Source: Anaerolineales bacterium
Lineage (GTDB): Bacteria; Chloroflexota; Anaerolineae; Anaerolineales; Villigracilaceae
DNA: 50,059 bases
Assembly (NCBI GenBank): GCA_013140605.1
Contig: JABFSL010000033.1
Coordinates: forward strand, 1-50,059
Reading direction: 5' to 3'
Under the pieces are notes generated by a model, which saw only the letters and a program-made list of their open reading frames with translations, had not been told where the DNA came from and did no database searches. Each line of letters starts with the position of its first letter. The first letter of the stretch is position 1. Shown piece after piece: positions 1-50,059 of this stretch. Made by a program: the position numbers and the translations under genes.

Positions 1-374
1 TTCTCATCCGCTTCATTGATCGCATTAAACAATTTATCCGTCAGGATCGCGCGAAAATTTACCGCCAAAGATTCCGAGTCCGTGAACGTTGTAACCTGTC
101 CATCCAAAACAGCCTGCGCAGGATAATAGACTTTTTCCGCAAACCCATAATCATCACCGGCCGCGATCTGAGTTTTGAGAATCAGCAGAAAAGTTCGCGC
201 ATCTTCCATATCTGCACTTGAGATCGGCTGCGTGCGCGGCTCAACTGTCGGAACCGGCATGAATGGGATTTCAACGATGATTGTCATTGGCGGTGTTGGA
301 AAATCATTTGGCGTTACAGGGATCACCCCGCAGGCCATCAACAAGCCCGCAAGCAGTAAAAACATCCTTCTCAA
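1..374 (-). CDS. Lipoprotein, 3' end cut off by the window edge
   Basis: The reverse strand encodes an open frame that runs off the left edge. The N-terminus LRRMFLLLAGLLMACG is a signal peptide with the lipobox LMAC, so the protein should be lipidated at the Cys and anchored outside the membrane. A Pro-rich linker follows (PVTPNDFPTPPM). The visible mature part (SSADMEDARTFLLILKTQ, then an AGDDYGFAEKVYYP segment) looks like a small helical or NTF2-like domain, but this is weak. I chose the TTG start at 374 because GGAGG (complement of 381-385) sits 6 bases upstream; an in-frame ATG at 365 is the alternative. It begins 1 base after the stop of the biotin-carrier gene, so it is probably the last gene of that transcript. 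No function can be named. Confidence 0.75.
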   Translation of the reverse strand, partial: MRRMFLLLAGLLMACGVIPVTPNDFPTPPMTIIVEIPFMPVPTVEPRTQPISSADMEDARTFLLILKTQIAAGDDYGFAEKVYYPAQAVLDGQVTTFTDSESLAVNFRAILTDKLFNAINEADE

Positions 375-375
375 T

Positions 376-882
376 TTATTCCTCCATCTCGATCAGGATC
401 TGTTCCCGCTCAACGGTCTGACCCTGCGCCGCAAAAACAGACTTCACTTTACCATCTTTCAAAGCCTGAATGCGGATTTCCATCTTCATAGCTTCCATCG
501 TTAAAAGGGTTTGACCTTTCTTAACGAAATCTCCCACGCTGACAGAAACGCTTCGCACCTGACCCGGCATCGGGGCGATCAATCCCCCGGCATGATCGTG
601 TCTGACGCCTTGTTTCGCGCCCGATGTTTTCGTCAACATCAACGTGTGACCGTTAATCGTCACCCATCTCTTCGCCATGTCCGACGAAACGTAAACGGAC
701 TTTGAAACGGATTCACGGATGGAATCGGACTCCGAAAGTTCTATGAAGCGTAAATCCATGCGCCCCTGCGCCGCATCCACGCGGATTATCTCAACAAGGA
801 TTCTTTTGCCATCCATCACGGCAAGATAGTTATCTCCAGATGGATTGATTTCGAGAGTTTGTGTATCGAAGTTTATTTTCAT
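376..882 (-). CDS. Biotin carboxyl carrier (BT-BCCP) part of a 3-methylcrotonyl-CoA carboxylase-type alpha subunit
   Basis: This 168-residue protein ends in a biotinyl domain with the motif EAMKME, whose Lys (about residue 133) is the biotinylation site, preceded by the Pro-Met-Pro stretch (APMPGQVRSV) typical of biotinyl domains. The first 85 residues (KINFDTQTLEI...VTINGHTLMLT) are not a normal AccB N-terminus. They resemble the beta-rich BT linker found between the biotin carboxylase and carrier domains of single-chain propionyl- or methylcrotonyl-CoA carboxylase alpha subunits. The biotin carboxylase is the separate gene just upstream, separated by 112 bases that are nearly all one palindromic element. 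The pair therefore looks like one alpha subunit in two pieces. The carrier would shuttle carboxybiotin from the carboxylase to the carboxyltransferase encoded at 4328-5950. The Shine-Dalgarno sequence is weak (GAGAC). Function is confident; the acyl-CoA substrate is inferred from the beta subunit. Confidence 0.9.
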   Translation of the reverse strand: MKINFDTQTLEINPSGDNYLAVMDGKRILVEIIRVDAAQGRMDLRFIELSESDSIRESVSKSVYVSSDMAKRWVTINGHTLMLTKTSGAKQGVRHDHAGGLIAPMPGQVRSVSVSVGDFVKKGQTLLTMEAMKMEIRIQALKDGKVKSVFAAQGQTVEREQILIEMEE

Positions 883-899
883 AGAGTCTCATGGTTCCC

Positions 900-985
900 G
901 TCATTGCGAGGAGGGTGCTCTTCCCGACGAAGCAATCTCCTGTTGGGTGGAGGTTGCTTCGGGCGAAAAGCGCCCTCGCAACGAC
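900..985. repeat. Palindromic element between the two halves of the carboxylase alpha subunit
   Basis: The left arm (900-940, starting GTCATTGCGAGG and containing GACGAAGCAATCTCC) is complementary, with a few changes, to the right arm (949-985, GGAGGTTGCTTCG to CCTCGCAACGAC). Together they form a long hairpin with a loop of about 8 bases. Elements of this look (TCATTGCGAGG with GAAGCAATCTC) are dispersed intergenic repeats in many bacteria. A second, degenerate copy lies at 32260-32300. The biotin carboxylase stop codon lies just outside one end and the carrier start just outside the other. Confidence 0.85.
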
Positions 986-994
986 ATAGTTTTA

Positions 995-2554
995 TTAATT
1001 CCTGTAACTCTTCGTCTGCTTCCACGGGTTGAATGGATCGGTCTCATTTGAAACAGCGGGCTGTGATTTCGAGCCAACAAAGACCACATCTGCAAGCGCA
1101 GCGGCAATTAGTCTCTGGAGTTCAACTGCTTGCTGTTGAACATCGGGAAGCAAGCTTCCCGACTCCAGAGTATGTTCCACCCAACGAGTGGATACCTTAC
1201 CATTCGCAAAATCTTCATGAGCCATTACAGCTTGCATAAAATCGATATTTGTCACAACGCCATGTACAACAAATTCACTCAGCGCAGTTTGCATTCTCTG
1301 AATGGCAGTCTCGCGATTCTCAGCATGGACAATTAACTTCGCCAGCAAGGGGTCGTAAAAATGGTTCACTTCACTGCTCGTTGAAAAACCTGAATCCACG
1401 CGAATGCCCGGTCCGTGCGGCTCGATGAATTGAAGGAGACTGCCCGTGCTTGGCAAAAATCCATTGGCGGGGTCTTCGGCATAGACTCGGCACTCGATGG
1501 CGTGTCCGTGCTGGTGGAAGTCACTTTGGGTAAACGGGAATTTCTCTCCCGCCGCAATGCGGATCTGCCATTGGACAAGGTCAATGCCTGCGGTGAGTTC
1601 AGTGATGGGATGTTCTACTTGCAGACGGGTATTCATTTCAAGAAAATAATATTGCGATGTTTTCGGGTCGAAAATAAATTCAATCGTGCCAGCGTTGTAA
1701 TAATTGACGGCTTTGGCGGCGGCAACTGCGGCCTGTCCCATTTGTTCGCGGAGTTCTGGAATTAATAATGGCGAAGGAGTTTCTTCAATTATTTTCTGAT
1801 GTCTGCGCTGCACGGAACACTCGCGCTCAAAGAGATGAACGATATTTCCGTGCTTATCGCCAAAGACTTGAAACTCGATATGATGCGCATCTGCGAGATA
1901 TTTTTCGATCAACAATCTTTCATCGCCGAAGGAATTCAAGGCTTCACTTCGCGCGGATTCGATGGCTTCGCTGAGTTCGCTTTCTTCATTGACCACGCGC
2001 ATCCCTTTCCCGCCGCCTCCCGCTGATGCTTTGATAAGCACAGGATAGCCGATTTCTCGAACGCTGGTCAGGAGACCAGCGTTCAACTCGCTTCGTTTGG
2101 CTTTGGTCTTATCATCCCCGTAGGGGGCCTGACCAAAGCCGATGCCCAAATCAAAACCTGGGATGGTCGGCACACCCGATTGTTTCATCAATATTTTCGA
2201 CTCGGCTTTATCGCCCATCGCGCGGATCGAATCTGCCGAAGGGCCGATAAATGTCAGTCCCGCGGATTCAACTGTCGCTGCGAAAGAAGCGTTCTCTGAG
2301 AGGAATCCATAGCCGGGGTGGATGGCATCTGCCTGAGTTTTAATAGCCGTGTCGATGAGTTTATCCATATTCAAATAGGATTCTTTTGGCGCGGCATCGC
2401 CAAGCAAAACAGCCTCATCTGCGAGTTGAACATGCTGGGCATTCGCATCCGCTTCGGAATATACGGCGACGGTTTTAATGCCAAGCTCCTTGCAAGCGCG
2501 CATGATGCGAATTGCGATCTCGCCGCGATTGGCGATGAGGATTTTATTGAACAT
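995..2554 (-). CDS. Biotin carboxylase, N-terminal part of an MCC-type alpha subunit
   Basis: This is an ATP-grasp biotin carboxylase of 519 residues that carboxylates carrier-bound biotin using ATP and bicarbonate. The N-terminus MFNKILIANRGEIAIRIMRA is the family signature. HPGYGFLSEN, the Gly-rich loop SAGGGGKGMR (about residue 178), FGDERLLIEKYL, EFQVFGDKHGN, RECSVQRRHQK, EMNTRLQVEHP and the C-terminal RVYAEDP are all present. I chose the ATG at 2554 because it starts the conserved sequence; a longer frame starts at 2581. It overlaps the end of the upstream epimerase-like gene by 11 bases. The C-terminus (TDPFNPWKQTKSYRN) is longer than a stand-alone AccC and looks like the junction into the BT domain of single-chain MCC alpha subunits. 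Residues 139-166 are encoded by two hairpins (2059-2140), making the loop before IGYPVLIKA unusually long. Confidence 0.93.
   Translation of the reverse strand: MFNKILIANRGEIAIRIMRACKELGIKTVAVYSEADANAQHVQLADEAVLLGDAAPKESYLNMDKLIDTAIKTQADAIHPGYGFLSENASFAATVESAGLTFIGPSADSIRAMGDKAESKILMKQSGVPTIPGFDLGIGFGQAPYGDDKTKAKRSELNAGLLTSVREIGYPVLIKASAGGGGKGMRVVNEESELSEAIESARSEALNSFGDERLLIEKYLADAHHIEFQVFGDKHGNIVHLFERECSVQRRHQKIIEETPSPLLIPELREQMGQAAVAAAKAVNYYNAGTIEFIFDPKTSQYYFLEMNTRLQVEHPITELTAGIDLVQWQIRIAAGEKFPFTQSDFHQHGHAIECRVYAEDPANGFLPSTGSLLQFIEPHGPGIRVDSGFSTSSEVNHFYDPLLAKLIVHAENRETAIQRMQTALSEFVVHGVVTNIDFMQAVMAHEDFANGKVSTRWVEHTLESGSLLPDVQQQAVELQRLIAAALADVVFVGSKSQPAVSNETDPFNPWKQTKSYRN
2059..2140. repeat. 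Double hairpin lying in frame inside the biotin carboxylase gene
   Basis: A perfect 11-bp stem with a 4-base loop (GAACGCTGGTC, AGGA, GACCAGCGTTC at 2059-2084) is followed by a perfect 10-bp stem (GGCTTTGGTC at 2099-2108 and GACCAAAGCC at 2131-2140). Together they encode residues 139-166, in the loop before the ATP-binding Gly-rich segment. The core GTCAGGAGAC also occurs in both hairpins at 24199-24256, so this appears to be a dispersed palindrome family that has entered a coding region without breaking the frame. Confidence 0.8.
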
Positions 2555-3557
2555 TGAGTAATTCCAATAATTCTTTTTCACGTTCGAGTTTCAATCCCGC
2601 TTTCCATTCATATTCTTCGGGACGCTCAGCCGCCCACTTGATCGTATCGCGGATGGTGTCTTCGAGTGACAGAAACTTTAACCCCGCATTGATGGCCTTG
2701 GAAATATTAACGCGCGAGAAACCCGCATCTTCTGCCGTATCTGGAACCCAGACAGGCATGTCGCTCCACGGGGTAACTTTATTTTTTTCTAGGAATTCCA
2801 CAGACGCCCATTTGAATTTTGCATCGCTGGCGCTGACAAGTTTGCAGGTATCGAGCATCGCTCCCAGAGTCAGTTCGTGATCTGGACCTGTTGCGTTGAA
2901 AACACCCGACACATTTTGTTCAATGAGCTTAATAATAAAATCAGACAGGTCACGCACGTCAATGATCTGAATGGGTATCTCAGGTTTTTCAGGCGCAAGG
3001 ACAGTTCCGCCGCGAGCGACCCGCACAGGCCAATAGGTGAAGCGGTCAGTTGGGTCATGCGGACCAACGATGAGGCCTGGACGAATGACCAACGAATCCA
3101 TTCCAAAAACTTCCTGCACAGCTTTTTCACATAACGCTTTTAACGGGCCGTATGATTCGCCCGTGATCTCTTCCATCGTTTCATCTTCGATCTTTCCAAC
3201 AGGGTCGCTTTCGTTGATCCCAATTTTGCTGAAAGCAGAATAAACGGAAATGCTGGAGATGAAAACATAATTTTCGACTTTGCCTTTCAAGGCTTCGGCA
3301 GACATGCGGACGATGCGTGGAAAATATCCGCAGGTATCAATGACCGCATCCCACTGACCCTTCGACACGCTCAGGGCGGCGCCTGATAACTGATCCAGAT
3401 CTTTTTCACGGTCTCCCCGAATTTTTTCCACCTGCCAAAACAGATTCGGATTCGTTTTTCCGCGATTGAAGAGGGTCACTTCATGCCTGCGGGCGCGCGC
3501 AGAGTTGACGAGATGCCGTCCCAGAAAACGCGTGCCGCCGATGATGAGGATTTTCAT
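2544..3557 (-). CDS. NAD-dependent epimerase/dehydratase family protein (extended SDR)
   Basis: The 337-residue protein starts with the Rossmann motif IIGGTRFLGRHLV and the segment VTLFNRGKTNP, typical of the extended-SDR subgroup that includes CSP41-like and isoflavone-reductase-like proteins. The segments VIDTCGYFPRIV and YVFISSISVYS form the middle of the Rossmann domain, and YGPLK is the YxxxK catalytic pair. The C-terminal half (GLIVGPHDPTDRFTYWPVRVARGG, then NATGPDHELTLGAMLDTC) is the usual substrate-binding region. The start at 3557 has GGAG 5 bases upstream; the longer frame to 3587 lies in a repeat. It overlaps the start of the biotin carboxylase, so it is probably the first gene of the carboxylase operon. 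Its substrate is unknown, and a direct part in acyl-CoA carboxylation is not supported. Confidence 0.88.
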   Translation of the reverse strand: MKILIIGGTRFLGRHLVNSARARRHEVTLFNRGKTNPNLFWQVEKIRGDREKDLDQLSGAALSVSKGQWDAVIDTCGYFPRIVRMSAEALKGKVENYVFISSISVYSAFSKIGINESDPVGKIEDETMEEITGESYGPLKALCEKAVQEVFGMDSLVIRPGLIVGPHDPTDRFTYWPVRVARGGTVLAPEKPEIPIQIIDVRDLSDFIIKLIEQNVSGVFNATGPDHELTLGAMLDTCKLVSASDAKFKWASVEFLEKNKVTPWSDMPVWVPDTAEDAGFSRVNISKAINAGLKFLSLEDTIRDTIKWAAERPEEYEWKAGLKLEREKELLELLNVQ

Positions 3558-3572
3558 TTTGTCTCCGTTTTC

Positions 3573-3655
3573 GCCCTCATCCCCCAACCCTTCCCCTCCG
3601 CTACGCGGGGGAAGGGAGCCCCCTCTCCCTTTGGGAGAGGGCTGGGGTGAGGGGT
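3573..3655. repeat. Palindromic CCCTCTCCC/GGGAGAGGG element
   Basis: The spacer between the DUF1579-like gene and the epimerase holds nested inverted repeats. The inner one is CCCTCTCCC TTT GGGAGAGGG (3621-3641). The outer pair is CCCTCATCCCCCAACCC with GGCTGGGGTGAGGGG. It is of the widespread intergenic type CCTCACCCCAGCCCTCTCCC. It could fold in the mRNA, but no U-run marks it as a terminator. Confidence 0.8.
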
Positions 3656-3662
3656 TACATTT

Positions 3663-4148
3663 TTATTTCTTCAATCTCGTAAGTATCGCTTCAGTTGCTT
3701 TGGCTTCTTCACCTTCAGGGGTGATGTTGTATCCAGTAATTGTGAGTCGATCTCCGTTCAATTCAACTTCGGTGCGCCAGCCCCAGTCGGGTCCGCCTGA
3801 CGGGTCGGGGTAACTGCCTGTGACGGAGAACCCGTTTTCTGCCTCTCTGCCGACGCAAAACATGATGCCAGTACTCGTGTGGAAGGAATCCACCCAGGCG
3901 GTTTCGAATTGTTCGAGGGTGATGTTGTAGCCAAAGGTGAACATTCCATGCTGCGCTTCGCCTTCAACAGAGCCTTGATAAAGATAGAGAGCGTAACGCC
4001 CTTCGAGAATCAGTTGAATGGTTCCAACCACTGACGATTCATCCGCCAGTTTTCCTGGTTCGAGCCATAATTTACTTGTGCCTTTCCAATTGCCTGCCAT
4101 TCGCGCAAAGAAGTGGTGAGGAGTGTCGATTGAGTTTGAGAAGGTCAT
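3663..4148 (-). CDS. DUF1579-like small beta-barrel protein
   Basis: This 161-residue soluble protein resembles the DUF1579 family: an N-terminal FFARMAGNWKGTSKLWLEPG segment, a middle with repeated beta strands (GRYALYLYQGSVEGEAQHGMFTFGYN, then FETAWVDSFHTSTGIMF), and a C-terminal GDRLTITGYNITPEG. Such proteins are thought to be lipocalin-like barrels of unknown ligand. No signal peptide is visible, so it should be cytoplasmic. I prefer the ATG at 4148, which has AGGA 8 bases upstream, over the TTG at 4154. It lies between the epimerase-like gene and the carboxyltransferase gene in the same direction, but repeats on both sides make a tight operon uncertain. The reaction or ligand cannot be deduced. 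Confidence 0.75.
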   Translation of the reverse strand: MTFSNSIDTPHHFFARMAGNWKGTSKLWLEPGKLADESSVVGTIQLILEGRYALYLYQGSVEGEAQHGMFTFGYNITLEQFETAWVDSFHTSTGIMFCVGREAENGFSVTGSYPDPSGGPDWGWRTEVELNGDRLTITGYNITPEGEEAKATEAILTRLKK

Positions 4149-4182
4149 GGTCAAAATCCTGTTTTATATTGCATAAAGAAAA

Positions 4183-4329
4183 CTCCGAAGGAGTGGAATG
4201 ATTATAGATTTTCAAATGAATTTTCCAAACCCCAACGGGGTGGCATGGGTTGAAAAGAACTGTGTCATCCCTTCGGGATTGGATGCGGGCTTCGCTTCTT
4301 TTCTATAATCCTTTCATCCCTTCGGGATT
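4183..4329. repeat. Composite repeat cluster, copy 1
   Basis: Four short palindromes lie in a row: CTCCGAAGGAGTGGAATGATTATAG (4183-4207), AACCCCAACGGGGTGGCAT (4228-4246), a TCATCCCTTCGGGATTGGA unit (about 4265-4283) and a CTATAATCCTTTCATCCC-type unit (4303-4329). The last overlaps the stop codon of the carboxyltransferase gene. The same set in the same order occurs on the opposite strand at 42670-42819, and a single unit at 33151-33170. Confidence 0.85.
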
Positions 4330-5950
4330 ACATCCTGAACACGCCGAATCCGCCTTCTTCTTTTGGCGAATTCAAAACGATGGATAAAGCCAACCCCAAC
4401 ACCTGCCGCGTTTCATCGGGGGCAATGACTCCATCATCCCAAAGACGTGCAGAGGAGTGATAGGGACTGCCTTCGGTTTCGTATTTTTCCAATAATGGAC
4501 GTTTGAACTCGTCCGCTTCTTCCTGGCTGAGGGTTGGTTTGCCCTCTCGAGCGAGTTGATCTTGTTTGATGGTTAAGAGCACGTTCGCGGCTTGCTCTCC
4601 GCCCATGACGGAGATGCGTGCATTGGGCCACATCCACAGGAAACGGGAGCCGTAGGCGCGGCCTGCCATGGCGTAGTTGCCTGCGCCGAAGGAGCCGCCG
4701 ATGACGAGGGTCAATTTTGGGACGCGGGTCGTGGCAACGGCATGAACCATCTTCGCGCCATCTTTGGCGATGCCGCCTGTTTCATATTCCTTGCCGACCA
4801 TGAAGCCTGTGATGTTTTGCAGGAACAGCAATGGGATTCCACGCTGGTCACAAAGTTCGATGAAGTGAGTCCCTTTGAGAGCAGACTCGCTGAACAGCAC
4901 GCCGTTGTTGGCGATGATGCCGACGGGGTAGCCGTGAATGCGGGCAAAGCCACAGACGAGCGTGGTGCCGTAACGCGCTTTGAATTCGCGAAACTTGGAA
5001 CCGTCCACGATGCGGGCGATGATCTCGCGGACATCGTAGGACTCTTTGAAGGTGCGCGGCAGGACGCCGTACAATTCGTCAGGGTTGTATAAAGGTTCTT
5101 CGGGGGGAGCAACTTCCAGCGCGGAAAGATGCGAGTGGACGTGTCCTCGGGGCAGAGTCTCTACGATCGAGCGAAGAATCTCAATGGCATGATCATCATC
5201 CTCGGCGAAATGATCCGCAACACCGCTCTTGCGGGTGTGGACATCTGCGCCGCCCAATTCTTCGGCAGTGACATCCTCGCCCGTGGCAGCTTTGACGAGA
5301 GGCGGGCCGCCAAGAAAAATAGTGCCCGCGCCTTTGACAATGATGGCCTCATCGCTCATCGCAGGGACGTACGCGCCGCCCGCGGTGCAGCTGCCCATGA
5401 CGGCGGCAATCTGCGGAATGCGCTTGGCAGACATGCGCGCCTGATTGTAAAAAATGCGTCCGAAGTGATGCGCGTCGGGGAAGACCTCATCCTGCAGCGG
5501 CAGATACGCGCCGCCCGAATCGACGAGATACAAACAAGGCAGATGATTTTCCTCGGCGACCTGTTGCGCGCGCAAATGCTTTTTGACGGTCATCGAAAAA
5601 TATGAACCGCCTTTGACGGTGGCGTCGTTGGCAACGATCATCACTTCGCGGTTGGAAATTCGTCCGATGCCTGTGACGATGCCTGCGCATGGCGCTTCAT
5701 TGCCGTACATGTTTGTTGCAGCCAGCGCGGAGAGTTCGAGGAACGGCGCGCCAGGGTCGAGCAGACGTTCGATGCGTTCGCGCACGAAGAGCTTGCCCTG
5801 CTCTTCATGTCGCTTGCGGTATTTCTCGCCGCCGCCTTCACGGACGAGGGCAAGCCGCTTCTTCAATTCACTCGCGAGGGCGCGGTTGTGTTCTGCATTG
5901 GCTTTGAATTCGGGGGATTGCGGGTCGAGCGCGGAGGAGAGAGTTTCCAT
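4328..5950 (-). CDS. Acyl-CoA carboxylase carboxyltransferase (beta) subunit, 3-methylcrotonyl-CoA type
   Basis: The 540-residue protein is a complete biotin-dependent carboxyltransferase with N- and C-terminal crotonase-like halves. Motifs fit methylcrotonyl-CoA carboxylase beta subunits particularly well: [78 protein letters not shown], then [12 protein letters not shown] and [15 protein letters not shown]. It would transfer the carboxyl group from carboxybiotin to 3-methylcrotonyl-CoA, the biotin-dependent step of leucine degradation, in an alpha6beta6 complex with the split alpha subunit at 376-2554. A geranyl-CoA or other branched acyl-CoA substrate cannot be excluded. No other leucine-degradation gene is in the window. 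There is no clear Shine-Dalgarno sequence at the ATG. The stop codon lies inside a palindrome. Confidence 0.93.
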
Positions 5951-6056
5951 TTTTAGTTTGGTAGTCCCGTGGTCTAATGGTTGGATGATGGCAGTAAACA
6001 GTTATCAGTAAACAGTGTTGATGTGAGTCTAGCATAAAAAGGGGAGTTGAGGGATG

Positions 6057-6252
6057 AGTAATGAGTAACAAGTAACAAGGACTCGGCGATGGGCTGAGTC
6101 CTTTGCTTGTTCTCCATCCCATACGGTGGTTGAGTAGCCCTGAGCGTTCTTTGCGAAGGGCGTATCGAAACCACACCTTTGGATTTCAAGTTTACCTATC
6201 ATGCTGGTTTCGATACGGGCAAAAAGAGCATTTGCCCTACTCAACCAGCGGG
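6057..6252. repeat. Long repeat, copy 1: decayed terminator hairpin plus GGTTGAGTAG palindrome
   Basis: The first part (6057-6123) carries a GGACTCGGC/GCTGAGTCC hairpin (6079-6101). The second part (6124-6252) is a hairpin element with outer arms GGTTGAGTAG/CTACTCAACC and inner arms CGTATCGAAACCA/TGGTTTCGATACG. The whole of about 195 bases is repeated in direct orientation at 6786-6979, on the other side of the small gene 6448-6774. Confidence 0.88.
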
Positions 6253-6265
6253 GCTACATTTCACG

Positions 6266-6391
6266 ACGGTGGTTGAGTAGCCTTGCGTGTTCTTCGCAAG
6301 GCGTATCGAAACCACACCTTTGAATCTTAAGTTTACCTATCATTGCTGGTTTCGATACGGGCGGAAGAGCACCGCCCTACTCAACCAGCGG
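6266..6391. repeat. GGTTGAGTAG palindromic element, copy 2
   Basis: This is a second copy of the 125-base palindrome (outer arms GGTTGAGTAG and CTACTCAACC, inner arms CGTATCGAAACCA and TGGTTTCGATACG), 13 bases after copy 1 and in the same orientation, without the terminator-like hairpin. The gene-free stretch 5951-6447 consists almost entirely of copies 1 and 2, plus a short AT-rich stretch before each flanking gene. Confidence 0.88.
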
Positions 6392-6393
6392 AG

Positions 6394-6399
6394 TATAAT
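6394..6399 (+). promoter_or_regulatory. Putative -10 box for the small gene at 6448
   Basis: A TATAAT hexamer lies 2 bases after the end of palindrome copy 2 and 48 bases before the ATG at 6448. No convincing -35 hexamer is visible at 16-18 bases, because that position lies inside the palindrome arm. The element may therefore supply part of the promoter. Confidence 0.4.
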
Positions 6400-6447
6400 T
6401 TCGATTGATCAGCGCAAGAAAAGCTACCAAAGCCGAAAAGAAAAAAT

Positions 6448-6774
6448 ATGAAAACAACTAGGAAAAAGAAAAACGAAGAAATGCGCGCGGAATATGACTT
6501 TAGCAAAGCCGAGTGTGGAAAGTTTTACCGTCCGCTGGATAAAGGCTATACCGTTCATGTGACAAAAAAAGACGGGACGACTGAGGTCAAGCACTACACC
6601 CTTGCAGAAGGGGCAGTCCTGCTTGCGCCCGATGTCCTGGAGTATTTTCCCGATTCGGAGTCGGTCAATGAGGCACTGCGTTCGCTCATTCAATTGATGG
6701 ACAAAATGCCTGCGAAGAAATACAAGCAAAAGAAATCGATGGCGTTTCAGGTGGCAGAGGGGAAAAGAGAATAG
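6448..6774 (+). CDS. Conserved hypothetical protein, EYDFSKA/FPDSESVNEAL family
   Basis: This is a 108-residue, charged, soluble protein. It starts with a Lys-rich MKTTRKKKNEEMRAEYDFSKAE segment, continues with a beta-rich part (YTVHVTKKDGTTEVKHYTLAEGAVLLAPDVLEYFPDSESV) and ends with a Lys-rich tail. I recall EMRxEYDFSK...VFPDSxSVNEALRxLI as a widespread family of small proteins in cyanobacteria and Chloroflexota with no assigned function. The opening resembles antitoxins that start EEYDFS, but the second half is different and no toxin gene adjoins it. It is alone on its strand, bounded by direct copies of a roughly 195-base repeat, and ends in a strong terminator. The C-terminal extension after LIQLMDK appears specific to this copy. 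Confidence 0.75.
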   Translation: MKTTRKKKNEEMRAEYDFSKAECGKFYRPLDKGYTVHVTKKDGTTEVKHYTLAEGAVLLAPDVLEYFPDSESVNEALRSLIQLMDKMPAKKYKQKKSMAFQVAEGKRE

Positions 6775-6785
6775 AAATGGTGAGT

Positions 6786-6979
6786 AAAAAGTAACAAGTA
6801 AAAAGGACTCAGCAATGGGCTGAGTCCTTTTTTTGTTCTCCATCCATGACGGTGGTCGAGTAGTTCCGAGCCGCTCTTCGGCGAGGAACGTATCGAGACC
6901 ACACCTCTGCATTTTGTATTTACCTATCATTGCTGGTTTCGATACGGGCGGAAGAGCACCGCCCTACTCAACCAGCGGA
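6786..6979. repeat. Long repeat, copy 3: intact terminator plus GGTTGAGTAG palindrome
   Basis: This is a direct repeat of 6057-6252. It has the same GTAACAAGTA lead, GGACTC hairpin and TGTTCTCCATCC spacer, then the palindrome at 6849-6979 (arms GGTCGAGTAG and CTACTCAACC). It ends 10 bases before the stop codon of the STAND ATPase gene. Confidence 0.88.
6805..6834 (+). terminator. Rho-independent terminator of the small gene
   Basis: A perfect 9-bp stem GGACTCAGC (6805-6813) and GCTGAGTCC (6819-6827) with loop AATGG is followed directly by seven T (6828-6834). It lies 31 bases after the stop codon of the gene at 6448-6774. The equivalent hairpin in repeat copy 1 has lost its T-run. Confidence 0.9.
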
Positions 6980-6988
6980 GTTAACTTT

Positions 6989-9409
6989 TTATTTCAAACT
7001 TTCCAACATGGCAACTGCTTCCTCATACGCTACCTTGTAATAATACGGCGGACCGTCACAATAGGCCAGTTTCAGCGCGGACTCGGCATATTCCTTTGCC
7101 TTGACTTTATCCTTCTCCTGCTCCAGCGCGTATTGGGCAAGGAAGAGATTCACATCCGCCCCCTGCAAGACATACCCGCTGCGCTCCGTGATCACCAGCG
7201 CCTCGGACGCTTTTTCCTGCGCATCTTTGAAATCGCCCTGCGCATAACGCAACCGCGCCAGGTCGAGCAGGATGTCGGCTTCATGCTCAACATTATTGAT
7301 TTGCCGACAGAGATTGAGCGCTTTGGACAGGTTTTCTTCTGCCAGAGTCAATGCGTTATTGGCACGATATGCCGCACCAAGTAGCCAGTGAGCACGAACA
7401 TACTCACGTAGAACAGGGGAATTTGCTTGTGTATCTTTATCTGCGAACTCAAGAGCGCGAAATGCACATTCGATTGATAATTTTAGACTTAAGGCTTTAG
7501 ATTGGGAATTTGCGCGGGCTAACAACAGGAAATACAGTGCGCGAATAGCCCAAATCACACCTTGTCTCTGGATATGCTTTTCATTTTCAAGTATCTTTAA
7601 TGTTTTAGATTGTTCTTGTTCTGTTTCTTGCCACTTTCCACAATAGGCTAATACACGAGATAATTGGCAATGACCATTACCTTCTTGAATTTTTTTGTCA
7701 ATCTCACGGCATAAGTCAATACTAAGGCGCAAATTTCGCTCCGCATCCACAAGTGCGCCAATATGTAATTGCGCTTGCGCCATATTGCTTAAACCTATAG
7801 CAGCGCTTTCATTAGCGGCATGTGCTTCACGAATAGCAATTTGCATTTTGTAAAGCGTTATAGCATGGCTTGGTTGTCCGCTTAGTAAATAGGCGGTGGC
7901 AAGCGTGTTAAGTACCCATGCTTGCCATGATTCACTTTTCAAGTTAGGTGCTTCATTTTCGCCATCATTAAATAAAGCGCCTAACAATTCAATAACTTGC
8001 TGATAAGAACAAAATTGAAAATATAAAGGATTGGTCAAGCGGTCATCAAATAAAATTATGGCTTCATCCAAATTCCCCACCCTGACCATGTGATGATACA
8101 GTTCGATCACGGGCGCGAGATCTTCCAGTGTGGTCACTGTTTGGGGTTTGGGAACAGCCTTGAAGTAGTTTACAAGGCGGGTGTGTGCATTCGTTTTATC
8201 AGGCGTGGCAAATTTATCGTAGGCATAATGCCGCACGATCGGGTGCATATCGTAGTGTTGAGACTCGCCCGCGTATTGCAGCAGTCCGCGCTTGCGCAGG
8301 TCAAGCAGGGCTTTGTCCAGGTCGGCGCTGGGGAACACCTTTTTGAGCACGGCGTATTCCATCGAGCCGCGAAAGCAGGAAATCTTGCTCAGCAAATCCC
8401 TGCGCTCGGGGGCTAAACTTTCATACGCGCGTTCCAACACGTGATGTCGTCTGGCTTTCACGTCCTCAAAGATTTCAAGATTCTTCACCGCCGCAATATC
8501 GCCGCGATGTTCATGGTCTTCGTTGATCAAACCGACCAGCAGGCTCAAACTCAACGGGTGATAGCCGTACGCGGAACAGGCAGCGATAATCTCCGCGCGC
8601 GTGGCTTTTATCCCTTCGTTGTGGAAGTACGTCACCGCATCCTCGGGCGAGAAGGCGGAGAGCGCCTCCTCACGGCAGCCTTTGAGCAGTTTGCCGTCGG
8701 CGCTCTCCAACACGCGCGGACACAGGCGCGTGGTCATCAAGACTTTGGAGCGCATGCCCGCGCCGCTCAAGCCGCGCAGGAAGGTTTCCGTCAACGGGGA
8801 GGAGCAATCGCGCTGGGATGGGTCAATGTCAGCATCCTCGTCATCGCTTTGCAACGCGGCATCCATCCTTCCATATTGACGCAGCAAGCGTTCGAAGCCA
8901 TCCAGCACGATCAGGATGTTCGTCCCGCGCAGCGCTTCCAACAGATCATTGACCTGCTGCCGCGCCGACTCTTTGACCTCCACGCCGAGATGTTTCAGCG
9001 TCTCGGACAGAAAACTCTCAAAGCCCGATTCCTTTTCATAGAACGACCACCAGACTGCCGTCGGCCATTTCTCACGGTGGACGCTGTTGAACCACGTCCA
9101 CGCCAGTGCGGATTTGCCAAATCCACCCAGGGCGCGGAGCATGAGCAGGTTGTCTTTATCGTTATTCAGCCATGCATTGAGCATGTCCATTTCAGCGGCG
9201 CGGCCTGTGAAGGTGTCCAAGTCACCGTAGCGATGGCCGTAGAACCAACCCGTATGAAACGCAACTTGCTTACCGCCTATGATGATAACGTTATTGTTGC
9301 CAACGATGATATTGCTGTCAATAACATTTCCCTCAATGTGAACATTCCCCTGCGTCCCCACGGGCTTTTCATGCGCTGTTGAGTTTTGCGAACCTGTATC
9401 ATCTGCCAT
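6989..9409 (-). CDS. STAND ATPase: NB-ARC-like domain with C-terminal TPR repeats
   Basis: This 806-residue protein has NLR-like architecture. Residues 20-50 contain an Asn/Gly/Ile-rich stretch (GNVHIEGNVIDSNIIVGNNN), a short N-terminal module often seen before STAND or caspase domains in filamentous bacteria. The NTPase follows: Walker A GGFGKSAL (95-102), Walker B ILIVLDGFE (165-173), sensor MTTR (about 225-228), a GxP-type GYHPLSL (about 282-288) and an MHD-like MHPIVR (388-393). From about 435 to the end are TPR-type helical pairs (ATAYLLSGQPSHAITLYK, LARLRYAQGDFKDAQEKASEAL). There is no enzymatic effector domain, transmembrane segment or DNA-binding domain that I can see. It could be a signal-dependent oligomerising sensor, for regulation or phage defence, but that is inference. 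I prefer the ATG at 9409, with AGG 5 bases upstream, over the TTG at 9427. Confidence 0.88.
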   Translation of the reverse strand: MADDTGSQNSTAHEKPVGTQGNVHIEGNVIDSNIIVGNNNVIIIGGKQVAFHTGWFYGHRYGDLDTFTGRAAEMDMLNAWLNNDKDNLLMLRALGGFGKSALAWTWFNSVHREKWPTAVWWSFYEKESGFESFLSETLKHLGVEVKESARQQVNDLLEALRGTNILIVLDGFERLLRQYGRMDAALQSDDEDADIDPSQRDCSSPLTETFLRGLSGAGMRSKVLMTTRLCPRVLESADGKLLKGCREEALSAFSPEDAVTYFHNEGIKATRAEIIAACSAYGYHPLSLSLLVGLINEDHEHRGDIAAVKNLEIFEDVKARRHHVLERAYESLAPERRDLLSKISCFRGSMEYAVLKKVFPSADLDKALLDLRKRGLLQYAGESQHYDMHPIVRHYAYDKFATPDKTNAHTRLVNYFKAVPKPQTVTTLEDLAPVIELYHHMVRVGNLDEAIILFDDRLTNPLYFQFCSYQQVIELLGALFNDGENEAPNLKSESWQAWVLNTLATAYLLSGQPSHAITLYKMQIAIREAHAANESAAIGLSNMAQAQLHIGALVDAERNLRLSIDLCREIDKKIQEGNGHCQLSRVLAYCGKWQETEQEQSKTLKILENEKHIQRQGVIWAIRALYFLLLARANSQSKALSLKLSIECAFRALEFADKDTQANSPVLREYVRAHWLLGAAYRANNALTLAEENLSKALNLCRQINNVEHEADILLDLARLRYAQGDFKDAQEKASEALVITERSGYVLQGADVNLFLAQYALEQEKDKVKAKEYAESALKLAYCDGPPYYYKVAYEEAVAMLESLK

Positions 9410-9448
9410 GACCACCTGCCCTTGCAATGAAAGGAAAACGTTCTCGCT

Positions 9449-9454
9449 ATTATA
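9449..9454 (-). promoter_or_regulatory. Putative -10 box of the STAND gene
   Basis: TATAAT on the reverse strand lies 39 bases upstream of the chosen ATG. This would give a 5' leader of about 30 bases containing the Shine-Dalgarno sequence. The -35 region is weak. Confidence 0.5.
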
Positions 9455-9504
9455 CGATTAAAGAATGGACAGGATATCCCGTCCGCGTTACAAATCCCTG
9501 CCTG

Positions 9505-9834
9505 TTACGGCATCAAACTCGTGATCCCCAACAAGAGAGCGAACAAAATCGGCGGTGCGAACGATAGCCCGGAGAGGATCGCCGCCAGCTTGTTTTTACG
9601 GCGCGCGTACGCAACCCACGCGCCAATGGACAATCCCAACGGAAAGATCGGGTAGGACCAGATCGTGATCACAAAAGCCCATGCAGCGGGGGTTTCACCC
9701 GCATCAAAAGCCATGACGGAGAGTCCCGCCATGACCAGCCAGATAAACAGCGAAGCGACTGCCAATAATTGCGAAACGATCATCCATATCAACAGACCTG
9801 TGGAACGTTTGGGTTGTACTGCGATTTCAGACAT
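9505..9834 (-). CDS. Small three-helix membrane protein
   Basis: This 109-residue protein has a short polar N-terminus (MSEIAVQPKRSTG) and three hydrophobic segments at about residues 13-41, 50-74 and 83-107. The second and third are joined by the positive loop YARRKNK, which suggests that loop is cytoplasmic. GAGGAG lies 7 bases upstream of the ATG and makes the start secure. It precedes the STAND gene in the same direction with 95 bases between, including a separate -10 box, so co-transcription is uncertain. I recognise no family. Because of its position it is a candidate membrane partner of the STAND protein, but nothing in the sequence proves this. Confidence 0.75.
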   Translation of the reverse strand: MSEIAVQPKRSTGLLIWMIVSQLLAVASLFIWLVMAGLSVMAFDAGETPAAWAFVITIWSYPIFPLGLSIGAWVAYARRKNKLAAILSGLSFAPPILFALLLGITSLMP

Positions 9835-9874
9835 TATTATCTCCTCTAAAATTATGATTGTCGAACTTTAGCAT

Positions 9875-9917
9875 AAAAATCCCCATCCGTCATTGCGTGA
9901 CAGATGGGGATTTTTTC
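9875..9917 (-). terminator. Bidirectional-looking terminator after the multicopper oxidase gene
   Basis: The stem AAAAATCCCCATC (9876-9888) pairs with GATGGGGATTTTT (9903-9915). A T-run follows the stem on both strands. It lies 22 bases after the oxidase stop codon and would end that transcript before the small membrane-protein gene. Confidence 0.85.
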
Positions 9918-9938
9918 TTATTTACCCTTGGATTGAGA

Positions 9939-12041
9939 TTACATCGGCGGCGGTAATTTCGGCATCGGCTGTCCCTTCTGCAGTGGGCCAACCCGGAAAG
10001 GCCGCATCATTTCATTATCTTCATGAGAGACGATGTGACAGTGCCAGGTGAACTGACCGGGCTTGCTGAACTGCATCTTGATGCGTGTCACCTGGCCGGG
10101 GTAGGCAATGACCGTATCCTTGAAACCGGTCTCCCACGGTTGGGGCGGAGTCGGCACTGAGCCGGGAATCACTTGAACCGTTCGATCGATCTCGTTCACG
10201 AAGATATCCTGCCGACTGAGTACCTCAAACACCACCTCATGGATGTGCATCGGATGCGCATCAGCGGTCGAGTTATAGATCTCCCAGACTTCGGTGGCGC
10301 CAACAGCCGGGTTCTCTGTCACAGCTTCCATCCACATGAACTTCGTCCATATGCCTGGAGCGACGTTGGGATCGCCGGCAACGGTGCCAAGCAAAGCCTC
10401 CGACGGAGTATCGAAGAACATCGACATTTCCTCGATCAACGCCAGCGGGCGGGTTACTGTCGCTGCGGGCAGTGGCTTGATGGCCGGCAGAACCAGGAAC
10501 TGCGGGGGTGTGGTGGGATCTGGCGCAACTGCGGGCACAACATTGAATTGCAATATCTGACCTGTTGAATCTGGATCAGCCGCCTCGAAATCGACGCCAA
10601 TGGTGCCGCCGCCGAAGGGTTCATCTGGTCCTACATTTCCAAGTATATAATTTCCTTCGGGCACGTTGGTGAAGTCAACGATCATATCAGCGCGTTCAGC
10701 CAGACCCATAAGAAGCTGGTTGCCATGATTCGCAGTGATGTTCACCGGCGCTGCCAGGAATCCGCCCTCGTTTCCAATCTGCCATACTTCCACGCCCGGG
10801 ATATTGTTGAAATCCAGAATTAAGAAACGCGAGTCACAGCCATTCAGGAAACGGAAGCGATAGCGGCGTTTTTCAACGGTCTGGAACGGCCACGTGTTCC
10901 CATTGACCATGATCATGTTGCCAAAGAACTCAGGGTTCCAGATCGGCGAAATATCAGTGGGGTTGACTGGGTCTCCGATGTACGGTCCCGATCCCGTCTC
11001 GGCATCAAAGAAAGCGCGTGTGTCCGGGTAGAACAACGAACCATCCTCATTAAATGCGCGATCCTGGATAGCGATGGGAATCTCGTAAAAAGTTCTGTTG
11101 GGCACGATCTGGTCGATCTCACTGGGAGCTGGTCCCGGGAGAACAGCCCGTCTCCCTTTTTTGCGAGAGTCACGCACTGCCTCGTCGCCTGCCGACCCGC
11201 CGCGGATGATAAAGAAACCAGCCGGCCCTGCGTAGACGTTGAGACGGGTCATGCCCAGCGTGTGATCGTGATACCAGATGGTTGAGGCGCGGTTCTTGTT
11301 CGGATACTGGAAGGTGGCGAAGCCCGGCCCCCATTTGACCCGATATTCATCCTGGGCTTTCTTCTTGAAAAAGTTATACCAGGTACCTTCAGTGGCATGA
11401 CCCGCTACATTGTTAGCCGCCGGCAGATACCAGGCCTCTGCGTAGCCGTCACTGTCATCTCTGACACCCACGGCACCATGCACATGTGAGATCATGGGCA
11501 CTGGACCAGTGTATGGTCCGGGTGTGCTGTCAAACATCGGTCGGGTATCGCGGCCATCCACGCCTCCAGGCGGATTCGCCCAATGCAGGGTCGGGTCAAC
11601 TGGCAGCAGGTGCGGCAGATAATTGCCATTGGCATCTTTCAGATCGTTGATCCACTTGATGCGCACAGGTCTATCCGCGTTGGCCTCGATTGTCAGCGAT
11701 GGCGCATTGTATATCATCGGCGCTCGCGGACTGAGGGCCTTGGCTGGCCCATACCCCCAGACAGTGGTCTTCGGAAAACTGGCTGGCAGGATTTGCTGCT
11801 CGAACTGTTTCATCGAGATCTCGTAATAATCGACCAGCTTATCTTCCTGACGCACAAAGCCGGCACGCGGCATCTGCGGCGGAATAAGCAATGGTGTTTG
11901 ATATTTAGGCAATGTAAGCGGGTCAAGTGTGCCGCCCGGGATTTGAGCCTGGGCGCGCAGTATGAATTTACCGCGCGTAGCGGCATATAACGAAAGCACA
12001 CCCATTCCGCTGAGTTTTAGAAAATCTCGTCTGCTTATCAT
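9939..12041 (-). CDS. Tat-exported multicopper oxidase (CotA / bilirubin-oxidase-like)
   Basis: The 700-residue protein begins with a twin-arginine signal MISRRDFLKLSG followed by a hydrophobic stretch, so it is exported folded. All four copper motifs are present: HVHG (186-189), YHDH (257-260), HPMHIH (596-601) and HCHIVSHEDNEMM (667-679), the last including the T1 Cys668 and a Met at 678 or 679. It should oxidise phenolic or metal substrates (for example bilirubin, Mn(II) or Cu(I)) and reduce O2 to water. The pattern HPxHIHxVxFxVL with HCHIxxHEDxxMMRPF is closest to the CotA/bilirubin-oxidase/PhsA group. The chain is longer than CotA (about 510), with extra loops around the second cupredoxin domain. 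GGAGG lies 6 bases before the ATG. It stands alone, with its own terminator; no copper-resistance genes adjoin it. Confidence 0.94.
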   Translation of the reverse strand: MISRRDFLKLSGMGVLSLYAATRGKFILRAQAQIPGGTLDPLTLPKYQTPLLIPPQMPRAGFVRQEDKLVDYYEISMKQFEQQILPASFPKTTVWGYGPAKALSPRAPMIYNAPSLTIEANADRPVRIKWINDLKDANGNYLPHLLPVDPTLHWANPPGGVDGRDTRPMFDSTPGPYTGPVPMISHVHGAVGVRDDSDGYAEAWYLPAANNVAGHATEGTWYNFFKKKAQDEYRVKWGPGFATFQYPNKNRASTIWYHDHTLGMTRLNVYAGPAGFFIIRGGSAGDEAVRDSRKKGRRAVLPGPAPSEIDQIVPNRTFYEIPIAIQDRAFNEDGSLFYPDTRAFFDAETGSGPYIGDPVNPTDISPIWNPEFFGNMIMVNGNTWPFQTVEKRRYRFRFLNGCDSRFLILDFNNIPGVEVWQIGNEGGFLAAPVNITANHGNQLLMGLAERADMIVDFTNVPEGNYILGNVGPDEPFGGGTIGVDFEAADPDSTGQILQFNVVPAVAPDPTTPPQFLVLPAIKPLPAATVTRPLALIEEMSMFFDTPSEALLGTVAGDPNVAPGIWTKFMWMEAVTENPAVGATEVWEIYNSTADAHPMHIHEVVFEVLSRQDIFVNEIDRTVQVIPGSVPTPPQPWETGFKDTVIAYPGQVTRIKMQFSKPGQFTWHCHIVSHEDNEMMRPFRVGPLQKGQPMPKLPPPM

Positions 12042-12454
12042 GAAATCCTCCGATCAACATGCAAAAATATTCGGTTGACAATAGTTTGGGGTGTTATTTT
12101 AGAATCTTGTAAAATGGCTGTTTTCTGCCAACAAAACGGACAAATCACACACTTTTCACGATGCCATCTTTCAAGGCAGAACCTTGCCGGAACCTCCTCA
12201 TCTTTCTTACAATTTAGAACTTTTTAAATGAGTTTGCAGTTTTGAAATTAATTACAAGATAGCAGAATGAAAGGGACACTGCTACTACCCCAGGAATGGA
12301 AAAAGACCTATTCTTGGGGTGGCTTTTTGTATGGGGGATTAATCCCCAAGGTTAATCCTTATTTGAGTCCGTAGGAAATTGAAACTGACCATACGATAAA
12401 TAGCCTAAATGAAAAGAAAAAAATGAGTGGCTTTGGGTAAAACCCTGTGATAAG
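12042..12454. other. Gene-free spacer with two hairpins
   Basis: This 413-base AT-rich stretch separates the divergent oxidase and phosphatase genes. It holds an 11-bp stem with one G-T pair (ACCCCAGGAAT at 12287-12297, ATTCTTGGGGT at 12310-12320) followed by GGCTTTTTG, which looks like a terminator although no gene on the + strand lies upstream. It also holds the perfect palindrome GGGGATTAATCCCC (12334-12347). I see no conserved coding frame; the hairpins may be remnants of a lost gene or regulatory leader. Confidence 0.5.
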
Positions 12455-12910
12455 ATGTTCAACATGGACTTCTCCCCCATCACCTCTGACCTTTTCATTG
12501 GCAGAACACCTTCCACAGTGGATTACAACCACCTGCGCGAACTCGGCGTGAAACTTGTTATCAACATGCGCGTGGAGTATCGTCCGCGCAGGGATGTGTA
12601 TCATGATCCGATCCAATTTCTTTGGCTGCCCACCTTTGACTCGCCGCTGATTCCGATTTCGATTAAGGCACTGCATCGCGGAACGCGCGCCGCACTGGAA
12701 ACAATTCAAAACGGCGGCAAGGTTTTTTCTCACTGTGCGGGCGGAGTCCACCGTGGCGTGACGATGGGCGCATGCATCCTCATTGCGCAGGGATATGATC
12801 CGCATTCGGCGATGGAATTGATCAAGCAGAAACGTCCGCAGGCCGACCCGTTCGCGTTCTACATCCGCCCGCGGATCTTGAAGTTCGCAAGCCAATGGAA
12901 GATCGGGTAA
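12455..12910 (+). CDS. Dual-specificity protein phosphatase family protein
   Basis: This 151-residue single-domain protein has the cysteine-phosphatase signature VFSHCAGGVHRGVTMG, where HCxxxxxR supplies the catalytic Cys and the phosphate-binding Arg (about residues 93-99). Upstream, ITSDLFIGRTPSTVDYNHLRELGVKLVINMR is the typical N-terminus of atypical DSP domains (SxLYIGxxxxxxxxxxLxxLGIxxVIN), and the general-acid loop is probably LPTFDSPLIP with its Asp. It would remove phosphate from Ser/Thr/Tyr residues or from small phospho-molecules. No Shine-Dalgarno sequence is clear, and an ATG at 12464 is an alternative start. It stands alone; with the PP2C phosphatase at 43572 it shows that this genome uses protein phosphorylation. 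Confidence 0.88.
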   Translation: MFNMDFSPITSDLFIGRTPSTVDYNHLRELGVKLVINMRVEYRPRRDVYHDPIQFLWLPTFDSPLIPISIKALHRGTRAALETIQNGGKVFSHCAGGVHRGVTMGACILIAQGYDPHSAMELIKQKRPQADPFAFYIRPRILKFASQWKIG

Positions 12911-13088
12911 AAACCTGCTACAGAGTATCGCATAATTTGGTAAACAGAAAATTTGATTTTCCCGGTAATTTTCGATGAAAAGTTTACTTATTTATGAGAA
13001 AAGCGATAGAATCCCAACTGTCAGATTTTTCGAATCAACTGGCGGCTAGGCACTGAGCCGCACTCTCAAATATTTATCAGCCAACATT

Positions 13089-14084
13089 ATGAATCGCATC
13101 TTCCTCTTAACTTTACTGGTTTCCATTTTGACAACCGCCTGCGGGGCGGAAGCAAGGGTCATCCCCACTGTCACATCCACTGCAACGCTGACAGAGGATC
13201 AAATGATCCCCACGCCAAGATATAGTAGTTCACTGGATACTCCCGCAAACGCAGATGCAACTGAGCCTGCCGCCACCGATGATATTTTGGCAATTTCAAC
13301 ATTGTCAACAGCGGAAATACCAGACCCGCTGCAAACTGTAACAGAGACTTTGGAACCTTCCACTGGCTCGGATGAATGGATGGATCTGCCCGTCATCCCA
13401 TTCATTAATCCCAATATAAGCGAGATCTATCAAAAGGGACAACTTCTTGGCAATGACCCATACGCCTTTTCGATCTTTGGCGATTGTCAGAGCAGGCCCG
13501 ATGAATTCTTCGGCGTATATGAAACCGACCCGGCAGTTTTCAGCACTCTTTCCCCCGATCTACAACAGACGGTTACCAACTTTACCGGCTCCTTCAACCG
13601 CGAGAGTCCCACATCACAGGATGGCACCACACCCGGCGGATTGCTTTGGCCCGAATGGCATCGCGGTCAATACGAATGCAGCCTGGCAGAGACTCCCGTG
13701 GATTGTGAACTGCGCGTTCACCGCCCATCGTTCGTGCTGATTCAGATCGGCACGCATTTCGAGTCGCGCAATACCGAATATCTGCGCACGATCATTACCC
13801 AGTTATTGGACGCCGGCGTTGTTCCGATCCTCGCCACCAAAGCGGATAACCGCGAACTGGACAACCGCATCAACCGTGACATGGCGCAGCTCTCTGCCGA
13901 ATTTGATCTTCCACTCTGGAATTTTTGGGCGGTACTAACTGGCCTCCCCGACCGCGGATTGTACGTCAAGGAAGGCCGTGAAGAACAGGGTGCTGTTTAT
14001 CTAAACACAGAGGCCTCCGAACTTCACCGCACGACCGGCCTGATCATGTTGGATGCCGTCTGGCGCACAGCCACAGGTCAATAA
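13089..14084 (+). CDS. Lipoprotein with SGNH-hydrolase-like domain
   Basis: The 331-residue protein starts MNRIFLLTLLVSILTTACG, a lipoprotein signal with Cys at about residue 18. A Thr/Ser/Pro/Ala-rich linker of about 85 residues follows, then a globular domain. FSIFGDCQSRPDEFFG fits the position of SGNH block I, VLIQIGTHFES block III, and DAGVVPILATKADN plus DRGLYVKEGREEQGAVYLNTEASELHRT the C-terminal part. The usual nucleophile Ser of GDS is Cys here (GDC), and no clear DxxH is visible, so it may be catalytically altered or a binding protein. It would be anchored on the outer face of the membrane. It stands alone and is followed by a hairpin shared with the convergent operon. Assignment to SGNH is from pattern only. 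Confidence 0.75.
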   Translation: MNRIFLLTLLVSILTTACGAEARVIPTVTSTATLTEDQMIPTPRYSSSLDTPANADATEPAATDDILAISTLSTAEIPDPLQTVTETLEPSTGSDEWMDLPVIPFINPNISEIYQKGQLLGNDPYAFSIFGDCQSRPDEFFGVYETDPAVFSTLSPDLQQTVTNFTGSFNRESPTSQDGTTPGGLLWPEWHRGQYECSLAETPVDCELRVHRPSFVLIQIGTHFESRNTEYLRTIITQLLDAGVVPILATKADNRELDNRINRDMAQLSAEFDLPLWNFWAVLTGLPDRGLYVKEGREEQGAVYLNTEASELHRTTGLIMLDAVWRTATGQ

Positions 14085-14109
14085 AAAAGGGCAGCCATGA
14101 CAGCTGCCC
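14083..14109 (-). terminator. Terminator of the mutS2 operon, overlapping the convergent stop codon
   Basis: The 7-bp stem GGGCAGC (14089-14095) and GCTGCCC (14103-14109) is followed on the reverse strand by six T (complement of 14083-14088). It therefore works as a rho-independent terminator for the leftward genes 14134-16792. The A-run includes the stop codon of the rightward lipoprotein gene. Confidence 0.8.
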
Positions 14110-14133
14110 AAATTCACCTTTAACCTTCAACTT

Positions 14134-14358
14134 TCAAACCTTCTCATACACAAACACCTGGATATCCATCCCATCATTATTCAATAAATCCATCGCTGGC
14201 ATAAAAGTCGCATCCTTGATGGCCTGCATATCGCCCGCAGGCGCATAGACCGAGAGCCGCGCCTCCTCATCAGACATCTTCGCAACCTTCACTTCCGCGC
14301 TTGTGCACGCGGCCAGGATCGTATCGGTCATTTGTTTGATGGCATCGTCAATCGACAT
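14134..14358 (-). CDS. Small conserved hypothetical protein downstream of mutS2
   Basis: This 74-residue acidic protein (MSIDDAIKQMTDTILAACTSAEVKV, then SVYAPAGDMQAIKDATFMPAMDLLNNDG) has an alpha-beta pattern and no membrane segment. The ATG at 14358 has GGAG 6 bases upstream. It follows mutS2 by 10 bases and precedes the operon terminator, so the two are co-transcribed. I do not recognise a family; the size and fold pattern would fit a small ferredoxin-fold or regulatory protein. A role linked to MutS2 is possible only on the basis of position. Confidence 0.7.
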   Translation of the reverse strand: MSIDDAIKQMTDTILAACTSAEVKVAKMSDEEARLSVYAPAGDMQAIKDATFMPAMDLLNNDGMDIQVFVYEKV

Positions 14359-14368
14359 AAGCAACTCC

Positions 14369-16792
14369 TTATCCGCTCTTCATCAACGCCACGGTCACGC
14401 CTTCGCCGCCTTCGGTGCTCCCGCCCTCTTCAAACTTATTGACATACTCATGACCGCGCAGCGCCTCACGCACAGCCTGCCTTAATCTGCCCGTTCCCTT
14501 GCCGTGAATGATCCGCACGAAAGGCAATCCTGAAAGAAATGCCTGCTCCAAATATCTTTCCATTTTATCCAGCGCATCTTCCGCCATCAACCCGCGCAAA
14601 TCTACTTCCATGCCGGGAGAAGACGATTGACGGTGGACCGTAGACGATGTCTGACTGATGACGGTCTTCGGTCTATCGTCCACGGTCTGTTGTCGCCTGA
14701 CCAGATCAGACAACCTCGCCCGCATACGGATCGTCCCGATCTGCACTTCCGCATCCGACTCACCCAAAGCTGTCACAACACCTTCAGCATTCAACGTGCT
14801 GACAGTAACCCGCTCACCGAGCGACAATTGACGATGGACGGTGGATGGTCCACGGTCTATCGTCTGTCGTCGCACTACCGGCGCTTCAACTTTCTCTTCT
14901 ATCTTTTCTATCTTCTCTTCAATTAATTTAATAGCTTCAAGCGGCTGTTTCGCCTTCTTCAATTGTTGTTTGAGCGAATCCATATTCTGTTTGAGTACCG
15001 CTACTTCCAACTCACCTTCGGCGCGGGCCTTTGCCAAAGTTTCACGGCGTTCATCTTCTATTTTCTCGAGTCGCTTTTCAAGGTCATGCGATTGTGCTTC
15101 CAATTTGGCGCGCGCTTTTTCCAGCTTCTCGCGTTCGCGTGAGGTGCGGTTGCGTTCCTTGCGGATATCATCCAATAATTTATCTGCCCGCAGATCCAGC
15201 GGATTAATTTCCGCTCTGGCTGAGTCAATGATGGGTTGCGGCAGGCCAAGCTTCTGCGCGATCAACAAGGCGTTGGACCTGCCCGGGAGACCAAGAGTCA
15301 GCTTATAGGTCGGGCGAAGCGTTTTGATGTCAAATTCCAAAGACGCATTGACCACGCCATCCGTCCCATGAGCGAAAGTTTTTAATTCAGGATAATGCGT
15401 TGCCACCAGCGTCATCGCGCCTACATCCAGTAAATGACTCAATATCGCGCGTGCAATGGCCGCGCCTTCCTGCGGATCTGTGCCTGAACCGAGCTCATCA
15501 AAAATAACCAGCGAACGATTGTCTATCTTTTTGATAATGCGAATGATATTCGTGATGTGTCCGCTAAAAGTGGAAAGCGACTGCTCAATGGATTGCTCAT
15601 CACCAATATCCGCCCACACCGAATGGAAGCACGGAAGTTCCGATCCACTTTGCGCGGGGATGTGCAAACCGCTTTGCGCCATCACCACCAGCAAGCCAAC
15701 CGTTTTTAGCGAAACCGTTTTACCGCCGGTGTTCGGACCGGTAATTACAATCGCACGCGTACCGGGCGCAGGGTCAACATCAATAGGGACAACGTTGTTG
15801 GAATCAAGCAGGGGATGGCGCGCATTCAACAAGCAAATACGCGTTTGGCTTTTAGCGCTTGGCTTTTGGCCTTCTGCTTTTGCTAATTGCTGATTGCCAA
15901 TTGCTAAAAGCTGATTTAATATCGGCTCACTCGCCTTCAATTCATCTGCATATTTCGCCTTCGCAAATGCGAGGTCTAGTGCCGCAAGATTCTCAACACC
16001 ATATTTCAACTCTGTGGCATGTTCGCCTATCAACGCGGATACCTGCGCGAGGATTCTGCGTTCTTCATCGCGTTGTGCCAGTTGCAATTCGCGGATCTCA
16101 TTATTCGCTTCCACAACAGGCAATGGCTCAACGAACAGAGTCGCGCCGCTGGAGGATTGATCGTGAATGATGGATTTTATTTTGCCTTTGAATTCCGCGC
16201 GCAACGGAATGACATAACGCCCATCGCGTTGTGTGATGATCGGCTCCTGCAGCATCGAAACCGTTTTTGAGTCGGTTACATATTTTTGCAGGCGTGCCAT
16301 CAGACGGTCTTGTGCCACGCGCAAACCGCGACGAATGTCTCCAAGTTTGGGAGACGCCGAATCCAAAATTTCGCCACGATCTGAAAGGATGCGCGTGATG
16401 GAATCCACGAGACCGTGAGTATCAGGCAGACCCAATACAATTTGTGTCAGGCGTGGATATTCTTCCGCTCGTTTTTCAAACGATTTTTTTATGTCACGGC
16501 ATGAGATCAGTGTTGACTTAACGTCGAGCAAAGCGTGCGGGTCGAGCACACCGCCGCGCGCGGCAAGGTCCGCTTGCGGGCGGATGTCATGCGCCGCGCC
16601 GACGCCTGTGCTTTCCATCGAAAGCAGTTTGCGCGCTTCGGTCGTCTCTGCAATGCGGGCAATTGCCAACTCGTAGGAAGAGGTTGGCTCCAACTCGCGC
16701 GCCAGATCCATTGATGCAGAGAAATCACAGAAGCCTGCAAGCTGCCCGAGAATTTTTGGGTATTCGAGTACGTTGAGAGTCTTGCTGTCCAT
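14369..16792 (-). CDS. mutS2: Endonuclease MutS2 with Smr domain
   Basis: The 807-residue protein has the MutS2 order: core/lever region (DIRPQADLAARGGVLDP, SPKLGDIRRGL, QRDGRYVIPLRAEFKG, GATLFVEPLPVVEANNEIREL), Walker A GPNTGGKT (352-359), Walker B LVIFDELGSGTDPQEG, the ABC signature region STFSGH, a long coiled coil (about 520-635) and a C-terminal Smr nuclease domain (VDLRGL near 727, HGKGTGRLR). MutS2 acts on branched DNA and collided ribosomes rather than in mismatch repair. Three stretches are encoded by repeat-like DNA: residues about 293-318 before CLLNARHPLLD, and two linkers at about 640-658 and 699-723 between coiled coil and Smr. There is no Shine-Dalgarno sequence; TATAAT lies 8 bases before the ATG, so the mRNA is probably leaderless. 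Confidence 0.95.
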   Translation of the reverse strand: MDSKTLNVLEYPKILGQLAGFCDFSASMDLARELEPTSSYELAIARIAETTEARKLLSMESTGVGAAHDIRPQADLAARGGVLDPHALLDVKSTLISCRDIKKSFEKRAEEYPRLTQIVLGLPDTHGLVDSITRILSDRGEILDSASPKLGDIRRGLRVAQDRLMARLQKYVTDSKTVSMLQEPIITQRDGRYVIPLRAEFKGKIKSIIHDQSSSGATLFVEPLPVVEANNEIRELQLAQRDEERRILAQVSALIGEHATELKYGVENLAALDLAFAKAKYADELKASEPILNQLLAIGNQQLAKAEGQKPSAKSQTRICLLNARHPLLDSNNVVPIDVDPAPGTRAIVITGPNTGGKTVSLKTVGLLVVMAQSGLHIPAQSGSELPCFHSVWADIGDEQSIEQSLSTFSGHITNIIRIIKKIDNRSLVIFDELGSGTDPQEGAAIARAILSHLLDVGAMTLVATHYPELKTFAHGTDGVVNASLEFDIKTLRPTYKLTLGLPGRSNALLIAQKLGLPQPIIDSARAEINPLDLRADKLLDDIRKERNRTSREREKLEKARAKLEAQSHDLEKRLEKIEDERRETLAKARAEGELEVAVLKQNMDSLKQQLKKAKQPLEAIKLIEEKIEKIEEKVEAPVVRRQTIDRGPSTVHRQLSLGERVTVSTLNAEGVVTALGESDAEVQIGTIRMRARLSDLVRRQQTVDDRPKTVISQTSSTVHRQSSSPGMEVDLRGLMAEDALDKMERYLEQAFLSGLPFVRIIHGKGTGRLRQAVREALRGHEYVNKFEEGGSTEGGEGVTVALMKSG
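14624..14697. repeat. GACGATGG-type repeat inside mutS2, linker 2
   Basis: In-frame DNA made of permutations of GACGGT, GTCCAC and TCTATCGTC, with internal palindromy. It encodes about 25 polar residues (QTVDDRPKTVISQTSSTVHR) just before the Smr domain. It resembles 14821-14875 and the non-coding stretch at 16813-16866 upstream of the same gene. Confidence 0.75.
14821..14875. repeat. GACGATGG-type repeat inside mutS2, linker 1
   Basis: This second in-frame copy (GACGATGGACGGTGGATGG and CCACGGTCTATCGTC) encodes RRQTIDRGPSTVHRQL. The peptides from the two copies share R-Q-T-[IV]-D and S-T-V-H-R-Q, showing insertion in the same reading frame and orientation. Confidence 0.75.
15841..15915. repeat. 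Simple-sequence insert in the mutS2 ATPase region
   Basis: In-frame run of AGC-TTTTGGC / GCTAATTGC-type units encoding QLLAIGNQQLAKAEGQKPSA and a few more residues. It lies directly before the conserved RICLLNARHPLLD segment, where other MutS2 proteins (from memory) have only a short connection. Confidence 0.65.
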
Positions 16793-16800
16793 AATGGTGA

Positions 16801-16806
16801 ATTATA
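16801..16806 (-). promoter_or_regulatory. -10 box of a probable leaderless mutS2 promoter
   Basis: A consensus TATAAT on the reverse strand ends 8 bases before the ATG of mutS2. Transcription would start at or next to the A of the start codon. This agrees with the absence of a Shine-Dalgarno sequence. Confidence 0.6.
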
Positions 16807-16812
16807 CTTGCA

Positions 16813-16866
16813 TCAGACCGTTGACCGTAGACCACAGACCATCGTCCACTGTCTGTGGTCCATGGT
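16813..16866. repeat. Non-coding member of the GACCGTAGACC repeat family
   Basis: Palindromic stretch (GACCGTAGACCACAGACCATC, then GTCTGTGGTCCATGGTC) in the spacer between mutS2 and the SDR gene. It is related in sequence to the two in-frame inserts in mutS2. It is also translated in a spurious upstream extension of the SDR frame. Confidence 0.7.
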
Positions 16867-16891
16867 CATTCATTTTGGGATAGGAGATCAT

Positions 16892-17665
16892 ATGAGACTC
16901 AAAAATAAGACAGCCATCATTACCGGTGCCACAAGCGGAATTGGAAAAGCCACTGCGCTTCTTTTCGCAGACGAGGGAGCTGATATGGTCTTAACGGGCA
17001 GACGCTCCGGGTTGGGAAAAACCGTCGAAGCAGAATGCAGGCAAAGGGGAGTCCGATGCGTGTTCGTCGAAGCGGATCACACAAAGCTGGATGACTGTCA
17101 AAGAGTCGTGGATGTCGCTCTTAAGGAATTCAATCGCATTGACATTTTGTTTAACAACGCTGGCATCGTCACCAAAGGGACGGCGGACACCACACCCGAG
17201 GATGTGTGGCGCAACACGTTTGAGATCAATGTGACAGCGGTCTGGCACATGTGCAAGCTGGTGATCCCGCAAATGAAGAAGCGGGGCAAAGGTGCGATCG
17301 TGAATAACGGTTCAGATTGGTCTGTGGTGGCCGGGAAGAATGCTTTTCCATACATTATGAGCAAGGGCGCGGTGGGAATGATGACCAAGGCAATGGCGCT
17401 CGATTATGCGCGTGAGGGAATCCGCGTGAATGCGGTCTGCCCCGGTGATACTTTTGTGGACAGATGGATCGAGAAGGGATATTTTGAGGGATCTGACCCG
17501 GTGACGGTTGAAGAGGCAATAAAGGAATCGAGCGCATATATTCCGATGGGCAGGTTTGGGAAACCCGAAGAGATCGCGCGCGCAGTTCTATTTTTGGCTT
17601 CGGATGATTCGACTTTTGTCACAGGTCATTTGCTTTTGGTGGATGGCGGCAACACCGCGCAGTAG
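16892..17665 (+). CDS. SDR-family oxidoreductase (FabG-like)
   Basis: This classical 257-residue short-chain dehydrogenase starts at ATG 16892, with AGGAG 6 bases upstream; the frame extends further upstream through a repeat, which I discount. Cofactor motif TGATSGIG, structural NNAG, active-site Ser in NNGSDWS and YIMSK as YxxxK are present. RVNAVCPGDTFVD and the C-terminal FLASDDSTFVTGHLLLVDGG are the usual family closers. TGRR after the second strand suggests NADP, but there is room for NAD. It reduces or oxidises an unknown alcohol, ketone or sugar; the branch resembles glucose- or cyclohexanol-type dehydrogenases more than fatty-acid FabG. It is a single gene facing away from mutS2. Confidence 0.9.
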   Translation: MRLKNKTAIITGATSGIGKATALLFADEGADMVLTGRRSGLGKTVEAECRQRGVRCVFVEADHTKLDDCQRVVDVALKEFNRIDILFNNAGIVTKGTADTTPEDVWRNTFEINVTAVWHMCKLVIPQMKKRGKGAIVNNGSDWSVVAGKNAFPYIMSKGAVGMMTKAMALDYAREGIRVNAVCPGDTFVDRWIEKGYFEGSDPVTVEEAIKESSAYIPMGRFGKPEEIARAVLFLASDDSTFVTGHLLLVDGGNTAQ

Positions 17666-17666
17666 G

Positions 17667-17699
17667 TTGACCCACTTCCGTTCTGTGATTACAATGTAA
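17667..17699 (+). promoter_or_regulatory. mazEF promoter with overlapping operator-like palindrome
   Basis: TTGACC (17667-17672) and TACAAT (17690-17695) are separated by 17 bases, a good housekeeping promoter. The -10 lies inside the palindrome TTACA A TGTAA (17689-17699). This is where the MazE antitoxin or MazEF complex would be expected to bind for autorepression. The -35 abuts the stop codon of the SDR gene. Confidence 0.7.
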
Positions 17700-17724
17700 C
17701 CACAAAATGAATGGAGAGACTCAC

Positions 17725-17982
17725 ATGAACATGGTTCGCACACAAATAGTAAAAATCGGCAACTCGCGCGGAGTTCGTTTACCCAAGCTGTTGATTGACC
17801 AAATGGGTTTTGACAATGAAGTAGAAATCCTTGTTCAACGCGGGCAGCTCGTTCTGCGCCCTGTTGCTCTCCCGCGCCGCGGCTGGGATGAACAATTCAA
17901 GGCCATGGCAAAAAACGGCGACGACCGCCTTATTGACGAACCCGCAACCACAAAATGGGACAGAAGCGAGTGGAAATGGTAG
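17725..17982 (+). CDS. mazE: MazE-type antitoxin (AbrB/SpoVT fold)
   Basis: This 85-residue protein has the swapped-hairpin DNA-binding domain MVRTQIVKIGNSRGVRLPKLLIDQMG...VEILVQRGQLVLRP, a clear MazE/AbrB signature. The acidic and aromatic C-terminal tail (DRLIDEPATTKWDRSEWKW) is the part that would bind and block the toxin. GGAGAG lies 8 bases before the ATG at 17725; an upstream ATG at 17707 precedes that Shine-Dalgarno sequence and is less likely. Its stop overlaps the toxin start by 7 bases, so the two are translationally coupled. It probably represses its own promoter through the palindrome over the -10 box. Confidence 0.92.
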   Translation: MNMVRTQIVKIGNSRGVRLPKLLIDQMGFDNEVEILVQRGQLVLRPVALPRRGWDEQFKAMAKNGDDRLIDEPATTKWDRSEWKW

Positions 17983-18299
17983 TCAAGCGGTTTGAAGTTT
18001 ACTTGATCAATCTTGACCCAACCATCGGACACGAGATCAAGAAAACGCGCCCCTGCCTAATCATTTCTCCCGACGAAATGAACCATCATATTTCCACTGT
18101 CATCGTAGCGCCAATGACTTCGCAGGGACGATCCTATCCGACGCGCGTGGCGTGCCGCTTTCAAGGCAAGAGCGGACAAATTGTTCTCGACCAAATCAGG
18201 ACTGTGGATAAAGAGAGATTGGTCAGGAAGCTGGGACAGATCAGCGCCACTGCACAGGAATCTGTGCTTGCGGTTTTGGCGGAAATGTTCGCGGAATAA
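17976..18299 (+). CDS. mazF: MazF-type endoribonuclease toxin
   Basis: This 107-residue protein of the PemK/MazF family has VKRFEVYLINLDPTIGHEIKKTRPCLIISPDEMN at the start, VIVAPMTSQ with YPTRV in the middle and GQIVLDQIRTVDKERLVRKLG near the end. The Arg in KKTRP and the Thr/Ser in APMTS are the usual active-site residues of MazF. It should cleave single-stranded mRNA at a short motif when the antitoxin is degraded, stopping growth. The start ATG 17976 lies in the last codons of mazE (ATGGTAG), and all core motifs are intact, so it appears active. A longer frame from 17955 is an alternative but lies inside mazE. Confidence 0.94.
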   Translation: MVVKRFEVYLINLDPTIGHEIKKTRPCLIISPDEMNHHISTVIVAPMTSQGRSYPTRVACRFQGKSGQIVLDQIRTVDKERLVRKLGQISATAQESVLAVLAEMFAE

Positions 18300-18322
18300 A
18301 TTCATAACGGAGAAACTATTTT

Positions 18323-18979
18323 ATGATTGTCGCATCAGATTTAATGGGTACATTGACCACCGGCTCACCGTTTTTAGGATTAGTGGATTGGATAAAACAT
18401 AACCAGAGCAAGGCCCGCGCAAATTTTTATATGGCGGCCATTACGCCTTCTTATTTATTGGCTAAAAATGGGTTGATAGACTGGCAGGCCTGGGGACAAA
18501 AATTAATGGTGGATAGTCTGGCCTATATCAAGGATGCGAATCCTGAAAAGCTAAGTTATGCCGCTGAGTGGGTCGTGGAACATAATTTGTGGAAGAAGCG
18601 CCGCGAGGATGTAGTAGCGCGACTGGTCAAACACCGCGAAGATGGCGCAAAGGTTTACATCGCCAGCAGTGTCGTCGAGCCGTTCATCGAGCCTTTTGCA
18701 AAACGAATTGGCGCGCAGGTGATCGGCACGCCGACTGAAATTGTCAACGGGCGTGTGAAACTGGTCGGTGAGTTAATGGCAAATGAAAAGAAGATCGAGC
18801 AGGTTTTGAGTCGGCTCGGCGTGGATCGTGTGGATGTGGCTTATGGCGATACAGTTTTGGACATTCCCCTGCTTGAACATGCCGAGCATCCTGTGGCGGT
18901 GTATCCCGATGCGAAATTAAAAATATACGCGCTAAATAAAGGCTGGGAGATTATCGGCGATACGCCGAAGATCGGATAA
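18323..18979 (+). CDS. HAD-superfamily phosphatase, subfamily IB-like
   Basis: The 218-residue protein has motif I SDLMGTLT, motif II IASSVVE, a Lys in NEKK and motif IV YGDTVLDIPLLEHAE. HAD phosphatases normally have DxDGT; here the second Asp, the general acid/base, is Met (DLMGT). An all-alpha cap lies between motifs I and II (residues about 20-100), as in SerB/PSPase-like IB members. The first Asp, nucleophile in phospho-transfer, is kept. The altered residue suggests slow turnover, phosphotransfer or a different substrate, so activity is uncertain. It lies 23 bases after mazF with a GGAG 11 bases before its ATG; it may be read through from the mazEF promoter but is not part of that system in function. 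Confidence 0.83.
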   Translation: MIVASDLMGTLTTGSPFLGLVDWIKHNQSKARANFYMAAITPSYLLAKNGLIDWQAWGQKLMVDSLAYIKDANPEKLSYAAEWVVEHNLWKKRREDVVARLVKHREDGAKVYIASSVVEPFIEPFAKRIGAQVIGTPTEIVNGRVKLVGELMANEKKIEQVLSRLGVDRVDVAYGDTVLDIPLLEHAEHPVAVYPDAKLKIYALNKGWEIIGDTPKIG

Positions 18980-18980
18980 A

Positions 18981-20045
18981 TCAATCCAGTGAATTCAACG
19001 CCAGCACAAACGCATCCGCCATCTTTTGGATGTTGATCTCTTCCGAAACAATTCGAAACGACTCCGCCCCCATTCTTCGTAAACGCGCTGTATCAGACAG
19101 CGCGTTTTTCATTGCAGTAACCAGCGCGCCGTAATCATCTGGATTGATCTGCCAGCCATTCCCCTCGCGGACAAGATCGTCCTGCGTGCCATCTCCCTTC
19201 GCCACGATGACTGGAAGACCGTGACTCATCGCCTCCTGGACAGCCAACCCCCCGGTTCCGGGCAGAACGAATAAGTCTGCTTCTGCAAAATAGGGTTTGA
19301 TCTCAGCCCCGTGTTTGGCTCCGGCAAACTCTGCGGCAGGATACACATCCCTGGCAAGTGACTCTAATGCCGCGCGTTCCGGTCCATCACCAACGATTAT
19401 CAAACGCGGTTTCGATTCCATTTCGGCACAGGCGCGCAATAATGAATCAATGCGCTTTCGAGCTTGTAATCTTCCTACAAATAATATAGTTGGTTGAAGG
19501 TTAAATGTTGAAGGTTGAAGGTCGAAGGTCGGTGCTGGCGAGGCTGAGTTATGTGCGACAAATATTTTTTCACGCGGGAAACCAAGCGCCGCATATTCCT
19601 CCGCGCCGCGTTGACTGTATGCGAGCATTGCGTCAAATTGATTGATAAAACGTGACCAAACTGCATTGCCTTTTGGCGCGCCCAATCCCCAGCCAATGAC
19701 TCCTCGTCCGCGAGAGTGCATCCATCTAATTGCAGATGGAGTGGACAGGTAGCGCGGATTCGCTTCCACAATCAGCGAATCAGGATTCCATTCTTCAAGC
19801 CAGCTTATAAATCCATTTTGATAACATAGATAAAATGCGCCGCTGAACAAATGAATATTTTTTGCTTCGTGATATTTTGCGATTTGAAGTTTGCCGCTTG
19901 CGATCATTTCCACGGGGCGCGGCATTCCCGCAAAAAGACTCATACTTTCGCAGGATTGAGCAAGCAAATCAAAGAACGGGATGCGGTAACTGGGAAGCAC
20001 GCGTTGTTGCAGAGCAAGTCGTCTTGAATATTTGATCATTGACAT
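18981..20045 (-). CDS. Glycosyltransferase, GT4-like (GT-B fold)
   Basis: The 354-residue protein has a divergent N-terminal half (acceptor side) and a clear C-terminal GT4-type donor domain: TILFVGRLQARKRIDSLLRAC, LIIVGDGPERAALESLA, the PYFAEADLFVLPGTGGLAVQEAMSHGLPVIV signature with its Glu, and a C-terminal helix. It would transfer a sugar from a nucleotide donor to an unknown acceptor, probably a lipid or cell-surface glycan. Residues 172-186 (FDLQPSTFNLQP) are encoded by a tandem TTGAAGGT-type repeat in the linker between the two domains. The upstream GT-C-like gene ends with TGA overlapping ATG 20039 (ATGA), so either 20045 or 20039 is the start. The two are co-transcribed and probably act on the same glycan. 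Confidence 0.87.
   Translation of the reverse strand: MSMIKYSRRLALQQRVLPSYRIPFFDLLAQSCESMSLFAGMPRPVEMIASGKLQIAKYHEAKNIHLFSGAFYLCYQNGFISWLEEWNPDSLIVEANPRYLSTPSAIRWMHSRGRGVIGWGLGAPKGNAVWSRFINQFDAMLAYSQRGAEEYAALGFPREKIFVAHNSASPAPTFDLQPSTFNLQPTILFVGRLQARKRIDSLLRACAEMESKPRLIIVGDGPERAALESLARDVYPAAEFAGAKHGAEIKPYFAEADLFVLPGTGGLAVQEAMSHGLPVIVAKGDGTQDDLVREGNGWQINPDDYGALVTAMKNALSDTARLRRMGAESFRIVSEEINIQKMADAFVLALNSLD
19491..19531. repeat. TTGAAGGTTGAAGG tandem repeat inside the glycosyltransferase gene
   Basis: Tandem units of GTTGAAGG/GTCGAAGG lie in frame in the interdomain linker. Related tracts occur in spacers at 14112-14131 (CACCTTTAACCTTCAACTTT) and 48944-49000, so this is one of the simple repeats that otherwise sit between genes. 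Confidence 0.7.
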
Positions 20046-21472
20046 TGACCTGTTGTCTTGCTAAGGATGACGGCATCTTCATCATAATAATTCAAGCACC
20101 ATTGCCCCGAGTTTTTCATGGCGGATATCAGCAATGGCTCACCGTCCGTGGATAACATGACAAGTCTGACTTTTTCTTCTTCGAGAAGGTTTTCCCATCC
20201 TGGAGATGCGTTCGCAATTGCCAGATATTTTTCCCATTGTTGCGGTGGGTACAGTTCAAAGCGGGTATCGATCCATACCGGGCGGGAAGGCAGTGCAAAG
20301 ATAAGATAACTTGAAAAGCCAAAATCGCTCCATAGCGGACCTGCAAATTCGGGATGGGCGGCGAGCCATTCTGTCGCTTTGACCGGGTTTGCGCTGTCAT
20401 ACGCGCGGGGCGCGTCAGGCCACCAGGAATCCCGGAATCCCGGAAGGAGTGAGAATGGCATCAAGAGCAATAAACAAGCTGAAAGGATGTTAATGATGGG
20501 CTTTTCATTCTGAACAGGTCTCTGCAAATAACGCGCATCCCATTCAGCGAGAAGTCTGGCTGTAAGAATAACCATGATGAACAGGAACCAGATCACGTAG
20601 CGAATTCCCAGAAGCGCCAGCCAGCCGAAAAACATAAAATAAACCCATTCAAGCAGAGTCAACTTGCGCGGTGAGAAGGCCACCAGCGGAGCAAAGATCA
20701 GCAGCCACATAAAAAATAAATTGGCCTGCCAGCCGCGGTTGACCATCGGCATCCATTCCACGCTAAACTGTTGATTGGACGGCGCGCTAAGCATGTCGTT
20801 TACATATCCGAGCACGTATATTCCATGAGGGTTGATAAAAAGCGTGAAAACCGAAATTGCAATAGCAACAGTAAGTTGTTTCTTATCACCTTTGCCAAAT
20901 AGGAATGCGAATCCTCCAAGGATGAATAACAACGGAAATGATCCGTGCAGGTTGACCCATAGCATGGAGAGCACAGGCAGTAACCACAAGCCTCTGCTCT
21001 TGCCTTGAGTCCATTTTGAGATGATGGATAAAGCCAAAACAAAAATTGGATAAATAAATAATTGCGGACGAAATGACCAGTTGCTGCTACCCGCCAATGC
21101 AGTCAATAAGACCAGCAAGCCCGCTAAGCGCGGACCTGCGCCTGCCCCTCGCACCAAGCCCCAAAGCAAGGCATATGTAACTGCGATAACTACCGCGCGC
21201 AAAAAAAACGTCAGCATTAATCCGCCCACCTGATAGGTCTTCCAAAATATCAAAGCCGCCAGCCAGGATTGATAAAAAAACGGCGAGCCCCCCTGAGTGA
21301 AACTATATGTGTCAATTGTCGGCACAGCCCCTGTACGAACTACATCCTGCCCGAGGCGCAGATACCACCAGTAATCCTGCGGAGAGAGCGGCAATAGAAG
21401 TGCCACACTTAACAGAATCAGCAGCGCAATGCTCAACCAGAGAAAATCGTAGGAACGGGAGGATTTGGGCAT
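20036..21472 (-). CDS. Polytopic membrane protein, GT-C glycosyltransferase-like
   Basis: The roughly 478-residue protein has about ten hydrophobic helices and a periplasmic-type C-terminal part of about 125 residues (AYDSANPVKATEWLAAHPEFAGPLWSDFGF). The first loop, PLSPQDYWWYLRLGQDVVRTGAVPTIDTYSFTQGG, carries the Asp and aromatic residues seen in the first external loop of many GT-C mannosyltransferase-like proteins. It may use a polyprenyl-phosphate sugar, with the GT4-like partner downstream. The start is uncertain: ATG 21472 and GTG 21490 both lack a Shine-Dalgarno sequence, and the GTG lies inside the repeat at 21484-21526, so I prefer the ATG. The product is otherwise a hypothetical membrane protein. 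Confidence 0.78.
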   Translation of the reverse strand: MPKSSRSYDFLWLSIALLILLSVALLLPLSPQDYWWYLRLGQDVVRTGAVPTIDTYSFTQGGSPFFYQSWLAALIFWKTYQVGGLMLTFFLRAVVIAVTYALLWGLVRGAGAGPRLAGLLVLLTALAGSSNWSFRPQLFIYPIFVLALSIISKWTQGKSRGLWLLPVLSMLWVNLHGSFPLLFILGGFAFLFGKGDKKQLTVAIAISVFTLFINPHGIYVLGYVNDMLSAPSNQQFSVEWMPMVNRGWQANLFFMWLLIFAPLVAFSPRKLTLLEWVYFMFFGWLALLGIRYVIWFLFIMVILTARLLAEWDARYLQRPVQNEKPIINILSACLLLLMPFSLLPGFRDSWWPDAPRAYDSANPVKATEWLAAHPEFAGPLWSDFGFSSYLIFALPSRPVWIDTRFELYPPQQWEKYLAIANASPGWENLLEEEKVRLVMLSTDGEPLLISAMKNSGQWCLNYYDEDAVILSKTTGQCQ

Positions 21473-21483
21473 AGTTTTGGTTT

Positions 21484-21526
21484 GAGCCACAAAGTCACAA
21501 AGACACGAAGGCGCGAAGTTTTTTTG
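21484..21526. repeat. Inverted-repeat end downstream of the GxxExxY gene
   Basis: GAGCCACAAAGTCACAAAGA and the following CACGAAGGCGCGAAG form tandem 9- to 10-base units ending in a T-run. The complement of the stretch at 22004-22042, on the other side of the GxxExxY gene, matches it. The pair looks like imperfect terminal inverted repeats. Confidence 0.75.
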
Positions 21527-21581
21527 TTTTTACAACTTTTGTCTTGACCGCAAAAAATAGATTTTCATGAGTCAACAAGAC

Positions 21582-21983
21582 TCATAGAATTACGCGGCGA
21601 ATTCCATTCTTGATGAGTGAGACATTAAAGTTGATGAGAAAACCAAGGCGATTCCCTGTCAATTTCAAATAAGTTAGCACTTGGGAGAGATGGACATTTT
21701 CCATTCTTTCAACAGATTTTAGCTCACACACAATACGCCCTTCCACAAGGACATCAATACGAAATCCCTCAGCAAACTTAATGCCATCGTAAACCAGTGG
21801 AACAACTACTTGTCTTTTGTAAGCCAAGCCTCGTTTTCCAAGTTCATGGCACAAGCACGTTTCATAAACACTTTCCAATAACCCAGCCCCCAAGGTTTTA
21901 TGGACTGTATAAGCCGCGTCAACGATCAATCGCGCAATACGCTCATGGTCAGGCGGCAGAGGAATCGTGAGTGTTGTTGGCAT
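21582..21983 (-). CDS. GxxExxY protein (PD-(D/E)XK nuclease-like)
   Basis: This 133-residue protein has the name-giving GAGLLESVYE motif (about residues 29-38). It also has IDVLVEGRIVCELKSVE, which has the D...ExK pattern of the PD-(D/E)XK nuclease superfamily, and ends with LTGNRLGFLINFNVSLIKNGIRRVIL, all typical of the family. No function has been established for these proteins; nuclease activity is inferred from the motif. GGAGG lies 5 bases before ATG 21983, so the longer frame to 22109 is not used. The gene sits between inverted copies of a CACAAAG/CTTTGTG repeat, an arrangement I recall as common for this family, which suggests it moves as a small cassette. It is inserted between the NTF2-like gene and the GT-C gene. 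Confidence 0.92.
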   Translation of the reverse strand: MPTTLTIPLPPDHERIARLIVDAAYTVHKTLGAGLLESVYETCLCHELGKRGLAYKRQVVVPLVYDGIKFAEGFRIDVLVEGRIVCELKSVERMENVHLSQVLTYLKLTGNRLGFLINFNVSLIKNGIRRVIL

Positions 21984-22003
21984 TGCATCCTCCAAAAAAT
22001 TAA

Positions 22004-22042
22004 TTTTGTGTCTTAGCGCCTTTGTGCCTTGGTGGTAAAAAT
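22004..22042. repeat. Inverted-repeat end upstream of the GxxExxY gene
   Basis: TTTTGTGTCTTAGCGCC followed by TTTGTGCCTTGGTGG is the partner of 21484-21526. In the extended reading frame it encodes the peptide HQGTKALRHK, not part of the real protein. It reaches the stop codon of the NTF2-like gene. Confidence 0.75.
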
Positions 22043-22473
22043 TATGGAGCGACATGCGGCGCGGAATACGCGGGTGATTTATGCACATGCACAACTTTCC
22101 AATCGCCATTTAATTTCACGATCACGCGGCTTTCATTGTGTGCCGCAACTTTCACGCCCTCGGGCAAAGCGGTGCTGATAAGAAGTGTGTAACTGGCAAT
22201 TGCCGTATCGCCATAGCGTTGAATATGTAAATTCGCAAGATCCAAACGGCTTTGCGCTTTCTGTCCTTTATCTTCCGCGCCAAAGATGGAGCCGCGATTC
22301 GCATTGGAAGTCATCATGAATTCATGAAATGGAATCCCATCCAAACGATGAGGTGTGACCCACCACTCATACAGAGTCAAATCATCCGCAGTTGTCTCAT
22401 GATATTCGGGAATATTATTTTCCTGAATGGAACGCAAATGTTTCAATAAAAACTCGTGAATCTCCTGATCCAT
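22042..22473 (-). CDS. NTF2/SnoaL-like protein (DUF4440 type)
   Basis: This 143-residue protein has the cone-shaped NTF2-like pattern: an N-terminal helix with IHEFLLKHLRSIQENNIPEYHETTADDLTLYEWWVTPHRLDGIPFHEFMM, strands LANLHIQRYGDTAIASYTLLIST and VAAHNESRVIVKLNGDWKVVHVHKSP. The last is the common C-terminal WKVVHVHxS signature of DUF4440/CaMKII-association-like domains. Such proteins bind or modify small molecules; the ligand is unknown. GGAGG lies 9 bases before the ATG and overlaps the stop of the upstream glycosyltransferase gene, so the two are coupled. The end of the gene touches the inverted repeat that frames the GxxExxY gene. Confidence 0.8.
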   Translation of the reverse strand: MDQEIHEFLLKHLRSIQENNIPEYHETTADDLTLYEWWVTPHRLDGIPFHEFMMTSNANRGSIFGAEDKGQKAQSRLDLANLHIQRYGDTAIASYTLLISTALPEGVKVAAHNESRVIVKLNGDWKVVHVHKSPAYSAPHVAP

Positions 22474-22476
22474 GAC

Positions 22477-23481
22477 TTAATCCTCCAACAGGACTTTGAG
22501 ATAAGCATCCACCATTTGATCGAGTCCAAAAGCGGACTCGGCCCGCATCCGCGCCGCCGCCCGGAACTGGTCCTGTTTCGTCAGCACATCCTGCGCTGAA
22601 TCAGCCAGCGCGGAAATATCAGGCGTTTCCAATTTCCAGGGATTGCCGCCATAAGGGACGATACGCCCCGCATCACCTGTCACCAACTCTTTGAGCGACC
22701 CGCTGTCGAATCCGACAACGGGCAATCCACATGCCAGAGCCTCGATGACGGCATTCGGACAGGGCGGGTTGACCTCCGCAGAATACATGAGATGCGACGA
22801 GCGGATCAGATGCGGAATTTTTTCGCGCGGAATTGTGCCGAGGAATTTTACAGGAACGTTGCTTTGTAATTTTCGCTGAGTTGCGTCATCCACTTTGCCA
22901 GCCACCACAACTTCCATTGGGAATTTTGCTGAAAGTTTTTCAGCCAGTGAAACGGCATAGAACAGGCCAGAATTCAAACCGCCAGCCAAACTTCCTTCCA
23001 ATAATAACAATTGAAAGCGGTCTGCGGGACGATCATGTGCGTCATCGGGAGTATAGGTTTGCAAATCCACGCCGTTGATGATGACAGAGGCTGGAGCCTT
23101 TGCCACGCCATACCATTCCTCCCACCATTTGCGAATGAACTGACTCTGATAAATGACACGGTCGGTAAAGCGCGCGCGGATAAAAGACAAAATCGCATTG
23201 CCATACTCCGCGCGGATGTGATAACGCAGTCCCGTCCAACGCACGCGTTGAACCCAGTTGATGCCGTCGAGGCGCTGCACGATTCGCTGTCCGCGCTGAC
23301 GGGCTTTTCGTAACGGGATCATGCTGCGGGTCCCGGCCAGAACGAGGGTTGCATCCGCCCCAGTTGAAAGATCGTGAGTCACTTCCACGCCGCGCGCGTG
23401 AAGTCCCTGCTCAAATTTCAAGCGGAAGGAAGCCATGCCTCCCGAACCCTCCACACGCGGAACAATACATATTTTTGACAT
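22477..23481 (-). CDS. Glycosyltransferase family 1/4 (GT-B fold)
   Basis: The 334-residue protein begins SKICIVPRVEGSGGMASFRLKFEQGL, a GT-B N-terminal domain. RVIYQSQFIRKWWEEWYG and ASVIINGVDLQTY mark the interdomain region. The donor domain has LLLLEGSLAGGLN, KFLGTIPREKIPHLIRSSHLMYSAEVNPPCPNAVIEALACGLPVVGF with its EALACG motif, and a closing helix. It probably transfers a sugar to a surface glycan; donor and acceptor are unknown. The start at ATG 23481 lies 6 bases after TATAAT on the reverse strand with no Shine-Dalgarno sequence, so the transcript is probably leaderless. It is divergent from the deoxynucleoside kinase gene and leads the short operon with the NTF2-like gene. Confidence 0.88.
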   Translation of the reverse strand: MSKICIVPRVEGSGGMASFRLKFEQGLHARGVEVTHDLSTGADATLVLAGTRSMIPLRKARQRGQRIVQRLDGINWVQRVRWTGLRYHIRAEYGNAILSFIRARFTDRVIYQSQFIRKWWEEWYGVAKAPASVIINGVDLQTYTPDDAHDRPADRFQLLLLEGSLAGGLNSGLFYAVSLAEKLSAKFPMEVVVAGKVDDATQRKLQSNVPVKFLGTIPREKIPHLIRSSHLMYSAEVNPPCPNAVIEALACGLPVVGFDSGSLKELVTGDAGRIVPYGGNPWKLETPDISALADSAQDVLTKQDQFRAAARMRAESAFGLDQMVDAYLKVLLED

Positions 23482-23487
23482 CATCCC

Positions 23488-23493
23488 ATTATA
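23488..23493 (-). promoter_or_regulatory. -10 box of a probable leaderless promoter (glycosyltransferase)
   Basis: TATAAT on the reverse strand ends 6 bases before ATG 23481. Two adjacent ATGs (23484 and 23481) follow it; the second is at the distance expected for a transcription start at the A of ATG. Confidence 0.6.
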
Positions 23494-23556
23494 CATTCCA
23501 ACGCATCAATTACTTTATGGTATCCTTGGCTCAAATTATTTAGGGAGTATTCGTTC

Positions 23557-24189
23557 ATGTACATAGCCATCGAAGGAGTGATCGGCGTCGGCAAGACCAC
23601 GCTCGCCCGCCTTTTACAAAACACATTTGAAGCGGATGTTCTGCTCGAGATATTTGAAGAGAATCCCTTCCTCTCCGATTTTTATGCAGACCGCGCGCGC
23701 TACGCATTTCAAACTCAGATATTTTTTTTACTCAGCCGTTATCATCAACAAAATAATAATGTGCCAAAGATTTTGGCCGACGGGAAAAATTTGATCGCCG
23801 ATTACACCTTTGCAAAAGATGCGCTCTTCGCGGGCATCAATTTGCAGGGCGATGAATTGAACATGTATCATCGAGTGCACGAAGCGCTCGGCGAAAAAAT
23901 TCCGAAGCCCGATCTGCTGGTGTATTTACAGGCCAGCACCGACACCCTCATGAGCCGCATCGCATTTCGTGACCGTCCCTACGAACGAAAAATGGAACGC
24001 GCATACATTGATGAATTGAATCACGCGTATGAAGATTTCTTCTCGAAGCCATTTGACCATACGCCCATCTTGAAGATCGACTCGAACGAATTGAATATCG
24101 TCCACAACGCCGAAGACCTCAAGCGGATAGAGAACCGCATCCGCGAAACCTTGAGCCTGCCTCCGTTTCAACAGAGTTTATCTCTCTGA
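23557..24189 (+). CDS. Deoxynucleoside kinase 1 (deoxyguanosine/deoxyadenosine kinase type)
   Basis: The 210-residue P-loop kinase opens MYIAIEGVIGVGKTTLARLL. FEENPFLSDFYADRARYAFQTQIFFLLSRYHQQ is the substrate-binding region of the dNK family, DYTFAKDALFA carries the catalytic DxxF-type segment, and RIAFRDRPYERKMERAYIDELNHAYEDFF is the Arg-rich lid. It phosphorylates deoxynucleosides with ATP for dNTP salvage. The Tyr-Arg-Lys spacing is close to the Bacillus dGK-type enzyme, so deoxyguanosine may be preferred; this cannot be settled from sequence by eye. A second family member lies at 31476. AGGGAG lies 9 bases before the ATG. The gene is divergent from a glycosyltransferase and followed by two hairpins. 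Confidence 0.92.
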   Translation: MYIAIEGVIGVGKTTLARLLQNTFEADVLLEIFEENPFLSDFYADRARYAFQTQIFFLLSRYHQQNNNVPKILADGKNLIADYTFAKDALFAGINLQGDELNMYHRVHEALGEKIPKPDLLVYLQASTDTLMSRIAFRDRPYERKMERAYIDELNHAYEDFFSKPFDHTPILKIDSNELNIVHNAEDLKRIENRIRETLSLPPFQQSLSL

Positions 24190-24198
24190 AAAGGAGTC

Positions 24199-24256
24199 CG
24201 AAGTCTCCTGACTTCGGCGCCATCCATACCAACCAACGTCAGGAGACGTTGACTCC
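24199..24256. repeat. Two hairpins with the GTCAGGAGAC core
   Basis: CCGAAGTC TCCT GACTTCGG is a perfect 8-bp stem (24199-24218). AACGTC AGGA GACGTT is a perfect 6-bp stem (about 24236-24251). Both contain GTC-TCCT-GAC or its complement. The same core forms the hairpin inside the biotin carboxylase gene (2059-2084). The first could also slow transcription after the kinase gene, but it has no T-run. Confidence 0.8.
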
Positions 24257-24271
24257 GCAAGGATAAACATT

Positions 24272-25291
24272 ATGCGCGTTACACGTGAATCACTCCTCCG
24301 CATTGCAAAAGAGACAGCTCAGGAACGGGCTTATAACGATCCTGATATTGTGGCCGCTTATCTGACAGGTTCACTGCTCAACATTGACCCCATGCTCGGC
24401 GGCACGGCGGATATTGATATTGTCTTCGTTCACAAGAATCAGCCTAAACAAATACGCGAGTTCGTAAAACTCACCCCCGATTTCCATCTTGATATCAGCC
24501 GCCGCACAAAAGATGAGTTCAAATCTCCGCGCGAGTTACGCAGTGACCCGTGGCTTGGCTACGAAATGTACGATCCCATTTTATTGTACGAACGCGAGAA
24601 ATTCTTTGACTTTGTGCAAGCCAGTCTGCGCGCAGGTTTTGACTTTGAACAGCCACCGCTTATGCTGCAACGCTGCCGCAAATTACTGTCACATGGGCGC
24701 CAGATCTGGTCGGACCTGACCGAAGTAGATTCTGTCGGTCCGAAAGAGATCAGAAAGTATTTGAAATCCATCTTCCACGCCTTGAACGCCGTTGCGGAAT
24801 TAAGCGGTCCACCCATTCAGGAACGCAGGCTATTGCTGGAGTTCCCCGCGCGCGCGGAAGCCGCACAAAAACCTGACATTACAACGAGCGCATTTGGTTT
24901 GATCGGCATTAATAATGTGGATGCGGAAAAAATAAAAAACTGGATTCCCGATTGGAAGTCCGCCTTCAAGCTTGCCAGTGAAAAAGAGGGCGTGGATTTA
25001 CGAATCCACACTACGCGCCTCAATTACTACGAAAAAGCCATCAACACCATGCTGGCAGGCGATATTCCCATGGCTGCGCTCTGGCCGCTCTTCCACACCT
25101 GGACGTTGTCTGCGGAAGTTTTGGATGGCGACCATCTCAAATTCTGGGAAAACGCGGCTAATGAACTGGGGTTGCTCGGCGCAGGCTTTGAAGAACGAGT
25201 GGAAGGTCTCGATCATTTCATTGACGAGATTGAGATCATTCTCGACGAGATCGCAAAAGAGAACGGATTGGAAACATCCGTTGGAATATAG
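24272..25291 (+). CDS. Nucleotidyltransferase-fold protein, hypothetical
   Basis: The 339-residue protein has an N-terminal minimal-nucleotidyltransferase pattern: YLTGSLLNIDPMLGGTADIDIVFVHK gives GS followed by DxD, and FHLDISRR supplies a possible third Asp. The rest is mainly helical (RKYLKSIFHALNAVAELSG, YYEKAINTMLAGDIPMAALWPLFHTWTL) and resembles the HEPN-like helical part of some aminoglycoside-nucleotidyltransferase relatives. It could nucleotidylate a small molecule or protein; the substrate is unknown. AAGGA lies 9 bases before the ATG. It is a single gene between two hairpin regions and ends with a good terminator. No toxin-antitoxin partner adjoins it. Confidence 0.72.
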   Translation: MRVTRESLLRIAKETAQERAYNDPDIVAAYLTGSLLNIDPMLGGTADIDIVFVHKNQPKQIREFVKLTPDFHLDISRRTKDEFKSPRELRSDPWLGYEMYDPILLYEREKFFDFVQASLRAGFDFEQPPLMLQRCRKLLSHGRQIWSDLTEVDSVGPKEIRKYLKSIFHALNAVAELSGPPIQERRLLLEFPARAEAAQKPDITTSAFGLIGINNVDAEKIKNWIPDWKSAFKLASEKEGVDLRIHTTRLNYYEKAINTMLAGDIPMAALWPLFHTWTLSAEVLDGDHLKFWENAANELGLLGAGFEERVEGLDHFIDEIEIILDEIAKENGLETSVGI

Positions 25292-25302
25292 ACTCAACAT
25301 TC

Positions 25303-25336
25303 AAACTTCCGAAGTCTAAAGGCTTCGGAAGTTTTG
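25303..25336 (+). terminator. Terminator after the nucleotidyltransferase-like gene
   Basis: A perfect 12-bp stem, AAACTTCCGAAG (25303-25314) and CTTCGGAAGTTT (25323-25334), with an 8-base loop and T following. It starts 12 bases after the stop codon. The CCGAAGTC part resembles the hairpin at 24199, so the terminator may be built from the same repeat family. Confidence 0.8.
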
Positions 25337-25366
25337 TAAATATCATCATACAAGAGAAAAAGAGCC

Positions 25367-25714
25367 ATGAAAAAATTTACAGATGTGAAACTTGAGATAT
25401 TTGTGCCGCAGGAATATGCTTTAACCATTCGCGATGAACTTTCAAAAATAGGCGTTGGCAGAATTGGGAATTATGATCATTGTGTGGCAATCTATCCTGT
25501 TCAGGGATATTACCGACCGTTGGAAGGCGCAAATCCATTTGAAGGGAAAGTCGGAGAAATCAGCGAGGGTGTTGAATATAAAATGGAAGTTAATTGCAGA
25601 CGCGAACTGGTTGATGAAGCCATCAAAACAATAAAAAGCATCCATCCTTATGAAGAACCTTTGATCAACATTTTTCCACTGGCGAATCATCTGTTTGAAA
25701 TGGGAAGAAAATGA
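25367..25714 (+). CDS. NIF3/YqfO-like small domain protein
   Basis: This 115-residue protein matches the domain found as an insert in NIF3/YqfO proteins and as stand-alone proteins related to CutA1. VKLEIFVPQEYALTIRDELSKIGVGRIGNYDHC, then GYYRPLEGANPFEGKVGEISEGVEYKMEVNC, and the hallmark SIHPYEEPLINIFPL at the end support this. The fold is ferredoxin-like and often forms trimers; a metal or nucleotide ligand has been suggested for the family but the role is not known. It overlaps the Nudix gene by 4 bases (ATGA), so it heads a chain of coupled genes running to 28114. Confidence 0.85.
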   Translation: MKKFTDVKLEIFVPQEYALTIRDELSKIGVGRIGNYDHCVAIYPVQGYYRPLEGANPFEGKVGEISEGVEYKMEVNCRRELVDEAIKTIKSIHPYEEPLINIFPLANHLFEMGRK

Positions 25715-26160
25715 AAGACCAATTTACTCTGGGCGTTTTTTCCATAATATTTGACTCACAGAAGCGGATTCTTATGGCTCACCGCCGTGACATGGATCTA
25801 TGGGATTTGCCGGGCGGCGGTATGGAGCATGGCGAATTGCCAAATGAAACCGCAATCCGAGAAGCAAAGGAAGAGACAGGCTTTGATGTGGCAATAGACC
25901 GCCTGTTGGTTGTGTATGCCAAGCCTGCGCCCTGGGATAAAGATTTGGGCTTTGTTTTTCTGGGTCATGTGATCGGCGGCGAGGCCGAGACAAGCGACGA
26001 GTCGGATGATGTCCGTTTTTTTGGAAAGGATGAAATGCCAAAGAATATCAGTCCGCGTTTACGGGCTGTAATTGATACAGCGTTACAAAATTTGTCAGAA
26101 ATACAACTTATACGCGCCAATTTGCCACATGCGAAAGAATGGCTCGCCAATAATCAATGA
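25711..26160 (+). CDS. Nudix hydrolase
   Basis: The 149-residue protein has an intact Nudix box, GGGMEHGELPNETAIREAKEETGFDV, with all the metal-binding Glu residues of GX5EX7REUXEEXGU at about residues 37-62. FTLGVFSIIFDSQKRILMAHR and DLWDLPGGG precede it as expected. It hydrolyses a nucleoside diphosphate linked to another group, such as an oxidised nucleotide, ADP-ribose or a nucleotide sugar; the sequence does not tell which. It overlaps the preceding NIF3-like gene by 4 bases and the following EamA transporter gene by 4 bases, showing tight translational coupling. Confidence 0.93.
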   Translation: MKDQFTLGVFSIIFDSQKRILMAHRRDMDLWDLPGGGMEHGELPNETAIREAKEETGFDVAIDRLLVVYAKPAPWDKDLGFVFLGHVIGGEAETSDESDDVRFFGKDEMPKNISPRLRAVIDTALQNLSEIQLIRANLPHAKEWLANNQ

Positions 26161-27209
26161 AATCAAACACCCTTCCATTTATCCTGCAAGCATTACTCGC
26201 CGCGATATTTTTCGGGGCGAGCGCTCCCATTGCGAAATTACTACTGGGCGATAATATCGCGCCAATTTTTCTCGCGGCATTCCTGTATCTCGGAAGCGGA
26301 ACCGGGATTTCTCTTGTCAAATTAGCTCAACGGCTTCAATCAAAAGAAGGGGAAGCAGGCATCAAAGCACCAGACATCAAATGGCTGGTTGGAGCGATCA
26401 TCTCTGGTGGTATTCTGGCGCCGATCATTTTGATGGTTAGCCTGCAAAACACACCCGCATCCACGGCTTCGTTGTTGTTGAATTTTGAAGGCGTAGGGAC
26501 AACTTTAATCGCCTTGTTGTTTTTCAAGGAGGCCATCAGCAGCCGCGCGTGGACTGCTATCATAGTGATTACTCTCGCTAGCATTTTTCTTTCCACCAAT
26601 TTCACCAGCGGATTCGGACTTTCACTCGGCGCATTGGGAATTATCCTCGCCTGCATTCTCTGGGGATTGGATAACAACTTCACACGCAATATCTCGGGCA
26701 AAGATCCGCTTGCCATTGTGGCATGGAAGGGACTGGTCGCGGGTACGTTCTCTTTCTTCCTTGCATTTTTCCTTGGCAATCAGCTTCCATCACTAACAAT
26801 TATCCTCAGCACATTGGCTTTGGGATTTGTCAGCTACGGCTTGAGCACCATGCTGTTCATTCGCTCCATGCGCGGACTTGGCGCGGCGCGTACCAGTGCG
26901 TTGTATGGCACGGCTCCGCTGGCGGGTGTGCTGTTGTCCATTGTTATCTTTGGGGAATTCCCATCGTTCCTATTTATCATTGCCGCGATTTTGATGATCG
27001 GCGGCGCGTTGCTGCTCATCAACGAAAAACATGAACATTCGCATGTGCATACTGTTTTATTCCATGAACACAGTCACAGCCACGATGACCCTTCGCATGG
27101 ACATGATGACATAAAGGGAATCCACTCGCATGAACATGAACATCCCGCCGAAGAACATGAGCACGATCACATGCCCGATATTCATCATAGGCATGGACAT
27201 GAGGAATGA
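26157..27209 (+). CDS. EamA-family (DMT) transporter with His-rich C-terminal tail
   Basis: The 350-residue protein has ten transmembrane helices in two EamA repeats (first from FILQALLAAIFFGASAPIAKLLLG, second from LGALGIILACILWGLDNNFTRNIS). The last 60 residues are a soluble tail with about 20 His residues in HEH, HSH and DHxxD patterns, likely to bind Zn, Ni, Co or Cu on the cytoplasmic side. DMT transporters move metabolites or drugs; the tail points to a metal ion or a metal-regulated transporter, but that is inference. The start is an ATGA overlap with the Nudix gene. The tail-encoding end (CATGAGGAATGA) is echoed after each of the two following protease genes, as remnants of tandem duplication. 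Confidence 0.87.
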   Translation: MKSNTLPFILQALLAAIFFGASAPIAKLLLGDNIAPIFLAAFLYLGSGTGISLVKLAQRLQSKEGEAGIKAPDIKWLVGAIISGGILAPIILMVSLQNTPASTASLLLNFEGVGTTLIALLFFKEAISSRAWTAIIVITLASIFLSTNFTSGFGLSLGALGIILACILWGLDNNFTRNISGKDPLAIVAWKGLVAGTFSFFLAFFLGNQLPSLTIILSTLALGFVSYGLSTMLFIRSMRGLGAARTSALYGTAPLAGVLLSIVIFGEFPSFLFIIAAILMIGGALLLINEKHEHSHVHTVLFHEHSHSHDDPSHGHDDIKGIHSHEHEHPAEEHEHDHMPDIHHRHGHEE

Positions 27210-27241
27210 TGCGGGATATGGAAAAAACACGAGAGAATAGT

Positions 27242-28114
27242 ATGAATGAGCAGTTAAGTGACACTTCGCGACATCAGCAGGTTTCCTGGATTTTGTTACT
27301 AGGGCTTCTGTTTCTAAGAATCCCGCTCATAGCGATATTGAAGTATTTCCGTGTGGAATTAGATTGGATAGATGCAATTGTTAGGATTGGAACTTATTCA
27401 CTAACCGTATTTATGATCTGGTGGGAAATAGACCACCTTGCCGAATTCCATATTGATACGTTTGTAATAATGATTGTTATTTTATTCGGACCAATTCAGA
27501 CTCTAATTTGGAGTTACTGGAAATTAACTCGCTTACTTGTTTTTCCAAATATTCCCAGTTTGATTATCTGGTTAATCTCGATTGTGTTTGCCTTTGCACT
27601 CTGGAGAGATCGCTCGAGAGTGCCTCAATTAAAACCTGCCAGCTTGAAATGGTTTTTTATTGGGACATTAGTGGGGTTAGTTGCGTCCAGCGTTCTGAGT
27701 TTTCCTTTTTCATTTCAAATCTTATCAGAACAAGTGTCGTATGGAGGATCAGTAAAGGCTGTTCTCGTTGACATCCTTGCTGATATTCCACTCGACTTTG
27801 TTAATCAGATAGGTTATGCCGCCGTGATTGAAGAACCGCTCTTTCGCGGTTTCTTATGGGGACATCTCAAAAAATTGGATTGGCATGAAAAATGGATATG
27901 GTTGTTTCAGGCTGGCTTGTTTACATTGGGTCATTTTTATTACATAAATACAGATCCAATTTTGTTTTGGATGATTATCCCTGTTAATGCGCTCGTGTTT
28001 GGGTGGCTTGCTTGGCGTTCAAGAACACTTGCATCCAGCATGGCGGCACATGGCATAATAAATTCTACGGGATATTCTTTTGCGTATCTTGTGGCCTTGT
28101 TCAGACTTGGATAA
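27242..28114 (+). CDS. CPBP-family intramembrane metalloprotease, copy 1
   Basis: The 290-residue membrane protein has about eight helices and the CAAX protease/bacteriocin-processing (Abi/CPBP) motifs EEPLFRGFLWG (motif 1, EExxxR), LFTLGHFYY (motif 2, FxxxH) and SSMAAHGIINSTG (motif 3, HxxxN/D). It should cleave a membrane-embedded or lipid-anchored substrate; members serve in bacteriocin immunity, protein processing or signalling. I prefer ATG 27242, with GAGAG 6 bases before it and alignment to the start of copy 2, over 27206, which overlaps the transporter stop. It is a close paralogue of the next gene: the C-terminal half, including WIWLFQAGLFTL and NALVFGWLAWRSRT, is nearly the same. 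Confidence 0.9.
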   Translation: MNEQLSDTSRHQQVSWILLLGLLFLRIPLIAILKYFRVELDWIDAIVRIGTYSLTVFMIWWEIDHLAEFHIDTFVIMIVILFGPIQTLIWSYWKLTRLLVFPNIPSLIIWLISIVFAFALWRDRSRVPQLKPASLKWFFIGTLVGLVASSVLSFPFSFQILSEQVSYGGSVKAVLVDILADIPLDFVNQIGYAAVIEEPLFRGFLWGHLKKLDWHEKWIWLFQAGLFTLGHFYYINTDPILFWMIIPVNALVFGWLAWRSRTLASSMAAHGIINSTGYSFAYLVALFRLG

Positions 28115-28144
28115 TGTTCATCAAAACGCGAACACCCATTGCGC

Positions 28145-28198
28145 GAGTCCGAGCAGGAAAATAAAGATGGAGTCCATTCACATGAGCATGAGGAATGA
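28145..28198 (+). pseudogene. Remnant of a His-rich tail between the protease copies
   Basis: Read from GAG at 28145, this non-coding stretch gives ESEQENKDGVHSHEHEE and then a stop. The end matches the C-terminus of the EamA transporter (HGHEE, stop). The same text recurs at 29114-29167. It is best explained as the left end of a duplicated unit that included the end of a tail-encoding gene plus a protease gene. The terminal GAGGAATGAGG also supplies the Shine-Dalgarno region for the next gene. Confidence 0.7.
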
Positions 28199-28213
28199 GG
28201 AGGAGAGGATAAA

Positions 28214-29077
28214 ATGAATCAAACACTTGACAATAGCGGATCAAAACATCAGCGAGTATTTTGGTTTGCACTGCTGGGGCTTTTGATTTTGCGGATTCCT
28301 TTTCTGACGGGCATGCACTTCTTCAATATCCAATGGACGTGGACGGATATAATTTTCGATATAGGGACTTATCTACTGACCACATTTCTAGTTTGGTGGG
28401 AAATAGATCATCTCGCTGATTATCATATTGACACCTTGGCTGTGATTATCGTTATATTATTCAAGCCTATTCAAACGTTAATTCTGAGATATTGGGGGCT
28501 CAATCACTTACTTAAGTTCCCCAGCATTCCCGGTATGATTATTTGGCTAATTGCGATTGTTTTCTCAATAGCAATGTGGAGAAAACGCTCCAGGCTCCCT
28601 GGCATAAAACCTGTTAATTTAGGTTGGCTTTTTATCGGAGCATTGGCCGGTTTGGTAACAGCCATTGTCTTAAGTTTTCCCATGTCATTTCAAATAACCA
28701 CAGATTTACTTTCTTACAGATATTTTATAGACAAGTTTCTGCCTCAAATCCTGCCAAGTTTTGTTTATCAGATTGGCTATGCTGCAGTATCAGAAGAACC
28801 CCTCTTTCGCGGCTTTTTATGGGGCTATCTGAGCAAATTGAAATGGCGTGAACATTGGATATGGTTGTTTCAGGCTGGCTTATTTACATTGAGCCATTTT
28901 TACTACCTAAACACCAATCTGATTTCGATTTGGATTATCGTACCTGTTGGCGCACTCGTGTTCGGATGGCTTGCCTGGCGCTCAAGAACAATTGCTTCGA
29001 GTATGGTCGCACATGGAATGATGAATGCGACGGGATATGCTTTTGGTTATCTAATGGCACTTTGGCGGCTTGGATAA
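28214..29077 (+). CDS. CPBP-family intramembrane metalloprotease, copy 2
   Basis: This 287-residue paralogue of the preceding gene keeps all active-site motifs: EEPLFRGFLWG, LFTLSHFYY and SSMVAHGMMNATG. The topology is the same (about eight helices), and the loops WWEIDHLADYHIDTLAVIIVILFKPIQTLI and WRSRT are shared with copy 1. The middle (residues about 150-190) differs most, so the two may cleave different substrates or form a heteromer. A strong Shine-Dalgarno region (GGAGGAGAGG) lies 6 bases before the ATG. It is separated from copy 1 by 99 bases containing the tail remnant. Both copies look functional, which argues for selection rather than decay. Confidence 0.9.
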   Translation: MNQTLDNSGSKHQRVFWFALLGLLILRIPFLTGMHFFNIQWTWTDIIFDIGTYLLTTFLVWWEIDHLADYHIDTLAVIIVILFKPIQTLILRYWGLNHLLKFPSIPGMIIWLIAIVFSIAMWRKRSRLPGIKPVNLGWLFIGALAGLVTAIVLSFPMSFQITTDLLSYRYFIDKFLPQILPSFVYQIGYAAVSEEPLFRGFLWGYLSKLKWREHWIWLFQAGLFTLSHFYYLNTNLISIWIIVPVGALVFGWLAWRSRTIASSMVAHGMMNATGYAFGYLMALWRLG

Positions 29078-29113
29078 AAAGAGTCGAAGCAGAATCAGCC
29101 TCACCCGTAGAAA

Positions 29114-29167
29114 GAGTCCGAGCAGGAAAATGAAGATGGAGTCCATTCACTTGAACATGAGGAATAA
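29114..29167 (+). pseudogene. Second remnant of the His-rich tail
   Basis: From 29114 the frame gives ESEQENEDGVHSLEHEE and a stop at 29165-29167, nearly identical to 28145-28198 at DNA level. The preceding TAG closes the frame just upstream, so nothing longer is made. A shorter trace (GCGAGCAGGAAAATGA) lies at about 30234-30249, after the next gene. Confidence 0.7.
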
Positions 29168-29179
29168 CAGCACACTATA

Positions 29180-30166
29180 ATGAAAAAACTAGCGATTTAC
29201 CTTTTGATTATCATACTGGCAACAGCTTGTGGGCCTGTGGAAAATCCCGCCTTGCCGCCGCCAATTTCCCCGCCATTTGAGTATTATGGCTGGGTGTCTG
29301 TCTACTATACTGAGAGCAGCTACGATTTGGAACGTATGGCAACTTATACGAATACTGCCTTTGCGGTTTCTGCTGAACAGGTAAAAATTCTCTCTTCACT
29401 TGGCTTCAAGCACATCATTTACATGCTTAATGAAGCCGCAATTTTGGAGCAGATGATAAAGAATGAAGGTTTGACTGTGCCAGACGAATCACAGGCCACT
29501 GTTTTTTATGAGGATCTTTTACCCGATTTCAGGGAAAAATTCTTTATGACGTATCACGATTATTTACTGCAATTAAAAGACGGATTAATTACAGCGAATG
29601 TGTATGATGCGATAGATGTATATTACATTGCCGATGAACCCGCCCTGCACAAAAATATTTATCTTGACCAGGCGTTTTTAGATCAATATGCAGACGAGTT
29701 CAAGCAGGTTTTTCCCGACAAGAAAAGCACGATCGCTTTTTCCGAGATCATAGATCCCGCAACCATCGCATCCCGCCCCGAAAGCGGACCTCACCTCGCG
29801 CCGCCCGCCAGTCTTGACATCATCATTGTTGACCCATACTTTTATGATCTGACTGGCGAGAAGGATTTGCCCTGTGAAAAGGCTGTGATTCAAAACTGGT
29901 TGTATTCTGAAAACACGCTCTCGAATATAAATTGGGCGAAACAATTCGGCAAGACCATCATTGTTGCCGGGGATGCGGAACTCAAGGCGGGCCATTCGCC
30001 GAAGGATTGTTATATCACTGAGACCTATCAAATCCTGCAAGAGGACGCATCCATCGACGGGCTGGTCTGGTTCATTTACGATAAGGAGTACAACGAAGGC
30101 GGTTATTTTACAGGCGCGGCCAATGACCCCGCGCTGGTAAGGTTGATCGAGAATCTTGGAAGGTAG
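29180..30166 (+). CDS. Lipoprotein with possible glycosidase-like TIM barrel
   Basis: The 328-residue protein starts MKKLAIYLLIIILATACG, a lipoprotein signal with the lipidated Cys at about residue 17, then a Pro-rich linker (ALPPPISPP). The body alternates strands and helices: WVSVYYTESSYDLERM, FKHIIYMLNEAAIL, IDVYYIADEPALHK, IIIVDPYFYDLTG, KTIIVAGDAELKAG, IDGLVWFIYDKEYNEGGYF. YYIADEP resembles the acid/base strand of TIM-barrel glycoside hydrolases, with Glu as candidate, but I cannot name a family. It would sit on the outer face of the membrane. The ATG has no close Shine-Dalgarno sequence; a TATAAT overlaps the start codon itself. It follows the protease pair at 102 bases. Confidence 0.75.
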   Translation: MKKLAIYLLIIILATACGPVENPALPPPISPPFEYYGWVSVYYTESSYDLERMATYTNTAFAVSAEQVKILSSLGFKHIIYMLNEAAILEQMIKNEGLTVPDESQATVFYEDLLPDFREKFFMTYHDYLLQLKDGLITANVYDAIDVYYIADEPALHKNIYLDQAFLDQYADEFKQVFPDKKSTIAFSEIIDPATIASRPESGPHLAPPASLDIIIVDPYFYDLTGEKDLPCEKAVIQNWLYSENTLSNINWAKQFGKTIIVAGDAELKAGHSPKDCYITETYQILQEDASIDGLVWFIYDKEYNEGGYFTGAANDPALVRLIENLGR

Positions 30167-30329
30167 GGTTGATCTGACGAAAATTCCCTGTTACGAAAAC
30201 TGCCGATTGAAACAGCGACCAGTCCCACCCGTCGCATGAAGCGAGCAGGAAAATGATATAGTGTGAACCATGTGATTAAACGGGATTCATCCTCAGCGTG
30301 CAACCAGAGTCCCGATCAAATTAGTCTTA

Positions 30330-30405
30330 TAGTCTTCTGGTCGGCTAGCCAACCAGTCGAAACGGAAGGACTAGCAGACTAGCAAACTATCAGACCAGGA
30401 GACTA
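30330..30405. repeat. Inverted repeat in the pyrB leader
   Basis: TAGTCTTCTGGTC (30330-30342) and GACCAGGAGACTA (30393-30405) are complementary except at one position. Between them are tandem CTAGCAGACTAGCAAACTA units. The right arm contains the GGAG Shine-Dalgarno sequence of pyrB, so folding would hide the ribosome-binding site. This may be regulatory, but the units look like the simple repeats found elsewhere in the window. The rest of the 30167-30409 spacer shows only the tail trace near 30240. Confidence 0.6.
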
Positions 30406-30409
30406 AAGT

Positions 30410-31390
30410 ATGCCAACTCAATCATCATCCCCCCACCTGCCTTTCGGCGAAAATAAGAATGCCGACTGGTATGGCAAGGACATTTTGTCCGTCAAGCAGT
30501 TTAGCCGCGACGATCTGGAGTATGTGTTCGGCGTGGCGCATGAGATGCGCGGCATGGTCGAGCGCGTTGGGACGTTTGATTTGCTCAAAGGAAAAATTTT
30601 GGCAAATCTTTTTTATGAACCATCCACGAGAACGTCATCATCGTTCACTGCGGCGATGGAACGACTCGGCGGGTCGGTCATCCCGATCAGTGAAGTGAAA
30701 TATTCGTCGGTGTCGAAGGGTGAGAGCTTGCCCGATACCATCCGCACCCTTGAATGTTATGCGGATGTGATCGTTCTGCGCCACCCTGAAACTGGTTCAG
30801 CGGCGATTGCGGCGAAGGCGGCGCGCAAGCCTGTCATCAATGCTGGCGACGGTGTGGGCGAACATCCAACACAGGCTTTGCTGGATACGTTCACCATCAT
30901 GGAGGAGATCGGGCGGCTCGAAAACCTGACCGTGACCATGCTCGGCGATCTGAAATATGGCCGCACCGTTCACTCGCTGGCGCGTTTACTTTCGAACTTC
31001 AGCAATATCAAATTGAATTATGTCTCGCCTGATATTTTGAAGATGCCAAAGGAAGTGATGGAAGAGGTGGCGGCCAGGAATGTCCCGCAGGCTGAATACT
31101 CATCACTTGAAAAAGTGTTACCCGAAACGGATATTTTGTATGTCACGCGTGTGCAAAAGGAAAGATTCGAAGACCCCGCTGATTACGAAAAAGTAAAAGG
31201 CGCGTATGTGATCGACCCTGAAATCATGAAAGCCGCCAAGAAGGATATGGCGGTTATGCATCCGCTGCCGCGCGTGGGTGAGATTTCACCCGATTTCGAT
31301 GATGATCCGCGCGCCGCATATTTCCGTCAGATGGAATATGGGTTGTATGTGAGAATGGCGTTGTTGGCGATGGTGCTTGGAAAGGCGTAA
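30410..31390 (+). CDS. pyrB: Aspartate carbamoyltransferase catalytic subunit
   Basis: The 326-residue enzyme joins carbamoyl phosphate and L-aspartate in the second step of pyrimidine synthesis. The carbamoyl-phosphate loop [20 protein letters not shown] (about residues 69-88), [22 protein letters not shown] with the mobile Ser and Lys, [43 protein letters not shown] and the C-terminal [10 protein letters not shown] are all present. About 20 extra residues precede the usual start. No regulatory pyrI or dihydroorotase gene adjoins it, so it stands apart from other pyr genes. GGAG lies 8 bases before the ATG within an inverted repeat, and a bidirectional terminator follows. Confidence 0.96.
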
Positions 31391-31407
31391 GGACAAGTGC
31401 AGTGTCA

Positions 31408-31461
31408 AAAGTGTCAGGGTATCGAAGGTGTCGTGTAACACTTTTGACACCCTGACACTTT
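31408..31461. terminator. Bidirectional terminator between pyrB and the deoxynucleoside kinase gene
   Basis: AAAGTGTCAGGGT (31408-31420) and ACCCTGACACTTT (31449-31461) form a perfect 13-bp stem between two converging genes, with TTTATT on one side. The loop also contains an ACACTTTTGACA unit, so the structure is built from repeated GTGTCAAAAG words. Confidence 0.75.
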
Positions 31462-31475
31462 ATTCGACACTATTG

Positions 31476-32141
31476 TCAATCCTCCGCCGCCCTTGCCATT
31501 TCTTCAGGTTCGAAGACCACTTCTTCTTTTCCTGTTAATTTTTGGTCCACTTTGGCGACGATCAATTTTAGGTGACCAGAGTGCGCCACATAATCCAGGT
31601 CATCGGCGGGGACAGCCAGCACGGGGCAGAGGGTGAAATCTTCGATCCATGATTCATATAACTCATTCAGGTTTTGCAGATATTCAGGCGCGATCTTGCG
31701 CTCGTAGTCACGTCCGCGTGAGTTGATGCGATTCATAAGCGTGGGCACTGACGCACGCAGATAGATCACAAGATCGGGCGGGGGCAGAAATTGCACGGTG
31801 GTTTCGTACAACTCACGGTAGGTCTGATAATCGCGGTCTTGAATATTCCCCTGCCGATAAAGATTCTGCGCGAATATCTCCGCATCTTCGTAGACGCTGC
31901 GATCCTGAATCACTGAGTTTGGATGCTGCGCCAGACTCATATGTGAACGCAGGCGGTGAGTCAGAAAGAATACCTGTGAATGGAACGCCCAGGCAGACAT
32001 GTTCTGATAAAAATCCGCGAGGTAGGGATTCTCGGTCACAGGCTCGTAAAACGGATCCCAGCCCATTTCGTCACACAGCATTTTGACAAGCGTGGATTTT
32101 CCAACGCCGATATTCCCGGCAACTGCTACAAATTTATTCAT
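31476..32141 (-). CDS. Deoxynucleoside kinase 2 (deoxyadenosine/deoxycytidine kinase type)
   Basis: The 221-residue P-loop kinase begins MNKFVAVAGNIGVGKSTLVKML. EPVTENPYLADFYQNMSAWAFHSQVFFLTHRLRSH is the substrate site, QDRSVYEDAEIFA the catalytic DRS segment, and NRINSRGRDYERKIAPEYLQNLNELYESWI the lid and following helix. These fit the dAK/dCK branch better than kinase 1, especially DRS and RGRxYE. With kinase 1 the genome has a pair like the dck/dgk pair of Firmicutes, together covering purine and pyrimidine deoxynucleosides; the exact preference needs assay. A C-terminal acidic tail (KEEVVFEPEEMARAAED) is extra. It converges on pyrB. Confidence 0.92.
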   Translation of the reverse strand: MNKFVAVAGNIGVGKSTLVKMLCDEMGWDPFYEPVTENPYLADFYQNMSAWAFHSQVFFLTHRLRSHMSLAQHPNSVIQDRSVYEDAEIFAQNLYRQGNIQDRDYQTYRELYETTVQFLPPPDLVIYLRASVPTLMNRINSRGRDYERKIAPEYLQNLNELYESWIEDFTLCPVLAVPADDLDYVAHSGHLKLIVAKVDQKLTGKEEVVFEPEEMARAAED

Positions 32142-32259
32142 GCGTCCCTCTCAAGAGTAAGGTTTTTACGATCAGTGAAGCGAACGTTATCATACCAAAA
32201 AGAAACAGAGTCCACAGAAACTTTAAGAAGGCTGTGAACTCTGTAATATTCATTTAAGT

Positions 32260-32300
32260 GGAGATTGCTTCGACGGAAGTAACTCGTCTCGCAAAGACAT
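32260..32300. repeat. Degenerate copy of the TTGCGAGG/GAAGCAATCTC palindrome
   Basis: GGAGATTGCTTCG (32260-32272) and TCTCGCAAAGACATA (about 32287-32301) correspond to the middle and end of the element at 900-985. The spacer 32142-32305 is otherwise AT-rich and also holds AGAGTCCACAG and CTGTGAACTCT arms, a trace of the CACAGAG repeat family. Confidence 0.6.
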
Positions 32301-32305
32301 AAGCG

Positions 32306-33094
32306 TTACGGAATTTCTCCAGCCAATTCCTTGTCTATGATCTGCTGGAATTTATCGAGAGGCTGTGCGCCCACGATGGCAAGTCCATTGACAAAAAAGG
32401 TCGGGGTGGATTGCACGCCAAGGTCAAGCGCAAATTGCATATCTTCCTCAATGAAGGCATCGTGACTTCCATCAGAAAGACATGCGGTGAACGTATCCAC
32501 ATCCAGGTCAAGGTCAGTGGCGTATTGGATATAGGTCGCTTCATCCAATGTTTCGCTGCTGAATAATTTCTCGTGATAATCCCAGTACGCATCCTGATCA
32601 TTGGCGCATAGTGAAGCAATAGCGGCGGGCATCGCATTGGGGTGGATGGATGTCAGCGGCAGGTTGCGATACACAAAGCGAATCTGACCGGGGTAGGCAT
32701 CCAGCAAAGCCTGATAAGTCTCATCATGGAAGCGGCGGCAGAACGGGCACTGGAAGTCGCTGAACTCGACGATAACCAGCTTCGCATCATCCGGGCCGAG
32801 GCTTGGGTACCCATCTGTGGGAATCTCGTAGCGTCGATATTGTGGTACCGCGGTCGCAGCAGCTGCGGGCTGTTGAGCCACGGCTGCTGCGGCAGGCGGC
32901 GCGACCACCGTAGTGGTATCGCGTCCCCAGGCGACATAACCGACAAGAATACCGACCGCAAAGGCCAGCACAACCAATACCGAGTAAAAGTGACTCTTCT
33001 TGAAGGTGACGGAATCGTCAAGATCTTCGATCACTTCCTCTTCTTTTTCTTCTTCTTCAAATTCAATTACAGGAGTGGATTTTTTAGTAGCCAT
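32306..33094 (-). CDS. Membrane-anchored DsbA-family thioredoxin-fold protein
   Basis: The 262-residue protein has a cytoplasmic acidic N-terminus (EFEEEEKEEEVIEDLDD), one transmembrane helix (about 36-57), an Ala/Pro-rich linker and an extracytoplasmic DsbA-like thioredoxin domain. The active site is FSDFQCPFCRRFH (CPFC at 116-119) and the cis-Pro loop is STPTFFVNG; the helical insert lies between. It is like BdbD/ScoA-type DsbA proteins of Gram-positives and probably forms or isomerises disulfides in exported proteins. No DsbB/VKOR partner is in the window. TATAAT lies 6 bases before the ATG and there is no Shine-Dalgarno sequence, which indicates a leaderless transcript. Confidence 0.92.
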   Translation of the reverse strand: MATKKSTPVIEFEEEEKEEEVIEDLDDSVTFKKSHFYSVLVVLAFAVGILVGYVAWGRDTTTVVAPPAAAAVAQQPAAAATAVPQYRRYEIPTDGYPSLGPDDAKLVIVEFSDFQCPFCRRFHDETYQALLDAYPGQIRFVYRNLPLTSIHPNAMPAAIASLCANDQDAYWDYHEKLFSSETLDEATYIQYATDLDLDVDTFTACLSDGSHDAFIEEDMQFALDLGVQSTPTFFVNGLAIVGAQPLDKFQQIIDKELAGEIP

Positions 33095-33100
33095 GTCAAA

Positions 33101-33106
33101 ATTATA
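33101..33106 (-). promoter_or_regulatory. -10 box of a probable leaderless promoter (DsbA-like gene)
   Basis: TATAAT on the reverse strand ends 6 bases before the ATG at 33094. A TTCCAC hexamer lies 17 bases further upstream as a weak -35. Confidence 0.6.
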
Positions 33107-33150
33107 GCCTTTCTATGGGTTTTGTGGAAAGCAGGTTTTCCAGGCAGTTC

Positions 33151-33170
33151 AATCCCGAAGGGATGACATT
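33151..33170. repeat. Single AATCCCGAAGGGATGACATT unit
   Basis: One copy of the short palindromic unit found in clusters at 4183-4329 and 42670-42819, here alone in the spacer between the divergent DsbA-like and small membrane-protein genes. Confidence 0.75.
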
Positions 33171-33303
33171 TCTTCCACAAAGCCATGCCACTTGTTTCGG
33201 CAGGCTCAACACATCGCCTTTGGAGTTGCTTCTTCGCAGCATCAGTTAATACCAAAACTGCATCTTTTTTAAAAACGAGCCGTATATATTTGCGGAGGTA
33301 CTC

Positions 33304-33531
33304 ATGACAACTGAAACAAAATCACATACACCCTGGTTCCTTTGGCCGTTCGTGGCGTTATGGAAACTGCTGGCGGTCATCGTTGAAATGACGGGTCGAT
33401 TCGTGGCGATGGTGCTCGGTATTGTATTTATCGTTGTAGGCATCATCGTCAGCCTGACGCTTATCGGCGCGATCATCGGCATTCCGCTGGCGATCATAGG
33501 GCTGCTGCTTCTGCTGCGTGGAATATTTTAG
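33304..33531 (+). CDS. Small two-helix membrane protein
   Basis: This 75-residue protein has a polar, Trp-containing N-terminus (MTTETKSHTPWFLWPFVALWKLL), then two hydrophobic stretches at about residues 33-52 and 53-72 joined with almost no loop (VSLTLIGAIIGIPL). The Gly/Ile-rich repeat GAIIGIPLAIIGLLLLLRGIF is common in small bacterial membrane proteins of unknown function. GGAGG lies 5 bases before the ATG, a strong start. It stands alone between a divergent DsbA-like gene and a hairpin. I do not recognise a named family. Confidence 0.8.
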   Translation: MTTETKSHTPWFLWPFVALWKLLAVIVEMTGRFVAMVLGIVFIVVGIIVSLTLIGAIIGIPLAIIGLLLLLRGIF

Positions 33532-33548
33532 TAATGATGTTACGCACC

Positions 33549-33599
33549 GTCCCGAAGGCTTGGAGACAAACAGGCTTAATTTACGAGAACCTTCGGGAC
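33549..33599. terminator. Hairpin between converging genes
   Basis: GTCCCGAAGG (33549-33558) and CCTTCGGGAC (33590-33599) form a 10-bp stem with a 31-base loop, flanked by ACGCACC and GGTGCGACGCACTC. There is no clear T-run, so termination is possible but unproven. GTGCGACGCACTC recurs inverted at 43517-43529, marking another dispersed repeat. Confidence 0.55.
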
Positions 33600-33625
33600 G
33601 TTCCGCGTAAGGTGCGACGCACTCA

Positions 33626-34309
33626 TTAGGGCGTATCCACTTTGGGCTGCTGATTCTTTTTATTGAACAGAAACAGGCTGCGGGTGGATAATGAAGCGAG
33701 CGCTCGTCGAATCGGGGGAATCCGAAAGGTGAGCAAAATCAAGATAACGATCCCATAAATTAATGGACGAATGATATCGCCTTGCAGGGTGAAGATGTCA
33801 CCTTTTTTGCTCCACGCGTAATGCAGGACAACCAACGGCGCGATGAAGTAAACAAGCTGGTGCAATCGTTTCCAATTTTTGCCGAGGCGTTTTTTCCAAA
33901 TATCGAACGAGGTAAGCGCAAGCGGAATCAACAAAAGGAACGATGTAAGGCCGACGATGATATACGGTTTTTGCAGAACGGTCTTAACGATCTGACTCAG
34001 CGCCAGGCCGTAATCGAGATCCACAAAAATGATGACGTGGATGGTGGCGTACATGAAGGCGTACAGCCCAAGCGCGCGGCGGCGTTTGAGAAGTTCACGC
34101 CAGCCGAAGAGCGCATTGAGCGGTGAGCACGCCAGCGACAACACCAGTAATGTGATCGCCTGACGGCCAGTACGCTGTTCCAACTCTTGAATGGGATTAA
34201 CGGATATTGTGCCCGTAGCAAATTCGAGGATGAGACGCGCAACAGTGGACCACGCATAAAGATGCATGGCAATTTGAAGCGGCGTATAACGGGAAAGAAA
34301 TTTCTTCAT
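33626..34309 (-). CDS. msrQ: MsrQ, heme-binding membrane subunit of the MsrPQ methionine sulfoxide reductase
   Basis: The 227-residue membrane protein has six helices of the ferric-reductase-like fold. Conserved His residues occur in YAFMYATIHVIIF, WKRLHQLVYFIAPLVVLHYAW and the first-helix region LQIAMHLYAW; they ligate heme b. GRQAITLLVLSLACSPL and RRALGLYAFMYATIH are family signatures. MsrQ passes electrons from the quinone pool or flavin to MsrP, which repairs oxidised methionines in exported proteins. Its ATG shares one base with the stop of msrP (TAATG), so the order is msrP-msrQ with coupled translation, the usual operon. Confidence 0.94.
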   Translation of the reverse strand: MKKFLSRYTPLQIAMHLYAWSTVARLILEFATGTISVNPIQELEQRTGRQAITLLVLSLACSPLNALFGWRELLKRRRALGLYAFMYATIHVIIFVDLDYGLALSQIVKTVLQKPYIIVGLTSFLLLIPLALTSFDIWKKRLGKNWKRLHQLVYFIAPLVVLHYAWSKKGDIFTLQGDIIRPLIYGIVILILLTFRIPPIRRALASLSTRSLFLFNKKNQQPKVDTP

Positions 34310-35262
34310 TAGAAATTCTGGCCCAGATCCATGCCATCATAAAGATATGCAACCTGTTCATCGTAGCCGTTGAACATCAGCGTTTCGCGGCGGCTGAGTT
34401 CGCCAATGCGTCGCTCGGACCCCTGCGACCAGCGCGGATGATCCACATTGGGATTTACATTGGCATAGAAACCGTATTCATTCGATTGGATGGCAGACCA
34501 CAAAGTGGAAGGTTCCTCGGCGACCAATTCGATCTTGACAATGGACTTGATGGATTTGAATCCATATTTCCACGGCACCACCAAACGGATCGGCGCGCCG
34601 TTTTGCGGCACATTCGGTTCGCCATACAAACCAGTCGCAAGGAATCCAAGTTCATTCATGGCCTCATCGAGGCGCAGCCCCTCCTGATACGGCCAGGGAT
34701 AGGAACGATTCCCCTGCCCGGGCATTTCCTCGGGACGAAGGACGGTTTCAAAGCGCACATATTTCGCATCTGAAGTTGGCTCAACAATTTTCAACAAACT
34801 TGCCAGCGAAAACCCCGTCCACGGGATGACCATGCTCCACGCTTCCACGCAGCGCAAACGATAGATGCGTTCCTCCTGTTGGAAATCTTTCAGCAGATCT
34901 TCAATGCCGAATGTTTTGGGATTATTGACAAGGCCGCTTACTTCCACAGTCCACGGGCTGGTGGTGAAATTTTTTGCGAGTCTGGCCACTCCCGATTTAT
35001 CTGTCGTGAATTCATAATAGTTATTGTAATTGGTGATGTCATCATAAGTATTGACAACGTTCCCAAGTTCATCGGTCGCATCGGACGTGGGGACTGGTTT
35101 GGCGTTCTGCAAGTCATCCGCCGCTGTGGGAGCGCACGCCGCCAGAAGCGCCGCGCCAGTGGCAACAGTTGCGGCTTTCATAAAATCGCGCCGCGAGAGG
35201 TATGTATCCTTCGGCGTAATCTCTGAAGAACGAACAGGGATGGATTTAAATAAGCTGGTCAT
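34309..35262 (-). CDS. msrP: MsrP, molybdopterin-dependent protein-methionine-sulfoxide reductase
   Basis: The 317-residue enzyme starts with a twin-arginine signal (YLSRRDFMKAATVATGAALLAACAP), so it is exported folded with its Mo-cofactor. The sulfite-oxidase-fold core has YRLRCVEAWSMVIPWTGFSL, whose Cys is the Mo ligand, and YVRFETVLRPEEMPGQ, NGAPIRLVVPWKYGFKSIKSIVKI and the C-terminal SERRIGELSRRETLMFNGYDEQVAYLY, all as in MsrP/YedY. LLAACAP might also act as a lipobox, anchoring the protein. It reduces both stereoisomers of methionine sulfoxide in extracytoplasmic proteins, with electrons from MsrQ. AGGAGAG precedes the ATG. With the oxidase at 9939 and the DsbA-like protein it suggests aerobic or microaerobic life. 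Confidence 0.95.
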   Translation of the reverse strand: MTSLFKSIPVRSSEITPKDTYLSRRDFMKAATVATGAALLAACAPTAADDLQNAKPVPTSDATDELGNVVNTYDDITNYNNYYEFTTDKSGVARLAKNFTTSPWTVEVSGLVNNPKTFGIEDLLKDFQQEERIYRLRCVEAWSMVIPWTGFSLASLLKIVEPTSDAKYVRFETVLRPEEMPGQGNRSYPWPYQEGLRLDEAMNELGFLATGLYGEPNVPQNGAPIRLVVPWKYGFKSIKSIVKIELVAEEPSTLWSAIQSNEYGFYANVNPNVDHPRWSQGSERRIGELSRRETLMFNGYDEQVAYLYDGMDLGQNF

Positions 35263-35364
35263 AACTCGTCTCTCCTATAAAAAATAAATGCTGAACGTTA
35301 ACTGTAAGATGTCCTCATTCTAAGGAAACTTCCTTATTGGAAGATGATAGATTGATTAGGGAAT

Positions 35365-35426
35365 CAAAAACGGTCTTTCCTCCCACATCTTCAAAAGCTG
35401 GGAAGATGAAAGAAGAAAGACCGTTT
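35365..35426 (-). terminator. Long hairpin terminator after the STAS operon
   Basis: AAACGGTCTTTC (35368-35379) and GAAAGACCGTTT (35415-35426) form a perfect 12-bp stem, with an inner CATCTTC/GAAGATG stem. On the reverse strand the stem is followed by a T-run (CCGTTTTTGATT). It therefore ends transcription from the STAS genes before msrP. The gene-free stretch 35263-35602 consists of this structure, the palindrome at 35476-35556 and a short AT-rich msrP promoter region without a clear consensus. Confidence 0.75.
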
Positions 35427-35475
35427 CTAATAATTTAATTAACTCAAGTTGCCACTATACTCTTGTTGTGTCTTG

Positions 35476-35556
35476 CTGAGGGGCGTTTTTTGCCCCGAAG
35501 CATCTCTGAAACAGAAAACCGGGACCCTTCGGTCGCGAAAAACACGCTCCCTCAGG
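35476..35556. repeat. CTGAGGGGCG...CGCTCCCTCAG palindromic element
   Basis: The left arm (35476-35500, CTGAGGGGCGTTTTTTGCCC then CGAAG) pairs imperfectly with the right arm (35524-35556, CCTTCGGTCGCGAAAAACAC then GCTCCCTCAGG). It is an intergenic hairpin of about 80 bases. A 60-codon open frame crosses it but lacks any coding features. Confidence 0.7.
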
Positions 35557-35602
35557 GCGACACATTGTTGACTTTTGCTCATCCATTATTGACGTTAATT
35601 AA

Positions 35603-35977
35603 TTATCCAGTAAATGAATCGATCGCGGCCTGTTCGGTCTCGTAATTGGGGATGTTTTGCAGGAAGCCGGTCACACCCAGCACATGGTAGACCTGCGGGG
35701 GCGCGTTACATAGTTTCACGCGCGCCACTTTGAAGTGTTCATCCGCGGGAGTGTACAGTTTATACACCTTTTGCATGGCACGCATCCCGGCGCTGGTGAG
35801 CGTATCCACTTCAGAAAGATCGAGCAGGAGAAAACGGGAGCCTGCGTCATAGGCATCTCTGGCGGCGGCCAGCAGCGACTCTTCACCTTGCGCATCCAGC
35901 CAGCCGCGCAAATGCAAAACGGTGACGGGAACATTCCCCTGTACCTGCTCTTGCGTGATCTTTAAAGTAATGTCCAT
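35603..35977 (-). CDS. STAS-domain protein (anti-sigma factor antagonist), copy 1
   Basis: The 124-residue protein is a single STAS domain: VTVLHLRGWLDAQGEESLLAAARDAYDAGSRFLLLDLSEVDTLTSAGMRAMQKVYKL. The Ser of TSAG (residue 62) is the residue phosphorylated by anti-sigma kinases in SpoIIAA/RsbV. The C-terminal segment (VARVKLCNAPPQVYHVLGVTGFLQNIPNYETEQAAI) is the last helix and strand. Its role is probably partner switching in a sigma-factor or other signalling pathway, but no anti-sigma kinase, sigma factor or PP2C-type RsbU gene adjoins it. GGAGGAG lies 3-4 bases before the ATG. It is the last of three STAS genes on this strand and is followed by a strong terminator. Confidence 0.9.
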   Translation of the reverse strand: MDITLKITQEQVQGNVPVTVLHLRGWLDAQGEESLLAAARDAYDAGSRFLLLDLSEVDTLTSAGMRAMQKVYKLYTPADEHFKVARVKLCNAPPQVYHVLGVTGFLQNIPNYETEQAAIDSFTG

Positions 35978-36008
35978 AACTCCTCCAATTTGTGAATACT
36001 ATTTTTAA

Positions 36009-36692
36009 TCAAAGCGAGAACGTTTCGCCTCGCGTGTAACCGTTTATCTTTCCGTCATGATACAGCGTGACATTCCCCGCCCCATGGACTTGCCATGTAC
36101 CGTCAGTATCATTGAGCATACCTGTCTGTTCGTCAATGCCGATCAAAATTGCATTGGGCAACATTTGCTCAAGTTGTTTCGCCCAGGCTTTCCCAAAATT
36201 ATTGTGATGCGGAAGAACGCATGAATTGGGAATCAAATTCAACCCGCGTAATAATTTCTTTTCATACGGATCGTAATAATGTTCGCACAACACCATCGCA
36301 CCGGCACTGCTGCCAGCAATGACAGCGCCTTCCTCAAACGCATCCAATGCGGCCTGCCAGCACAGACTATTGGCAAGAGTCTCTGCCAGATGGCGGGGAA
36401 AACCTCCCAGTAAATAGATCAGGCCCGAAGTCCGAATGGAAGCGGCGAGAGCTGAGTCGTTGGCAGAGGCTGAGTCGATCACATCCACAGCGAAGACATT
36501 TTTTGCTCCAAGGCTTTGAAACCAGCGGATGCCGTTATTCCCGGCGCGCTTGTGATTACGATCTGGCGCGGCCGCAGTTGGAATAATGCAAATGGGGATA
36601 TCAAATCCACCGGCGAGTTCAATGGCGCGCAGATCGGGTTCAGACATACGCCCGCCAAATTCCGCGCCGCCTTCGAGCAAAAGGTTTCCCAT
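36009..36692 (-). CDS. S51 peptidase family protein (cyanophycinase / dipeptidase E-like)
   Basis: The 227-residue protein has the class-I-glutamine-amidotransferase-like fold of peptidase S51. LLEGGAEFGGRM, DIPICIIPTAAAPDRN, GLIYLLGGFPRHLAETL and the nucleophile elbow VIAGSSAGAMVL with its central Ser (about residue 128) are present, as are LIPNSCVLPHHNNFGKAW with candidate catalytic His and the IGIDEQTGM strand. It may cleave isoaspartyl or Asp-containing peptides; it is shorter than true cyanophycinases (about 270) and no cyanophycin synthetase is near. It lies between STAS copies 1 and 2 with gaps of about 30 bases, so it is in their operon. There is no Shine-Dalgarno sequence at the ATG. 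Confidence 0.87.
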   Translation of the reverse strand: MGNLLLEGGAEFGGRMSEPDLRAIELAGGFDIPICIIPTAAAPDRNHKRAGNNGIRWFQSLGAKNVFAVDVIDSASANDSALAASIRTSGLIYLLGGFPRHLAETLANSLCWQAALDAFEEGAVIAGSSAGAMVLCEHYYDPYEKKLLRGLNLIPNSCVLPHHNNFGKAWAKQLEQMLPNAILIGIDEQTGMLNDTDGTWQVHGAGNVTLYHDGKINGYTRGETFSL

Positions 36693-36719
36693 TGCAAAAA
36701 GTAGTAACGACCAATGCCG

Positions 36720-37130
36720 TTACTTTACAGGTTGATTTTTAAACGAAAGCAGACCTTCATGCAGGTCTGCATAGACAGGAATGTTGTGCAAAAAGCCCGC
36801 AATATTCAAGACATAATATATTTCCGGGGTTGTACCTGCGAGCTTGAAGTATGTTGATTTATAAGGCTCATCGTGATGTTTTTTCTTCCATTCTTCAATT
36901 TCTTCCCTGGGTGTAAAGAGCTTGTATAGGGTATGGAAGGCCCGCAAGCCCGCGCTGGTAAGCGTATCCAATTGACTCAGGTCAAGCAGCAATAATCTCA
37001 TCCCTGCATTATGTTCATCCTGGGCATATTTAATAAGCATGCTTTCGCTCTGTCCATCAAGCCTGCCCGCAAGATGCAGCACAGGGATATTTTCTTCCAT
37101 ATTTTTGGTGATAGTCAATAAGTTTTCCAT
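36720..37130 (-). CDS. STAS-domain protein (anti-sigma factor antagonist), copy 2
   Basis: This 136-residue single STAS domain has IPVLHLAGRLDGQSESMLIKYAQDEHNAGMRLLLLDLSQLDTLTSAGLRAFHTLYKLF, with the phosphorylatable Ser of TSAG at residue 59. Compared with copy 1 it has a charged insert after the second helix (TPREEIEEWKKKHHDEPYKSTYFK), which copy 3 shares, so copies 2 and 3 are the closer pair. The C-terminus (EIYYVLNIAGFLHNIPVYADLHEGL) keeps the V-x-x-x-GF-x-x-IP pattern of all three. GGAGAG lies 4-5 bases before the ATG. It is separated from the S51 gene by 27 bases and from copy 3 by 80 bases. Confidence 0.9.
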   Translation of the reverse strand: MENLLTITKNMEENIPVLHLAGRLDGQSESMLIKYAQDEHNAGMRLLLLDLSQLDTLTSAGLRAFHTLYKLFTPREEIEEWKKKHHDEPYKSTYFKLAGTTPEIYYVLNIAGFLHNIPVYADLHEGLLSFKNQPVK

Positions 37131-37210
37131 CCATCTCTCCTTATTTTATTTCAGCCTCACTGTTGAAATAGGCACCAACACGAAACAGGCGCTAACTACT
37201 CCCGTATGGT

Positions 37211-37606
37211 TTATAAAGAATATGATCGCAGCGCTTCTTCCACGCTGGGATAAATACAGATGCTCTGCAGGAAGCCCGTCATGGCCAGCACATTATTCAC
37301 ATGCAAAGAGGCGCAGGCCAGTTTGAGATATGGAGATTTATATAATTCGCCCGCATGGACTTTATGCCAGGCTGTCTCCTCATCATGGAGAGTAAACATT
37401 TTATAGATGTTAAGCAGGGCACGCAGACCCGCGCTTGAGATCACATCCACATTGCCCAGATCGATTAACAAAAAACGCGCGCCAGTATTCATTACTGTGC
37501 GCGCGCTTTCAATGGCAAGGTTTTCAGTTTGCCCGTCAAGATGGCCGTGAAAATGGAGGATCGTCACATGGCCTTCGGTTTTTGTGATCTTAAGCGGTTC
37601 TGTCAT
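37211..37606 (-). CDS. STAS-domain protein (anti-sigma factor antagonist), copy 3
   Basis: This 131-residue single STAS domain, the first gene of the group, has VTILHFHGHLDGQTENLAIESARTVMNTGARFLLIDLGNVDVISSAGLRALLNIYKMF with the conserved Ser at residue 58 (SSAG). The insert HDEETAWHKVHAGELYKSPYLK corresponds to that of copy 2. The end is VNNVLAMTGFLQSICIYPSVEEALRSY. Three paralogues in one operon with intact phospho-acceptors suggest parallel inputs to one or several anti-sigma kinases, which would have to be encoded elsewhere. AAGG lies 10 bases before the ATG. Upstream is a palindromic region shared with the lipoprotein gene. Confidence 0.9.
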   Translation of the reverse strand: MTEPLKITKTEGHVTILHFHGHLDGQTENLAIESARTVMNTGARFLLIDLGNVDVISSAGLRALLNIYKMFTLHDEETAWHKVHAGELYKSPYLKLACASLHVNNVLAMTGFLQSICIYPSVEEALRSYSL

Positions 37607-37665
37607 TTTCGAAATACCTTATAAAATTTTACAAACCAGTAATAAGTTCTGGCATTATACATCAA

Positions 37666-37698
37666 ATAAAAATCCCCGCGCTTTCACGCGGGGATTTT
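37666..37698 (-). terminator. Terminator after the ConA-like lipoprotein gene
   Basis: The perfect 11-bp stem AAATCCCCGCG (37670-37680) and CGCGGGGATTT (37687-37697) with a 6-base loop is followed on the reverse strand by T5 (GGGGATTTTTATTTG). It lies beyond the palindrome 37699-37866 and would stop the leftward lipoprotein transcript before the STAS operon. Confidence 0.8.
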
Positions 37699-37866
37699 GG
37701 GAGTGGCTAAATGAATGGGCTAAAAAACCATTCACCACGGAGATCACAGAGTCCACACACCTGCCCTGGCGGGCGGTGCCAGGGGAGTTTTTTAGAGGGT
37801 TTCTCCGTGACCTCTGTGTGCTCTGTGGTTAAATCTTTTGGCAAGCCCACAAGATTAGCCACTCCC
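37699..37866. repeat. Nested inverted repeat with CACAGAG arms
   Basis: The outer arms GGGAGTGGCTAA (37699-37710) and TTAGCCACTCCC (37855-37866) are perfect. The inner arms are ACCACGGAGATCACAGAG and CTCCGTGACCTCTGTGTGC-TCTGTGG. The inner part belongs to the same family as 41045-41112. The whole is a hairpin of about 170 bases; no gene is inside it. Confidence 0.8.
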
Positions 37867-37890
37867 GGGGATTTTCCTGAACCAACAAAA

Positions 37891-38529
37891 CTATTCGCCC
37901 AATTTCGTCATCACAAAATCATCAAAGATCACGGTCGCGCCGCTATCCAGGTCGTCACTGGCAGCGAAGAGACCGACCACACCGTTCGGATAGGATGCAT
38001 CAGATACGCTGTCTATCTGTTGACCATTCACATACAAGGCGAGCGTGCCATTACCACAATCCAGACCAAGGCGCATGGAGCTGGCGGAGGCTGAGATCAC
38101 ATCTGAAGTGCCTTCCTTGAGATAAACATCGGCCAACGCAACTGACGATTTAATAAAGGCATAGTAACCGCTTGGAGATACACCGACATAATAGAAGGCC
38201 TGCGTGGAACCCTGCTCATTGCAAACGACCCCAAAAAGTGCATCTTCATCGGAGCTGGTATTGTTCACACTCACTTCAATATGAGTATTCTCGTAGGTTT
38301 CAACTCCAAACGGTGACCAGGTCACAAAAAAGGGCTGGTACACGATCATTTGTAAACCATCGCTGGCATATTCCACCGAGCTGGAAGTATCCGTCCCCAC
38401 ACCCCAGCCGCTATCGGAATTGGAAAAATCATCCTTGGGCAAAGAGTTCAACCCGGGGATCGCGCAAGCCATTGCCGCCAGCACCAATACAGCAATAAAA
38501 ACAAATATCTTCAAATTATTTTTCTTCAT
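37891..38529 (-). CDS. Lipoprotein with concanavalin-A-like (LamG/DUF1080-type) domain
   Basis: The 212-residue protein starts at ATG 38529, with GGAG 6 bases upstream; the frame extends to 38730 inside comEC, but the signal peptide MKKNNLKIFVFIAVLVLAAMACA fixes the start. The lipobox AMAC gives a lipidated Cys at about residue 22. The mature part is a jelly-roll: KDDFSNSDSGWGVG at the start, SVEYASDGLQMIVYQPFF, ENTHIEVSVNNTSSDEDALFGVVCNEQ, ASSMRLGLDCGNGTLALYVNGQQIDSVSD and ATVIFDDFVMTKL at the end. This is typical of surface carbohydrate-binding or unknown-function domains in Anaerolineae. It ends before a long palindrome and terminator. The ligand is unknown. Confidence 0.83.
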   Translation of the reverse strand: MKKNNLKIFVFIAVLVLAAMACAIPGLNSLPKDDFSNSDSGWGVGTDTSSSVEYASDGLQMIVYQPFFVTWSPFGVETYENTHIEVSVNNTSSDEDALFGVVCNEQGSTQAFYYVGVSPSGYYAFIKSSVALADVYLKEGTSDVISASASSMRLGLDCGNGTLALYVNGQQIDSVSDASYPNGVVGLFAASDDLDSGATVIFDDFVMTKLGE

Positions 38530-38599
38530 CATATTCTCCTTGTTTTTGTGAAGACATTTTAGCATCACGACAAAATGATGAAAGGGTACTTTACTCCCA

Positions 38600-40969
38600 C
38601 TACTCGCCGCGTTCCACTTCCACATGCAGGGTATCACCATCGGTGCTGACAGTGATCCAGCCGCTGCGGTCTGTCCGTAATAACGAATATCCATCCAGCG
38701 ATTCCAAAACAGATTGTGCGGGCAGGCCATCCGGATCGCCGGCGGCCACGCTCAAAACTGTCAATTGCGGATTTACATTTTGAATGATATCCGGCGGATT
38801 GGATTGTTCAAAACCAGAATCAGCCAGCAGGAACACGTCCACCTTGCCGACCACATTGCCGAATTCCAATTCTTCAAGTGTGCCTTCACTGAGACCGATT
38901 GGAAGCAGTGCGCGGAAATTCTTATATTGGATCAAGAGCACGCTTCCACGCGGACCTGCGGCCTGCACCTCGATAAATGAGCCGCCACCCAGCTCGAGCC
39001 TTTGTCCCGCTTCCGCGCGGCTGATGGGGATTCCTTTTTCAGCGAAGAATTTATCCAGCGTTTGGGCGGAGAACGAAGCCTGAATGTTTCCGCTCCACAA
39101 AACATTTTCGGGCGGATAGCGTTCCACCACACGCGGCAGCGCGGCAAGTTGATTCTCCTGCGTGGACGCGATCACAAGCCAATCCAATTTGCGGCTAAAG
39201 AATGGAAGCCTTCGGCCAAGTTCATCGGAAAGTTCAGATGTGCTCGCGCCGCCGTTGATAAGCACATTTCGACCTTCGGGAGTTTGGATGAGCACCGCAT
39301 CGGCTGAGCCGACATCAAGGAATGTGATGTGCATTTGTCCATCGCCTGCGGTTGCTGTGGAACGCCATACTACAACTGTGCAGGCAAACATGAGCACCAG
39401 AGTCGCTGTCAATGCAACGGTTCGAAGCGAACCTGCCAGAGAGTTGAACCATTCCTTAATGCGATCCCAGTTGAAGGTCGCAGTGAGAAGCGCGATGTAA
39501 AAAGCGAAAACGATCCAGAAGGATGAGTCCCCAAGATAGATTGTCCCGTGCGGCACACGATCAAATAATTCCACCAGGCGGATCGTGTACGCAGTGAACG
39601 GCCACGCGACCCACGCGATGAGTTGGCCTATCGGCTGAAGGATCAGGCTGACGAAAACAGCCAGTCCGCCAATGATCATCACCGCAGGTTGTACCGGCAG
39701 GATGAACGGATTGGCGATGAACGAAATGAGGGAGATGCGTTTGAAATGATAGGCCATGATCGGAATGGTGGTAAGTTGCGCGGCGAATGTCAGGATAACG
39801 TTATCGTTGATGATCTGGGTGAGCTTACTGTTGTCAGTTTTTGTGATTTTGGAAATCAATTTGCCGGTGAAATTTGAAAATGGTTCCGCGTAAAGGATCA
39901 GACCGAGCGTGGCGAAGAATGAAAGTTGAAAGCCCACATCCCATAATACAAGCGGATTAATAATTGTCATGACGAAGGCGACGATGGCAAGCGCGTTCAA
40001 ACCTGTATTACGCCTGCCAAGTTGACGAGCCAGTAATGAAATGCTTCCCATCAATGCGGCTCGCACCACAGCGGCATCCGCGCCGACGAGGAAAGTATAA
40101 AACGCAATCGCAAGAATGGCAAAGACAGCCCCAAGTCTTTCGCCAAAAATAGTTTTGAACATGGAAAAGAAAATACCAGCGATGATGGCGATGTTGAATC
40201 CAGAGATGGCAATGATGTGCGCAGTGCCGGTATTTTTGAACGCATTCTGCAAATCTTTGGTGAGGCCCGTATCCACGCCAAGTAAAATGCCCGCGAGTAA
40301 AGATGCTTCAGGATCGTTGAATAAACGATAGGTATTCCTGAGCATTTTGTCTTTTAATTTGTAGACCGCCGCTCTCACAACACTGCCGCCATTGCCCGGC
40401 AACGACGTCACTTCCGCGATGGACATATACGAATACACACCATCACGCGCGAGATAATCACGATAGGAAAATTCTTCGTCTTCCGGCGGAGTCTTCAAAC
40501 TGCCGCGCACCCGCACCCGTTGACCGTATTCATAGGTTTGGTTTTGCGGAACACGCACAAGTAATAATCCAGAGACGGGCAGGTCGCCGCTGCCGGAATC
40601 CAATGCCTCCACTTTGAGGCGCAAGTTTGTATACGCATCACGATAATCCGGCGGCTCTGCCAGCGTGCCTGTGACCAACATCTCATAATCGCGGTCGTTA
40701 TAAAAAGCGATTTGGAATGCATCAATGGTCGGCTGGCGGAATTGAAACCACCACGCGCCGAAGAAGAAAAAGATTAATGCGAAGGCAGAAACAGGAAAGC
40801 GGAGCAGGAAATTGGAGATTGGGTTATTTGAAAATCTTGGGAGGCGGAGAAAAATAAAGATCAGTAAAAGTCCAATAACGATACCGAGCCAGATATACGC
40901 GGAAAGGGAAAACAGGCTGGCAATGACGATGCCTGTAATAAAGGAAAGCGCGATCCACAGCAATGGCAT
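38600..40969 (-). CDS. comEC: ComEC/Rec2-type DNA uptake channel protein, metallo-lactamase part degenerate
   Basis: The 789-residue membrane protein has N-terminal helices and an OB-like DUF4131 region (FYNDRDYEMLVTGTLAEPPDYRD). The Competence domain follows (LLAGILLGVDTGLTKDLQNAFKNTGTAHIIAISGFNIAIIAGIFF, GADAAVVRAALMGSISLLARQLGRR, DVGFQLSFFATLGLILYA), then a C-terminal domain starting MHITFLDVGSADAVLIQTPEG. ComEC forms the channel that takes single-stranded DNA into the cell. In the C-terminal domain the metal ligands of normal ComEC are missing: the LTHxxxDH position reads VIASTQENQ, and LIDGG is LINGG. The nuclease-like function is therefore probably lost. TACAAT lies 7 bases before the ATG with no Shine-Dalgarno sequence. 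Confidence 0.92.
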   Translation of the reverse strand: MPLLWIALSFITGIVIASLFSLSAYIWLGIVIGLLLIFIFLRLPRFSNNPISNFLLRFPVSAFALIFFFFGAWWFQFRQPTIDAFQIAFYNDRDYEMLVTGTLAEPPDYRDAYTNLRLKVEALDSGSGDLPVSGLLLVRVPQNQTYEYGQRVRVRGSLKTPPEDEEFSYRDYLARDGVYSYMSIAEVTSLPGNGGSVVRAAVYKLKDKMLRNTYRLFNDPEASLLAGILLGVDTGLTKDLQNAFKNTGTAHIIAISGFNIAIIAGIFFSMFKTIFGERLGAVFAILAIAFYTFLVGADAAVVRAALMGSISLLARQLGRRNTGLNALAIVAFVMTIINPLVLWDVGFQLSFFATLGLILYAEPFSNFTGKLISKITKTDNSKLTQIINDNVILTFAAQLTTIPIMAYHFKRISLISFIANPFILPVQPAVMIIGGLAVFVSLILQPIGQLIAWVAWPFTAYTIRLVELFDRVPHGTIYLGDSSFWIVFAFYIALLTATFNWDRIKEWFNSLAGSLRTVALTATLVLMFACTVVVWRSTATAGDGQMHITFLDVGSADAVLIQTPEGRNVLINGGASTSELSDELGRRLPFFSRKLDWLVIASTQENQLAALPRVVERYPPENVLWSGNIQASFSAQTLDKFFAEKGIPISRAEAGQRLELGGGSFIEVQAAGPRGSVLLIQYKNFRALLPIGLSEGTLEELEFGNVVGKVDVFLLADSGFEQSNPPDIIQNVNPQLTVLSVAAGDPDGLPAQSVLESLDGYSLLRTDRSGWITVSTDGDTLHVEVERGE

Positions 40970-40976
40970 GGCGGGA

Positions 40977-40982
40977 ATTGTA
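40977..40982 (-). promoter_or_regulatory. -10 box of a probable leaderless promoter (comEC)
   Basis: TACAAT on the reverse strand ends 7 bases before the comEC ATG, and no Shine-Dalgarno sequence is present. Confidence 0.5.
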
Positions 40983-41044
40983 CATTAGATTTTTGGATTA
41001 TGAGGCTGTTTTCAGAGTCACTATTGAGACCATTAAAGCATTAG

Positions 41045-41112
41045 CCACAGAGAACACAGAGGTTGCAGAGATTTTTTAAGGTTTTCCTCAGTGGTCTCTG
41101 TGTGCTCTGTGG
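41045..41112. repeat. CCACAGAG inverted repeat
   Basis: CCACAGAGAACACAGAGG (41045-41062) is complementary to CCTCAGTGGTCTCTGTGTGC plus TCTGTGG (41086-41112) with small shifts. The loop is T/A-rich. It is the same family as the inner part of 37699-37866 and lies between divergent comEC and SDR-DUF2867 genes. Confidence 0.8.
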
Positions 41113-41151
41113 CAAAGCTTTTTTTATTCTACACTCTCACTATCCCCAAGT

Positions 41152-41157
41152 TATAAT
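41152..41157 (+). promoter_or_regulatory. -10 box of a probable leaderless promoter (SDR-DUF2867 gene)
   Basis: TATAAT lies 9 bases before the ATG at 41167, and the intervening CACCACATC has no Shine-Dalgarno sequence. Confidence 0.55.
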
Positions 41158-41166
41158 CACCACATC

Positions 41167-42624
41167 ATGACAGACTCAAAACTTATCCTTGTTACTGGCG
41201 CAACGGGTTACGTGGGCGGGCGCATTGTGCCAAAACTTCTGGAAGCTGGCTACCGTGTGCGCTGCCTTGTGCGCGATCCCTCCCGTTTGGAGGGACGTGC
41301 CTGGTTCAACAAAGTGGAAGTGGTTAAGGGTGATGGTCTTTCAGCAACTGAACTTGTCTGCGCGCTAAAGGGTGTATCTACGGCATATTATCTCATCCAC
41401 GGCAAACAGGGCGGCAAGTTGAACGCCGAGCGCGATCTGCAAGTGGCGCGCAACTTCGCTCATGCAGCAGAAGAAGCGGGCATTGATAACATCATTTATT
41501 TTGGCGAGCTGGTTGACCCGGCCGCGAATCTCTCACCGTATTTGCGCGCGCGCCACGAAACGGGATATTTGCTGCGCTATGGAAAAGTCCCTGTCACTGA
41601 ATTTCGCGCGGGCATGATCGTCGGCTCGGGCAGTGCCCTTTTTGAAATGATCCGCTACCTGGCTGAGCGTGAGCCGCTGCTCGTTTGCCCCGCATGGTTC
41701 TTCTCGGAGGCGCAGCCAATCGCCATCCGCGATGTGCTTTCCTATCTGGTGGATGCGCTCAAAACGCCCGACAGCATCGGCCGCGTGATCGAGCTCGGCG
41801 GCCCTTCGCGCCTCACGTACGCCGATATGCTTATTGGATATTCAAAAGAGCGTAACTTAAAACGCTGGCTGATTCGGACTCCGATCAATGCGCCGCGACT
41901 TTCCGCCTACTGGGTTCATATGATGACTCCCATCCACTGGCGCATCGTGGCCCCGCTGATAGAGGGTCTGCGCGCGAAGCTGATTGTCCGCGACGATGCA
42001 GCCAAAAAACTCTTCCCGCACATCAAGCCAATTGATTTTCAAACCGCCGCCCACCTTGCCCTGGGAAGAATCCAAAGAGACAATGTCGAAACCAGCTGGT
42101 CGGATGCTCTCGTGACTTCAATGGGCGATTTCAAGCCTTATCAATTCATAGTTGAAGAAGGCATGTTCATAGAACGCCGTCAGACTCTGATGGAGATCAA
42201 ACCTGAGGCAGTTTTCCGCGCATACATGGGCATTGGCGGAGAACGCGGCTGGCTTTATATGAATTGGGCCTGGGCAATCCGCGGCTGGATGGATAAAGTC
42301 ATCGGCGGTGTGGGCTTGCGGCGCGGACGTCGTCATCCGGATGAACTCCATGTGGGTGAGTCGCTTGATTTCTGGCGCGTGGAAACCGTTGAGAAAAATA
42401 CCCGTCTGCGTCTGCTGGCTGAGATGAAAGTGCCGGGCAAGGCCTGGCTCGAATTTGAATCCCAGCCGCAGGATGATAAGACCCTGTTCACTGTCTCCGC
42501 TTATTTCGCTCCGCACGGCGTCAGCGGATTTTTATACTGGTACGCGATGTGGCCCTTCCATAAATTTATCTTCGATGGTCTCACGCGCAGGCTGGCTTCG
42601 CGAGCGCGAATATTGGGAAGGTAA
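41167..42624 (+). CDS. NAD(P)-binding atypical SDR fused to DUF2867
   Basis: The 485-residue protein has an N-terminal Rossmann domain (LILVTGATGYVGGRIVPKLLEAGYRVRCLVRDP, with GATGYVG as the cofactor loop) of the NmrA-like atypical SDR type. DNIIYFGELVDP and VTEFRAGMIVGSGSALFEMIRYL belong to the same half. From about residue 330 a second domain, DUF2867, follows (AVFRAYMGIGGERGWLYMNWAWAIRGWMDKVIGGVGLRRGRRHPDELHVGESLDFWRVE, then WLEFESQPQDDKTLFTVSAYFAPHGVSGFLYWYAMWPFHKFIFDGL). The usual fusion is about 480 residues, so this is complete. Its substrate is unknown. The promoter appears leaderless. Its end is next to repeat cluster 2. Confidence 0.9.
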   Translation: MTDSKLILVTGATGYVGGRIVPKLLEAGYRVRCLVRDPSRLEGRAWFNKVEVVKGDGLSATELVCALKGVSTAYYLIHGKQGGKLNAERDLQVARNFAHAAEEAGIDNIIYFGELVDPAANLSPYLRARHETGYLLRYGKVPVTEFRAGMIVGSGSALFEMIRYLAEREPLLVCPAWFFSEAQPIAIRDVLSYLVDALKTPDSIGRVIELGGPSRLTYADMLIGYSKERNLKRWLIRTPINAPRLSAYWVHMMTPIHWRIVAPLIEGLRAKLIVRDDAAKKLFPHIKPIDFQTAAHLALGRIQRDNVETSWSDALVTSMGDFKPYQFIVEEGMFIERRQTLMEIKPEAVFRAYMGIGGERGWLYMNWAWAIRGWMDKVIGGVGLRRGRRHPDELHVGESLDFWRVETVEKNTRLRLLAEMKVPGKAWLEFESQPQDDKTLFTVSAYFAPHGVSGFLYWYAMWPFHKFIFDGLTRRLASRARILGR

Positions 42625-42669
42625 TTATTTTCAGTCCGCATTCCACAAATATCTCGAACTACTAACTGC

Positions 42670-42819
42670 AATCCCGAAGGGATGAAAGGATTATAGAAAT
42701 TGAGAACGTATTTCCAAATCCCGAAGGGATGATATAGTTTCTTTCAAAAAATATGACACACCCTTCGGGGTTGGAACATAGATCATTTGTGAGGCTATAA
42801 TCATTCCACTCCTTCGGAG
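42670..42819. repeat. Composite repeat cluster, copy 2 (inverted relative to copy 1)
   Basis: Units in order: AATCCCGAAGGGATGAAAGG plus ATTATAG (42670-42696), AAATCCCGAAGGGATGATATAG (42715-42736 in part), CACCCTTCGGGGTTGGA (about 42760-42776) and CTATAATCATTCCACTCC plus TTCGGAG (42795-42819). This is the reverse complement order of 4183-4329, 38 kb away. It fills the spacer between the SDR-DUF2867 and plsY genes. Confidence 0.85.
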
Positions 42820-42853
42820 TTGTTTCCGGGTAACATCAGTTGGTAAAAAACAA

Positions 42854-43465
42854 ATGTCAATTCTTTTTTCCTTCCTCTTTCCTCTCTCAGGTTACCTTCT
42901 CGGCTCACTTCCATTTTCGATCTGGGTCACACGCTTCGTCAAAGGTGTGGATGTGCGTGACGCAGGTTCTGGTCACGCCACGACAACCAACACCATTCGT
43001 CAGACGGGGTTTGGCTGGGGAGCGCTTGTCTTTATTCTGGATGTGGCAAAGGGATTTATTCCAACATATCTTGCATTTCACCAAAATGGAATTCCAACAT
43101 ATATTGTCGCGGTCACTGCCGCGTTTGCGGTGATCGGTCACTGCTGGCCGTTGTTCGCAAACTTCCGCGGCGGGATGGGATTAGCTACTGCGGGCGGAAG
43201 TTTCCTGGCGGTGAATCCGCTGGCGTTTCTCATCTGCCTTGGGCTGTTGATTTTTCTTGTCCTGCTGATTCGACATTCTGCCCGCGCGAGTGTTTTTACC
43301 GGCATTCTTGTCGCGCCCGCGTTATGGCTTTTCAATATTCGCGATACAGCATTTTGGATTGCGCTTGGCGTGGGGCTTGTGATTGCGGTCCGTTTCTTAA
43401 TTGATTGGAATCGCAAATATCGTGAACTGTGGCTGGACCGCGAGAATAAAAAAAGCTCGGGATAA
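42854..43465 (+). CDS. plsY: PlsY-like acyl-phosphate:glycerol-3-phosphate acyltransferase
   Basis: The 203-residue membrane protein has five to seven helices and the three PlsY motifs in altered form: GSLPFSIWVTR (motif 1), DAGSGHATTTNTIRQTGFGWG (motif 2; the family has GSGNxGATN) and GHCWPLFANFRGGMGLATAGG (motif 3; the family has GHxxPxFxxFKGGKGVAT). LDVAKGFIP is the expected helix between motifs 2 and 3. PlsY acylates glycerol 3-phosphate with acyl phosphate in the first step of phospholipid synthesis. The substitutions in motifs 2 and 3 suggest a diverged paralogue, possibly with another acceptor. There is no Shine-Dalgarno sequence at the ATG. It is a single gene between repeat cluster 2 and a terminator. 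Confidence 0.83.
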   Translation: MSILFSFLFPLSGYLLGSLPFSIWVTRFVKGVDVRDAGSGHATTTNTIRQTGFGWGALVFILDVAKGFIPTYLAFHQNGIPTYIVAVTAAFAVIGHCWPLFANFRGGMGLATAGGSFLAVNPLAFLICLGLLIFLVLLIRHSARASVFTGILVAPALWLFNIRDTAFWIALGVGLVIAVRFLIDWNRKYRELWLDRENKKSSG

Positions 43466-43543
43466 GATCCCGGTCAAGATGGCAGGGCAGTTTTCAGCGG
43501 GGATGAAGCGTGAATCGAGTGCGTCGCACATCAGATTAAATAA

Positions 43544-43573
43544 AAAGAGCCCCAGTATGAACTGAAGCTCTTT
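43544..43573. terminator. Terminator between plsY and the PP2C gene
   Basis: AAAGAGC (43544-43550) and GCTCTTT (43567-43573) form an outer stem, AGT and ACT an inner one. T follows on the + strand and A-rich sequence precedes it (T-rich on the other strand). It lies between converging genes and overlaps the stop codon of the phosphatase gene. Confidence 0.7.
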
Positions 43574-44438
43574 ATTCTCCCAACAACCAACCCAGAAAAC
43601 CAGGCTTTCTATTTGTAGTTTCTTCCAGCCTCGGCATGGACATGATCACCACTGTAATATTATCGTGGCCGCCGCGATCATTGGCCAGGTTGATCAACGA
43701 CTCTGCCGCCTGTTTCATATCCTTTTTCGAGCGGATGATCTTTAATATTTCGTCATCCCAAACCAGGTCTGTCAGACCGTCTGTGCAGAGCAGGATCGTA
43801 TCGCCGGGCTCAAGATGAAAACCCTGATTGTTTTCAGACTCTTCCCGTGACTCTTCATTATCGATCCGCAAACGGAAATCAACATCGGGTAATTTTACGC
43901 CGCCTAAATATCTGCGGATGACATGCACATTTGGATGATCGCGCATTTGCTCGGCGGTGATGATGCCTTTTTCATAGGCTTCCTGTACCCAGGTATGGTC
44001 AACAGTAAGGCGCTGGATCTGTTTGCCGCGCAGCAGATAAATTCGTGAATCCCCAACATATGCGGTATACAACCTGTTCTCGATCACCCACACACAGGCA
44101 CAAGTCGCGCCCATGCCTTCCTCTTCATCCTTGCCGGCCGAGTGTGAAGCAATGGCCTGACTCGCATCATGGATCGCATTCTCAAGGATCTTAATCGGTT
44201 TCTTTGCGTTGCTTTCCCCAACCCCCATGGTGATGTAATTGACACCCAATTCCGCCGCCACTTCCCCGGCACGGTGGCCGCCAATTCCGTCAGATACAAC
44301 CGCGAACACTGCCCGGCGCGAATCATCCCTGCTCAGCTGGAACGATGAGACCGCGTAGCGGTCTTCATTATTCTTGCCGGACATTCCGGCATGGCTAAGA
44401 GCGGCGATATGAAGATGGGCAAGTGTGGAACGAATCAT
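43572..44438 (-). CDS. PP2C-family protein phosphatase (Stp1/PrpC type)
   Basis: The 288-residue protein has the bacterial PP2C motifs: SGKNNEDRYAV, FAVVSDGIGGHRAGEVAAEL, GMGATCACVWV, AYVGDSRIYLLRG, LTVDHTW, RYLGG, LLCTDGLTDLV and HDNITVVIMSM. The metal-binding Asp residues (DGIGG, DGL and GHDN) are intact. It removes phosphate from Ser/Thr of target proteins, in partnership with a Hanks-type kinase that is not in this window. The gene overlaps the FHA-protein gene by 4 bases (ATGA), so the two products are made together; the FHA domain probably binds a phosphoprotein controlled by this phosphatase. A short acidic insert (NEESREESENNQG) breaks the domain at about residue 195. Confidence 0.94.
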   Translation of the reverse strand: MIRSTLAHLHIAALSHAGMSGKNNEDRYAVSSFQLSRDDSRRAVFAVVSDGIGGHRAGEVAAELGVNYITMGVGESNAKKPIKILENAIHDASQAIASHSAGKDEEEGMGATCACVWVIENRLYTAYVGDSRIYLLRGKQIQRLTVDHTWVQEAYEKGIITAEQMRDHPNVHVIRRYLGGVKLPDVDFRLRIDNEESREESENNQGFHLEPGDTILLCTDGLTDLVWDDEILKIIRSKKDMKQAAESLINLANDRGGHDNITVVIMSMPRLEETTNRKPGFLGWLLGE

Positions 44439-46357
44439 TCGTCAGCGGTTTGAACAGTGATCTTTGGGTTTGATACAACTGGCGGCACGGTTAGGGTAAA
44501 ACGATAAATTAATTGGCCGAAGTGTACCATATCCCCATGCGCAAGCCGATAGCCCTCACGGGGGATGGGTTCATAATTCACCCATGTCCCGGCAATGGAA
44601 TTATTATCCTGCAGCAGGAAGCCGGCATCATCTGTTTGCCTGAGCCTCGCCTGCACCGATGAAATGGATGGATCATCCATGATCTGGGTACATTGAACGG
44701 GGTCGGTGCCAAAAACAGTTTCCTTTTCGATGATGGTGATCGGCGCAACAGGAATCACCTGCCCATCTGCATTAATGCGGATGAACAAAGCCGCCGCATC
44801 TTTTCTGGACGTTGAAGCTGGTGCGGCTTTCTTTGAAGGGGTGCTGCGCTTTTTCTTTTTCTCCGCTGAAGGCGCGGCGCTCGCCGGGTCATCCACCCCA
44901 ACCGCAACAGACTGTGTCAGCGGATCGGCCTCTACGCGGCGGGCTTCCTGCGCGGCGCGAATGGATGACAAACGGAAACGTCCGCCAATTAGAATAAAGA
45001 AGAGCACCAACCCCGCAAGAATGATCGAACCAAATGTGATCTGTGTGCGGTATTTCGCGAGCAAAGCCGTGGGGCCGCTTGGCGGTTTGATGACAGTCAC
45101 CGTAACAGGCACTGCCATGCTGGCTTTGCTCAAGCCAAGAATATCCACAACTTCGATAACGATCTGATGTTCCGCGGTCTCTTTATAAGTTGAGAGATTC
45201 CATGAAAATTTATTGAACGGCTCAATAGTGTTCTCATCCATAACCAGACCGTCTACATATAAAGTTGTCCGCGTAAGCGCGCGTTGATGACCGTCGGGGA
45301 ATTCAATAATGATCTCAAGTTCCTGCGCGGCAGGCAAAAGCACATCGGTATTAAATGGATCATCTTCCGGGGCTTTCCGTGTGATCTGCAAACTGGTTGT
45401 AACGGGGATTGGATTGGGCGGTTGAATATCCACACTGAATTTCTGATCGGCGGAAGCCACGACGCCCGCGGGCAAAGTCACTTGCACGCGGAGGCCATGT
45501 TCACCCGTGGATTTCGCGCGCGAAGTATAAGTCAGCGCATAGATCCTGCGCAGAGCGGCGAAATAGGCTTCAGGGTCGGGGAATCTTTCCTCCCCCGAAT
45601 ACTGGAACATCGTGCCGCCTGTTTGAATGGCAAGGTTATTGAAGGCGGCCGCGCTGGTTGTGGCGAAGGTTGTGTTCGCATCCACATACCAGACGAAGAT
45701 ATGGATATTACTTTCAACGGCGCGCTGAATATGCTGTTCAAGCCCTGCGGCGAGAGTGGCATCATCCATTTGAGGTGTGATGAAAAGGATGGCGCGCTTC
45801 ATTCCCAGCCGCGGGGTCTGCGCGCTGACAGTATCTATGGCAGTGGCAAGCGACTGCAAGTTTGGAACCGAGGCACGGAAATCAGGTTGAAAGCCTTCAA
45901 AGCCAACGATAAAATCCGCCGCGCTGGCATGGCTGATGACCGGTCCCGCCTGACTGACAAGACTGAAATCATCAGGGAGGTTGGCAGGGCGGCTTTGCGC
46001 CCATTGAACGATCACCTGTGCCACGCGCTGAAAACGGGAAATGCCGTTCGCATTACGCGCATCCAGCGCGGTACCCTGGTTGACCGCTACAACCAGTTGC
46101 AGCGGCACTTCCATTTCGATCAGGGAATCAACAGGGTAGGGCTGTCCATCTTCGATAACAGAAACAGCTCCGGGCTTAAGCCCGGAGACGAAAAATCTTT
46201 GAGAGTCGAAAACATCCAAAAGTGTCGAAATTTTTGGGAAGGCGGAAACATCCGCAGGGTGGAGATCAGCGGAAGCAAGGCTTTGTTGCGCATGCACGTT
46301 TGGCGCCGCGCTGAGAAGAAGGCTTAGGCTGAAAAACAGGGCAAGGAACTTACGCAT
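44435..46357 (-). CDS. Membrane protein with extracytoplasmic vWA-like domain and cytoplasmic FHA domain
   Basis: The roughly 640-residue protein starts with a signal peptide (MRKFLALFFSLSLLLSAAPNVHAQ). A vWA-like region follows (LQLVVAVNQG, KRAILFITPQMDDATLAAGLEQ, NIHIFVWYVD), then beta-rich Ig-like domains (residues 280-420), one transmembrane helix (QITFGSIILAGLVLFFILIGG, about 438-460), a basic linker (EKKKKRSTPSKKAA) and a C-terminal FHA domain (TVFGTDPVQCTQIMDDPSISSVQARLRQ, FLLQDNNSIAGTWVNYEPI, LAHGDMVHFGQLIYRF). In FHA the usual GR at the phospho-Thr site reads GT, so binding may differ. It could link an outside signal to phosphoprotein binding inside. ATG 46357 overlaps the upstream stop by 8 bases. 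A 20-base palindrome lies in frame at 46168-46187. Confidence 0.85.
   Translation of the reverse strand: MRKFLALFFSLSLLLSAAPNVHAQQSLASADLHPADVSAFPKISTLLDVFDSQRFFVSGLKPGAVSVIEDGQPYPVDSLIEMEVPLQLVVAVNQGTALDARNANGISRFQRVAQVIVQWAQSRPANLPDDFSLVSQAGPVISHASAADFIVGFEGFQPDFRASVPNLQSLATAIDTVSAQTPRLGMKRAILFITPQMDDATLAAGLEQHIQRAVESNIHIFVWYVDANTTFATTSAAAFNNLAIQTGGTMFQYSGEERFPDPEAYFAALRRIYALTYTSRAKSTGEHGLRVQVTLPAGVVASADQKFSVDIQPPNPIPVTTSLQITRKAPEDDPFNTDVLLPAAQELEIIIEFPDGHQRALTRTTLYVDGLVMDENTIEPFNKFSWNLSTYKETAEHQIVIEVVDILGLSKASMAVPVTVTVIKPPSGPTALLAKYRTQITFGSIILAGLVLFFILIGGRFRLSSIRAAQEARRVEADPLTQSVAVGVDDPASAAPSAEKKKKRSTPSKKAAPASTSRKDAAALFIRINADGQVIPVAPITIIEKETVFGTDPVQCTQIMDDPSISSVQARLRQTDDAGFLLQDNNSIAGTWVNYEPIPREGYRLAHGDMVHFGQLIYRFTLTVPPVVSNPKITVQTADE
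46168..46187. repeat. Perfect 20-base palindrome inside the FHA-protein gene
   Basis: CTCCGGGCTTAAGCCCGGAG is a perfect palindrome encoding VSGLKPGA near residues 57-64. CGGGCTTAAGCCC is a frequent intergenic repeat word in many genomes; here it lies in coding sequence, like the other in-frame palindromes of this window. Confidence 0.7.
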
Positions 46358-47291
46358 TTGCCTCAATGATAACAGGAGCTTCTTCTTTTGGTTTTACAAG
46401 CTGCAGGTAGGTCAATGTCCAGGAGGCTTGGATGTAAGCTGTGAGGATGCCGTTGAAGAAAAGCAGGATCGGGAAATACACAGCACAACAAGCCGCCGCG
46501 ATATATAAAGGCGTGAGAGATTCCCGTAATGCTGTTGCGCCGACAATAAGCGGGATTGCGGCAACAATAATGGGAATTGCAATGATCACGCCGATGACCG
46601 CGCTGCCGACTCCAAGAATAAGCATCATGATGACGATCGGAACAGCATTTGCTTTGACGATCTCCCACCCGCGTTTAAATCCGTCCAGCATATTGAGATC
46701 TTCAAGCACGATGGCGTTCTGCGCCTGTTCAATAATAGCCATCACCACCCAACTTAGTGGAACCATAACGCACAATAGGGGAATCATGCATAAAAAGCCG
46801 ACGCCGGCAGTGACTATTCCGAAAAGAACCAGGGGAACAAAGAGTACCAGAAAAGCCAGCCCGATCAAAAAGTTCAAACCAAATACACGCCAGAAGAAAG
46901 GCATACTCTCAGCCCAAAGTTCGCCAAAGGATAAATTTTCAGCGCCTTTGTCGGCCTGGGCAACACCTCTGATCAGGGCAACCCGCCCCATCATTCCCAG
47001 GAAATAAAACACGAAGGACAGCAGGATAATTCCCACTACAACGGCAATGATGATCCACCAGTTATTCTCAAGGAAGTTTCGAACTTGATTCATACCCCGT
47101 TCGATCTGGTCGCCTGAAAAAGGAGCATCGCCTGAACCAGTTTGATACCCGGAATTGCCTCCGCCCCCGGAGGAGCCACCCCCGCCTCCACGCGCGCAAC
47201 TGGCGAGGATGCCAAATATCCACAGGACTTTATGTTTCCAAATGATCTGCCATGCGCGGGTGAGTACTTCACCAAAGTTGAAATTATTCAT
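46350..47291 (-). CDS. Polytopic membrane protein with Gly-rich loop
   Basis: The 313-residue protein starts NNFNFGEVLTRAWQIIWKHKVLWIFGILAS. A Gly/Ser-rich loop follows (ARGGGGGSSGGGGNSGYQTG), then about six further helices including the pattern GFKRGWEIVKANAVPIVIMMLILGVG. Repeats of the unit RAWQIIWKHKxLW and RGWEIVKAN recall the DUF7847/glycerophosphodiesterase-membrane-domain group of proteins of unknown function. GGAGG lies 4 bases before the ATG. It is the first gene of a three-gene operon with the FHA protein and the PP2C phosphatase, so it may be a membrane partner in that signalling system. The Gly-rich loop is encoded by GGAGG-type codons and may be unstable. Confidence 0.8.
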   Translation of the reverse strand: MNNFNFGEVLTRAWQIIWKHKVLWIFGILASCARGGGGGSSGGGGNSGYQTGSGDAPFSGDQIERGMNQVRNFLENNWWIIIAVVVGIILLSFVFYFLGMMGRVALIRGVAQADKGAENLSFGELWAESMPFFWRVFGLNFLIGLAFLVLFVPLVLFGIVTAGVGFLCMIPLLCVMVPLSWVVMAIIEQAQNAIVLEDLNMLDGFKRGWEIVKANAVPIVIMMLILGVGSAVIGVIIAIPIIVAAIPLIVGATALRESLTPLYIAAACCAVYFPILLFFNGILTAYIQASWTLTYLQLVKPKEEAPVIIEANA

Positions 47292-47313
47292 AACGCCTCC
47301 TCAATCCAAAATC

Positions 47314-47361
47314 GTGGTCTCGATATGCCGCAAAGATCAAGAGCGCGGCTACTCGACCACC
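47314..47361. repeat. Short degenerate copy of the GGTTTCGATACG/CTACTCAACC element
   Basis: GTGGTCTCGATATGCCGC and GCGGCTACTCGACCACC are the two ends of the palindrome seen at 6124-6252, 6266-6391 and 6849-6979, here joined over a short loop. Next to it are tandem AATCCAAAATC units (to about 47387), which lead to the stop codon of guaA. Confidence 0.7.
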
Positions 47362-47394
47362 AATCCAAAATCCAAAATCGCAAATCGTAAATTG

Positions 47395-48930
47395 TCATTC
47401 CCACTCAATTGTCGCGGGCGGTTTACTCGTAATATCATACACTACCCGATTAATTCCGTCCACTTCATTAACAATTCGGCTGGATACTTTCGCCAGTAGT
47501 TCATGCGGCAGGCGCGCCCAATCGGCGGTCATAAAATCCTCGGTGGTCACCACGCGGATCGCGGCTGCCTCCTGATACGTGCGCTGGTCGCCCATCACGC
47601 CCACAGATTTGACGGGGAGCAAAACCACGAATGCCTGCGAAGCTGAGCCGCCTTTTCCTAAAACGCCTGCTTTGGATAATTCCTCCTGCAGGATAAAATC
47701 CGCCGCCCGCAGACGGGATACACGCTGCGGCGTACACTCCCCGAGACAGCGCACGGTCAAGCCTGGACCTGGGAACGGCTGCCGCCAAACGAGGCTTTCA
47801 CTCAGCCCGAGCGCTTCACCGACCAACCGAACTTCATCCTTGAATAAATAGCGCAATGGCTCAACGAGTTCAAAATCCATGTCTTCGGGAAGTCCGCCCA
47901 CGTTGTGATGAGACTTGATCTTTTCAGCCTTGCTTCGATCTGGCCCGGAAGACTCAACCACATCAGGATAAATTGTCCCCTGCACTAAAAATTTTGGCTT
48001 GCCAACACTCTTTGCTTCCCGCTCAAAAATGCGGATAAATTTCTCGCCGACGATCTTGCGCTTTTGCTCCGGGTCTGTGATTCCCTTCAACGCGCCGAGA
48101 AAATCATCGCTGGCTTCCACTGTAATTAATTCAACGCCAAGTCCGCCGCGCAATGCGGACGCGACCTGTTCGCCTTCTTTATGTCGCAGCAGTCCAGTAT
48201 CCACAAAAACGGTCACGAGTTGATCGCCAATCGCTTTATGCACCAACGCCGCCGCAACCGTTGAATCCACGCCGCCGCTGACAGCCGCAAGCACACGTTC
48301 CTTTCCAACCTGCTCACGAATCCGTTTGACGCTTGCTTCAATAATGGAGGAGGGAGTCCAGTCAGGTTTGACTCTGCAAATATCAGTTGCAAAATGTTTG
48401 AGCAGTTCAGTCCCATTGGGTGTGTGATGTACTTCTGGATGAAACTGCACACCAAAATATTTCCTCTGCATATCGCCCATTGCCGCGAAGGGACTGTTGC
48501 CCGATTTCGCCAATGCGACAAATCCATCGGGCATGCGTGTGATTCTGTCGCCGTGTGACATCCACACCTGCGAAAGCACGGACAAAATGGAAGGCATCAA
48601 TGGCTCCAAAATTGCCGAGCCATATTCACGCTCAGAAGACGGGCTGACTTCGCCACCGAGTACGTGGGTCAGGGCTTGCATCCCGTAGCAGATCCCAAGA
48701 ATGGGCAGGCCTGACTCTAAAATAAATTTTTGAATATACGGCGCATTCTCTTCATATACTGACTTTGGTCCACCGGAGAGGATGAATCCTTTGGGATTGA
48801 TCGAGAGGATTTTTTCCTGCGGCGAGTCCCACGGGAATAACTCACAATATACATTTGCTTCACGCACACGCCGCGCAATGATCTGCGCGTATTGCGAACC
48901 GAAATCGAGAATGGCAATGGATTCTGTCAT
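47395..48930 (-). CDS. guaA: GMP synthase (glutamine-hydrolysing)
   Basis: The 511-residue enzyme aminates XMP to GMP. It has the class-I glutaminase domain (ILDFGSQYAQIIARRVRE, GFILSGGPKSVY, nucleophile Cys81 in LGICYGMQ, His/Glu in QFHPEVHHT). The ATP-pyrophosphatase domain follows (AAVSGGVDSTVAAALV with the P-loop SGGVDS at 218-223, FVDTGLLRHKEGEQV), then the C-terminal dimerisation domain ending IVNEVDGINRVVYDITSKPPATIEWE. Length and motifs are normal. AGGA lies 7 bases before the ATG. It is followed by repeats rather than by guaB. With xpt close by, the region handles guanine nucleotide supply. Confidence 0.97.
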   Translation of the reverse strand: MTESIAILDFGSQYAQIIARRVREANVYCELFPWDSPQEKILSINPKGFILSGGPKSVYEENAPYIQKFILESGLPILGICYGMQALTHVLGGEVSPSSEREYGSAILEPLMPSILSVLSQVWMSHGDRITRMPDGFVALAKSGNSPFAAMGDMQRKYFGVQFHPEVHHTPNGTELLKHFATDICRVKPDWTPSSIIEASVKRIREQVGKERVLAAVSGGVDSTVAAALVHKAIGDQLVTVFVDTGLLRHKEGEQVASALRGGLGVELITVEASDDFLGALKGITDPEQKRKIVGEKFIRIFEREAKSVGKPKFLVQGTIYPDVVESSGPDRSKAEKIKSHHNVGGLPEDMDFELVEPLRYLFKDEVRLVGEALGLSESLVWRQPFPGPGLTVRCLGECTPQRVSRLRAADFILQEELSKAGVLGKGGSASQAFVVLLPVKSVGVMGDQRTYQEAAAIRVVTTEDFMTADWARLPHELLAKVSSRIVNEVDGINRVVYDITSKPPATIEWE

Positions 48931-48943
48931 TTATTATTCCTGG

Positions 48944-49000
48944 GTCAAAGGTTGAAAGTCAAAAGTCAAAGGCAGACTTTAGACCTTTGACTTTTGACCT
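48944..49000. repeat. AAAGTCAAAGG inverted repeat, partly coding for the HIT protein C-terminus
   Basis: AAAAGTCAAAGG (48961-48972) and CCTTTGACTTTT (48984-48995) form a perfect 12-bp stem, preceded by GGTCAAAGGTTGAAAGTC. The right arm provides the last codons of the HIT gene (GQKSKV, stop), so the repeat supplies the natural C-terminus. It may also act as a terminator for the xpt-HIT transcript. Confidence 0.75.
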
Positions 49001-49344
49001 GAAAAATCTGAAATGAGATGAAAATGCAAATGCGGAAAATCCTGATACTCCCCGCCATTCACAATGAGACGATATGCCCGCAACTGGAATTCATCCACGA
49101 GGCTTTGGACTGTGGAATATAAGTCGGTGAGGAAAGTTGTGGCGGCTGGGTCAAGCTGGGCGAGGGAATCAACTTCGCGTTTCGGCACGATCAGCACGTG
49201 AAACTTATAGCTGGGAGAAGGATGCTGAAACGCAATCAGGCTCGAGGTCTCGCGCAGACGCACGACGGGGATGAGGAAACTCATATAGGCGAAGATCCAT
49301 CCGATCAGACGAATGATAATCGGAATCCGCAGTAAGCGTTTCAA
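48979..49344 (-). CDS. HIT-family protein
   Basis: The 121-residue protein has the histidine-triad pattern PHLHFHLIS near the C-terminus and the upstream strands IAFQHPSPSYKFHVLIVPKREVDSLAQL, which correspond to the HIT domain core. HIT proteins hydrolyse or transfer nucleoside monophosphates. The N-terminus (MKRLLRIPIIIRLIGWIFAYMSFLIPVV) is unusually hydrophobic, possibly a membrane anchor. The start is a TTG 10 bases after the xpt stop; an internal ATG at 49284 would remove the hydrophobic part. The C-terminus comes from a repeat and ends soon after the triad, so the domain is shortened there. It is coupled with xpt, suggesting a role in purine nucleotide turnover. Confidence 0.8.
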   Translation of the reverse strand: MKRLLRIPIIIRLIGWIFAYMSFLIPVVRLRETSSLIAFQHPSPSYKFHVLIVPKREVDSLAQLDPAATTFLTDLYSTVQSLVDEFQLRAYRLIVNGGEYQDFPHLHFHLISDFSGQKSKV

Positions 49345-49354
49345 CGTTTGGGAG

Positions 49355-49927
49355 TTACTCGACGAAGGTGATTGTGTTGTTGTCCAGCGAAGCGATGCAG
49401 GCCAAAGATTCGACTTGAACGCCCACAGGCTTAAGAGCTTCCCGCCCGCCTTCGAAATTCTTTTCGATCAGCGCGCCGATGCCGACAATTTGCGAGCCTG
49501 CGGCTTCAGCCAAACGGACAAGGCCCAGAATGGTGGCGCCGGAAGCGAGGAAGTCGTCGATGATGAGAACTTTTTCGTTGTTGGCGAGATATTCAGGCGA
49601 GACGATCAACTCGACCATGCGTCCCTTGGTATGAGATGGCGCAAGCGTGAGATAAACCTGATCAGGCATGGTGATCGGCTTGGTCTTGCGCGCATACACA
49701 ACCGGCAAACCGAGATGAAGCCCAGTGGCAATTGCTGGCGCTATACCTGAAATTTCAGCGGTGAGAATTTTTGTCGCGCCGACGTTCGCAAACCGTTTTG
49801 CAAATTCACGTCCGCAGGCATCCATGAGCGCGGGATCCACTTGATGATTGATAAAACTATCGACTTTCAAAATTCCATTCCCCAAAACTTGCCCCGCTTT
49901 TTGAATACGTTCCTTCAACTCTTTCAT
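49355..49927 (-). CDS. xpt: Xanthine phosphoribosyltransferase
   Basis: The 190-residue protein starts MKELKERIQKAGQVLGNGILKVDSFINHQVDP, the typical Xpt N-terminus. It has ILTAEISGIAPAIATGLHLGLPVVYARK and the PRPP-binding motif KVLIIDDFLASGATILGLVRLAEAAG, then GIGALIEKNFEGGREAL. It converts xanthine plus PRPP to XMP, which guaA then aminates. I chose ATG 49927, with GGAGG 7 bases upstream; the frame reaches 50008 without support. Unlike the Firmicutes xpt, no xanthine permease follows and no purine riboswitch is visible upstream. It leads a two-gene operon with the HIT gene. Confidence 0.95.
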   Translation of the reverse strand: MKELKERIQKAGQVLGNGILKVDSFINHQVDPALMDACGREFAKRFANVGATKILTAEISGIAPAIATGLHLGLPVVYARKTKPITMPDQVYLTLAPSHTKGRMVELIVSPEYLANNEKVLIIDDFLASGATILGLVRLAEAAGSQIVGIGALIEKNFEGGREALKPVGVQVESLACIASLDNNTITFVE

Positions 49928-49964
49928 TAGTACGCCTCCGCATTGACTAGACAGATTTTTATGG

Positions 49965-49970
49965 ATTGTA
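49965..49970 (-). promoter_or_regulatory. Putative -10 box for xpt
   Basis: TACAAT on the reverse strand lies 37 bases before the xpt ATG, giving a leader of about 30 bases with a Shine-Dalgarno sequence. The -35 is not clear. The last 89 bases of the window (49971-50059) show no further gene. Confidence 0.4.
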
Positions 49971-50059
49971 CAACGTGATAATGGAACATGCCAGAGGGAA
50001 AATTCCATTTAAGACGGCTAATCCGCATTTAAGGTCACAAATTAGTCTGTGTTAGAATT

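Follow-up and report, generated by a model that had tools for sequence, protein, structure and literature searches.

Introduction

Degenerate heptads are known from the cyanobacterial STRR and small dispersed repeats and from the stems of a Nostoc tRNA-Leu intron, in a non-coding or intron setting. The arrays described here share with them the complementary heptad stems and the occurrence of more than one heptad class per place, and differ from them in filling coding slots. REP/REPIN palindromes with RAYT (Y1) transposases are likewise short and dispersed, as are our arrays, and the genome studied here has seven Y1_Tnp matches; however, a tandem heptad register, the hallmark of our arrays, is not known to be part of the REP/REPIN definition, and the arrays show no proximity to Y1 genes beyond chance.

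The closest described systems are the bacterial heptamer repeats and the Rickettsia palindromic elements. Heptamer repeats of the GGGAATC type occur in Xanthomonas and Nostoc (PMC4692102) and those of the TAACTGA type in Beggiatoaceae, Cyanobacteria and Bacteroidetes (PMC4679880); according to these reports, the arrays are tandem 7-nt units with several families per genome, sometimes as inverted pairs, as they are here. PMC4692102 notes the heptamer excess in bacterial genomes with little mechanism, and both reports stress intergenic arrays, whereas ours also form part of the reading frame in the loop regions of conserved genes, with the family at one slot differing from species to species. 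Rickettsia palindromic elements, according to a review (PMC10969869), are ~150 bp long with a conserved peptide per family, and are repeated palindromes in frame within unrelated genes. In-frame arrays within unrelated genes are seen here as well, but they occupy ~50–100 nt per slot, consist of short degenerate heptads of many families whose peptides vary by family and species, and undergo replacement at fixed slots. In a literature text search of partial coverage, no report of heptad arrays within coding regions of Chloroflexota came up. Our arrays vary in a new way on two kinds already described, heptamer repeats and palindromes that encode protein.

Results and Discussion

The window, that is, the whole stretch of 50,059 nucleotides analyzed, contains a mutS2 gene whose product scores 841 bits against TIGR01069 (cut-off 400), with MutS_V at residues 348–531, MSSS at 659–697 and Smr at 730–805. 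The initial annotation had described three stretches of this protein as encoded by repeat-derived DNA and placed them in loops or linkers. Both points are confirmed: linkers I1–I3 are slots filled by tandem 7-nt repeat arrays in inverted pairs (Table 1), and the segments of low AlphaFold confidence (pLDDT <50) include residues 299–315, 629–653 and 702–725, which overlap I1, I2 and I3. The period-7 self-match score of I3 is only 8.2. The proposed match to the repeat upstream of the gene holds for I2 and I3, which are of the same GACNRTR family, but I1 belongs to another, GCNNTTR, and with at least two heptad families among them the three stretches are not copies of one element. Similarly, the peptide word STVHRQ occurs in both C-terminal sites as had been noted, while RQT[IV]D is exact only once and the other site reads RRQQTVDD.

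Table 1. Genes, linker slots and heptad arrays located in the window
Feature	Position	Strand	Details
mutS2	14369..16792	-	807 aa; MutS_V, MSSS, Smr domains
Slot I1 (residues 293-319)	15836..15916	-	inverted pair of GCNNTTR heptads; arms with GC every 7 nt, 15841-15877(+) / 15882-15911(-)
Slot I2 (residues 640-657)	14822..14875	-	inverted pair of GACNRTR heptads; arms with GAC every 7 nt, 14823-14839(+) / 14848-14871(-)
Slot I3 (residues 699-724)	14621..14698	-	inverted pair of GACNRTR heptads; arms with GAC every 7 nt, 14622-14645(+) / 14664-14694(-)
GACNRTR inverted pair upstream of mutS2, non-coding	16816..16867	.	arms with GAC every 7 nt, 16816-16839(+) / 16844-16867(-)
Glycosyltransferase-like gene	18981..20000	-	GTTGAAG heptad array at 19492-19531
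Non-coding heptad array, AGTAACA type	6048..6079	.	period-7 scan
Non-coding heptad array, AGTAAMA type	6783..6805	.	period-7 scan
Non-coding heptad array, AACCTTC type	14113..14137	.	period-7 scan
Non-coding heptad array, AATCCAA type	47362..47395	.	period-7 scan
Non-coding inverted pair GTCAAAG/GACTTTT	48943..48998	.	period-7 scan

A scan of the window at a score of at least 10 returns 10 segments of period 7, four of period 14 and 0–3 for every other period from 4 to 21, so that, as in the bacterial heptamer repeats, a tandem 7-nt unit is over-represented against other periods. Several of these places differ between genomes. The element upstream of mutS2 is of the same family in genome G016 (72 vs 72 nt), and G008 and G023 have unrelated, shorter sequence in its place. 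Within the 60-nt interval of the glycosyltransferase-like gene that holds GTTGAAG heptads here, G016 carries ATTGGTA heptads, and the inverted pair GTCAAAG/GACTTTT is of the GTTGAAG type in both arms in G016.

The families are dispersed. The pattern GACN4GACN4GACN4GAC has 105 matches genome-wide vs 25 for the reversed pattern. As the latter also has a heptad register, with CAG every 7 nt, and gives signal in many genomes, such counts are no clean negatives; the other genomic copies expected from the initial annotation are present. By our own patterns these genomes hold about a dozen heptad families, some of which may be mere forms of others. The GGGAATY and TAACTGA types are again found among them, and helicase site 1 of loci L133–L136 encodes the words LSVIS and MTDN/ITDN, close to the peptides that PMC4679880 predicts for coding TAACTGA arrays. 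In a 450-kb sample, with genes predicted by a custom hexamer script, 33 period-7 arrays are found, 13 in predicted genes and 20 outside. Since predicted genes cover 87.5% of the sample, arrays are ~11-fold denser per base outside genes, in keeping with the mainly intergenic location of bacterial heptamer repeats. The 13 coding arrays are spread over 11 predicted genes (L065 and L076 lie at uncertain gene starts), and MutS2 is therefore not singled out. Array load is uneven: 100 kb of G021 contains no segment, yet its MutS2, MutL and helicase slots have repeats.

Such dispersal could be the work of mobile palindromes, each family being an element like those of Rickettsia, moved by a transposase in trans, with insertions filtered by selection into loops and old copies deleted. 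The architecture is defined and its polarity fixed, with all 23 two-armed GACNRNN loci among 100 of the 105 matches sharing polarity (family labels assigned by eye). One exact 21-nt arm, moreover, turns up at 23 unrelated places spread over 14 of the 46 genomes of the genus, the control giving none, and 14 of these places lie within stop-free frames of at least 1,000 nt. The MutL linker holds several heptad families side by side, and the genome has seven Y1 transposase matches. Against this, whole units are degenerate and are no copies of a master sequence, and slot lengths are close to those of outgroup loops, which argues for replacement rather than addition. An array lies within ~2 kb of only one of the seven Y1 matches, no more than average density predicts, and we reject Y1 (RAYT/IS200-type) transposases as the movers. 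We consider mobile palindromes unlikely, though the strongest of the alternatives.

Confinement to linkers was assessed with a MutS2 search that gave matches in 60 of 61 genomes, at the level of MutS paralogues only in G006, G030 and G053 and as a 40-residue fragment in G036. Thirty MutS2 loci were retrieved, 28 of them from the same genus including two partial ones, L057 (stop-broken) and L058 (truncated); both count in the linker census and were left out of the hairpin tests, the linker/flank distance tests and the close-pair comparisons, and L057 also of the tree. In these 28 genes, all 49 period-7 segments fall inside the three linkers, which make up 10% of the MutS2 sequence, and none outside, with at least one segment in 23 genes. 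The corresponding inside/outside counts are 16/0 in 24 MutL genes and 30/3 in 21 helicase genes. The initial annotation had expected the inserts to be absent in relatives, but in same-genus species the slot is mostly filled by heptads as well, in many cases from a different family. Farther away the expectation holds: none of the 19 outgroup rows has a period-7 array at MutS2 sites 1 and 3 (all <10, maxima 8.4 and 6.6), and unrelated MutS2 proteins thus do without the arrays at both sites. The swapping of families is also seen in MutL, the DEAD/H helicase, the glycosyltransferase and an XPB-like gene. Non-heptad palindromes likewise occupy slots (helicase site 2 of G016 and I1 of L178), showing that the heptad register is not obligatory.

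It had further been proposed that the elements are selected for keeping frame. As a property of the element this is not borne out, since arrays have similar numbers of open frames whether coding or not (mean 3.2 of 6 in predicted genes vs 3.4 of 6 outside). A weak frame constraint may exist because coding arrays are somewhat longer (43 nt vs 34 nt outside genes), but frame keeping needs no more explanation than that intact genes survive. Nor is hairpin strength the common denominator of the slots. Slot hairpins show no extra stability over same-length windows of the same genes, and only I1 and the two helicase loops exceed their composition shuffles (P 0.0001, 0.005 and 0.03), unlike I2, I3 and the MutL linker.

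Families switch repeatedly at each site. On a tree of 44 rows, reduced from 55 by removing duplicate genomes with identical linkers, we count at least 17, 14 and 15 family changes at I1, I2 and I3 among 29, 35 and 34 labelled rows (raw counts, with labels assigned by patterns of our own; the tree has 41 inner branches, 14 of them weak). Slots are replaced whole. The 27 close pairs, which are not independent of one another, give 81 slot comparisons, of which 47 fall below 0.6 identity, 21 are kept (≥0.7) and 13 are intermediate, so the kept/replaced split is not clean; control blocks fall below 0.6 in 0 of 351 cases. L042 and L173, for example, have a core divergence of 2.1%, unrelated I1 and near-identical I2 and I3. 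Over 68,555 columns aligned to G016, G019 and G008, heptads occur in 9 of 45 hyper-divergent blocks, and as these nine fall at six known places (helicase sites 1 and 2, MutL, MutS2 I2 and I3, and the upstream element), the scan reveals no new slot.

The kept slots bear on polymerase slippage, by which arrays would be born and drift locally in 7-nt steps within merely permissive slots. The dominance of period 7 regardless of sequence agrees with it, and slippage is proposed for bacterial heptamers in PMC4692102 and PMC4679880. However, length is the same in 17 of the 21 kept slots and off by 3 or 6 nt in the other four, with no unit-number step of 7 or 21 nt in these coding slots compared between species rather than strains. 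Families are also shared between unrelated sites and across many species, and local slippage alone would not produce inverted pairs or a joint switch of both arms. We regard slippage as improbable.

Allelic exchange alone, in which the families would be old alleles shuffled among species by homologous recombination through conserved flanks, seems equally improbable. Linker distance barely tracks core distance (r = 0.13, 0.13 and 0.33), as such shuffling would have it, and the left flank of I1 in L173 has different synonymous sites, with a flank-to-core third-position divergence of 2.93. Yet flank distance is no more closely related to linker distance than background blocks are, apart from a weak signal on the left of I2 (0.096 vs a background maximum of 0.082). 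In pooled data, divergence in the flanks is higher around replaced slots than around kept ones (P 0.03), but the effect is confounded by site and absent at I3. The origin of so many families is also left unexplained. Flank import is clear in one pair only and is rejected as a general cause.

The words shared between slots suggest where replacements come from. An exact 11-mer is shared between different slots in 26 of 308 same-genome vs 412 of 8915 different-genome cases (permutation P 0.001); this excess fades with length (13-mers, P 0.018; 15-mers, P 0.081) and may in part reflect lineage-wide repeat composition. For I1, no recent intact donor is found in its own genome, the best second match being 83% over 39 nt (E 9.4e-4).

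Conclusions

We favor, with a probability of about one half, the reading that the linkers are slots whose arrays are kept or swapped whole and refilled by copying from another array. Families are scattered through the genomes, more densely outside genes, with genic arrays surviving where an in-frame disordered peptide is tolerated. A slot array is mostly kept or exchanged entire, commonly for a heptad array of another family. The array, often an inverted pair, may act as a fragile site, and putative enzymes would refill the resulting gap by copying a second heptad array, in most cases one from the same genome, guided by the common 7-nt register and by short homology. Occasionally, the source may be a related strain, through short-patch recombination. 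Purifying selection on the host protein would then retain the in-frame, stop-free outcomes. The pool that supplies the replacement cassettes is probably genome-wide. Besides the confinement to linkers, the family switching and the whole-slot replacement, this reading is favored by the same-genome excess of shared 11-mers, the dispersed 21-nt arms, the uniform polarity of two-armed loci and the disorder of the slots; the lack of a donor match for I1, the fading of that excess in longer words, the hairpin results, the intermediate comparisons, the non-heptad palindromes and the uneven array load speak against it. More tentatively, and with somewhat less than even confidence, this could amount to a genome-wide cassette exchange on the 7-nt register, in which fragile arrays at fixed slots, some of them within core DNA-repair genes, are time and again lost and replaced by copies of another family from elsewhere in the genome, so that linkers are rewritten wholesale and flanks left untouched.

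Orthologous slots come with flanks that can be aligned, with a clock and with dozens of species, which allows a direct count of how often arrays are kept, replaced or lost. In this Chloroflexota group, dispersed 7-base arrays encode flexible joints in MutS2, MutL and other core proteins, with different families at the same joint in different species, as if the DNA of these joints were exchangeable. If true, this would show clearly how dispersed repeats can rewrite linkers of core proteins whose genes stay open and conserved on either side.

Results and Discussion

The genome containing the window (G000) is a draft of 3.93 Mb in 132 contigs, and the closest named MutS2 records come from MAGs of uncultured Chloroflexota/Anaerolineales. 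As the initial annotation had proposed, all three unusual stretches of mutS2, which occupy linker slots I1, I2 and I3 (residues 293–319, 640–657 and 699–724), are repeat-derived, and each consists of inverted pairs of arrays with a 7-nt unit (heptad arrays). The single repeat envisaged there does not hold, since a GCNNTTR family accounts for site 1 and a GACNRTR family for sites 2 and 3 together with the spacer element; there are therefore two families rather than one.

Features of the window
Feature	Position	Strand	Observation
mutS2	14369–16792	minus	Matches to TIGR01069, MutS_V, MSSS and Smr
Spacer element	16816–16867		GACNRTR family, shared with mutS2 sites 2 and 3
Non-coding pair	48943–48998		Both arms together differ from relative G016
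Direct repeat families	6055–6993		Several, 30–105 nt, copies 66–89% alike; GTTGAGTAG/CTACTCAAC stems; some adjoin heptads
Three inverted repeat pairs	4181–4332 and 42667–42821		31–39 nt, 87–97% complementary, ~38 kb apart
Direct duplications	27797–28196 and 28760–29165		300 nt (79% alike) and 64 nt (88%), nearly equal spacing; probably tandem paralogous genes
Two small overlapping genes	17707–18299	plus	Presumably a MazE/MazF-type antitoxin-toxin pair, judged from translations

Matching the window to itself at a 7-nt shift yields 10 segments with a score of at least 10, against 0–4 for other periods (the 4 being period 14). At score 11, a 400-kb sample of G000 holds 24 segments of period 7, 14 each of periods 14 and 21, 10 of period 9 and at most 7 of any remaining period. 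Both families have other genomic copies, as had been expected: GAC repeated four times at 7-nt spacing matches 105 times in the whole genome (reversed pattern, 25), and GCNNTTRGCNNTTRGCNNTTRGC matches 13 times, with some overlap between matches, at seven places that include MutS2 (reversed pattern, 6). Array load is uneven between genomes, with 100-kb samples containing none in G021 and three in G026; those of two genomes from other families of the order contain 0 and 3, the 3 not exceeding other periods. Phylum-wide, five such GAC units occur in 45 of 201 genomes, a count whose control pattern also has a heptad register.

Arrays are common within genes. In 450 kb surveyed, 13 of 33 arrays lie within predicted genes, which make up 87.5% of the sample, so that array density per base is ~11-fold lower inside them than outside. 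These 13 are spread over 11 genes, with two (L065 and L076) at doubtful gene starts. MutL matches TIGR00585 above the NCBIfam cut-off; below it fall a TIGR03817-like DEAD/H helicase with two arrays, NuoG/formate-dehydrogenase-like and NuoF-like proteins, an ABC ATPase, a decarboxylase/carboxyltransferase subunit, a glycosyltransferase and a weak XPB-helicase match, and two of the 11 genes gave no NCBIfam match. A 2,238-nt open frame in another genome (L252, G034:C23) carries a 21-nt CTTTCCT-type arm in frame within a His-rich segment (peptide KKKEER); by eye, its product looks like a complex I membrane subunit.

The idea that the repeats are selected for keeping frame is not supported by the frame counts: coding arrays are open in a mean of 3.2 of six frames versus 3.4 for the others, and in-frame survival therefore requires no special repeat property. 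An AlphaFold model of MutS2 built from 26 sequences has a mean pLDDT of 79. Its segments with pLDDT <50 include 299–315, 629–653 and 702–725, which correspond to the three slots; 400–404, 484–505 and 610–627 are also low.

Matches to MutS2 were obtained in 60 of 61 genomes (three at paralogue level only, one a fragment), to MutL in 40 of 41, and to the helicase in 41 of 41, some of these being paralogues only. Within the genus, period-7 segments number 49 in the linkers of MutS2 and 0 elsewhere (28 genes, 23 with at least one), 16 and 0 in MutL (24 genes, 15), and 30 and 3 in the helicase (21 genes, 16). Linker segments of period 14 number 25, 13 and 19, respectively, and remaining periods give few or none. 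The expected absence of arrays from relatives applies to the outgroups, where 19 MutS2 rows score <10 for period 7 at I1 and I3, but not to the genus, whose segments differ in family. Heptads were also seen by eye in helicase or MutL loops of some genomes from other families of the order (L130, L152, L157 and L158).

Among 44 rows, I1 is labeled GTYRAAR in 12, AAAGAAG and AATC in 4 each, AACGTTN in 3, GCNNTTR, GCAGAAN and GACSRTR in 2 each, and none in 15. Helicase site 2 holds AATCGTC, AAAGAAG/CTTTCCT, GGGAATY, AGTAAAA/TCTCACT or ATTACCA types, and in G016 a palindrome without heptads. Within one 60-nt interval of the glycosyltransferase gene, heptads are of GTTGAAG type in the window and of ATTGGTA type in G016. 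In the XPB-like gene, G000 carries AACGTTC, and G019 (L250) an arm of CTTTCCT type. Slot I1 of L178 contains a palindrome of another kind, GTAGGGGCGAAGCATGCTTCGCCCCTAC, and I1 of L034 and I3 of L179 contain CCCTGAGC..TCGAAGGG-type sequences amid heptads; the slots accept more than heptads. In G017, the MutS2 gene (L057, G017:C1:929793–935042) extends over several frames with an internal TGA, reflecting either a broken gene or a sequencing error.

On a 44-row tree built from MutS2 without linkers, the minimum family changes are 17, 14 and 15 among 29, 35 and 34 labeled rows, counts that rest on our own pattern labels without a shuffle control. For 27 pairs with <16% core divergence, 81 slot comparisons give identities <0.6 in 47, 0.6–0.7 in 13 and at least 0.7 in 21; among 351 control blocks, each 26 codons long, none is <0.6 and the minimum is 0.67. 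L042 and L173, at 2.1% core divergence, are near-identical at I2 (0.93) and I3 (0.96) and unrelated at I1 (0.48). Of the 21 kept slots, 17 do not differ in length and the others differ by 3 or 6 nt. Slippage, proposed in PMC4692102 and PMC4679880 as the cause of the heptamer excess reported there for bacteria, appears quite improbable as the cause of array change. Across 68,555 columns aligned to three relatives, heptads occur in 9 of 45 hyper-divergent blocks, at six already known places.

Exact 11-mers are common to different slots in 26 of 308 comparisons within a genome and 412 of 8915 between genomes (P 0.001); the counts are 13 and 191 for 13-mers (P 0.018) and 6 and 83 for 15-mers (P 0.081). 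This same-genome excess fits a genome-specific pool, and lineage-wide composition could add to it. The 21-nt arm CTCTTTCCTCTTTCTTCTTTC has 23 exact places, spread over 14 of the 46 genomes of the genus, against 0 for the control; 14 of the 23 places lie in stop-free frames of at least 1,000 nt, some being one gene in two or three genomes. Among the matches listed, two-armed GACNRNN loci share one polarity (23 of 23), two-armed GACYTTY loci have the opposite polarity (3 of 3), and one arm alone is found at 43 more loci at the same stringency. A donor for the I1 sequence was not found. Transposition would be an unlikely source of array change, as Y1 transposases adjoin arrays no more than by chance. 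Linker distance correlates weakly with core distance (r 0.13, 0.13 and 0.33) and hardly at all with flank distance. Allelic exchange as the sole cause seems very doubtful; a single pair shows a change of the left flank together with the slot, and ordinary recombination therefore probably contributes.

Helicase site 1 in L133–L136, L145, L147 and L149 is a hairpin of TAACTGA/CAGTTAT type. PMC4679880 describes this heptamer from Beggiatoaceae and Cyanobacteria and predicts, for coding TAACTGA arrays, peptides that closely resemble those of site 1. Identical heptamer types recur in distant phyla. In-frame palindromes are known in Rickettsia (PMC10969869, a review, and PMC2635572). Partial literature coverage returned no report of in-frame heptads in conserved slots combined with family exchange.

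Conclusions

We assign a probability of about one half to the whole of the following reading, in which heptad arrays constitute a genome-wide pool exchanged as whole cassettes. Such a pool would occupy loops tolerant of disorder, its arrays would be swapped in their entirety, and a copying step, in which a broken or stalled array is probably repaired from another array in 7-nt register, would accomplish the replacement.
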